52,865 nucleotides of DNA from Saccoglossus kowalevskii (taxonomy: Eukaryota > Hemichordata > Enteropneusta > Harrimaniidae): the NCBI RefSeq assembly GCF_000003605.2, contig NW_003151253.1, positions 615,207-668,071 on the forward strand, in the 5' to 3' direction. Below are positions 1 through 52,865 of the stretch, piece after piece. A program made the position numbers and the translations under genes. The notes below the pieces were generated by a model. The model saw only the letters and a program-made list of their open reading frames with translations. It did not search any database and was not told where the DNA came from. Every line of letters starts with the position of its first letter. Positions within the stretch are counted from its first letter, which is position 1.

Positions 1-189
1 CATGATATTCAGTGAAGTTCACTAAATTAAACCCACATAGACTTCTAGAATAACAATAGAACTCCCTGTTTCTCTGCCAAGTTTGTGAACTTCAACACAC
101 TGATATTGTTCAAAAACATCAAAATACTGAAATTAAATGTCATTAAAAATTAATGATTTTACAGTAATGATAAATCCAAGCATACTTAC

Positions 190-418
190 TACCAGCCTCA
201 CTAATTGACGACGGTTCACTTGTTGATTTCGGTACTTTCACTTTCACGTCTGACGTTTTGTTCTTGATTCTCTTTGTTATATTTGCGATGCCCACACTGA
301 CTTTATTGGGTTTAGGTTTCTGTGTTGAAGACTGTGAGGGCGCTGTCTTAGATTGACCGGCAACATCAATTTTAGGATAAGAAAAATTATATACAGGTAC
401 AGAAGGTTTCTTGCGATC
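190..418 (-). CDS. TBC1D5: TBC1D5 coding exon 11, start of the C-terminal tail
   Basis: The acceptor is TATTTGCAG and the donor GGTA|GTAAGTATG. It encodes 76 codons: DRKKPSVPVYNFSYPKIDVA, then a Ser/Thr/Lys-rich low-complexity run including KRIKNKTSDVKVKVPKST. Human TBC1D5 also passes here (DPKRNPRPVTYQFHPN) into a disordered linker. The remaining C-terminal exons lie beyond base 1. Confidence 0.88.
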
Positions 419-3400
419 CTGCAAATAGAAAGTCAATGAGTGAGAATGAAAATATCATCCAATGAGGTTAACTGTTACATTTGCCTAAAATTAAAAATAT
501 CATTGTACTTTTGACTAAATATCCTCCAATGAGACTGACTGTTACATTCGACTAAAAATATCATTCCAATAGAGACTTGTACTTTTGACTAAATATGCTC
601 CAATGAGACTGGATGTTACATTTGATAAGAACATATCATCCAATGAGACTGACTGTTACATTCGACTAAAAATATCATTCCAATAGAGACTTGTACTTTT
701 GACTAAATATGCTCCAATGAGACTGACTGTTACATTCGACTAAAATATCATTCAAATAGAGACTTGTACTTTTGACTAAATATGCTCCAATGAGACTGGA
801 TGTTACATTTGATAAGAACATATCCTCAAATGAGACTGACTGTGACATTTGACTAGAAAATATCTACCTTTGGTTTCCTAAGATACAGTGACTGGTTGAG
901 AAGAAAATGGACATCTGTAACAGGTGGATACCTCATCAGTGTTTTCAGTGATCCGGGATAATCATTACTCAATACTGTAAAAGAATCAACATTGATAATA
1001 GTTAACAGATGGCATAGCCCTCATCTGTGATCAAAGAAATCATTATTCAATACTGTCAAAGAAGTAACCTTGATAATAGTTAATAGATGACATAGTCCCT
1101 GTCAATAGAGGATGTTTTGACAACAGAATCAAAGGCCAATTCATTCCCAGATACTGTAAAGGGAGTAATTATTCACTGGGTTTTAATTTTGCTTATTTCG
1201 CCAACTGGAAAATGCACTAAATTAAAACCCGGTGAATATTTAAAATTTAGCATAGAACACATTATCTAAATGATAAAACCATGAATTTAAAAACCCACTG
1301 AATATGCCTGAAATGGTAAATCAGTGAAAATTAGTCATTTTACAGTAGCCAGAATCCTATGCAAACCATGCAAGATGGAATCCTAAAAAGACATTACCGT
1401 AGTATAACCAAAATTGTTGAAAAAAAGTAGCTGTTTACTGCAATCTCTTATTGTTTCATAAATGTTGGTTTTAGTATTCCACCAATCTAATATATATGAC
1501 TAATTACAGAATCATGATATGTTTTTTTGGAACGTTCATAATCTAAAACATATATGTTGGAAATAAATTTTAACCATATCGACAAGAATTTGACAGCTAT
1601 CATAAAAATTGTATGCGATTAAAATAATAGATCAGGTATATATTTATGTGATGTTTCTGGGACTACTATATTGTATGCGTCAGAATACATACTTTTGTAA
1701 TCGTGTTATATGTCACCTGATCACCTGAGTGTATTGATATGTGGAATGTTGTGATGTTGGTGTAAACACTTGAACAGAAATTGTAGCATACTTACATTGT
1801 TCTCGTACATACATCAACATGGCGACAAATATATAATCTATCAAGTCAAAAGTCAAACCGTCTGCAAAGATGGCATCCCATAATACTAATAGGTCTTGTA
1901 AAGGAAATTCTCTTCCAAACAGCAAACGAACCCACCGACTGAAATGTGGAGAAAAGCAAAATATTACAATTATACAATTATGACCAAAAGGTCAGATGTC
2001 AAGGGTAACTCAATACTGGTCTATTGAAGTCTGTACCACCCAAAGTACGTGTTGATATCATTATTTGTGTTCAATCGCAAGTAGGCTTTGAACTTGAGAG
2101 TTCTGGTGATAAATCAATACTTACATGCCATATATCTGTGGTGCAATCTCAAGTCGAGATAAATGTAAATACAATTCATAATCATATTTTTGAAGTACTC
2201 TATCTTGTATTTTGGTGAGTTTTGTAACAACTGGTGAGGAAGGGCTGAATTCTGATGGATCAGTGAATGGCGTCGCTGACATGATCTTGTTTTTGATACC
2301 CTGGAAGTATGACCTTGACTCTGGTCTGCCAAATCTATACCACGGTTCCATGGTTTCCATTAGCTGTACAAACAAGGCGCTGTAGGAAAAAATGGACAAT
2401 TTAATATGCTGGCAAGGTTTCTTTAACCTTCGCTAACTTCATGGTAATATTTACTATTGGATAGTGATATGAAAATTAAGTGTAATAATTGTCATCACGA
2501 TATTATTTTGAATGCCAAAACTGCAACATTGCGAGCTACATCATACATGTAACTTGTTTTGTAACGGGTTGGGTCAAGAGGAGCCATCAAACTAATACTA
2601 AGGGGCATATACAAAATGATATTTTCTCTTTCAATGTATTATATTTGTTTGCATAAATTGCTGTACTGCAAAAAAAACAAAAGGCATGTACTACCGATGA
2701 TTTCACATGAGAAGGCTACCCTGCAACGCTACATACAGTTATTGTTGTTGAGATCATTTTGTTTATTAAAATCAGTCAATCATAAAGAACAATTTTTAGT
2801 CCACGTTCGGACGAAGTCCAAAAACATGCAGGGACTTATATTTCGGCCTCCGTCCGTCCGTCCGGAGTCATATTTCAGAATCTTTTGGACCGATTCCGTT
2901 CATTCTTTGCATGTGCCTAGTACTTTATGTGGGACATATGCACATGCAGCGGTTTAGTGATTCGATTCAAAATGGCCGACTGGCAGCCATCTTGTTTTTT
3001 GAAAATGTTGTATTTTGGACATGCTTTGTTATTTTTCATTCAAATTTGGTACATAGATTATACATGTTAGGATACATGTCCACTGACCGTCCGTCCGTGC
3101 GTGTGTCCATCCGTCCGAGGTCATATTTCAGAATCCTTTGGACTGATTCTGTTCATTCTTTGCATGTGCCTAGTACTTTATGTGGGAAATATGCACATGC
3201 AGTGGTTTAGCGATATGATTCAAAATGGCCGACTGGCAGCCATCTTGTTTTTTGAAAATGTTGTATTTTGGACATGTATTGTCAGTTTTCATTCAAACTT
3301 GGTACATAGAATATACATGTTAGGATACATGTCCATGACAATTTCTTTTGCAATTGGATCAAAGATGGCCAACTGGCAGCCATCTTGTTTTTTTAAATGT

Positions 3401-6400
3401 TGTATTTTGGACATGCTTTGTCAGTTTTCATTCAAATTTGGCACATACTTTATACATGTTAGGATACATGTACATGACAATTTGTTTCAAAATCGAATCA
3501 AGGATCTGACTTTTTGGTTTTACTACTATATTTCCAAGATTTATGTACCATTTTCATTTGTATTTGGCACATACATCATATATGTCACTTTGTTTCATAA
3601 TCAAATCAAAGATGGCCAAATAACCACCGTTTTTATTTATGGCCATATTACTATATCTGTCACCCATGTATCATTGTCATTGATATTTAGCATGTTATAA
3701 ATGGATACATGTACATGTTAATTCAATTTGATCAAATTTGGCTGACTGGCGGCCATCTTGTTTGTTTAAAATGTGATAACTCGGACATGCTTTCACTTGT
3801 GATCTATGTTTTTTTTTTGCTATGTCTTAAACCGAAGAGGTACACATGTTCGAATTGGATGTAAATAAACAATATGTTGTATACGCCACTTGGGACTCAA
3901 GTTTTTGGGTTTCAAGGACATGCTCGCGACAACCCCTCCACTTTAACATGACAAGCACAAAGAGAACTTTCAACAATTTTACGGGGACTGTGTCATTTTC
4001 AATGACTTGTAATTTCAGAAAATGCTGGTCCTAAAAGTGTGCTTGCCATGATCATTTTTGACAGAGTTGGAGAGATAAGTAAAAGTAAAAAATAAGTAAA
4101 AAACAAAATTTACTCACTATGCATCGTGCTCAATGTAATCGGGATTTAAAAGCTCCTTAACAACTTCTCTGAAATGCAAAATAAAAATAGTATTTATTAA
4201 GTTGCAACATTGTAACATACAACTCTATTCAAATTATTTCACACTGTATCTCTCAGAGATTATCGAATAACTGGTGTCTCTTCAGTTGGGTAAACTATTT
4301 TGACATCTCAAATACAAACATATGAAAGCTGAGCTATAAGCAGCATTTATTGACCCAAACTCCTCCTACAGTTGTAAACTATTTTTTCAGGGTATATTAA
4401 TATGAATCACAGTCCCTGATAGAGGGGCTGGGTATGAATGCAGGCTTCTAAAAGCAAACATGGAATATTTTTATTTTGATATCTGTGATGCATATAAAGT
4501 TACCAAATTGATATCACATTACCATGGTAACAACTTTTGCTAAGGGTGAGATATATAGATCAATAAAAATAAAGTTTGACTAACAAATTCTGTGAAATGA
4601 ATGAGTTAACCCAATGAGTTACCCTAAACCATTGCTGAGTTTACAAGACAACATTTTATCAGAGCCTTACGGCTTGATCCAGCAAAAATGTATACGCGTT
4701 CGTGCATTGTCTCAGATTCATGACTCAACAGGATAATACTCTGACATGCATCGTGTCATGTAAAGAAACAACACAAGCATGACACCAAAATCATTTTCAG
4801 CCATGTTTTCATACTTAGTAATTGAGAACGCTGTCCCGAACCGGATTAAATTTGGGCAGATCTTGGCTCTCCTTTGGCCCGACCATGTAAACACATTGGA
4901 GGAGCAGTAGTTCAGCTCTGACAGAATGTTGTCATGTAAACATAGCACATATCTGTATAATATAAGTATTACATTAGACACACATTCACCGCATTTATAA
5001 TTTTAGTCAGTTGAAACTCAATACAAGATTAAAAAAAAATTATATACAAGTAGAAAAATATTTCATCGCATCACACGAGTTTGCTAAATAGAACAATACG
5101 ATGTTTTCAAGTGATATGACTTATTAGAAGTACCGATTGATACAAGTGACATTATGGGCTAGTAATTTCCACAAACCAAACGTAAGCAGCCTATGACATT
5201 ACAAGTATTAACAAGCCCTAATTACCAACAGCACAGAGAAATTGATAATTTTACGAAACTATTCTAATTTATGCCAATTCAAAAAAATATCCAAGGACAC
5301 AAGTGCATTTGTAGCTGTCAATGAGAATTGAGGACTGTAAGAATATTACTCATTTTAGCAATATATGTTCAAAATAAATTTATAGTCAGCGAAATTTGGT
5401 TGCATCACATGCGTAATTTGTTCTAAAATTCTCATACTGCACTAATGAACATTGTACCGATGCACAATTTGCATACTTACAATGACGAGGTTGAACGTGA
5501 ATAGTGCAACGTTTACCTTACCATAATACCATAAGTGATACTTAAAGGGCGGTGGTAGTCACGTCAAATTTCATGAAAATAAACAATGTATTTCACACGC
5601 GCTGTGTATGTCGCTATGAGTCCCACATCGAACAGGACGCGGTGCGATGATCCCTGCACTTTAACAGTAAATATCACAACGGGGAATTGTAAATGACAAT
5701 GGGTCACCCCAAAAATGAGACAAATTCAAATTAATTTTCAAAATATTTTCTTGAGATTAGGGTGGGTGACACTGCCTGATTTGATTGCTGAGGACCACAA
5801 AATAATTTAACTGATTGTTAGTGGGTAACAGTCATGTTAAATTTTTAACATCTTCTGAGGGTAAGGATTTTTTATGTCAAATGTAATGGACAACACGAGT
5901 TGTCATGGAAGTACAATGGAAAAATACTGATGTAATGTTATTAAATAATTTTACTAGTAACTATAGTAACACATCCAGAACCGATGTATTATTATTTTTT
6001 CTTGAGACATGGAGAGTGAGATGAAAGTGGGCAGGGAATGTGAATATTCTATAATCAGATGAAAGTTGACAGGGAATGTGAATATTCTATAATCAGATGA
6101 AAGTTGACAGGGAATGTGAATATTCTAACATCATATGAAAGTGGACAGGGAATGTGAATATTCTAACATCATATGAAAGTGGACAGGGAATGTGAATATT
6201 CTAACATCATATGAAAGTGGACAGGGAATGTGAATATTCTAAGATCATATGAAAGTGGACAGGGAATGTGAATATTATAACATCATATGAAAGTGGACAT
6301 GGAATGTGAATATTCTAACATCATATGAAAGTGGACAGGGAATGTGTATATTCTAACATCATATGAAAGTGGACATGGAATGTGAATATTCTAACGTATG

Positions 6401-9400
6401 AAAGTGGACAGGGAATGTGTATATTATAACATCATATGAAAGTGGACAGGGAATGTGAATATTCTATCATCAGATAAAAATGGAAGTGTAAATATACAGG
6501 TATCAATGTCAGCTTTAATGATGGACAGAAATACAGGTCTGCTTTGTGACTGCATGAAATTAGTGGAGTAAATGATTACAAACACACACATGGGCTAGCA
6601 AGGTAGATTATGAGACAAGTGTTTATTTGTGAGACCCACACTATGAGAAATAAAATCAGTTTAGGAATCCACTCTAACCTCCTCTTTTGTGGACCAATCA
6701 CGCTACAACAAATAGGCAAGGTAGGATTGGTGGAAGCAGCAACGGTAGAAAATAAAAACAAAACTTAAAACATTAATTAAATTAATTGAAAAAAAATTAG
6801 CGTACAGAGTTAAAAAAAATACAGGGATGCAAAGCCTATATAACAAACAAAAAAAAAGAACAAAACAAATCATACTTTTTACAATCACAGACAATCACAT
6901 TATCAGTCAGTTCGTAACATGCAGAAAAAAGTATGCTTATTACCCAGAATGCTAATAATGCACAGGTCAATAATTATAGGGCATTATACCATGACCAGGT
7001 CAATATAAACAGGCATTCTGAAAATATGCACTATGATGCATAAGGTCAATAATGCAGAACAATACATAATAATTGTCATGTTATTCATGATGCATATGCA
7101 TATAGCAGGTCATTATGTATACTGCAGGGCAATATATCCAATCAACCAATGAAAACAGCTACTTACAATAACGACTCCATTTCTGTAGCATGTAAGAATG
7201 CCTGGTGATCACAGTGGAGTACAAAGATAATAGGTGCTAATAACTCGTGCATACCCTGAAAAAACAAACAATATCCAAGTGATTATTAGATTGACGAATA
7301 ACTAGTATTTAGAGCTATTCGTGGGTAATACCGGAAATAACGTGTTGTTTTGTGGGAATCAGTTTTCATATTTTGTTATGAAAAAAAATAATAATATTGC
7401 TTCGAGCAACACCACATGGTATCTTGGTGTTTGACACAAATAACCTGTTTATGGTATGTGCAAGTACCTCGGCATTGAAATCACAAAACTGATCAAAAGA
7501 TCTGCACTATGGCAGCAAGGGGGCGCTATAGCACCACAGAGGAGTGATGTTTGACAAAAACTCACATAAGACAAAGAATTCACATCTTTTCAATTCACTC
7601 TCACCTGTTTGTAGGACAATTCTTCATTTTCCCGTGCATAGCAAAACAGTATATTGACCATCATATCGCGAACTTCTTGCGTCTGAAAAAATTGGATTTC
7701 TGGGAAAGTTCTTTTAACATCTTGATTTATAACGTGTCTTAATTCGTTGTCTTGAAAAAATTTGTTCCATGGGCTCTACCGATAACAAGAATAAAAAAGA
7801 AATGAAGAATAAGAATACAGACTTGACTAGCAACGCAAACAGTTTTGTTTCTATGGACAAAATAAATAATATTTAAATGATCCAGCAAACGGCAAATACA
7901 ATTTTTGGTTTGTATGTGCTTCTATTGGAGCAAATATGATAATAGAATGATTAATATGGAAATAAGCATAAAGGAAATGATTAGAAGGTCAGCAAATGAA
8001 GAATAAACATCCCACATGTATGGGTGACAGTGTTGACAACGCAGACAGCGTGGACAGCAAACAGTTCCATTCACAGAGACAAATAGATTAAAGGACAGTC
8101 CAAAAACTTTCAGAAATGTTTTTGTATGAGAAGAGTAAACTAGAGAATTAGGTTAAAGGGTCAGTAGCTATAACCATTTAGTATTGTTGCATCAAAGTGG
8201 TATTAAATAACACAATGAGAAAAAGGTTTGAGTGATTTATTAAAATGAGTGAAAATTATAGCATTTGTGACGATTAAGATTTCACAAAATTTTGTTGTAA
8301 ATCACCGTGGTCAAATTTTCCACTATGCTTTTTTTCTGAAACTGGTCAAAAAAAATGTTTAAAGCATAGTCTCCAGACACTATTTTTGACCCCTTTCACC
8401 AAATGATGTGTTTTAAATGACTCCTTACAAACTTGTTGGTAGTGATGATGACAGTCTGATGACAACTTCATTTATAACACCAATAATTTATTGAGATGTA
8501 TAAATATATAAATGAAATAAATATAAATGCAAAAAACAATACAAGTTCATAAATATTATTCAAATTATTCATCAGGATCATTGGCAAGGCTTGATAACAC
8601 AACATATGGAAGTACCGGATTCTGTCGTAAATTCGCCAATCCGAAAAATTGCCCGGGCCCTTATTTGGGGTTAAAAATTTCAAAAAATGGATCATCAAAT
8701 ATTTTTTGGGGACTTATAATTTCATTGAAAAATCTACCTCCGCCGACTTTCAATGCCGACAGTTGGACCAGCCAAAACGAAAGAGACTATTGTAGAAGCT
8801 AATCTAAAATTTTATACATTTTTCTTGCTGGATTGAAAAGTAGATCGCCTAAAATTTCATTACAATGTCACCCAGCACATCTTTCTCCAAAAAATCACAT
8901 TAACGAACCTTGTGCGCCAAATACAATTATTTTTTTTAGTTTATTAGTAACGAAAGTATATTCTAAAAGAAGTTTCAAATAAAAACGAACACAACTGCAT
9001 TGCTTAGTAGCAAATGATCACGGTTGTTGATTATTACCGAGTAATGATTATAATAATGTGCAAAAAATAAATTTGTTGAATTGTTATGAAATAAATAAAT
9101 TTCAACTTATTTCATTGTAAGCGAATGATTACGATCGCACTATAAACGCTTGATACTGTAGAAATAAATATCCGCCATGTCTTGACCTGGCAGGTCAAAT
9201 CACTAATTAACCAATGAAAACGATGGATGATGCGAATGTGTTCAAATTACCATAGTTCATTTAAATATGTTAATGTTTTCAAAAGATAAACTGAGTATTT
9301 AAAGAATAATTCAACATTGTTTACAGTAATAACAGCTCATTGTCGAAACGAAGCTAACCCATTCACGCTAGTCGCAATAAACATCACACTCTTGAATAGG

Positions 9401-12400
9401 CGTCAATGAGTACGGTGAAACTTTTAGGCATCAGAAAAGATTAAAATAACACCTTAAAAAAAATGCCTTCCGTTTAACGGCCCTGGGCAAATTTATGGCA
9501 GAATCCGATATTTTTCCCTTTAAAATATACTAATTTATTTTTGTTTGCAATAATTCACGTTTTTTGGAATATGTTGATAATTTTGGTGAATGCGAGATGT
9601 GTAAACATGAAATTAATTTAAATCAATTGAACACACAGAGTGAAATTCAATTACTAGTACATCTACAATTGCAAATAATAAAACTTACAGCTACCGAGAC
9701 TAAATAATAGAAACAGAACAGGTTTTATAAGTATAAAATCTCAAAACTATATCAGCCTTATCTTAATACTAAATACAATTTTCTATAATTCATCATATCA
9801 GTCTAAGATGCCATAAAAATGTGTTCTAACCTTCTTATTGATGCAATCAAGCTATCAGGTGAAATAGGTGAGCAATCAAAACATAAATATGATTAAACTA
9901 ATGGTTTGATCAAGACACTTGGGGGGGGGGATTTGTTTAGTTTGTTGTGTGCAACTGTTTGAATCAAAAAGGAAATTTTTTTTTATTATTCACAATAGTT
10001 ACTTATATATTTACTATTATACTCATTAATATGCATTTTTGTAAAAATGATAAAATTGCTATAGGGATTTTATTCACTTTACCCCACCCATATATTATTG
10101 TTCATCCCTAAACACAAAGGTCAAAGGTAAAATAGTATGTCAAGCATTTGTCAAGTATCATCCTTTTTATCCTCTACAACAATCTAAGTGTTTCAGATGT
10201 CAGAGGTCAATGACACCCAAAATGACGTTAGTCAAGAAATATGCTGAAAAAGAAGCCAATATTGATATTTGTCAAACAATCATGTGACCACTTTTGACCA
10301 ATAACATTGACTGTCTCATACTTGAGGCATAATAATTAATTTCATTTAGCTAATCTTTTAATAGACTATCTGTTTCAGGAATCTCATTTCATTTCCTCCC
10401 CAGGATTCTAAATGGTTCATCCCTAAATGTATGTTAATGCTTCCAGGGCTTAACCTTTTCACCACTAGACTTTATCGCCCAAAATGTTCCGCACTTTTTT
10501 TCTTATATACTTCAATATTTCTGGAAGTGAACCCTAAATTTGGAGCCAACAGACAAAATTTTAGTCAATTTTTAGCTTTTATTCAAAAAATTTGGCTGTT
10601 TATGACCAAATTTTCTGAAGGACTATTTTGTGAATTTGTGATGAAAAGAAGGAACTGGTGGTGAAAAGGTTAAACTTCAAAGTTGTCAGGGCAACATTTT
10701 CAAAGCCATATTTAATAAAATCGCCAAATAATATATGAATAGTAAAATCTGTTTTTTTTTCGAGGGGCACCAAACATAGTGATTGAGGCAATTGCCTTTT
10801 GATGCCTTTGTGAAGTGTTTTTAATGCCATACGGTATGCATGCTCTAATGTATCAATGTATGACTGACTATATACCTGTTCATCCAATGACAATGGATGG
10901 TGAACTGTAACATCTTGTTTACTTTCGTTACGTGGATTCGTTATGTGTATATCTTTAATATCGCTGTAAATCTGTCGGCTTTCCCGAACTTTTTCGATCC
11001 AATCACACTGATCCTCAGGTAAACAATCTAAATACAACTGAAATGAAATTGAAACAAATAAAATATGAGAATGAATACTGTCCGAAATGTTTAGCAATAG
11101 TGAACAAGTCATTGAAAATGACACAGTCACCGTTAAATTTTTGAAAGTTCTCTTTGTGCTCGTCATATTAAAGCGGAAGGGTTGTCGCGAGCGTGTCCTT
11201 GAAACTTGAGTTCCAAGTGGCGTTTACAACAGATTGTTTATTTACAACAAAACATGTGTTCCGTGTAGTAGTAATATGGCCAAAAATAAAAAACAGCCGT
11301 TATTCGGCCATCTTTGATCTGATTATGAAACACACTGATATGTATGATATATGTGCCAAATACGAATGAAAATGGTACATAAATTGTGGAAATATAGTAG
11401 TAAGGCCAAAAAGTCAGATGGCTGTTAATCGACCATCCTTGACCAGATTTTGAGACAAATTGTCATGGACATGAATCCTAACATGTATAAAGTACATGTG
11501 TGTGCCAAATTTGAATGAAAACTGACAAGATACCACATAAAAAAAAAAAAAAAAAGATGGCTGCCAGTCTGCCATTTTGAGTCGAATTGCTAAACCACTG
11601 CATGTGCATATGTCCCACATAAGGTACTAGGCACATGCAAAGAATGAACGGAATCGGTCCACAGGATTCTGAAATATGACACTGGACAGACTGATGCACA
11701 GACGGACAGATGGACGGATAGACTCAGGAACTCACAGACGGTCGGGAACATATATTCTAACATGTATGATCTATGTACTAAATTTGAGTGAAAACTGACA
11801 AAACATGTCCAAAATAGGACATTTTCAAAAAAAAGATGGCTGCCAGTCGGCCATCTTTGATCCAATTGTGAAATAAATCGTCATGGACATGTATCCTAAC
11901 ATGTATAATCTATGTACCAAGTTTGAATGAAAACGAACAAAGCATGTCCAAAATAAAACATTTTCAAAAAACAAGATGGCTGCCAGTCGGCCATTTTGAA
12001 TCAAATCGCTAAATCACTGCATGTGCATATGTCCCACATAAAGTACTAAGCACATGCAAAGAATGAACGAAATCGGTCCAAAGGATTCTGAGATATGACT
12101 CCGGACGGACGCACAGACGCACGGACAGATGCACAGACGCACGAACGGAGACCGAATTATAAGTCCCCGTTTTCGGACTTCGTCCGAATGGGGACTAATA
12201 AGGACAATATTAACCGATTACAATTTTCTTTATTTTAGCTGGAATTAATTTTCGCTGTAAAGACTTTGCTGTATATTTTCACAGATTTTTGATGAATTAA
12301 ATGTAAAATATATGAAAAAATTTGCTAGATTTTATTTCCACTGAATTATCCTTTCAGTCTATTACAGTATTACATTTATGTGTCCTAGCAGCTTTTACCA

Positions 12401-15400
12401 ATTTTAAAATACGGAAAATTTATTGCATTAATGTTAATCACTGTCATGTGACTTGAATTCACCAATCAGGAGCAATAAAATAAGTAACAAAGCATAATAC
12501 TTACTCTCCAACATACACTTCTAAATCTACTACTTCTCAAGTTTCCATTAAATCCTTGCTTTTTGATCACTGACATGTAGTTATGGCAACCGAATAATCG
12601 CTGCCATTCTTCACTGCAATGAATAACAAACAAAAATTAATATATACATGAAATTCAAGCAAAAATACAACATCCCAGTTTTATTAAAAAACACCTTTCT
12701 CACTACCGGTACATTTATATTCTTTTTAAACATAGATATAGTTCCATTTACTTTATGAGTAGGTATAGATCAAAATCATGCATTTTGTTCCACATATTAT
12801 CATAAGTATAGTATAGCAGTGTCTATTGGTCCAGTAAGAGTTAGTCTTGATTGTAATTATTAACTAACACCACCTCTGGACATGGTAACCATACCCTAGG
12901 ATCTGCTACTACAAAACTTTGACAATAAACCGACAAAGATGTAATATTCAAAATAAATTAGAATTGTTGTTCTGTTTACAAATTTTTTGCTGAACTCAAT
13001 TTAAATTGATAAATCAGGTTTCAGCTCAGATATATTAAATGTCACCATGTACTGTGAATCCAATTACTTGATCAATGGTTTCAGTGAAATCAATTACATG
13101 TATATGATTGCCAGACAGAATTGCTACCAACACCCTTTACTAATACCAGTAAATGTTCATTTTTCACAAAACACTGGACGGTAAATCTGCCAGCTTTCCA
13201 AAAATCAAAAGAGGGTAATACATGTATAAAAAAAACATAAATCAAAGTTAAATTATTCAAAGTACCAAATTAACATATTATAACATATTTAAATATACAA
13301 ATTTGCATATTATATTATTTAATTTTTTACTTTTCTCAAGTGATTGTTGGTGGCGGTGCTGATCACTAAAGATCTCAAACTAATGTTCATACGTTTTTTT
13401 CAGAAATATTCTCCATTAACATGATATTTATACATGATGCGATTGATGCCGAAATTTGTCAGAATGCCAGTGATTTGGCAGGTATACTTTTAGCATATTT
13501 TGCTCATTGCATAAATGAGTGACGGTTTCATTAAAGTTCCAACAATCTTATTCTGAGTTTAAGTATTTAGCCATAGCCTCAACATTATACCTTGGCAGAT
13601 TCCCTCAAGATAAACCTGTATTCGCTGCACGATGAAATCAAACATAACAATGGTGCACGCTTTGGGGCATTTTTATTGGATGGAACACAAAGTCACATGT
13701 GATGCATATCGCTGAAAAATCAAATCATTCAATTTAGGGACGGCCATGGAAGGCCGGCTTCAGCAAAACCATGCAAATTGATTTTAGCGCATTGCAATTG
13801 TGTTCTTGTTCATTCTTGCTATCTGTGGAGGCTTTGAGCAGGCAATGCGTTAATTAAATACATCTTTAATTAATAAAAATACAGCGTTGCTAATCGTTTT
13901 TTTATGAGAGAAAAACACAAAGTTTTGTCACAGTGAATAATTTATGTGGGATGTTTACAGCAGTTCAGAGAATTATTTGGACAGTCAGTTAACAAGATGG
14001 CAGCCAACTTCGCAAAGCAAATTGGCATTTGCTTTGTCCCAGACTTGACGGCGCCGCTTGACAAATAACAATCTGTGTATGATTCACTATTTCATAGGGT
14101 GATCAACTTTATGATTTGTAAACTTAGTGTACGTATTCAATAACTATTCGTCATTTTTCATGAGTGATTTTCACTAAATTTAACTCCCCATTCCTACCTC
14201 CAATAATCAAGTTCCGAAAAATTTGACAAATCATGACAGGCAACTTTGGTGAAAAAATTAAAAACTGGCATTAGGTATCACCCCCCCCCCCCCAGTTATT
14301 TTATCAGCATTTGAGGAAACTATTTATCTGAACTTCGGCCTAACTTGGATCGTAGTTCTTTTGAGTTCAATATAAATAGACGTAGTAAAATCCTGACAAT
14401 GTTCAAATAACATTTGACCATTTTCAAAATGCATTAGTGCATAAGTAGTGAAGTCACTCATCTTTCACTCGGGTGTCACTGGATTATTTTTACACTTTTC
14501 TAAATACCATTAATTTTTGGATTTAATAGGTCAAAATATGATCATTATGTAGATAAATCATATAAATTGACATCAATATTGCTTTAACTCTTTCAATGCC
14601 ATGATTTTTCCTAACAAAAATTGGAAGCCACATTTTGTTCATTTTTATGTATTTTTCTCCGATTTTTGTGGTAATTTTGGATCAAATGAACATAATTTTA
14701 TATTAGTTACAGCTCTTGATCAAAAATTTTTGAAAATATACGGGAAAAAATGATACAGGTTCAATTTTGAGAAAGATGACAACAGTTCAACTTTGATGTT
14801 CAATTGGTCAACATGCAGAAAAAACCGGTTCAGCATCTTCAGAAAAATAGTCAATCTGAATTTGAGTACACAAATTACCACAATATCACTAATTTCGATA
14901 ATTATATCTTGTAGCCCTTGGGTATAGAGTAATTCATATTGCCCTCGGTCCTGGTCAATATTTATACATTATTGTCCTGCTGTGACTGTATTCATATGAA
15001 GATTTATCAATGTACGGCCGCGTAAATTTTACACATATTTTAAGCCGTATACTAAAATAGGTTAGTGTGTAAGGTAAAATGTCACAACGACATTGGGGTC
15101 AAAAGAAGCAATATTTTAAAAGAATAATTTTTATATCATATAAATAAATAAAAAAATGATGAATTTTGTAAATAATTACATGTAATATGAAGCTCACTCA
15201 CCAGTATGATGTAAATGTGCTATGTTTTGTTTCTTTGAAATAATTGTCAACATCACAGTCTGACAGATCCTCTTCTAACGGATGGGAGATAGCTGAAAAC
15301 ATACTCAAAGTTAGGCAGAAATAGTAAAGTTAGGCGAGTGAGTGGAGTTAGGCAAGAGACAACAAAACTAAGAAAGATGAAGGAGTAACAATCTCACTGA

Positions 15401-16993
15401 GTCCCATCATAAGGGATGATTTGATGACATTATACATCCATGGAACAGGAGAAAAATGGCCGATAGCAAAACGATACGTCAAAGAAAAGCAGATTATCAT
15501 TTTATTTATAGTACTATCCAGAAGCTGGCCAATTGAATTGGATACCAGTTGATTCTGACTCCCGGTAAAATAATGTACCTTTTTAGGGATAGTTATCCAA
15601 GCGTACTGGTAAATAATGGCTATGAACATGATGCCAAGAATAATATGAAAATTGGAATTTAATAATTATTATTTGTTATTTCATTAAGAAAAAATGTAAG
15701 TGTCAAATCCTAAGCTTTGTGTACACCTTATTTTAACAATAGTACTACAGTTGTCAAACACAATTTTTTGACAACGATTTTTGATGAACTGTTGAATCAA
15801 AACTACAGAGTTATGTCACAATCAATTAGAAAATGATACAAAAATGACATTTTCTGACAATTACGCAAACCAATGATTAGTCCCACTGTTGACCAATCTG
15901 CAGAAGATACATTCAAATTTACGTTGATGTCAACAACAAATTAGGGTGATGTCAACAAATTTACGTTGATGTAAACAAATTTACGTTGATGTAAACAAAT
16001 TTACGTTGATGTCAACAAATTTATGTTGATGTTGACAATGAATTTATTTTTTCATAAATTTTTCTAAATAACAGAAGTGTGTCTCAGGTCAAAATGGTTG
16101 GGTACGTGATAATTACAATTTCTCGTTTATGAGCACTTCCTACTGGCAATAATTTCTCAAAGATGTCGGTGGTTGTACAAGCACAAAATTGTGACTTTTC
16201 TCAACGAGTTCCATCAACAATACGAGCTAAGCTGAATATGATTATCAAAAACATTACAGCAATGCTGCCATCAATCACCTTATCGGTTACAATAATCAAT
16301 AACATGATGTAACATGTGTAGCATAATTCCTACTAACTAAACGTATTAAACAAAATTCTGGTAGCATTGTGGTTGTTGCATAAGACCCATGACAACAAAA
16401 CAAAGTCACAAATGGTATAATGTACTATTTTCGCTGATAAGTAAAATCCTCTAAATTAAATCTGCATGAATATGTAAAATAACAATAAAAGTCATTGTTT
16501 TATTGACAAATTCGTAAAAGTAAAACAAAGTGAATATACTCAAAATAGTGAAATTGAATTTCAGTGAAAAATAAATGCTTCACAGTATCAAATTCCCATA
16601 ATGCCATTATGATAGGAAGGTATCCACACAGCAATGTCACATTCCCAAACAGAGAGGATGTTTTTTTTGTTTTGTTTTTTATATTTATATAAATCTTCAG
16701 TATTAATGCAATTTTTACATAAAAATGAAATTTATAATGAATATTCAATATGAGAAACTAATGTTTGACACAAAAAACAAAAAATTAAAAAAAACTAACG
16801 CAATTAAGAGAAAATTTAAAGACACCAACATTTTGTGGGAAAGAACATGATGAAGGCAAAAACAGACAATTTCAAATTACCTACCTGCTTGCTGATTTAT
16901 ATCTGATTCATTTTTCTTTTCATTTCCACGCCCAAACTTCTCTAAAGTATCTAAAATATCATCTTTGATCGAAGTGCCTGTGTTTTTACTCAT
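190..16993 (-). CDS. TBC1D5: TBC1D5 orthologue (Rab GTPase-activating protein), 11 coding exons, 3' end outside window
   Basis: The joined exons are 16993-16885, 15292-15202, 12613-12505, 11037-10876, 7775-7605, 7255-7167, 4168-4118, 2379-2125, 1938-1796, 974-868 and 418-190. They give about 505 residues in one frame with GT-AG borders. Seen: TBC-domain motifs NQDVKRTFPE, YKQGMHELLAP, LEIAPQIYG, RWVRLLFGREFPLQDLL. The arginine finger is Arg179 in QDVKR and the glutamine finger is Gln214 in YKQ, so the GAP site looks intact. Known of the family: TBC1D5 binds retromer and ATG8 proteins and acts on Rab7 on late endosomes and autophagosomes. A WxxL motif preceded by acidic residues (EEWQRL, Trp70) sits where human TBC1D5 has its N-terminal LIR. 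Human TBC1D5 is about 795 residues, so roughly 290 C-terminal residues are missing off the left edge. Orthology is very secure; only the 5' end is uncertain. Confidence 0.95.
448..862. repeat. Tandem repeat, alternating 74- and 40-bp units
   Basis: The phrase CCAATGAGACTG recurs near 526, 600, 640, 714 and 788. Spacings of 74, 40 and 74 show two unit lengths in one array. Units share TGTTACATTYGA and TTTTGACTAAATAT. It lies in the intron between TBC1D5 exons 10 and 11. Confidence 0.8.
868..974 (-). CDS. TBC1D5: TBC1D5 coding exon 10
   Basis: The acceptor is ATTACAG and the donor CCAAAG|GTAGAT. It encodes LSNDYPGSLKTLMRYPP and then VTDVHFLLNQSLYLRKPK, matching human SSNYQTCLGLLMHYPF and DVHSLILKALFLRDPK. 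It closes the TBC domain. Confidence 0.92.
975..1795. other. TBC1D5 intron 9, no gene seen
   Basis: It holds one diverged palindromic MITE-like element (1153-1346) and otherwise AT-rich sequence in which I see nothing further. Confidence 0.6.
1153..1346. mobile_element. Diverged palindromic MITE with ACTGTAAA ends
   Basis: It begins ACTGTAAAGGGAG and ends ATTTTACAGT, with inner complementary parts (TTCACTGGGTTTTAA against TTAAAAACCCACTGAA). Ends match the family described at 32053-32249, but the interior differs, so it is a relative or an old copy. Confidence 0.5.
1796..1938 (-). CDS. TBC1D5: TBC1D5 coding exon 9
   Basis: The acceptor is ATTTCAG and the donor GAACAAT|GTAAGT. It encodes RWVRLLFGREFPLQDLLVLW to FVAMLMYVREQ, residues 347-393. 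It is the best conserved exon, almost identical to human RWVRLLFGREFPLQDLLVVW. Confidence 0.96.
2125..2379 (-). CDS. TBC1D5: TBC1D5 coding exon 8
   Basis: The acceptor is TCCTACAG and the donor GGCAT|GTAAGT. It encodes ALFVQLMETMEPWYRF to LEIAPQIYG, residues 262-345. Human equivalents are AVFSQLMETAEPWF and LYMHLNRLEIAPQIYG. The middle (SRSYFQGIKNKIMSATPF) is diverged, as in the human insert. Confidence 0.95.
2797..4010 (-). mobile_element. HINE/pearl-like non-autonomous element, family 2, copy 1
   Basis: At the left is a hairpin TTCGGACGAAGTCC, then a CCGTCCGTCCG microsatellite, then core repeats about 251 bp apart (TCATATTTCAGAATC at 2870 and 3121; AAAATGGCCGACTGGCAG at 2969 and 3221) that become shorter and degenerate. 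The same sequence occurs inverted at 11104-12200. Terminal hairpin, microsatellite and tandem core is the layout of Helentron-associated (HINE, DINE-1, pearl) elements. Several open frames here (2616-3700) are only repeat translations. It sits in TBC1D5 intron 7, 108 bp from exon 7. Confidence 0.6.
4118..4168 (-). CDS. TBC1D5: TBC1D5 coding exon 7 (51-base microexon-like)
   Basis: The acceptor is ATTTCAG and the donor GCATA|GTGAGT. It encodes EVVKELLNPDYIEHDA, matching human EEMKTVLNPEYLEHDA. At 51 bases, phase 2 to 2, skipping it would keep the frame. A dispersed repeat ends about 108 bases away at 4010. Confidence 0.92.
4169..7166. other. TBC1D5 intron 6, minisatellite and unique sequence
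   Basis: No coding sequence was recognised. A 38-bp minisatellite occupies 6020-6478. Short ORFs here lack homology or plausible splice context. Confidence 0.6.
6020..6478. repeat. 38-bp minisatellite, about 12 units
   Basis: The unit is GAAAGTGGACAGGGAATGTG followed by AATATTCTAACATCATAT, repeated with few substitutions; one unit is shortened near 6395. Low divergence suggests recent expansion and likely length variation. Confidence 0.9.
7167..7255 (-). CDS. TBC1D5: TBC1D5 coding exon 6
   Basis: The acceptor is TTTTTTCAG and the donor TTATT|GTAAGT. It encodes GMHELLAPIIFVLHCDHQ and then AFLHATEMESL, very close to human GMHELLAPIVFVLHCDHQAFLHASES. It ends in phase 2 (TT) and the next exon supplies A to make Leu244. 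Confidence 0.95.
7605..7775 (-). CDS. TBC1D5: TBC1D5 coding exon 5, catalytic arginine and glutamine fingers
   Basis: The acceptor is CGGTAG and the donor CAG|GTGAGA; 57 codons, phase 0. It encodes SPWNKFFQDNELRHVINQ followed by DVKRTFPEIQFFQ and ends ENEELSYKQ. Arg179 (IxxDxxR motif) and Gln214 (YxQ motif) are the two residues TBC proteins insert into the Rab active site, so GAP activity is expected. This exon is missed by an ORF cut-off because it contains no early Met. Confidence 0.95.
7776..10875. other. TBC1D5 intron 4, AT-rich, possible old inverted-repeat element
   Basis: No exons were recognised. GGATTCTGTCGTAAATTCGCC (about 8618-8638) and GGCAAATTTATGGCAGAATCC (about 9486-9508) are inverted relatives, both next to a GGGCC-containing run. 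They may be the ends of an old 0.9-kb transposon, although the boundaries are not clear. Confidence 0.35.
10876..11037 (-). CDS. TBC1D5: TBC1D5 coding exon 4
   Basis: The acceptor is ATTTCAG, the donor GAACAG|GTATAT, and the exon is exactly 54 codons, phase 0 to 0. It encodes LYLDCLPEDQCDWIEKV through DIKDIHITNPR to HHPLSLDEQ, matching human IKEIHITNPRK and NNPLSQDEG. An inverted repeat copy begins only about 67 bases upstream in transcript direction, at 11104. Confidence 0.95.
11104..12200 (+). mobile_element. HINE/pearl-like non-autonomous element, family 2, copy 2 (inverted relative to copy 1)
   Basis: The right end carries TCGGACTTCGTCCGA, a perfect small palindrome, preceded by a GGACGGACGCACAGACGC microsatellite-like run and cores with AAGATGGCTGCCAGTCGGCC. 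The left end matches the end of copy 1 (AAAGAGAACTTTC, TCATTTTCAATGACTTGT on the other strand). It ends 67 bp from TBC1D5 exon 4. Confidence 0.6.
12218..12368. mobile_element. Partial copy of the ACTGTAAAATAC palindromic MITE
   Basis: It contains TTTATTTTAGCTGGAATTAA, CAGATTTTTGATGAATTAAA and TTTTATTTCCACTGAAT, in the same order as the copy at 32053-32249, and ends ATTACAGT. The left end is degenerate. Confidence 0.6.
12505..12613 (-). CDS. TBC1D5: TBC1D5 coding exon 3, start of TBC domain and LIR-like motif
   Basis: The acceptor is ATTGCAG and the donor AGA|GTAAGT. Residues 68-103 include EEWQRLF and GNLRSSRFRSVCWR, nearly identical to human GQLRSSRFRSICWK, the typical opening of a TBC domain. 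Trp70 and Leu73 form a WxxL with two preceding Glu, the shape of an ATG8-binding LIR. Function of the LIR is inferred from the human protein. Confidence 0.93.
12614..15201. other. TBC1D5 intron 2, nothing recognised
   Basis: AT-rich sequence with a C-run near 14281. I see no exon, RNA gene or clear repeat. Confidence 0.5.
15202..15292 (-). CDS. TBC1D5: TBC1D5 coding exon 2
   Basis: The acceptor is TTTTCAG and the donor TACTG|GTGAGT. It reads ISHPLEEDLSDCD to TFTSY, residues 38-66. The end (TFTSYC across the junction, then EEWQRLF) matches the human TFNSYRKEWEELF, which anchors both exons to each other. Confidence 0.85.
15916..16034. repeat. 20-bp tandem repeat
   Basis: The unit TTACGTTGATGTMAACAAAT is repeated about five to six times in TBC1D5 intron 1b. 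It contains ACGT cores. Confidence 0.85.
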
Positions 16994-17089
16994 AATGAGG
17001 TCATGTGACGTGATCAGAGATCTATTGCTAGTCTGCAGTGAAATATCAAAGGAAGCATCGTCTAAACAATCCCGGAAGCAGTTGTATAT
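16885..17089 (-). CDS. TBC1D5: TBC1D5 first coding exon with part of the 5' UTR
   Basis: The acceptor is a pyrimidine-rich tract ending CCGTAG at 17090 and the donor is CAG|GTAGGT. The first ATG is at 16993-16991, giving MSKNTGTSIKDD and 36 codons plus one base. The frame stays open from the ATG back to the acceptor, with an in-frame TAG just beyond it, so 16994-17089 is taken as 5' UTR. The start is chosen because the distance from this Met to the conserved EEWQRLF (about 67 residues) is close to that in human TBC1D5. An upstream coding exon is not excluded. This N-terminal part is poorly conserved; the frame join supports it more than the residues do. Confidence 0.75.
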
Positions 17090-17682
17090 CTACGGAAACA
17101 AGGAAAAAATATTTCCAATTATATGATGCATTCATTCAATCACCATTGTCATTGTAGCGTGAAATTCTACACAAAATAGTATGTGTAAAATACAAGATTT
17201 GTTCTGCGGAGTAGTCAATGCATTATCCAATCAGAAAATTCAGTGTGATTGGTCACTCATGGCTCAAGCAATTCACAATTGAAATAAAGTCAGCTGTACA
17301 AGGATTTGTGAAAAGACATGCAGCCATTATTTTAAGAGAAACTGTTACCGTGGTAATTTGCAGGGATTAGTCTAGGTATGAATTTCAGAAAAATCACAGA
17401 ATGTTATTATTGGAAAATCATTAAACAAAAATTATGAGATTATTTTAAATAATGATTTGATCTGTCTGGTGACCTCATAAAAGTACATTATGTCATGACC
17501 TTTAAAATACGAGGTGAAGTCATATTAGATCTTAATTGGTTCTTAGAAAATCTCTTGAAGGAAAATCTTGATTGAAGAAAGAGCAGAACTATTGTGCAAT
17601 ATTCGCTTTGTTTCATTAAATAATGGAGCTATTATACAAAGTTCTGTGAACCAAGGCAGTTTAAGTCAAATCCAAATTCTGC

Positions 17683-17793
17683 AATACTGAGCATGTTACT
17701 GCACATATAAGCAATGCATTGTGGGAGATAACTAAATTTTACACTACTGAGCATGTTACTGCACATATACGCAATACAATGTGGGAGATAACT
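17683..17793. repeat. Two-copy 60-bp tandem duplication
   Basis: TACTGAGCATGTTACTGCAC followed by ATATAAGCAATRCAWTGTGG and GAGATAACTAA occurs twice, 60 bp apart, with a few substitutions. Confidence 0.8.
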
Positions 17794-18380
17794 AACAACA
17801 GTAAATGACTATTATCACACTAGAAACTGACTATATCAAAAAATAAAATTCATATCAATAATCATATAACACTTTTTCAACCCTCATCATCGAGCGAAAT
17901 TTCAAGATCTGAAGAAATAATTTCACCATGAAACCAGTGCAATAATGACAATTTTACCAATTTCCGACAATTACCAAATTTTTTCTAGACACCACACTAT
18001 TTTTTTTATTTTTGGTATCCTAGTGGGATAATAATGAAAGAATGGAGAAGATGATATATAATCTTCAGTTAGGATAAAAATGGAAATTTGACAACCATAA
18101 ACAATGCAAGTGGATTTCTGTTTTAAATTGGACATCATAAATACAAATGTATTGACAAGTTTGCTAAATGTGTTTTGCATTAGATTTCATATGGTGATTG
18201 TCTTCATCCTTGAACAAAATACAAACAAGCATACACAGCCATTGCTTGGTGGGACAGAAGATTGAAAAAAAAACAGTCTTCATGAATATGCCCAAAAGTG
18301 AAGACCCATAAAACAGTGTTGTTACAGAAAATATTAGTGTGATAATTGTGCTTGGAAAGAATTAAGACATTAGTTATTTT

Positions 18381-19254
18381 AACAAGCAGCCTATCGGCTG
18401 AGATAGCTCCGCTGTTAGAAATGCACATTTCAATTAAAGAACTGAAGACATCATTAGAAAATGAACAATATGAATAGTATCAAAGCAATCGACTTACAGT
18501 TTTTAACAAGAAGTCGAAAATATCACTTTTTACCAAAAATTACAAAAATATTCACCAAAATATATTAATTAGAGAATTGAAGACATCATCACAAAACGAA
18601 CAAATCTGAGAGAGGTCCACATGTAGTACCTATATATGTAATATCAAAGCAATTGCACTTGTGGTTTTTAACAAGAAGTCGAAAATATCAGTTTTTACCA
18701 AAAATGACAAAAATATTCACCAAAATTAGAGAATTAAAGATATCATTACAAAATGAACAAATCTGAGAGAGGTCCACATGTAGAACCTATATATGTAATA
18801 TCAAAGCAATTGCACTTGCGGTTTTTAACAAGAAGTCGAAAATATCAGTTTTTACCAAAAATGACAAAAATATTCACCAAAATTAGAGAATTGAAGATAT
18901 CATCACGAAATGAACAAATCTGAGAGAGGTCCACATGTAGTACCTATATATGTAATATCAAAGCAATTGCACTTGCGGTTTTTAACAAGAAGTCGAAAAT
19001 ATCAGTTTTTACCAAAAATGACAAAAATATTCACCAAAATTAGAGAATTAAAGATATCAACATGAAATGAACAAACCTAAGAGAGGTCTACCCAAGGTAC
19101 ATATACACCAAGTATCATAGCATTTAGGCTTGTAGTTTTCAAGAAGAAGTCGAAAAAGTAAAACATTGACACGGACGACGACGACGGACGACGACGACGG
19201 ACAATCACTCATATGATAAGCTCCGCTCGACGAAGTCGACAGCGGAGCTAAAAA
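18381..19254 (+). mobile_element. HINE/pearl-like non-autonomous element, family 1, copy A
   Basis: Left part: AACAAGCAGCCTATCGGCTG and the subterminal repeat TAGCTCCGCTGT (18404-18415). Core: 157-bp tandem units marked by CAAATCTGAGAGAGGTCCAC at about 18601, 18758, 18915 and 19072, plus a shortened first unit. Then an ACGACGACGG microsatellite. Right end: hairpin AGCTCCGCTCGAC-GAA-GTCGACAGCGGAGCT with ACAGCGGAGCTA (19239-19250), the exact inverse of the left motif, followed by AAAA. No open reading frame. The layout is that of Helentron-derived elements; a second copy lies at 42832-43397. Confidence 0.75.
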
Positions 19255-19411
19255 GTATTAAAATTTACAAACATGACAAAAAGTGAGAAAGGCTGAACAT
19301 GCTATTTTTTTAAATTAATAAGTTTATATGCAATTCAGAAACAACTGCTATATTCATCAAGTGAGAAATATAAAAATTGAGAACAGATTATATTTATATT
19401 ATATTGCATAG

Positions 19412-20593
19412 TCCAATCACAGACACTGATGCAGGCACCTGGTAATGAAGTGACAGTCCAATCACATTCACTGATGCAAACACCTGGTAAGTGAAGCGAC
19501 AGTCCAATCACAGACACTGATGCAGGCACCTGGTAATGAAGTGACAGTCCAATCACAAACACTAATGCAGACACCTGGTAAGTGAAGCGACAGTCCAATC
19601 ACAGACACTAATGCAGACACCTGGTAAGTGAAGTAACAGTCCAATCAGACACTGATGCAGGCTTCTGGTAATGAAGTGACAGTCCAATCACATACACTGA
19701 TGCAGACACCTGGTAAGTGAAGCGACAGTCCAATCACAGACACTAATGCAGACACCTGGTAAGTGAAGTAACAGTCCAATCAGACACTGATGCAGGCACC
19801 TGGTAATGAAGTGACAGTCCAATCACATACACTGATGCAGGCACCTCTCGTAAGTGAAGCGACAGTCCAATCACAGACACTGATGCAGGCACCTGGTAAT
19901 GAAGTGACAGTCCAATCACATACACTGATGCAGGCACCTCGTAAGTGAAGCGACAGTCCAATCACAGACACTGATGCAGGTATCTGGTAAGTGAAGTGAA
20001 GTGACAGTCCAATCACACACACTGAGGCAGACACCTGGTAAGTGAAGTGACAGTCCAATCACAGATACTGATGCAGGTACCTGGTAAGTGAAGTGACAGT
20101 CCAATCACACACACTGAGGCAGACACCTGGTAAGTGAAGTGACAGTCCAATCACACACACTGAGGCAGACACCTGGTAAGTGAAGTGACAGTCCAATCAC
20201 ATACACTGATGCAAACACCTGGTAAGTGAAGCGACAGTCCAATCACATACACTGATGCAAACACCTGGTAAGTGAAGCGACAGTCCAATCACATACACTG
20301 ATGCAAACACCTGGTATATGAAGCGACAGTCCAATCACATACACTGATGCAAACACCTGGTAAGTGAAGCGACAGTCCAATCACATACACTGATGCAGAC
20401 ACCTGGTAAGTGAAGTGACAGTCCAATCACATACACTGATGCAGGTACTTGGTAAGTGAAGTGACAGTCCAATCACACACACTGAGGCAGACACCTGGTA
20501 AGTGAAGGGACAGTGCATTTACACACACTGAGGCAGACACCTGGTAAGTGAAGAGACAGTCCAATCACATACACTGATGCAAACACCTGGTAG
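19412..20593. repeat. 46-bp satellite array, about 25 units
   Basis: The unit is GACAGTCCAATCACATACAC followed by TGATGCAAACACCTGGTAAG and TGAAGC, with sequence variants and a few shortened units. Because 46 is not a multiple of 3 the array is open in several frames and yields spurious repetitive ORFs on the minus strand. Most units contain CTGGTAAGT, a 5' splice-site consensus, on the plus strand (antisense to TBC1D5). Confidence 0.92.
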
Positions 20594-23500
20594 GTGGCAC
20601 ACAAAAACCTTTGTGGTCAACAGAAACCATACCTAACATGTGAAATGCGTACAATATTCCACATCAACTATATATACTCAGGACAGATCAGACATAACCT
20701 GATAGGGACAGGTGAACATGATAGGACAGGATCAGACATAACATGACAGACAAATTGTTGAATTGGTATCATAGTTCAACATTCACAGATTCAGTAATAC
20801 CAGACAATTGACTAATGTAGCCTAATGAAGTTTAAAATTTACTAATTTAAATAACCTGGAGGGTATATTTCCCATTATATAAAAAAAAAACACTCATTTA
20901 CTTTTACATTACATTTTAATACTGTTATAACAGAATTTCATTTGTTTTGAAACTTCAAACCCAATCTCATGTTCTGTCTGAAATAATTTACCTTTAACGC
21001 TGTATTAATTTACGAATATTGTATTTCAAAAAAATGCAATCAAACCAGTTCTCGCTATTAATATTATTCTATTAGAAGAATAACATTGTTCTGGCCCTGG
21101 GTCTTTTTAAAATACCTCGAGGGCGTTTCCGTGATTTGACCTACTGGTGTTTATAACATAATCTAACCATATTGAAGGTTGACTATTAGAAACTCAAGCG
21201 GATAGATATTTTTTTGAAATCTATAGAGAAAATTTGTAAATCAGAGAAAAACAATTATTTGATCAAAATGCTCAAAACTCAGTGAAATACTATTTAGTGT
21301 TCCCTTTATCTCCTCCCCCAGATTCTCTAATGGTCCATCCCTCAGATCTATTTATAGCCTGGTACACAACCAGCAACAAAATCTTCAGCCGAATTTCAGC
21401 TAAAACCTGTTTTTGTAAAGGTATGACAATCTGAATGAATGTTTTTTATTTACCAAAACCATATACTTAAACATATATTTGTAATTTATGATATATATTT
21501 ACAGAATAATTAAAAACAGGGATTTTGATCAGAGGCACAGAAATAGTTTGTGTTCAATTTCACCAGATGGTCATGATACTAATAGAGCGAATATGCTTTC
21601 CATTTTTGTATATCGGCTTTCGAGAAAACAGTAGGTCTGAAAGTTTGGATGGCACATTCCTATTTTTGGTAACCCCCCCCCCCTCTGGTGAGCATCAAAA
21701 TCACTGCCATATCAGAAACACATCTTTAATAGATGAATTGGCAAACCTAAAATGCTATACATCTCTTTGAAGTAAATGTATTTTTTCACAGAAAAAAATT
21801 CAAAGAGAAAATATCCTGCGTATTTGCAGAAGAAGGGAAAAAATGTGAAGAGAATTTACCAAAAATGATCAATGATTTTTTGAGGTGTTTTGAATGTCAG
21901 CTATATTTAAGTGTGATGTTATTATTTCAATGTAACATGATTTTATTCTCACAGAACAATTTGGTTTAAAGAAAAATCTGGTTACGCAAAGGTTACTGCA
22001 GGGTGCAGAGTATATATCCATCAAATTATTCTTATTTAAATTATTTTGCTAAATTGACAATATCACATTGTAGCATTGCTCAATCAAAGTATTGTAAACC
22101 ACTTTAATTTCGTCAAGAGCCAAAAACGTGAAATTTTGTCTACATGATAGTGACTTGCGTGAAAATTAAAATCCTGCAATTGCAACAATTTCTAGCAGCG
22201 AAAATTAAACAGTTTACAATAAACTGGCACAGTACGCAATGCCTAACACACATTCTATGAAACAATTCATATAAAACAAAACAAGGAAAACATATTTTAC
22301 AAACAATGTAGCAAATAAGAGTAATCACCTGACATGCGTAAAGCCATCACCATGGTAACAGAAGAATGAAAGTCAAAATTACAAAGCAAGCAGAATGAAG
22401 TTTGACTACATACAAACATCATAGACAGCAACTACTCATTATCTATGCAGGTGAGAGAACAAAGGAGAAAAAAAAAACATTAGAACAACAGCTTGTTATT
22501 TGTTAGTTTGACATTTCCGTTGATTGATGATTTACTGGCGACTCCATGTCAAAATGTTTCATAATTTTTCCCGCCTTGCAAAATTGGCATAAAATTGAAG
22601 CGGTTTACAGTATAAAGTACATAACTGTGAACTCTGGGCCAAGACAAATTTTTCAGAATTTCGTAAATCTATGAAATTTGTCAAATTATTGAGCAGTGGA
22701 AATTTCTCTGAGCTTCTAAAGCCATGAAAACCTCACTTTCTTAAAATGTTGTCCTCACAATAGGAATTAAATTTATATCATGAACATTTCAAGAAATGAA
22801 TGTTAAGCAGTTTACAGTATTTTGCCGAATGTACAACAATTATAATGAAGTAGTTGTCAATTTGTAGCGAATTAGCATATTACAACCACTACATTTTTGA
22901 CATTTTCTCTGCTTGTATTGTTTGTAAGATTTTTATTAAAATATGTCAGTCAGAAAATAAGTGTTTGGACAAAAAATAAGCATCAAATCCAGGCTGTTGA
23001 AAATTGCGTTATTGGTCGATCAAAAATCAATGATACACCGTTAACTGTAAATTGTATTTTTTGTATACTGGATCATTAAAATATTACTTATACACCTCTT
23101 GTTTTTTTTACACAAGTGCATGCACTACTGAGAGAGCAAATACCATATTTGTTTTATTAGAAACACATATTATATTAACCATAGATACACCTCTGCTATT
23201 TATGTAAATGCATGTGCTACTCATAGAGCAAATATGGTATTGCATAGAAAAATACATAAATAGTACAAAATTGGCAGTTGATATAGTAATTTAACATTAC
23301 AATACAAATAATTTCCATTATTCATTATTAATAACACATCAATGAATATTAATAAATAACACCAAACGACTATATCTACTCATCGTTATGAAAACAAAAT
23401 CAGGAAATGTATAATGAAGATTGGAAATTATCATAAAGCGTTATATTGAATGTGTCTGTAAATAACAAAAGATAACATCTCTGTTAGATCTTGTGATAAA

Positions 23501-24127
23501 TATATAGATATTGTGAACTGAATCATGTCAGATTCTGAATTACAGTCATTCAATAGTGAGTGAATAATATTTACCATATTGGTATATTCAAATCACTTCG
23601 AATATGAAGATTATTTCCAAATCAGGAGATATTCACCTTATTTTTGACAAATCTCTCAGTAAATTTTCTAGGTGTGAACAAATTAGGTTAAAATATCAGG
23701 AGAACATCTCACTTTTACCCTTTCATCCTCCAAGTATGCAAACAAATCCATGGTGAATTATGTTCAAGCATTGGTTCCCCAGTTGGGCTGTTCCAACTTC
23801 ACACAGTTCTTTGGTTGACATCAATTGCCTCAGTATCTAGAAATTGTCTCCTGATTGAAGACTAACAATTGTCTCCAAAAATCTCTTTTTTGGGGAAACA
23901 GTGCCTTGCTGATAGAGGGGGTGGGGGCAAGTCAGCGGATTATATTCGACTTATTTTGATTCAAAGTGTGTTAACTAGTCTGAAAATACATTTTTATCTT
24001 AATTTTTTTTTTCAAGCTTCACTTATGATATTTTTCTCTCGCTGATTGACTTGCTATTTTTAAACATTAACCGGTGAGCTGCAATGCTATACAATTACAA
24101 AATACAGTCTACGCAAGACTTCCAAAA

Positions 24128-24731
24128 TGACGTCATTTTTGTTGTTTTTGATCGTTAGGTAGTGCGCGAATGACGTCAATTGCGTATTTGGTTGAATATT
24201 TCGCAGTAATTCGAGCAGTGGTTGTGTAATTAATGTAAATAACATTAAATGTTACAAATTCGTCCTACTTGTGAAAGCTAAATCTCGATTTGTTGTAATC
24301 AATTTCAAAAGATAACGGTTGGGTTGGTAGTGTGAAAATCACTAAATCGGGGAGAAATGGTGAATTATTAAAATTGTACATTGTAAAATAAATATATGGA
24401 GAGTGTAAAATTGTTTAATACGCTCAGAATAACTCCAAACATACCTCAGAATTTGGTTGACCGAGCGATGTTATCAGTGGGTTGGACAGAAGAGAAGATG
24501 GCTGCCGGTCATGTGACTGAGGTCACCTGATTATTCAAAAAAGTTCACAGAATCGATTGCCTCGCTGCCAATGAGAAGGACTCACGCATTTCCCAATAAA
24601 CACTCATACATTCAACCATGGAGCTTTCCCTTTCTAGTTACATGCAGTTTCGGATTATTTATTTCCTGTGATTCGTGACGTTTCTAAAGTCACAAACTTC
24701 CGGAGTAAAATGAAAATAGGATATGACGTCA
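24128..24731. promoter_or_regulatory. Cluster of three full CRE palindromes near the TBC1D5 5' end
   Basis: TGACGTCA occurs at 24128-24135, 24171-24178 and 24724-24731. Each is a complete CREB/ATF palindrome with CpG. Between them are an M-box or E-box-like TCATGTGA (24509-24516) and a YY1-like site (24495-24506). M-box/CLEAR-type sites are the targets of MiT/TFE factors that drive lysosome and autophagy genes, which would suit TBC1D5. Motif presence is seen; binding is inference. Confidence 0.45.
24445..24530 (-). other. TBC1D5: Candidate non-coding first exon of TBC1D5 (5' UTR)
   Basis: A consensus donor (TTCTGAG|GTATG on the minus strand) lies at 24445 beside promoter-like sites: a YY1-like AAGATGGCTGCC at 24495-24506 and GTCATGTGAC at 24508-24517. 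Any ATG here is followed by a quick stop, so it would be untranslated. It would splice to the acceptor at 17090, leaving a 7.4-kb first intron. The right-hand limit is arbitrary. This is inference from a donor and motifs, not from a homologue. Confidence 0.4.
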
Positions 24732-24737
24732 TATTAG

Positions 24738-25500
24738 TTATAATAATAATAATAATAGTTTATTACGCAACTGAAATCTGCTGTAGATACAGTATGGTAA
24801 AAATAGTATAAAATAAAATAAAAGAAATACAACTAAAAATTAAAAGGTCTAATAACTACGAATAAATAAAAAAAAATGAAAACACAGGCCGTGCTTTGTA
24901 TATGGTATTTCATAATTTTTAAGAACATTGCGTCTTTGTTCTCTTCACTGCATTATTCGTGTCATAAATAAAAACGTATTTATTAGTAATTTAATTCGCT
25001 CAAATTCAAATATGTAATTATCATTCGCTCAAGAGCTCACGAACATTTTCTACACATCAGACTAACACTATTATTAGGTTAATTACTAATAATACTAATA
25101 ATATATCGTTTGGATATATTCATTAAAAATCCGTCAATTAATAAAATAATACCAACCGCATTCAAAATACCAAAAATGTTTGTCTTAAAGAAGTTTCTTT
25201 AGTAAATAAAAGCCTAAAAACCAAGTGGTATTTGGAAATTACAGACTTGTTGAAGAATATTAAACAGGAATGTTTAATTAATAAAAGCGATAAATTAACT
25301 TCAGCAAAAATAAATGTCATCAAGTCCAACCTCAAACTTAAGTTTACGTCCCATTGGAAAGAAGAAATCCACAGTGATATTATTAAACAGTCTGAGGGAA
25401 AAACAAACTCAGAACTTACAGAACATTTAAATTCAATTCAAACATTTGCCAAAAGGACGGGATTTCTTTTTATTTTAAATGTTTTGTTTTGCTAATTACA
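24738..25500. mobile_element. Possible non-LTR or other transposon debris upstream of TBC1D5
   Basis: An (ATA)n tract at about 24741-24760 next to TTTATT looks like the AATAAA-(TTA)n tail of a minus-strand retrotransposon. An open frame at 25190-25494 on the plus strand (KTKWYLEITDLLKNIKQECL and onward) resembles transposon-coded protein in composition but I cannot assign it. Weak evidence. Confidence 0.25.
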
Positions 25501-26229
25501 GATAATCGGTAATCTAAACGGTGAATATACTAGTCAAGTTTCGTCCAACAGTCGTAAATATTGTGCGTATAAAACCCCCTTTCACTTGTTTACAGTTAAG
25601 TTATTGGTTATTACGTGTAGCATTTCGTTTCGTTTCTTCAATTACAATAAGCCACGATAAAGTCATAGTACCATTACTGGATTGGTTCTTACAGACTCAG
25701 TATTTTTACAGTGATAACAAATTATTTTACGTTTTTCCAACATTTATATATCGTTTTTCGTTGGTTGAAGTCCTAAGAAGACGCTTTTATTGGTAAAAAC
25801 CATTTGGTAACGTTTATTTATTTATACGTTTCGTTGCAACCCTTTTTAATCAGCAGCTCATAGGTTACAAATCAAATGCGGCATTAGATAATAAATTAAA
25901 CATAAAATCTTTGAGTGAAGGAAAAATGCAAAAGAAGAAATTGGATCAAATTATAGATAACGGAATTAAGAAAAAGTCCATTAAACATGCTTGGAGGTTA
26001 AGCCTGGAGCAACAGACAGGAATTACACCAGCGCCCTCATCGATGTATGCACGAGTATCAAGTTCATTTCTTTCCGGCGTTGCATTTATCTTTATTACAA
26101 AATTGTGCAATAGCCGTGGAAGTCAAAAGGGGAATTATGTGTGTACATGTGTAATTATTAGAATTTAATTACTCGAATGAAAGAGGTCATTTTTGAATTA
26201 TCTCTTAGTCTTCAGAGTTTATGCTAAAA
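25501..26229. other. Intergenic, unassigned short open frames
   Basis: Open frames at 25521-25796 and 25911-26168 (the latter with a basic KMQKKKLDQIIDNGIKKKS run) have no recognised homologue. They may be remnants of the same element as the frame just upstream. No promoter or splice context supports a gene. Confidence 0.25.
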
Positions 26230-26632
26230 CACAGAAGGGGTCGTCACCTGACAAGTGTTTGTAAACAACGACACGCTATGGCCGTCAACCGCCGTAGGTG
26301 ACGACTTCCCCGCTTTAAAGGGCGTTGGTCGTCGCGCCACGCATGCGCGAGATATGGAACTCGTTTGAACAAAGATGGTGACTTTGACTGTTGTGCAGAT
26401 CAACGAATACAAACTGAGACCTTACTAAGATTCAACTACTCAGTATGTTATTTCCATGGTAATTGGAAGGTATTGAAGGAGTCACCAGCGGTATTAATTA
26501 GTGCGTGTTGTACCCAGGTCAAATCTCGTATTCGTGATTTCCATTAGAAGAGCACATTGGAATTTGGGAAAACCAATGTTTATCAACACAAATGTCGCAC
26601 ATGCGCAGCGCGATGACCACCGCCCTTTAATA
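26230..26632. promoter_or_regulatory. CpG-rich promoter-like block between zeb and TBC1D5
   Basis: Between the two minus-strand genes is a short GC- and CpG-rich block with an NRF1-like ACGCATGCGCG near 26340-26350, a second GCATGCGC-type core near 26600, and a YY1-like AAGATGGTGAC around an ATG at 26375. That ATG opens only 17 codons (MVTLTVVQINEYKLRPY) before a stop. It may be an alternative TBC1D5 promoter or the start of a short non-coding RNA. No homologue was recognised. Confidence 0.3.
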
Positions 26633-27408
26633 CAGCAAGTCTCAGAAATATTGGGGCAGCCAATTTGCAAACTCGCTAGCTCGCTTTGGTTTTGACTAAA
26701 CGGTTGACTTTCGAATCTCGCTGGCGCCGTCTTGTGGCCACGCCCACTTTGGGTGAATCTATGTAACAATCGGGACCCTGGTAGGGATGGTCGTCATACT
26801 TTATGAATGAATGAACTTAATTGTTCCCGTGTAAAAAAAGAGTAGGTTACATAGGGTGTTTGCAACAATAAAGAATTTTAGAAGCTAGTCAGCGACGGCC
26901 TTACAGTTGGATGGCGATTTCGTGTTCAAATATACCAGGAAAGTGTTCTGTGTTCTTCGTATAATGAAGTGATGTCGAATTTTATTAGCGATTGGCTTAA
27001 TGTTACCCCAACGAATTGTTTTGTAGGAATCTGTTTCTCAACGTAGTTTCAATCAGTGTTCAATATGTCTACCCCCATATATATAGTAAATATCGGTGGA
27101 TTAATCGCTTATCATATTATTACTTGTACGTCAGCTGACTGGCTATTCTCAGACTTACCAGGAAATCTATTTATACATTATTACGCCTCGCAAAGCAAAT
27201 CATTCAGGGGAATCCAAACATGTACCTGGCTACGTACGTAAAAGCAGTCCATGTCCCCTAATGCAATATAGGCTCGCCCAGAGTGGACGAGACCACGAGT
27301 CGGCGCCAGCGAGATTCGAAAGTCAACTGTTTAGTCAAAACCCAAGCAGTTAACCAATTTGCTAGCGAGTTTGCAAGTTGGCTGCTCCAATACTTCTGAG
27401 ACTTGCTG
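26633..27408. mobile_element. TA-flanked element with about 125-bp terminal inverted repeats
   Basis: The left arm begins CAGCAAGTCTCAGAA (26633) and the right arm ends TTCTGAGACTTGCTG (27408); both are flanked by TA. The arms share GCAAACTCGCTAGC, GACTTTCGAATCTCGCTGGC and GGCGCC in inverted order. A TA duplication and CAG ends suit a Tc1/mariner-type non-autonomous element. The 0.5-kb middle has no transposase. Confidence 0.5.
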
Positions 27409-27514
27409 TAACTACCAGTATGTAAATTATTTAAAAATAGCAAACCCATCAATTCTGTTTCCCTTATGCTTTTTCAAGTATATTTCAATGGTTTTATACC
27501 CCTGCCCAGCCCCT

Positions 27515-27541
27515 ATGGTGTGTGTGTGTGGGGGGGGGGGG
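27515..27541. repeat. GT/G microsatellite
   Basis: A short GTGTGTGTG tract runs directly into a G homopolymer. Confidence 0.8.
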
Positions 27542-27845
27542 TACTTCTGATAGAAAGCTATATGCATATATGCCACCAAATTAATATTAATATTGCAAGA
27601 AAAATTACTCAAGTGGTTCTATACCCATGTCAAATAAAAGGGGTATACATTTTTTTAAAAATTGTCTGAAAAAGGATATTCATTTTCACATTGTCTCAAA
27701 GTGGCTGGCATCTGTAAGGTTCTGGCCAATCTGATTAAAATCTGATGTAGTGTACGGGCTTTAGTTATTTTGGCTATAAACTTATTTTAATTTTATTTTT
27801 TATTACTTTTGTTATTAATACCCTTTTATTTTATTTTATTTTATT

Positions 27846-28050
27846 NNNNNNNNNNNNNNNNNNNNNNNNNNNNNNNNNNNNNNNNNNNNNNNNNNNNNNN
27901 NNNNNNNNNNNNNNNNNNNNNNNNNNNNNNNNNNNNNNNNNNNNNNNNNNNNNNNNNNNNNNNNNNNNNNNNNNNNNNNNNNNNNNNNNNNNNNNNNNNN
28001 NNNNNNNNNNNNNNNNNNNNNNNNNNNNNNNNNNNNNNNNNNNNNNNNNN
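27846..28050. other. Assembly gap (205 N)
   Basis: An unknown base run between an ATTTT-rich tract and a C-run. Sizes of such gaps are often estimates; ORFs crossing it are meaningless. Confidence 1.
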
Positions 28051-28910
28051 CCCCCCCAGTTTTCAATGGTCAAGCCTAATGAAACTTGTAGACTCAAAAT
28101 GATTTTACTTCATAAAAACACACCTTTATTGCATAATACGAGTGCATAAAATACAAAAAAACACAAACATTTGTGTGCTCTACAGGGGAGGAAAATAAAT
28201 TAAGGGGACTACATATATGGTACTAAATAAAAAACAATAATTTAAAATATACTTAAATACTATTGCGATGGAATAATATAATAGTTAAATCAAGTTTTCA
28301 TAAAAATGGCAGTTACAATTTAAGTCTCTGGAAATAAAAAAAAAAAAAACTTTCTTGGAAGCTTTTTATTGGGAGCCTAAATACCCCCAAAAAGAACTTT
28401 TAACTTACTCATGGAAGTCAATGATTTTTGTATGAAAGTACTGTAACTCCTTATTGCAATATATTTCTAATGGCAGTGAATAAGGATCAGGTGCAATATG
28501 TAAAAAAAAAGTGACTTTAAATATATAATATACCGGTAACATAACATATCATAACATGGCAGGAGTGGTTACATAATCGTGTATTTTAACGTCTTTGGAA
28601 TTTATTGTGAACTAGACTGTATTGTCACACACTGCAATATTCAGAGGTCCATTCACCTCTTCATTAAATTAAACTTTGAACTACGATTTGGTTATTTAAT
28701 ATTGGAACATCCCATTCTTAAAGAAGGGGTGGGGTGAGTGGGCAGTTGAACTGGCTATGATTGGCTGATGTGCAACTGGAACAGTTCATTATTATGCGAG
28801 AGGGAAGTACTATAATTTTTCTTTGCTCTTTCTTTAAGTACACAAATCTAAATTATTGACAAAATTTCTAAATTTGTTCCTCCGAAAAGTTTCAGTTTAA
28901 AATTTACATG

Positions 28911-28917
28911 AATACTG
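28911..28917 (-). promoter_or_regulatory. Candidate miR-8/miR-200b/c/429 seed site in ZEB 3' UTR
   Basis: The minus strand reads CAGTATT, a 7mer-m8 match to the seed AAUACUG of the miR-8/200b family. Vertebrate miR-200 and Drosophila miR-8 repress ZEB and zfh1 through such sites. One chance match in 3 kb is not rare, so this is suggestive only. Confidence 0.35.
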
Positions 28918-29732
28918 CAGTGTACATCTGATAATAATAAAATTATAATGACAAGAAATGGCAAGATTGTGTCTCTTAAAAACAAAAATTCGGAATATAA
29001 TAAAAAAAAATAACTTGAAGCCTGAAATGTCATAACAAAAAAAAAGAACTCAAAATACTAAAAAATAAACAAATTCTATGCACCAAATTTATACGGTGCT
29101 ATGTAAGTGTCTTTTATATCGAATATTAAGTAAATCATGTTGGATGAGAGATTCACACAGGAATGTGTCTTGACATTTGTGAAAATCAATCGTATACCCT
29201 TACGCCTGATCCCTAAAGGTAACACATCCTCACATTTTCTGATGGTACAGCAACAATTTCTAATAGTATATTTCAAATATTTACCAACTTATCTATTTTT
29301 GAACATTTTTTGGAGAAAAAAAAAATAATCGAGCAATTCTTGAAGAGTGAATCTGCGCCACCAAAAAGTACCAGGATTAGTGACCTTCAGAGGTTATACA
29401 CGAGGTCAAATCGGCAGTGAAGTACACACAATATATATTTTAGCAGTGACTCCTTCTTGGCAGGTCTTTGGTAAAATTGTTTAAATAATGTGGCTATGTT
29501 TGAACATTGTAAAACTTGTTTTGGTATAAATGGACACAGTCCTCTCTCTCCCCCTCATACCTGGTAATGCATTGCTCATATTTCTGTGGCAAGTTAATAG
29601 CAATTTTAAGTTTTCAATACAATTGCAGAGCAAACGTACTTCAAAAGTACTAAGGTTCAAATTAAAAGTTTAAAAAAATCAAACATGACTCAATTCAGGA
29701 TAATTAAAAAAAGGTGTTAAAATATGAAATCC

Positions 29733-29739
29733 AACACTG
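29733..29739 (-). promoter_or_regulatory. Candidate miR-141/200a seed site in ZEB 3' UTR
   Basis: The minus strand reads CAGTGTT, a 7mer-m8 match to seed AACACUG of miR-141/200a. Whether this organism has that one-base seed variant is unknown; many invertebrates have only miR-8. Confidence 0.25.
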
Positions 29740-30643
29740 GCAATGCATGAGCTTCTGAAACAGAATTGAGCACCATGAAACGGCCCGTTTTTTTAATTAA
29801 AAGGAAGCACTTCTTTGAAATTTACATAATTGACCTTTCACCTGCAATCTACAAGCAAGGGAAAGCTGTTATTGGTAATTAATATGAAGAATAGTAATTG
29901 TTAAAAATAATTTTAAATGAAAACTGTAGATTTTAGAAAAACTAACACAAATGTAAAAATCCCTTATGTTACCCTATTGTTCTCCATATCCAATTTTCCT
30001 AGTGTTCCCCATTGTTATTATTGTTAGTTTTTATTTTAATATTAATTATTTGGGTTACCATTACTTATCATTAAGTAAATTTCTGGCTAAAAACATTAAA
30101 ATATGATTGAAGAAATATAATTATAGAACAAGAATGAATGAATAATTAGGTTGTAAAAAAAACAGATTTTTTATTTGTGTTCTGGGTGGCCTTTATGTTA
30201 ATGAAAGACACCAACCAATCAGAGGTTCAGATTAGCCAACCAATTAAAATGTGGCAAAACACTTTTGTGTTATTTAATTTTGACGGATATAACTGGAATA
30301 TTTGATTCTGTTCTGGTTGGAAGTTTTAAAATGTGAATGTACAACTTGAGAAAGTCACCCAGACAAAAACAAAAACAAAAACAAATTAAACAATCTTAAA
30401 ACAAGATTTTAGTTTCTTTAGCATCATTATTGCTTTTGTAAAATATCTACGTAAAACAGCTCATAAAAGGCTATTAAAAAATGCTATGATGTGGCAATTC
30501 ATAAAATATATATTCAATATATAGCTATATTACTTTGAAGGTATTAGCACCTTGACTGCATCCTCGTAACTGAGTATTATAAGTGGTATTTGTATTGCTA
30601 GAGATGGCGGGAATTGTACTCTGACAAATCTTGGAAGCACTCT

Positions 30644-30690
30644 TTCTCACACACACACACCCACACACGCAGACAGACACGCACACACAT
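30644..30690. repeat. CA microsatellite in the ZEB 3' UTR
   Basis: An imperfect (CA)n tract with CG and GA interruptions; in the ZEB transcript it reads as a GU-rich element, a type bound by CELF or TDP-43 proteins. It explains the Cys/Val-rich minus-strand ORF here. Confidence 0.8.
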
Positions 30691-31023
30691 GCATAAAAAA
30701 AACAACAAATCATTGTCATTTTTTGTTATTTTAAGTATTGCTTTGACATAATTCTTTGATTGTGAAATCAATCCCAAGATGCAATGGTGTGCAATCTACG
30801 ACCTTTGACCTATCCCTACATCCTTTCTCCTATCTACATCATTTTTTAAAAAAATAATTTATTTAACTATAAAATCTATAAATTTAGCATATTTACAACC
30901 ATTAAGTTGTCATGGTAAACAATTGCTTCAGTCAAACGTTAAAAATGGCATGGCAGCTTTTACACAAAGCAATTTTGAATAAAAAAAAAAGTATTCATAT
31001 AGAACCAGTATTAAACTTGAGAA

Positions 31024-31262
31024 TTAGTCTCGGTAGACCTCGGTTGATGCTTCTTTTTTCAGCTGTCTTAGCGTATCCTCTCGTTTACAGTAACTGTACC
31101 TGTGGTTCATATGCTGACTGTAGGATCCTGAGTGTGAAAACTTCTTTAAGCATTTATCGCATTGATAAGGTTTCTCTCCGCTGTGCAGACGTGAATGTTC
31201 CATTAGATGATGTTTGTGCTTGAATGCTTTGCCACACTCCTTGCACTGATGGGGACGTTTCC
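31024..31262 (-). CDS. zeb: ZEB exon 5, last two fingers and stop
   Basis: The acceptor is TTTTTTTCAG. It encodes [33 protein letters not shown] and [18 protein letters not shown], then [20 protein letters not shown] and TAA (31026-31024). The finger residues are nearly identical to vertebrate ZEB. After KRE the human proteins continue for 100-200 acidic residues; here only 17 remain. Confidence 0.95.
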
Positions 31263-34200
31263 CTGAAAAAAACAAGTCGGAACATATCATGAGTATGCAT
31301 GTTTGCTGCCCTCTATAGTCAGAATGGTGCATTTATTTGCTGTGGTGGCTTTATTGGTCATCTTGCAGATTTTATTGCAAGTTAAGGGCACTTTTGTCAG
31401 TTATCTTGTATATTTCATGGCGAGTTAAGGGTACATCATTTTTAAACATATGTTTATTTTTTCCACAGAGAATTGTTTTTGAAAAGGGGGGAGAAAAACT
31501 ATTTTTCAAAGTTTAAGTTATCAATGTCAAAATTGTCATATTGAAAAGTAAACATGTATGAAATGGAACACTTCTTGCATTTATTTATGTCTGTCATAGT
31601 AACAAGTACCTGATTCACCCTGTGAACAACTTTTTTGCCACATTTTAAAACCTAGATTTTCGAAATAATTGAAACAAAAATTTATTTTTTTTACCAAAAA
31701 GCGATCTATGATTTTTAAAGTTTGTTGCGAAGGGATTTTGAGAGGACAATAGAGTATACACCAACCTGAGTGTTCATAGACATGTCTTAAAAGCGAGCTA
31801 TGTTTCTGAAAAGTCTTGGGGCACTGACTGCAAGCATACATTCCATTAATTGTGCGTGATGATCGGTCTTTGCGCCGTCTTGTTCGACATTCACCAATAG
31901 ATTCATCCAAACTACCTTCACTCAATGAGTCATCTGAAAAAAAAAATAATTTGTTATTCAACACGTCAAACTATCACTGATTTGTTATGTTCATGCAAAC
32001 CATATTTTTAGTGGTTTTCATTTTTCTGCCCTTTTACAATGTAAATCTTACTACTGTAAAATACTTTATTTTAGCTGGAATAAATTTTCTCTGAAAAGAC
32101 TTGGTTGTTTTGTATGGAATTTATTTTTACTGATTTTTGACAAGTTGAATGTAAAATATAGGAAAAGGTATATTCACTGGAGTTTAATTTCACTGAATCA
32201 TCCCCTCCAGCGAAAATTAATTCCAAGCGAAAATAAAGTATTTTACAGTATGCGGTACTGTGATGTGACAGAATCACCAAATGTAATACACAAGTAAGAC
32301 CAACCAATCTTGTGGTTATGTTTTTATTCATACACAATATTGCAAAGGGTAGAATGTGGGGAGAGAATACGCACAGCTGTAACAAATTTCAACAAACCCA
32401 AGTTTGAGTGGTTGAAAAAAAAGTATTCTCAACTGAATGCAAGAAATGCAGCAATTACTGTTACCATGTATGCTTTACTAGAAGCGCATTTATTTGGTTA
32501 CCAGCATTGTATCATGACTTACCTCGATGGACAGCACCAGGATGATACGAAGACATGGGATTCGATCCGAGGGAATTTCGTATCTCGTCTTCCGTCATGA
32601 AATGTCTCCCAGCAGGCATGATATCTGGAGGGCTTCCCGTGCTCATTAAGCCCAGGCTGTCCATCAACTTCAACTTCTTTGTGGGGCCCTGCGTGGGTGC
32701 CGCAGCAGCCAGTAGACTGTTATGCAATCCTGGGTGGTGATGTGCTGCATATAAATGCGGCAGTTCGATAGCATGTGTCAGGATTCTGGCGGCAGACGGG
32801 TTATGGGCTTGTCCATTGCAATGAGCTTTGATGTTATTTTCAAAGTATGGTTGAGCCAAACGAGGATCAACTTTAAATGAACTAAAGTAGAAGTCAGGAG
32901 TAGTATTTGGTGTGGAATGATAACCCTTCATGTGGAACACGGACCGAGCTGCGTCAAATTGCTGTTGGTGATACTGCGATGTTTGAGGAAATCGTCTCGC
33001 TTTACTTGATACTTTTAATTTTTTGGGCATTGAGAGATCAAGCGGCTGCTCATTGTTTTTTGTTCGTTCTTGCGACGGAGGTGAAGGTTCAGACACAATT
33101 TTTTTTTTTGTTAAAGCTATTGGTTCATCATGAGGAACATTTTTTTTGGATAAATTCAACCCGTTTTCGCAGGTGTCCAACGGCGGCATGCTCACCATCA
33201 AAAGCCCCCCATAATTGCGATTGTCATCAGTTCTAAGTCTATTTGCATACGGTGGTGTTGTCGTAATTTGTAATGGCCTAGCACAATCGGGTTCATCATT
33301 TCCCCTTTTCATCTGATCACTTCTGGAAGACTCAATATTGCTATGGTTACTGTCACTTTCATCACTGGAATCAACATGATGACTGTTAACCAATGGGGTG
33401 TGATTTTCATCAGCATCATCCTCATCATCATGAGCATCTCTTTCATGTTCAAGTTGTGCTTTCTTGTTTTCAAACCAAGTTTGTATGGCATGAACGGGAA
33501 GACCTAATCTTTGCGAGATCTTATCTATGTCATCAGAAGATGGATTTGAAGACATTGCGTAATAAGCACTCAAAGCATGTTGTTGATTTTCTCCTATTAA
33601 AACCTTATCAGACTCTTCCTCCTCACATTCCATCAGCTTTTCATTTATCTCAATATTTCTGGAATGCTCTTTGTTTTTCTCCTGCTCCTGCTCCTCCTCG
33701 CCCTTTTCCTCCTCCACCTCTTCCTCTTCAAACTCATCTGATGATGAGGCTTTATCATGTGACATTGTAATATCATCAATTTCAGCTTTATCTTGCTGAT
33801 CATGTGACTGCTTCCTTGACTGGAGGTCATCGTCATTTTGCATGCTAACCACTTCCCTTTGAAAGTTGATATATTTTGTCAAGGAGACATGATTTTTTAC
33901 TTTCTGCACGTCCTCATTCTCATCACACAAGTAACGTTCATGCTGGTGCAACTCAATTGGGTTGAAAAACATTTCTTGGCAGTATCTACAGGCATTTTTA
34001 TCTCTTTTAAAATGGATATTTGTAAACGCTTCAACAGCTTTCGCTTCATTTACTTTTCTTAGCGTGTAATCAACTATGTCATAACTTTTCCCCTTTTTAT
34101 CAACTCGTTTATTTTGATTAACTTGTGGACTCTTAGCAGGAGTTTCTTCTCGTGGAATTTCAGGAATGACAATTTTCTCGGCAGTTTTGACTTCATTCAC

Positions 34201-37200
34201 TGGATCCTTGCTTTCTCTCTCCATTGGAGGCTGCTTTGCTTTCTTTAGTTTCGCCACATTCTTATTTTGTCCCTCCATCTGTTGCCTGGAGACTGTTGCC
34301 CCAACGATTTGAAGAACTTTCTTCACAGCATCATTAGGAGGTGATGTTATGGTGATTGATTTATCTTGAGACTGATCATCGGATGTATTGACGTTGATGG
34401 ACAAAGCATCGTCATCATCATTGGACGGCTTATCAGATTGATCATAGAAGCTACCGGGGATATAATTATGTATATTGTGTGGGCCAGTGACTGGACTCAT
34501 ATCCTCGGAGATGAGTTTAACTGGAGCGGCTTTTGTCGAGAGCAACAATGACGGCATGTATTTGGAAGGTGTACACTTTTTACTACTTATATGAGAACTA
34601 TAGGAACCTGAATGTGAGAATCGTTTTTTACACGTAGTGCATTCATAAGGTTTCTCCCCGCTGTGTATCCTCAAATGTTCTTTTAAATGGTGTTTATACT
34701 TAAAGGCTTTGTGACATTCTCCACACTTAAACTTTCGATTGCCCGTGGAGTGCGTTAACATGTGGCGCTGTAGCCGATAAATATTCACAAATGCTTTGTT
34801 ACAGATCTCGCAGATTTGATCTCTTCCGGGCATGTGCGTAGCCATGTGACGTTCCAATTGCGACTTGTACGCAAAACTGTAATTGCACTCTGAGCAGGCA
34901 TAATTGTTTGCGTTTTTTTCGTGGCGGTATTTGATGTGCTCTTTCAAAGACGTGGCTCTCTTGTAGACACGGTCGCAGTATGGACAACTAAGAATGGTAT
35001 CATCATTGCTTTCACCATTTTGTCCTGTAATATATAAAAAAAGGATAGAAAACATAAGATTTTTACTTTAAAAAAAAAAACTTTTGTTTTTATGGTGCAA
35101 TTCTTTTGTTTTTATAGACAGTGTTGATAGAGGGCACTGTTTTGATTTTTTTTTAAATTTCAAAAAAAAAAGTCATCAAACAAAAATAATTGCGAGAACA
35201 CAAGACAAATTTTTGAAGTTATTAAACGAAATATCATATCAAAAATTCATTAACGCTTTTAACAAGAATCGAAACATGTATGAAACTAAAACCAATTTTC
35301 CATTGGTTATAATTCAATACCTATTGCAGACATTATAAAGTATCTCGTATATTAATAGCTACATAAACAACGATGTCATTTTCTATTATTTATTGCTGGC
35401 ATTTTGACAAAAAAATAATCCCAGAATTGTATAAGATTTCAGGATCTGTGTAGGTAATGCTATCCGCTGGCATCCTGGCATGAGATTTCAATCGTCTCTG
35501 AGGCCTCACGTCTCACTGCTATGAAGCCACACCTTGGTACTAACTAAAATAAACAGGTGATGTACATCAAAATAGTGACTGAATCACGGATTACAACATC
35601 TGATAGATGTCAAAGGCCATTCACACTGGACCAAACCATACAAACCGAGGGGTGGTTCAATTAAAACCAAAAATGAAGTCAGTTCAAATTTTCACAAGCT
35701 TAATTACAAGTACAGAGAAGCAAGATACAAACAATATGATGTGTACCTTGCTCTAGAAGGGAGATAGGTTTGTTTTCTGTTTTTTTTAGACCAAATTGGG
35801 TCAGAAAGTGTTCTTTGTTTAAAACATTTGTAGCTGATTTATGGAGACAAGAGCGGTGGAGAGACAGGTACCAGTGTAATATAAACAATATGGAGTCAGA
35901 ATGGTGAGAGCATCTTGTCAACATTTATCCTCCAAGTCATGGGGTCTGGTTTCAATATAAACATACAAGTCTATGAAGCTTTTTTATCACCTTAACTAGG
36001 CTATACCTCTAAACACATTGAAAAAATTAGTCTGTCCTGGTTGTTAACATTGAAATGTGTCATAAAAAGAAAGAGAGAGAAAAGCTGTTCCTGTCTCTGC
36101 AATACCTCCCTCATAAGGCTGACAGTGGGGAAAATATCTAAATCTAAATTATTTAAACATTGATTCAACCTTGTTTTGTCAAGACATGCAGTTTAAAAAG
36201 AAAGGTCATTTGATTGTTCGGATGTTTGTTTCATTATTGAAATATTCAACACAAATTGGCATGGCGCCGAGAATTTTCAACAAACACAAAAAAAAACATC
36301 ACATGGAATTATTGTTTCAGTGGGGCTGGGTTGGATCTTTGAACCTCAGGTAGAGAGGGAAAAAATAATCAAAAAATAAAAAGAGGGCACCATCCGAGAA
36401 AGGCATTAAAAGTTACAAAAATGCTACCATAAAATTTGTCGAAATTTCTCACATCAGGTAATTAAAAACGTCAAATATTATGAAAGTTTCGAATTACGAC
36501 AAGAATTTCGCTTCAGGATGCCTCGAGACATGGACACAATAATTGAAGTCTGTATGGGCATTCTCTTTGGTCCTCAGCACAATTTAACCTGAGTGTTGTT
36601 TTTCACCTATCACCGGAGGTGGCATTTGGCTCGAATTACTTTTTCAAACTCTGCCGACTTTCTTCCTGTGTGAACAAGCATACAGTAGACAGCTGTGATT
36701 CATATATCATCAGTACCAACCTGACGGGTCGCTATTCTCATCATCCGGCGCCTCGGGATAAATTATTGCTGTATCGCCTCGACTGAGGTACTCTTGTAGA
36801 TTCAAGCCTGCTCTTCCTCCTCCTCCTCCTCCACCAGGTGCTGCACATTCATCTTCCCCAAGTTCTTTATTGCTTTGATAACCATCATCACCATGGTAAC
36901 TACCATCATTGCTGCTCATCTCATCCTGATTCAGTTCGTTTTCATTGCTATGGTAACCGTCACTATTGTTGTTTTCTTTGTTGCACTTTTCTTCAGCTTC
37001 GTTCTCTTCAAGAAGTTCTGAAGAATAAAAAAAATAAAATCATGAAAAATTAATTGAACATTACTGCATAGCGAAGGAGTTAGGCGGATTGATAAACTCA
37101 CTCAAAAGATAAAAAAAAAAATACTTTATATTGTGGATTAGGTAAATTTCTTCCTTTTCATACAAACAAATGCAAAACTGCAAGTGTCAAGAACAGTTTC

Positions 37201-40200
37201 TGGCTTTGAATAAAGTTATAGTAGATATGATAAGAAGAAATTTAATGAAGAGACAAATAAAGAAGTTTTTAACAACAAATAATCTCACTAATCTGCATAA
37301 AAAAGTAAAATTGCGAGAACCACTCCTATAAAATATGCACAATTACCACGCAGAATTCACGGGTCACAGAGCTAGCGACCATCGACACCGAAACTATGAC
37401 TCTCCACAAGAACATTTAAACGGACAATTTATGTATCATCACAACTTTGCTAATAAAACGATTTTTAGAGATTGACATTACTACCAAGAAACAAACATCA
37501 GTGACACCATAGACTAGTATGTAGTCCCAGTGGACATCGCATTCATGGCTATAAAATAGATTTCTTAACCTTCACCTGTTGGTCAGCATCAAATTTTGTA
37601 AGGGACAGGCAATGATTTATGAAGACGGGGTAAAAAAATTAATTCCTCAATCAGTGTGTACTGTAAAATACTTTACTTTCACTGGAATATATTTCGCTGA
37701 AAAGACTTTTTAGGTGTGTTATATGAAATTTATTTTCACTGATTTTTGGCGAGTTGAATGTAAAACATTTTATTTTCACTGAATCATTCTTTCTTTCTAA
37801 CAAAAAATTAATTCCAAGTGAAAATAAAGTATTCAACAGTATATTCATTAGTCTATTAGCATCTTTTAGAGAAACACTACATGTTGCAATTTTAATACAT
37901 TTATTTCAAAATCATCAATATTTTGTTAATTTTGATAGGTAGTTTCAATCCAAAAAATGGATAATTGTTAATGTTTTCAAAAAACATGGAGATAATTTTC
38001 TATTATTACATGTGGCGAGATATCCCTGAGAAATACTTGTTTATTTGAACCAAATCTCTCGCAACAAAATGTTGGTGTAAATTTTTCCATATTTTGATTT
38101 ATGTATTTTTCTTTCATATTATTTAGGATTTTGGGGAGATTTTGGATATAATTTTTATTATTGATTACTGTAGATGAAAAATGTTATTTTCTAGTAGGTG
38201 GCAACTTTATACACTGGGCTCTATGAGGGAATTAACAAAATTAATCTTTACAAATTTGTCAATAGGTTATCTATAAAGATGGAGAAAAGCGTCCAAATTC
38301 CCTAAAATTATAATATTAAGTAACGATATTTTCGTCAGAATCCTTAAACTGACATGAGTAGTAGAAAATTTTGTTTGCAATAAGTCTTCCCATCTTTGAT
38401 GTGGTTTCCACCTTTAACCGATGCTGTGAAAACTACACTGATTCAACATCAACCCCAGGAGAAAATATCGGTTGTTCCCTTGGCTATAAAAGCGGCTCCA
38501 CTTAGACTGGTTATCTTGTAAACTTTCCTTGGTTGTTTTCTTGGTCTGTCTACAAAATTCATTAAATCAAACCGTAAAACATGTTCTCTGATACTCGGCG
38601 AACATGAAGTGGATAACACATAATGTAGGGGTGCTTGTTTAATGATCTTTTTCTCCTAATTTAAATATTAAGATTAACCCTTTGCTTTAAGTACTTTCAC
38701 CACCTTCACAAAAGTTCCCAGCATAGTAGTTCCAATTTTTTTTTTTAAGTTTGATTAAAAATTTCAACTAATTGGAAATTATGTTCATTTTGTTGGAAAC
38801 AAAGAAATGTTGCATTAGAATTTGGGCATGAAAAATTATAACACGTTTTTGGTCAGATTTCCAATCTCTACAGGTGCTAAAAAAAACACTAATTTCTTCA
38901 ATGAAGTGTAGTGGTTTTGTCCTTATACACTTTTTAAAAAAGCATACAGACCCAAGTTGAATAATATAAAAAAAAAAAAAACTTGGGTAAAGTTAGCCAA
39001 AATTCTATCTACCATTATATTTTCAGTGCAATCAATTATGTTTTGAAGAGCATTCACAAATTTTTGCAAAGCCATGATGACTAAATTTATGTTCAAATTT
39101 TGTGACTGCCCTCGAGTCGTGAAAATGCACCGCTCATGAAATTAAATTTACAGTGTGACAAATTTGAGTGCAGTGTGACACGACCGTTGATTTGGACATG
39201 GTTTTAGCAGTTATATCATCACACTGAAAACCATCACTTCGAGGATTTTTTCTGATTACATATTTTATGCCATTTGTGAAGAAAAAAAATAATTTTCGAG
39301 AAAGTCACTCACACTTTTATTTTCACTGCTACAAATTTTTTTTTACTGAAAATTTGTTTCTTGCAAAATTTAAACTGTTAACAGTAGCGTATGTGAATAA
39401 TCTGACATTGAAAACAGACTGTATGTCAATCAATTCTACAGTACCGATACATTTCGGTTTTAGGGTGAATGTGTTCCATAAGTGAAAAAAATTACTTTTC
39501 ATGGTCTGATGGTATTGTGAGAACGTCCCTCTTTGACCTAATATTTTCATACAGGTTGTTTTCTCTATCTTCTTCGTACCTACACATAATTAAGTTAATA
39601 ATACCAATCATGGTTGTGTTTATTACTGCAATAATGCATTCAAAATTCAAAAAACAATATTTTGTATACTAAAATAATACAACCTGAAAAACTAATCGGT
39701 CATCACAGTAACATTAAAATGTATATGCAACATACATAACAAATAATGGCCATAAACTCCGATGATTTAACAATGAATGAATATAATCATTTACAGATAT
39801 TGTTCAAATTGTAACATTTTATTAAACCAGGTTGTCATAGCTAAATCAATGCATACAACTCATTTCACTAAAAATTTTATAGATACGCAAAATTTTTTTT
39901 ATATTCAACCAATTTCAGTTTTCATATCTCATTAAAATTGCCAAAAAAAAATCAGTTAGTTTTATGTATTATTTATATTCGTTGTAACATCTGACACAGG
40001 TACCTGCATGTTCGTGTGTGTGTGAATTGTCCTTCATAATGGGAATGAATACAACATGTAATTTGCATATTGCCAACACTTCTTCAGGTGCATTATGGGA
40101 AAAAAAGCAACCATATTGTAATTGTATCACCAACCAACAATTGTTAATCACTTAGTAGTTGTACTTATTTGCATAAATTTTGAGCCATTAATTTATTTCT

Positions 40201-43200
40201 TGAATCAACGGGTGGGAAAAATTTAATTTCATGTAGACTTTTTCAGACATATTTGAAAAGTTACTCAAGCCGCATTTCTCTAGATCCACAATTTTTTGTC
40301 TGAATCCACCAACATTATCGTCGTGATCTGAAACGCGTTTCAGAATTTTGCGCACAGAATACGAAAATAAAGCAACTACTGAAAAAGAATTCACTTGCAA
40401 ATTTGCGTTGCCATATATACGTGTACCGACTTGTCAAAATATTTATTCCAACAACAGTTGGAGCTGAATTTCAATAAATAAGTATACAGTTTGGAGAGAA
40501 AAAAATATTTAAAAAAGATTTGTTGATGCGAGTCAAGTGAGACAAGCATATATTTAATGTACGGGCAGGTGCAACTGAAGACATTATTAATAAGGAACAT
40601 GCGATAGCCATACAAATACAGACTCCATGGCTATGTTCCATGCATTTTGAAATTCAAGGTAAAAAGCTTGGAGTCTGCGATTCACCCTAAGGAGTCATTC
40701 AGTCCAGACTAAAAGACGACATGAACTAAGTTTAAGTCAGCGCTATTTTTATATTACCTGAACACCTGAATTACTACTGTTCAGTCATTAATTCAACACA
40801 AATTTTGACATTTTTGTTTTTGAGTTGAAATTATTAAAAAAAAAAATTTTTTTAAATTATTCTGTCTGAAATTAACAAAAATATTACAAGAATTCTATCT
40901 CAAAGAATGAGTAACGTTGAAACTGTTTTTTTAAGAAGATTTGTCAATCCAAATGCCAATTCTATATAAAAAGCTCTGAATCGTGTGATTAATTTGAAAA
41001 TGGATTATAATTAAAGATGTTAATTCAAGACGTGTATTTTGCAGCCTTCACTGGAAGACATAACCCACATGGATGACTCAAGGTTACCTTCCAGGAAGGG
41101 GGCCAAGGGGAAAAAAGAAAATGTTTTCTCTTTTTTAAAAAAAAATTTACCTTGGGAGTAAACTTTCATATAAATGCTGTTCAAACCTCACTTTCAAATG
41201 TTTCAACTTTAAAACATTTAGAAAGTTTATAGTTTACAAATTACACTTTTCATAGGCATTCACTTATATTTACAGCAACCTGATGTAGGTATTAAGGACA
41301 GAGACAATCTGAAGTCAAGACTTGATACAACGTCTCAAATTACGCACTTATTTAGCAGTCTATATGTAATATACCACGTGGAGCGTGGTACGCAAACCCA
41401 TTATGACCAGTCATAGGTATGGATGACTCAAGACTTCATGACGAAAGATAAACCGGATGATCTAACGTACCAGGATGTTTGTCTTGATTGTTTTACCTTT
41501 AGACGTAATTTACTCAAACCGAACGTCATCAAGGGAAAAAAGCTCACTTGTCACTGATTAAAGTTTCGCAAATCTTGGAAAACTTTATTATCACATCAAT
41601 CCAGGATATTTGCTTGATGAGGAAAGAACAAAAGTTTATTCCACACATTTAATAAAACTGTTCCGCTTAAAATTGGAGACGTATAATAGGTACATTATAG
41701 ATGTAATTTCATTGAGTTTGTCAGAATTTAGTCAAATATTCCCCGAAATTTTGCTCAGAACAACTATTTTATCTAGAGTGGAAATACGTTGTCAATATAT
41801 TATAGCTACATCTTGAATTAACAAACCATACAAAGTAGATAAAATAGCTAGACCTTGAATTAACAAACATAAATTAGCTAAAATATCATGCTAAAAAGCA
41901 TATTATCACTGTAAAATACCTTATTTTTTGTACATGTATGAAGTTTATTTTCACTGATTTTTGATGTGTTGGATGTAAAATATAAGAAAAAAAAAGTATT
42001 TTTGTTGGATTTTATCTCCACAGATGTAATATTTCACCGAAAATAGCTAAAATAAATTTCAAGTGAAAATAAAGTAATTTACAATAGTGTGATACAATCC
42101 ATTAATACAATTCACTAATCAAAATACCAAAACAAACTACTTAATCCAGAGGAAGGATTAAAAGTTGGACAATTCAGAACTAGCTGCAATGTATTTTATT
42201 TTTATACAGAGAATAATATAATAAGCCTTTAGTTGGATTGGTATTGAAACTTTGTGTTATTGAGATGTGCTCAAATTCCAATGGCGATGGCAGATAAACA
42301 CACAATTTGTTCATAACATATCTATCATAATATTTGATGCTGTCTTAGAAGAGATCTACAGCACCAATTGTTTGACGATGCATGACTTTTCCAGATTAGC
42401 CATCCTCATTTTGGACATTTTTCCCTTCCATTCTAACTAAATGATTATCTTTTTCTACTTTTGAATCCCAAAATTACAATCATTTGTTATCGAAGATTTT
42501 TTTCCCTAGATCTGACCCCTGTGAAAAATGTATATACACCTATAGAGATATAAAATGAATTTGTCATTTATAACAAACATGTTTATTTGCAAATCAGAAA
42601 TTAACAAAATACACAAGCCAAGAACAAAAGCATTGCACAGATTCAAAAACATTCTTTTCTATTGGTTTGAGACCAGCTGATGCCAGCAGAATTTGGAACA
42701 TTGTACAGACAGTGTTATTATAAAAAAAAATGAAATGAAAAGGTGTTTTTTTTAATATATAATTCAATGCCCCTCCTCTATTTGCTGTATCTGGTCATTC
42801 CTTATACAATTGCAATGATAAGCCCGACAAAAAACAAGCAGCCTGTCGGCTGAGATAGCTCCGCTGTTAGCAATGCACATGGCAATTAAAGAACAGAAGA
42901 TATCATTAGAAAATGAACAAATCTGAGAGAGGTCCACATGTAGTACCTATATATGTAATATCAAAGCAATTGGACTTGCGGTTTTTAACAAGAAGTTGAA
43001 AATATCACTTTTTACCAAAAATGACAAAAATATTCACCAAAATTAGAGAATTAAATATATCATCACAAAATGAACAAATCTGAGAGAGGTCCACATGTAG
43101 TACCTATATATGTAATATCTAAGTAATTGGACTTGCGGTTTTCAACAAGAAGTCAAAAATATCACTTTTTACCAAAAATGACAAAAATATTCACCAAAAT

Positions 43201-46077
43201 TAGAGAATTAAAGATATCATTACAAAATGAACAAATCTGAGAGAGGTCTACCCAAGGTACATATACACCAAGTATCAAAGCATTCAGGCTTGTAGTTTTC
43301 AAGAAGAAGTCGAAAAAGTAAAACATTGACACGGACAACGACGGACAATCACTCATATGATAAGCTCCGCTCGACAAAGTCGACAGCGGAGCTAAAAGTG
43401 GCTGCTGTTACAAGATCTGTAAAAGTTTTCTTCAAGAATGTTATTAATTGCTATATACAAAATTATTTCACTTTTCTGTGACGCAATATTGAAGATTAAA
43501 TACTGCAGGAATCTAAAAAAAAATAATTCTTTTATATTATACACTTCATATTTAAGTTTTATTTGATTTTGATTCAAGAACCAAACCTATTGTTTCTAAA
43601 GACAGATGTACTAAAGAGCTCAGCGGATTTGATTACACCAAGAGTGTCTAAACGCCAGGTCGGTTTGCAGTGAAACAAGATGAGATGAGACCTCAGGCTG
43701 CAGTATTCCAAACATGTAGTCTGCTGATAGCATCTCAAAAATGCGGCCGGAATGCCAGCACATCAGCTGTTGCAAAGGTAAAAGGTATTAAGCGAAGACT
43801 CTCGGCAGGAGACTTGCAAAATAACAGAACTGCTAATAAAAATATCACCATGGGGCAAGTTTTCTGACTCAGTACTTTCTTGCTGAGGTGGAAAAAATTG
43901 TTCTTCCTGACTTCACTGCGGAGGTTCTAAAGTGGACACACAGCCCAAGTGAATCAAACTTAATACTACTACTGAGTCTATAGACGCAGAGCTTATTTAT
44001 CCAATAAGCCAATTACAATATAAACACTTTAAACAAAAGGAGATGCTGGTATTTAAACTGTCTGAATTACTTGGTGGTATTGCTAGATAAGGCACTACAA
44101 ATGCGCTAAATTTCTTAAATACATGATTATAACTGCAAAGGTTTGAAATCACAATCTACTCTCAGGGCCCCTGCAATCTAAACAAGCTGGTCAAGGCAGT
44201 CAGGTAGTCTACCGATTTATTTTTACTGTTGTGTGATCGGTGTCTTGTTACACTGCTTAAACCTAACAAACATATCAAAAACACATCAAAACTTGGCAAC
44301 TTCATTTTTTAAACAAAATTGTATTTTATAAAAGGAATAGACAAGAAGAAAGAAAAAGTGGGGCAAATCCATCAGGTAAAGGGGAGGGTAGGCACTTTTC
44401 TAATAAGGATGTTTCAATATTCAAAAGTCCAGTAAGAAATTTTAAGTGAAGTCCACATAACAGATAACAAAAATAAGGTATTTGAATTAAGAAATTTGAG
44501 AGGCTGAAATTCCTAATTATGTTATGCACATGTAGCACCTGCTGGGTTCTAAACAATACTTCTGACATCTGGCTAAATGGAACTTACATCAATTACCACC
44601 ACCCCCCAGCAGCCAAGGTTTGAAACAGTGTCCTGTAACTGTATATCTTACTCGGAAAATGCGTGAATGTGGGAAAAGGATGTAAACTGTGATGCGAGTG
44701 AGGTGTTTGAAGCTGTTACATTGGGGTGATGTGAAAGTGACTAAAAGTTGTGATTAACCGGAGTTTCCTTAAAGGGTGCCTTTTCATTGAATTAAGTGCC
44801 GTGAAAGCACCGCTACTGAATGCTGTGTCTATTGAAGAATAGACCACGTCGTTTGCATATACCTTCCTTTGTGAACAGAAGAGCAAAAAAAAAAAAAAAG
44901 AGAGAAAAGTAAAATAAACGATTATGCCTTTATATTTTTTCACTTTCGGTCATATTAGCACCTTCACATTTGCGTACATAAACTTTGCTGCGTCAGCGAG
45001 TGATGATATGCTGGGGCGCACTTCGAGTAATTCGTTACTTGCTTCGAGTCGTAGGGGGAAAGGTGTTGTTGGAAGGTGCCATCTGTCCCGAATCAATAGG
45101 TTGGGTTTACAAAGGACAACAGCAGTAATCACTGAAAATCCAGATAAAAAGAAAACAAACAACCGCCACGGGAAGTCCAGTTGAAATCGCGACTAAATGA
45201 CCACTTCGAGCGAGCCAGGTATCGGCTAATAAAAATAAAAAATACCGGGAAACGAGGCCATTGTTGCTTGATGGGACGATTTTAATGATGATTTAAAATT
45301 GGTCAGCTTGCCTGTAGGTTTGTTGCATAAACACAGAGGTGCATTGTCCGAACTCTCACCTAAATTTAAACGATAGAACCGAAAACATCTCCTACAACAT
45401 CGGGCAGTGAGCTTAAGTAAAACGCGATCGTATATTCCACGTGAAAAAAAATGAACGTGTTTGAAAATGATGGAGGAAATTACCGGAGCTAGAAATAAAA
45501 TTCAAACAGCCTGTGTGATTATACGGCCACGTTTTCTCTTTGTTAACACCTGCAATAGATTAATTATACATTCGGCTTTCCCCTGTCATTGTTCAGCGGG
45601 CTATGTCATTGTGCTAAAGATGCAAGCCATCGCCACTTCTGATCGGGAAAGCTGAAACGTTCGAAAACAGACTCCCCTTCAGATCAAAAGGTAACACTCG
45701 GTAAATTAAAGAACCAAAATGTTTCTCCTGTTTCACAAGTGTCGTTCCATCCTTTTTTCCTCATCGACGCATCCAACAAACAGCATAGAAAGACACAATG
45801 ATGATCGAACATGCACTGTACATAAACGTACGTACGCATTGCCGCTCAGGTACGATACACATGAAAGTGTACGCAGCGGTGAACAATGTGTATACAACGC
45901 GCACCTCAGAAACGAACCTCAAAACTACGCGCAAAACTATTTCTCCGCGATAAAAGTTGACACTTACTTTTAACTAAAGATGGACTGTGAATCGGTATGA
46001 TTATAAAACTATTCGTTACCTTTTTTTCGTCTCGGGTTCGCTTGTTTTCTGCGTGTACACCTGGGTCCCTCCGCCAT
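31024..46077 (-). CDS. zeb: ZEB orthologue (zinc-finger E-box-binding homeobox repressor), complete, 5 coding exons
   Basis: The joined exons are 46077-46020, 37017-36721, 35024-32523, 31933-31766 and 31262-31024, all in frame, about 1087 residues (human ZEB1 about 1124, ZEB2 about 1214). Domains in order: NuRD-recruiting N-terminus (1-19); acidic and Gly-rich region with [10 protein letters not shown] (about 90-118); fingers at 132-153, 162-182, 190-210, 219-239 and a C2HC finger 247-269; VKKVLQIV and [13 protein letters not shown] blocks; C2HC finger 464-485; Glu-rich block 548-588; homeodomain-like 599-646 (WFENKK); CtBP motif PLDLS 779-783; three C-terminal fingers about 987-1064. ZEB proteins bind paired CACCT(G) boxes through both clusters and repress epithelial genes such as E-cadherin through CtBP and NuRD. 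The C-terminal tail is short, only 17 residues after YCKRE, lacking the long acidic tail of vertebrate ZEB. Confidence 0.96.
31766..31933 (-). CDS. zeb: ZEB exon 4, first C-terminal finger
   Basis: The acceptor is TTTTTTTTCAG and the donor CACTCAG|GTTGGTG. It encodes [11 protein letters not shown], then a basic run [20 protein letters not shown] and finger [21 protein letters not shown]. Human ZEB reads [27 protein letters not shown] at the same exon border. Confidence 0.95.
32053..32249. mobile_element. Palindromic MITE, reference copy (ACTGTAAAATAC family)
   Basis: It begins ACTGTAAAATACTTTATTTT and ends AAAATAAAGTATTTTACAGT, an inverted pair of 20 bp or more; the next inner blocks (AGCTGGAATAAATTTT, AAATTAATTCCA) are also complementary. 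197 bp with no coding capacity. It sits in ZEB intron 3 between exons 3 and 4. Confidence 0.8.
32523..35024 (-). CDS. zeb: ZEB exon 3, giant exon with N-terminal finger cluster, homeodomain-like and CtBP motif
   Basis: The acceptor is ATTACAG and the donor CATCGAG|GTAAGT; 2502 bases. It encodes residues 119-952. ZEB signatures seen: [114 protein letters not shown]. An extra C2H2 finger (Cys190, Cys193, His206, His210) stands where vertebrate ZEB has only a linker. Vertebrates spread this region over several exons, so the fusion is notable. ORFs on the opposite strand here are shadows. Confidence 0.96.
35025..36720. other. ZEB intron 2, nothing recognised
   Basis: AT-rich sequence. The ORFs seen here have no recognised homology or splice support. 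Confidence 0.5.
36721..37017 (-). CDS. zeb: ZEB exon 2, acidic and glycine-rich region
   Basis: The acceptor is TTCTTCAG and the donor CCGTCAG|GTTGGT, phase 1 to 1. It encodes 98 codons from [13 protein letters not shown] to [19 protein letters not shown] and DDENSDPS. Human ZEB1 has VEEFLQQQDTAVIFPEAPEE at this place. Odd points: a run of seven glycines coded by a GGA repeat, and two similar acidic segments ([21 protein letters not shown]). It joins exon 1 directly in frame, though a further small exon of 3n bases between them cannot be ruled out. Confidence 0.9.
37660..37840. mobile_element. Palindromic MITE, ACTGTAAAATAC family
   Basis: Starts ACTGTAAAATACTTTACTTT and ends AAATAAAGTATTCAACAGT; inner TTCACTGATTTTTGGCGAGT matches other copies. 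Located in ZEB intron 1. Confidence 0.8.
41908..42086. mobile_element. Palindromic MITE, ACTGTAAAATAC family
   Basis: Starts ACTGTAAAATACCTTATTTT and ends GAAAATAAAGTAATTTACAAT; inner CACTGATTTTTGATGTGTTG matches the family. Located in ZEB intron 1. Confidence 0.75.
42832..43397 (+). mobile_element. HINE/pearl-like non-autonomous element, family 1, copy B
   Basis: It has the same ends as copy A (TAGCTCCGCTGT at 42856-42867, ACAGCGGAGCTA at 43383-43394), but fewer 157-bp units (markers at about 42918, 43075, 43232) and a shorter ACGACGG run. It sits in ZEB intron 1. Confidence 0.75.
46020..46077 (-). CDS. zeb: ZEB exon 1, NuRD-recruiting N-terminus
   Basis: It encodes [19 protein letters not shown] and ends in phase 1 at AAAG|GTAACG. 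Human ZEB1 begins [19 protein letters not shown] with the same intron position and phase. The RRKQxxPR motif recruits NuRD in this family. The exon is far too short for an ORF search and was found by reading the minus strand at the CpG-rich promoter. The ATG lies in a GGAACATGGCGG context. Confidence 0.93.
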
Positions 46078-46641
46078 GTTCCGTTTCAATGAGTTGATTG
46101 AGAGAAACTTAACGCATGCGCAGCTTACCTTGTTGACGTCATTGATGGGAGTTCCTCGTCATTTCGTACTTGCCAGTCCCACTTTATATTTTGATAGGTG
46201 GATAATGTTAACACCATCTGGAATACGTTTACATTACGCGGAATTAACAGAGGTGCTTAAATTCTGAAAAATACAGTGTCTTAGTTCTTTATTTTTAAAC
46301 CTTCGCAATATGTACGCAAATATATGTCGTGTTTATATCATGCGGTATTTTATGCAAATCCACGCCAGGTGTGCGTAGTCGCTTTGTCTGTATTACTGCG
46401 ATTCGCGACAAATTTTACATTCACGGATCACCACAGCAACGAGAGGGGCTTGGAAAGCTATCCTCGTAAATTTGAGTAATATTGTATATCCCCGTGACCG
46501 AATTTAACAGCAGGTTATGCCCATTCGACGGCTTGTACGGACTTATTTATGGGTACTCACACCTGGACTTGTGCGGAAGGATAGCACTCCGAACGGTTCA
46601 TTGGATGCCAAGCTTCTGCATATTGGAGTCGATTGTTGACC
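46078..46641. promoter_or_regulatory. Bidirectional promoter between zeb and the RRKQ zinc-finger gene
   Basis: This 564-bp interval has more CpG than its surroundings. It holds an NRF1-like CGCATGCGCA (46113-46122), a full CRE TGACGTCA (46134-46141), and two E2 boxes of the type ZEB binds: CAGGTG at 46366-46371 and CACCTG at 46560-46565. A third CACCTG (46058-46063) lies inside ZEB exon 1. The two 5' UTRs must also lie here. Paired E2 boxes would allow ZEB feedback on its own promoter and on its neighbour. Motifs are seen; use is inferred. Confidence 0.6.
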
Positions 46642-46681
46642 ATGTCTCGTCGAAAACAGGCCGCACCTAGGTCTATTAAAC
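46642..46681 (+). CDS. First coding exon of a divergent NuRD-recruiting zinc-finger gene (ZNF423/ZNF521-like; FOG or SALL family possible)
   Basis: It reads MSRRKQAAPRSIK plus one base, then a consensus donor C|GTAAGTT. The start codon has a strong context (ACCATGT). The peptide is nearly that of ZNF423 and ZNF521, which start MSRRKQAKPRS; FOG proteins start MSRRKQSxPRQIKR and SALL proteins MSRRKQAKPQ. In these families the first 12 residues are a separate short exon that recruits NuRD through the RRK. The next exon is not found in the remaining 6 kb, as expected from the long first introns of these genes. It is divergent from zeb with 564 bp between start codons. Family level is secure if it is an exon; the exact orthologue is uncertain. 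Confidence 0.8.
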
Positions 46682-47248
46682 GTAAGTTGACTTTTTCTGC
46701 GCGATCGTAACAAAATGTGCTTCAGCGGTACACGTGAAATCGTATTTCAAAGCGATGGAGATCGGCGAATCGAGCTTACAAATCACGAAACAAATGCCTG
46801 CCTGGCTTCTTCGTCACAGATTGTTACTGATTGGCTGCCATTTTGAATACATAATGAGTTGTCCCAGGTTTCCCCACTGCACTGTTAGTACGTGTACACA
46901 GAGTTCATATGTGAAATTTACATACTCACAGCCAAGTAACAAGTACAGCATAATTTATTTCCGTAAACATATTTGTTGTGATTTGAGAAAAATTGAGAAA
47001 TCCAATATCAATATAGAAATAGTGAATTCATTTTCATCATTTTACCTAGTGTTATTAAAGTGTTTTAATTTTCCAAACCTTACAAACCTTAATTTTTTTT
47101 TAAGGAGGGAATTGAGGTAATAAGTTTTTATCTTTCTTCCTATTTCACAAATTTCATATCAATCATACCTATAATTAGTACTAACAATTTAGATGAAAAG
47201 TGTTAAAAATCTACATAATAATTATGTAAAAATGTTGGTGTGTGAAAT

Positions 47249-47457
47249 ACTGTAAAATACTTTATTTACGCTTGGAATTTATTTTTGCTATTTTCGCTGA
47301 AGAGATGATTCAGTGAGAATAAAATCCAGCAAATATACCCTTTTTCCTATATTTCACATTCAACTCATCAAAAATCAGTGAAAATAAATACCATACAAAA
47401 CACCCAAAAAGCCTTTCAGCGAAAATTAATTCCAGCTAAAATAAAGTATTTTACAGT
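47249..47457. mobile_element. Palindromic MITE, ACTGTAAAATAC family
   Basis: Starts ACTGTAAAATACTTTATTTA and ends AAAATAAAGTATTTTACAGT with long inner complementarity; 209 bp, the orientation of the asymmetrical centre is reversed relative to the 32053 copy. Confidence 0.8.
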
Positions 47458-47819
47458 AGTTTAAATTATATAGTAGCTATGTGTACTAGCTCTATCCCTT
47501 TCATATCTATCACATTAAAATAAAAAAATCAGAAATTTTATATTTTTTCTGAAATTTTTTTAAAATTTTTTATTATATATTATAATTATGTTTAATTAAA
47601 CTCACATTTAATTAATTTTCTGATTAGGTGACATCTTGAAGTGAAAACTGATTTGGATGTTTATAAAGTTACTTGTAATGTATCAGTAATCGATAGGTGG
47701 CAGTTATATTGTCAGGGGTGAATTATTTGAAAAATGGGTGGGGGTGGGGTTACTTGGAACATCAAAGTCAGGATATATTTGTTGACTCCTGTGTGTCTGT
47801 ATATGTGTGTGTTTGTCTG

Positions 47820-49040
47820 TGTCTGTCTGTTCCACTGATATCTCAAGAATCAAATGTTGGTTTTTGATGAAACTTAATACATAGATGCTCCTGGCTAGTT
47901 TTTGGTTGAAATCCGTGCATATTAATTACCTAAGGGACAACATCAAAAGTTCAATGTAGGATAAAAAACTTAATTCCTTTAGTTTTTTCCCAAACCCCCT
48001 TATCCCCCACTGAAACTTAATTGATAAATATTGACCATGGCGTCAGACTACATTCACCATTAAATACAAATTGATAATCCGACAGTAGTATGGCATAGCA
48101 GTTGGTTGTCGGGGAGGGGGGGGGGTGTATAAAAAGACTTTACACTCGGACCAAACCATTTTCTCATCTTGAATGTGTTTTTTTCATTTTCTGTTATTTC
48201 TGTCCATGATTGGATAGAAAAAAAAAGAATTACAAATACTTCAAAAAAATGTTGACTTCATTAAAAAATAAAATCGTTTTTGTAGGATGGAAACTTTTTG
48301 AGGTCAAACCCCCCCCCCCCACCCCTAAACTAAAGCAAATAAGTTTTTTATCCGACATCGATCTTTTGACGTTGTCCCTAATTTGCATGATAATTCACCA
48401 ATTTTGTAGCTGTTTCATGACTGTTCCACTGATATCTAAAGAACCGCTTAATGGATTTTGATGAAACTTGGTACAATGTACATTGATGCTCTGGGAGATT
48501 GTGCAGACCAGATTAGTTTTGGGTAAAATTCCATACATATTAATTATCTAATTTGCATAATGATTAGTCACTTTCAAGTATGTTTTAAGTACTAATCATT
48601 ACATTTCAGTGAAACTTGGTAGGTAGATGCTCTGGGACTATGCACAGACCTGATTAGTTTTGGATTAAAATTTTTTCATATTATCTAATTTGTATTATTA
48701 GCCAATTTTCGGATTTTACTCAGATATCTCAAGTTCTAAGCACATTTCAATGAAACTTAGTACATAGATGGTCTGTGATATTGTGCAGACCATATTAGTT
48801 TTACATTAAAAACTGTGCATATTAATTACCTGATTTGCATAATAATTTGTCAGTTGTTAGCTTTTCAATCAATATCAATATGAAACTTGGTACATATGTG
48901 CCATGGAACAATACACAGACCTAATTAGTTTTGGGTTGAAATCCATGCATAATAATTGCTTAATTTGCATAATAATTACCCAATTTTCTACCTATATCTC
49001 AAAAACTAATTATTGCATTTCAATAAGACTTGGTATATGA
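47820..49040. repeat. Diverged tandem array, units about 130-148 bp
   Basis: GAAACTTGGTACATAGATG-like phrases recur near 47866, 48463, 48611, 48752, 48882 and 49026. Each is followed by CAGACCWGATTAGTTTTGGG and TTAATTAYCTAATTTGCATA-like blocks. Units are well diverged, so the array is old. It lies in the first intron of the plus-strand gene. Confidence 0.75.
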
Positions 49041-49213
49041 AGTGGGTGTTTTGTATGGAATTTATTTTCACAAGTTGTTTTTGTTTTGACAAGTTGAATG
49101 TAAAATATAGGAAAAAAAGGTATTTTCGCTGGATTTTATTTTCGCTGAATCCATCCCTTCAGCGAAAATAGTGAAAATTAATAATTCCAAACGAAAATAA
49201 TTCATTTTACAGT
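49035..49213. mobile_element. Palindromic MITE, left-truncated copy
   Basis: It contains GTTTTGTATGGAATTTATTT, TTTTGACAAGTTGAATGTAA and ends AATTCATTTTACAGT. The left terminal repeat is missing. Confidence 0.65.
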
Positions 49214-51666
49214 AACTTGCAGATAATGCAGCTAGGTTGATACAGCAGCCAACAAAAATGATTGAGTATGGGATATAATGGTTAGAATGATCACAGTTTC
49301 AAAATGAGTGACTAACGTTTCCATACATAAAAAAAGTAGTGTAACATTGAGGAAACTATGGTTACTGTATTTCCTGTTTTAGTAGTGCATGCACTTACGT
49401 AAATGATAGACTTATCTGTGGACCAAATAAGCTGTATTTTAATGATTGAATACCTGCAATTTTTGGGTTATACAAGGTATATACAAGGTTATGCATTTGT
49501 ATTGGAACAAATGAAGTACAGATCTGGTTACTGAGATAGCGCAATGGTTAGTTATCTAGGAACTGTCACCAGGCAACAAAATATTCTAAAAAATCACTAC
49601 AGGTCTATAGTTTACCTCCTGCATACATGGCGTGTACAAGCTTAATATTCCTGGCCATTATTATGCAAATTAGCTGCACTTTTAGTCCTGTCAGTAAAGA
49701 AAATGCATCTAATTTGCATAATAATGTTTTTTTTTAAACTTAATTTGTTTTTCATATTGTAAACAGAGAATGCAACTTGTATTCTATAAGTTTGCGTGAA
49801 TATAACATCATCAATTAATCTGTAATCAAATTAAATACAAAAGTAAATGTTTTTCATTTTGTATGAGCTTCTTTATTCTTTGCGTGTGAGATCACAAGTG
49901 TGCCACCTTGCACTGTTCTATATGCTAGAGGTATTGTGGACTTTTGAAAAGGCACCAGTACGACCGCCATTACGTTGACAGTATTCATAATACCGAACAT
50001 GCAAAGAATATATAGGCTATGTGTGGATTTCTGGAGATATTTATTTTTGATAATATCCAACAAGTGATTAAGGGATTGAGTTATGTTTTTAAAATCGCTT
50101 CAAAATGGTATGGATTGGCAGAGTGATAATTAGATGTGGGTCTTGATTTTTTGGAGTGGAGTGGAATGATCATTCGTCTTAGAAAACAAGATATTCTGTT
50201 TTTCATAGTTACCATCTTGTACTCACCCTTGGTCCCATAGTTTCAGTTTGGAACGTTTGTTTACCATTTTGACTTTTGACATACTCCACCCCTGCCATGC
50301 ATCAATCTGTCTAATTATTCTAAGACTTCGGTATAGAAAGTTGGACCGATAGCTGAATTTAGGTTATTTACAACAGCTGGACCTTTCTGAACAACACACT
50401 TTAAGTTACGCAGTGCTCCAGTCGGTATCATGACCTCATCGACGAAATTTGCAAAAATAACTAATTTTTATCCATTAAATCGCAGTTTTAGAACCATTCC
50501 AAATAATTCAGCATGTGATAAATCTGGATTTTGGATTTACGTCACAGTGGTGTTCAGACCTTGCATGTTTGTAAACATAGCGACTGGTAGGTAAGGTAGG
50601 TCTCTGAGGTCTAAGGCTGTGAACAGATAAGATTTAGAGTCAAAACAATGATTTCAATATTTGTGCATAGATATCTGATGGGAAGCACGTCAGATGGAAC
50701 GCTCCTGAACGAAGCCATCGAATCAAGGGCATACTACTAGTGGGTTAACCAAACTATAATTGACTCATTTATGTTACACTTAGGTATTAAAGAGCTTGCA
50801 TTTGAGGAGTTATAATAAAGCAAAAGTTGATCATCGTGCATTAAATATGTGTCACAGGTTTGTTTTTTTTAGGTTTTTTGGCAGAATTTCAACAGAATTT
50901 CAATTTTCAGGAAAAAAAATGAAAGCTCATAACTACCTTTCAATTATACCACAGATAAAATTTGAAAAGCTTCGAAACTCTTCATTCAATGTTTTTTTGT
51001 GCATAACGAGTGAAAGGATGGAATTAAAAAAATACAAAAAATAGGTTATTTCCTCAACATGGTGTTACCACTATTTCTATTGCCATGCTTTTGTTAACAC
51101 CTGTAGTTAATCCGTACAATATTCTACATGCACATTTATACAAATGTATTATTTTTTCACCTTCACTGAATGACCTCGATCAGGATCAATTTTTGTATGG
51201 TGAACACACATGTCACTGCTGAATATATTACGTTTGCAAGAATTTATTTTTACTGTAATTTCAATTTTTATGTTTGGTAATAAGTTAAAAATCAAAATTT
51301 TGTTTAATTTTTGTTGTTGGTTGGTTTCACTGTTTCGCAAATGCCGATCTTTCAGAAGTGGGGGATATGATGTGAAGAATACCCTTACCTCATCAAAATT
51401 GACCATCATCAAATGTCTATAGTATATTATTATCTTTGGGAATACCCAAAAAAATACTTTCACTTTTTGTCGAATCTCATTCGACGTTTTGAGTTGACCA
51501 CGTCACTATGACCTTTGTTTGTCCTGTTTTCACTTTCAATTTCATGAATAATGCTGGAGCTTGCATTGAACCAAAATGATCTTTTAAAGCTTTGATGAAA
51601 CAAGAACAACTTGTATTGGTTTAAAGCTCAATGACAATTGAGATACATTGGGTAATAATCAAATTT

Positions 51667-52021
51667 TTATTTTTTATTTTTATTTACGCTATCGCCCCTC
51701 CTGGGACATAGGCCGTCAACCAGGTTCCTCCAGGCAGAGCGGTCCTGAGCCAGCGTCTCCAGTTCTTTCCATGTGCGGCCCATCTTCTTAACATCTGCCT
51801 CCATGTCTCTGCGCCATGAGTTACGAGGCCTTCCCCTCTTCCTTTTTCCTTGAGGATTCCAAGTCAATGCCTGTCTAGTAATATTAGGCATTGGTTTCCG
51901 TAGGGTGTGGCCAATCCACTGCCATCGTCTCTGCAAGAGCTCTGCCTCAATGGGTTGCTGATGAGCAATCTCCCACAAGTCTTGGTTACTAATTACCTCA
52001 GGCCAGAAAATTCTGAGTAAT
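51667..52021 (-). mobile_element. Non-LTR retrotransposon fragment, C-terminal end of ORF2
   Basis: The frame reads [17 protein letters not shown], then [33 protein letters not shown] and [19 protein letters not shown]. This is the well-known C-terminal end of the endonuclease/reverse transcriptase protein of many animal non-LTR retrotransposons (RRWxWIGHxLR, [14 protein letters not shown]). It is 5'-truncated, as is usual, and ends in a stop at 51667. Confidence 0.85.
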
Positions 52022-52865
52022 AATCAAAATGTATATGAAAATATTTTACGCCAGAAATCAGATGACCAATATAAATACTTAAGTCACAGTATGACAAGCA
52101 AAAATAATAATTGATAATAATAGAAATCAATATCATTAGTATCGTGGTTGTTATCCTAACTTCCAATCCCACCTTAATCATTTTGAATATGGAAAATCAT
52201 TTTGAATAATTTGACTTCAGAATGACTTGTACTAAAGTGGGAAGCCACTGGATATTATGTATTCTATTATGCTGCTTTGGGAGAACGTACAGGTGCTTTC
52301 GACCAGGTCAGGTTGGCACCAGGTTTGTGCATTAAATTGCAAGATGCCCACACAGCCCTGTCATATAGAGTCAATAAATATGTTCAATTTGTATGAATGC
52401 AATAATTTGATTGGTTCATCTTTAAATCAGTACCTATGCACTTAATTTAGTTAATATTTTATTATTAAATTTCTCTTCAATAACTTAACATTATATGATC
52501 CAGTTTATTGCTATAAAATAATTATTAATATAATACAACAATAATTACACCATCATTGGCAGGAAAGAAGCAATTAGCAAATGTTGTGCTTGTCAAGTCT
52601 GTTTTCCGAATATCAGAAAAGATTAAACACTATATGGTTATTAAGTAAGATTGATGCGATGCATTACTTCTAATGCATAGTGAACTCCTACAAATGATTC
52701 AATCCCAGTTGTTAGATATTTGGATGCAGCAGGTGGGCTGGTTTTAATAGATGTGTTATAACCATCTAGTATGGATGCTTAAAGTTTAGTGGGGATTCTC
52801 AAAAGAATAGATGGTAGATACTGTAAACTAATTTAATTTCATGCTAATTGCAATTGTAGCAGTGA

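Follow-up and report, generated by a model that had tools for sequence, protein, structure and literature searches.

A zeb locus with two head-to-head RRKQxxP first exons and a candidate NuRD-motif/DUF3504 gene

The zeb genes are regulators of cell-state change, and the divergent partners of the vertebrate members, ZEB1-AS1 and ZEB2-AS1, are non-coding. In KRAB-transposase fusions, a repressor-recruiting host module is joined to a transposon-derived domain. Fusions between host genes and transposases have been described (Cosby et al. 2021, as cited in PMC10799329). An N-terminal RRKQxxP NuRD-interaction motif is carried by FOG-1, SALL1, SALL4, BCL11A, ZNF827, and ZNF296, according to PMC11602157. 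DUF3504 genes comprise KCTD1 (isoform b), KIAA1958, WOC/ZMYM2-4, and QRICH1 in Kojima and Jurka (2011, PMC3212892), where KCTD1b is explained by insertion of a Crypton upstream of an older gene and the function of DUF3504 is given as unreported at that time.

Two motif exons in a CpG-rich interval

We analysed a stretch of 52,865 nucleotides (the window), in which the minus-strand gene is zeb, judging by the order of its domains and by characteristic ZEB residues. A 16-residue stretch in one of its smaller frames (36710..37039) resembles vertebrate ZEB2. As listed in Table 1, zeb coding exon 1 faces a plus-strand exon, with the two start codons 564 bp apart, and each exon ends in phase 1, directly at a GT donor. 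The predicted protein of the plus exon opens with MSRRKQAAP, an N-terminal RRKQxxP NuRD-type motif. Scanning the window for Rfam families and for tRNAs returned no matches.

Table 1. Features of the zeb locus and of the DUF3504 gene to its right (positions are those of the window unless prefixed with the contig, C4122)
Feature	Position	Strand	Remarks
Open frame with two zeb C-terminal C2H2 fingers	31024..31332	minus	
Open frame with main zeb exon	32512..35067	minus	851 aa; N-terminal C2H2 cluster, homeodomain
Open frame holding a zeb exon	36710..37039	minus	without Pfam match
CpG-rich stretch over both starts	44701..46800		CpG observed/expected 1.09-1.48 in six 600-bp steps
zeb coding exon 1	46020..46077	minus	ATG at 46077; 58 nt; 19 residues + 1 base; donor GTAACG
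E-box CACCTG	46058..46063	plus	inside zeb exon 1
Interval between start codons, candidate bidirectional promoter	46078..46641		564 bp
E-box CACCTG	46366..46371	minus	CAGGTG on plus
E-box CACCTG	46560..46565	plus	
First coding exon of plus-strand gene	46642..46681	plus	ATG at 46642; 40 nt; MSRRKQAAPRSIK + 1 base; donor GTAAGT
Start of putative 21.5-kb intron 1	46682..52865	plus	
Exon 2, QRICH1 + DUF3504 domains	C4122:683376-684538	plus	1,163 nt; outside the window; same contig and strand as plus exon
Further model exons	C4122:685295-685412, 687307-687407, 687936-688040	plus	

The preliminary description of this DNA had proposed that two RRKQ-type genes start head to head from one 564-bp promoter. 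The sequence bears out the opposed RRKQxxP first exons, and a single promoter-like, CpG-rich interval spans their starts. The mean CpG observed/expected ratio, for comparison with the stretch in Table 1, is 0.58 (322 steps); a second CpG-rich stretch of the window lies at 25501-27300. None of the top 25 CpG-rich steps falls between the stretch over the two starts and exon 2 of the DUF3504 gene, unread DNA excepted. Furthermore, the CpG-rich stretch holds three CACCTG E-boxes, which are ZEB-type sites and form the window's only such cluster outside a tandem array.

Duplication of the exon by inversion, also suggested earlier, found no support and is rejected: the plus exon shares 19 of 33 bases with the zeb motif exon, no more than with four unlinked motif exons (18, 18, 20, and 22 of 33). 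Genome-wide, the pattern ATG-WSN-RRKQ-x-x-P occurs at 5 places in the readable 572 Mb, and its reversed control has no forward match and 1 reverse match in the same genome; thus, motif starts exceed chance. All 5 have a candidate phase-1 GTRA donor, chosen by hand from the 2 or 3 GTRA sites in each read. FOG-like and SALL-like motif exons are located away from the zeb locus. The FOG-like exon (MSRRKQSNP) lies on the minus strand of contig C174, 18 kb upstream of a FOG PR-domain match on the same strand that is weak and below the cut-off (E 0.108); in view of this exon the plus exon is rejected as FOG exon 1, although a genome search with a FOG2 finger segment found nothing.

A DUF3504 gene downstream of the plus exon

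The next 198,112 bases to the right of the plus exon include 50,327 readable ones, about three quarters being N. Of the sixteen plus-strand frames of at least 85 aa that follow the exon, the Pfam scan covered 12, leaving aside the one directly behind the exon and three tandem-repeat frames. Matches among the 12 were confined to a DUF3504 frame and, at C4122:745,880, an FBXL7-like repeat exon. The DUF3504 gene, Crypton-derived and 21.5 kb downstream, is the sole recognisable plus-strand coding frame before the latter. One regular expression, applied to both strands, found no well-formed C2H2 finger in the readable bases. The earlier view of the plus gene as a zinc-finger gene is therefore not supported by the readable quarter of the 198 kb; moreover, the fitting downstream gene encodes DUF3504, and the ZNF423/521 fingers lie on another contig, C610.

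Exon 2 of this gene matches both DUF3504 (2.7e-9; 37.7 bits, cut-off 29.7) and QRICH1 (7.8e-9) above the Pfam cut-offs. Its first ATG is preceded by 40 codons whose GC content by codon position is 0.65/0.45/0.30, compared with 0.52/0.40/0.42 for the whole exon and 0.35 at each position for the intron (descriptive figures). These GC-biased codons ahead of the ATG, together with the closure of the frame about 30 nt before the acceptor, make an upstream coding exon likely. Such an exon must end in phase 1, and the plus exon joins exon 2 in frame; the TAG-CAG tandem acceptor, with exon 2 starting at C4122:683376 or 683373, suits a phase-1 donor in either form. The resulting five-exon model is open through to a stop (508 or 509 aa). 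As the stop codon, TAA, overlaps a perfect GTAAGT donor, the gene may extend into unread DNA. Likewise, the internal ATG of exon 2 means that the gene could instead start from a non-coding first exon elsewhere. Intron 1 includes 5,023 bases of N (C4122:668072-673094), room for another exon, and its readable part holds 2 other ATG-to-phase-1-donor candidates at a minimum of 10 codons and 3 at a minimum of 8. Exon 2 has no MYM-type fingers by Pfam, and sequence searches of PDB gave 0 matches. The downstream gene is not KCTD1b: a search of the genome with KCTD1/15 gave one strong match, the orthologue on contig C4812 (62% identity), and none of the 8 matches was on C4122.

DUF3504 matches number 58 across the genome, 29 with stops and 29 without, the downstream gene's included, so that a stop-free frame is not special in itself. 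Among 17 other places, no copy of the DUF3504 frame exceeds 38% identity over more than 103 residues, with a few short matches reaching 41-50%, and stops interrupt 11 of these places, including the best four. The downstream DUF3504 gene is thus single copy with an open frame. The one relic examined, on C4521 (97/283 identical), continues beyond the end point of exon 2 into TGHSG and ERTGHR, which resemble the catalytic part of a recombinase. Since the exon 2 donor sits where this relic continues, the catalytic H-R-Y part is missing from the model, and by this alignment it appears lost from the gene's readable exons. The Pfam QRICH1 domain matches 29 places, 16 of them with stops; it is therefore a general Crypton domain in this genome, and the match alone does not establish QRICH1 orthology.

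Assignment of the plus exon

The best explanation, and in our judgement a probable one, is that the plus exon opens a NuRD-motif/Crypton-derived DUF3504 gene that shares zeb's promoter. Alternatively, it could be exon 1 of a ZNF423/521 orthologue, in which case C610 would belong within an unread stretch of C4122, and the intron of the orthologue would contain the DUF3504 gene as a separate, nested gene. The plus exon looks most like a ZNF423/521 first exon (MSRRKQAKPRSLK / MSRRKQAKPRSVK), and the PRSIK after its motif resembles vertebrate ZNF423/521 exon 1; ZNF423/521 exon 2 in this genome, read by eye, likewise takes a phase-1 donor. Among the 5 motif starts, only the plus exon and one on C1938 could be assigned to no other zinc-finger family by resemblance or neighbourhood, and no ZNF423/521 first exon was found in readable sequence; most of the next 198 kb on C4122 reads N, as does C610's own upstream DNA. 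Nevertheless, C610, which carries the one strong ZNF423/521 match of the genome, a finger exon (C610:33470-33805; 68% identity, E 5e-50), and the weak match to exon 2 (C610:29982, E 1.12), is a separate contig with room for an exon 1 of its own in its first 28,738 bases, all of them N. C4122 has the DUF3504 gene and the FBXL7-like exon downstream. We regard this orthology as unlikely.

Slightly less plausibly, the plus exon would open some other gene, with or without zinc fingers, whose remaining exons lie in unread DNA of C4122, where N makes up some three quarters of these 198 kb. Or it would belong to a largely non-coding divergent transcript of the ZEB1-AS1/ZEB2-AS1 type that by chance retains a short open frame, in keeping with the non-coding partners of vertebrate zeb genes. 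Against this, the frame consists of a full N-terminal NuRD-type motif and a consensus phase-1 donor, phase 1 is available to all five motif exons, and a fitting gene lies downstream. That the exon is a functionless chance frame is most improbable: the reversed control would allow about one chance match, but this exon has another motif exon 564 bp away, shares a CpG-rich interval with it and ends at a perfect phase-1 donor.

Proposed fusion and known systems

Under the preferred NuRD-motif/DUF3504 assignment, a CpG-rich bidirectional promoter would serve both zeb and the plus gene, and the plus exon would be spliced across about 21.5 kb, which include 5 kb of unread DNA, to the 1,163-nt QRICH1-type and DUF3504 exon and from there to three small exons. 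With its first 13 residues the predicted protein would dock on NuRD's RBBP4, its inactivated tyrosine-recombinase domain would hold DNA or a partner, and the fusion product would act as a repressor co-expressed with zeb; ZEB might in turn repress the fusion gene through the three E-boxes. As to origin, we suggest only tentatively that a Crypton landed in intron 1 of a NuRD-motif (ZNF423/521-like) gene facing zeb and that splicing then gave it the first exon of that gene. This would have yielded a NuRD-recruiting, transposon-derived DNA-binding protein, an invertebrate parallel of KRAB-transposase fusions, co-transcribed with zeb and restrained by ZEB at the common promoter.

If a transcript confirms it, a gene combining a NuRD tag with a recombinase-derived domain beside zeb would amount to a new form of partnership. 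A domesticated recombinase with an RRKQxxP tag would suggest that NuRD recruitment can pass to a new DNA-binding fold via a 40-nt first exon; the fusion would also give DUF3504 a direct functional test and make the divergent partner of zeb a coding gene rather than a non-coding one. No prior description of a NuRD-motif/DUF3504 protein was found in the open-licence literature searched, a weak negative, and none of the matches listed on zeb and bidirectional promoters was on point.

Compared with ZNF423/521, the plus exon shares the first-exon signature, MSRRKQAxPRS-hydrophobic-K, and phase 1, but C610 holds both exon 2 and the finger exon, the latter in a frame of 1,328 codons. With the N-terminal RRKQxxP proteins it shares MSRRKQxxP at the extreme N terminus in a short first exon of its own (PMC11602157). 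Those named are zinc-finger proteins, whereas here the fitting downstream gene has DUF3504, with no finger in the readable exons. Known DUF3504 genes have in common a Crypton-derived tyrosine-recombinase domain that has lost its catalytic residues, and the available sections of PMC3212892 mention no NuRD-type motif in front of it. The downstream gene shows no BTB or MYM domain; KCTD1 isoform b has a BTB downstream of DUF3504, whereas here KCTD1/15 is on the separate contig C4812. Finally, the proposed gene resembles the host-transposase fusions in that a repressor-recruiting host module would be spliced to a transposon-derived domain, with a NuRD motif in place of KRAB, a Crypton recombinase in place of a DDE transposase, and, judging by the single strong match each for KCTD1/15 and ZNF423/521, probably a non-vertebrate animal as host.

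The head-to-head exons and their candidate promoter

The preliminary description had placed two exons with NuRD-type motifs head to head, with start codons 564 bases apart, and this arrangement was borne out, as was a phase 1 end for both; each has a GT donor (Table). From its C2H2 cluster, homeodomain and two extra C2H2 fingers, the minus-strand gene is zeb. The CpG observed/expected ratio was 1.09 to 1.48 across six 600-bp steps at 44701-46800 (mean of 322 steps, 0.58); the top-ranked step lies elsewhere, at C4122:735807, on the contig that carries the window (C4122:615207-668071). A second CpG-rich stretch occupies window 25501-27300, between the 3' part of zeb and the left end.

Three CACCTG E-boxes per 662-bp step occurred in 6 of 1,981 window steps without the tandem array, all six overlapping the head-to-head interval; when the array was included, 3.5% of 1,028 steps held three. 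Since ZEB proteins bind CACCTG-type E-boxes, we infer, as a testable prediction, ZEB feedback on both zeb and the gene of the plus-strand exon (the window exon). A 46-bp tandem array (window 19410-20596, ~26 copies) contains 20 CACCTG/CAGGTG E-boxes. Other repeats are a 38-bp tandem array of ~12 copies amid strong GC and AT skew (6021-6484) and a 157-bp tandem unit at 18478-19156 and 42897-43248, 24 kb apart, with units similar by eye.

Table. Positions of exons, frames, E-boxes and motif starts
Feature	Contig or window	Position	Strand	Remarks
zeb exon 1	window	46020-46077	minus	phase 1, GT donor
window exon (fifth motif start)	window (C4122)	46642-46681	plus	phase 1, GT donor
zeb main frame, 851 aa	window	32512-35067	minus	C2H2 cluster, homeodomain (Pfam)
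two further zeb C2H2 fingers	window	31024-31332	minus	second zeb frame
E-box CACCTG	window	46058	plus	inside zeb exon 1
E-box CACCTG	window	46560	plus
E-box CACCTG	window	46366	minus
118-aa open frame	window	51667-52023	minus	no Pfam match; presumably resembles end of LINE reverse-transcriptase protein
404-aa frame containing DUF3504 gene exon 2	C4122	683,345	plus	QRICH1 7.8e-9, DUF3504 2.7e-9, both over Pfam cut-off
leucine-rich-repeat exon	C4122	745,880	plus	Pfam match; presumably FBXL7-like
motif start MSRRKQSNPKPLK	C174			18 kb upstream of weak FOG PR-domain match, same strand
motif start MSRRKQDKPQQVKRAL	C1938
motif start MSRRKQAKPQHLGS	C3174			presumably SALL-like
motif start MSRRKQANPNRVS	C4510			presumably ZNF821-like

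The plus-strand gene

The plus-strand gene had been proposed to encode zinc fingers, and this found no support in the readable DNA. Within C4122:660000-859999, the window exon is followed by 198,112 bases, 50,327 of them readable and the remainder N. One regular expression applied to both strands of the readable bases gave two loose C2H2 matches and none well formed. Sixteen plus-strand frames of at least 85 aa follow the exon; Pfam matched 2 of the 12 scanned, the other four being the first frame next to the exon and three within a tandem repeat.

One match is exon 2 (C4122:683376-684538) of a Crypton-derived candidate, the DUF3504 gene, ~21.5 kb downstream, to which the window exon probably belongs. 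The open frame of exon 2 closes ~30 nt upstream of its acceptor, a TAG-CAG tandem of which either form fits a phase-1 donor. Before its first ATG stand 40 codons with an apparent GC bias by codon position of 0.65/0.45/0.30 (whole exon 2, 0.52/0.40/0.42; intron, 0.35 each). A predicted five-exon model starting with the window exon (40, 1,163 or 1,166, 118, 101 and 105 nt) has no frame break up to its stop and gives 508 or 509 residues. A perfect GTAAGT donor at C4122:688037-688042, beyond the window, spans the stop TAA (688,038-688,040), so that the true C terminus or further exons may lie in unread DNA. In readable DNA, the stretch from the head-to-head exons to exon 2 contains none of the top 25 CpG-rich steps; rival ATG-to-phase-1-donor candidates in the readable intron number two at a minimum of 10 codons and three at 8.

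The main alternative is that the window exon, which is similar to ZNF423/521 first exons, is the first exon of the ZNF423/521 orthologue, for which no first exon of its own was found; C610:1-28738 is N. However, the finger exon and exon 2 of this orthologue lie on C610, not C4122. C610:33470-33805, in an open frame of 1,328 codons, shares 68% identity with a human ZNF521 segment; exon 2 at C610:29982, a weak match (E 1.12) with phases and finger judged by eye, neighbours it on the same strand. The window exon may also be common to both genes.

Motif exons across the genome

In the readable part of this 572-Mb genome of 4,830 contigs, the degenerate pattern ATG-WSN-RRKQ-x-x-P occurred at five places, versus 0 and 1 for the reversed control. 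A narrower pattern recovered three of the five, and the narrowest only the window exon (control, 1). The FOG PR-domain match near the C174 exon is weak (E 0.108, below cut-off). Every motif read has a phase-1 GTRA donor candidate, chosen by hand from two or three GTRA sites per read; the C1938 read has an additional candidate further on, in phase 0. Given the chosen donors, the window, C174 and C4510 exons are each exactly 40 nt. The phase-1 candidates in all five, together with the shared length of three, suggest that one motif exon was either inherited by common descent or shuffled. PMC11602157 describes the N-terminal RRKQxxP of FOG-1, SALL1, SALL4, BCL11A, ZNF296 and ZNF827 as a NuRD-interaction motif contacting RBBP4.

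Crypton relics and known DUF3504 genes

Genome-wide, DUF3504 matches number 58, 29 with stops and 29 without, the DUF3504 gene counted in, and a stop-free stretch is not rare among them; QRICH1-domain matches number 29 (16 with stops). Many of these look like decaying Cryptons. Exon 2 as query matched 17 other places, 11 with stops; the best four were 34-38% identical over 223-276 residues, all with stops. The C4521 relic, the sole one read in sequence, matches the DUF3504 gene at 97/283 residues in an alignment up to LAGI and continues, stops included, through TGHSG and ERTGHR. The gene has a splice donor immediately after LAGIQLDNQ; since the relic runs on at this point, the catalytic part seems absent from the gene.

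Among the matches listed from open-licence literature, no Crypton/DUF3504 fusion with NuRD or RRKQ was found. According to PMC3212892, known DUF3504 genes no longer carry the catalytic tyrosine or the second arginine, a loss of the catalytic part that the gene here seemingly shares. The same paper infers that KCTD1 isoform b stems from a Crypton insertion upstream of KCTD1; KCTD1/15 here lies on a contig other than C4122.
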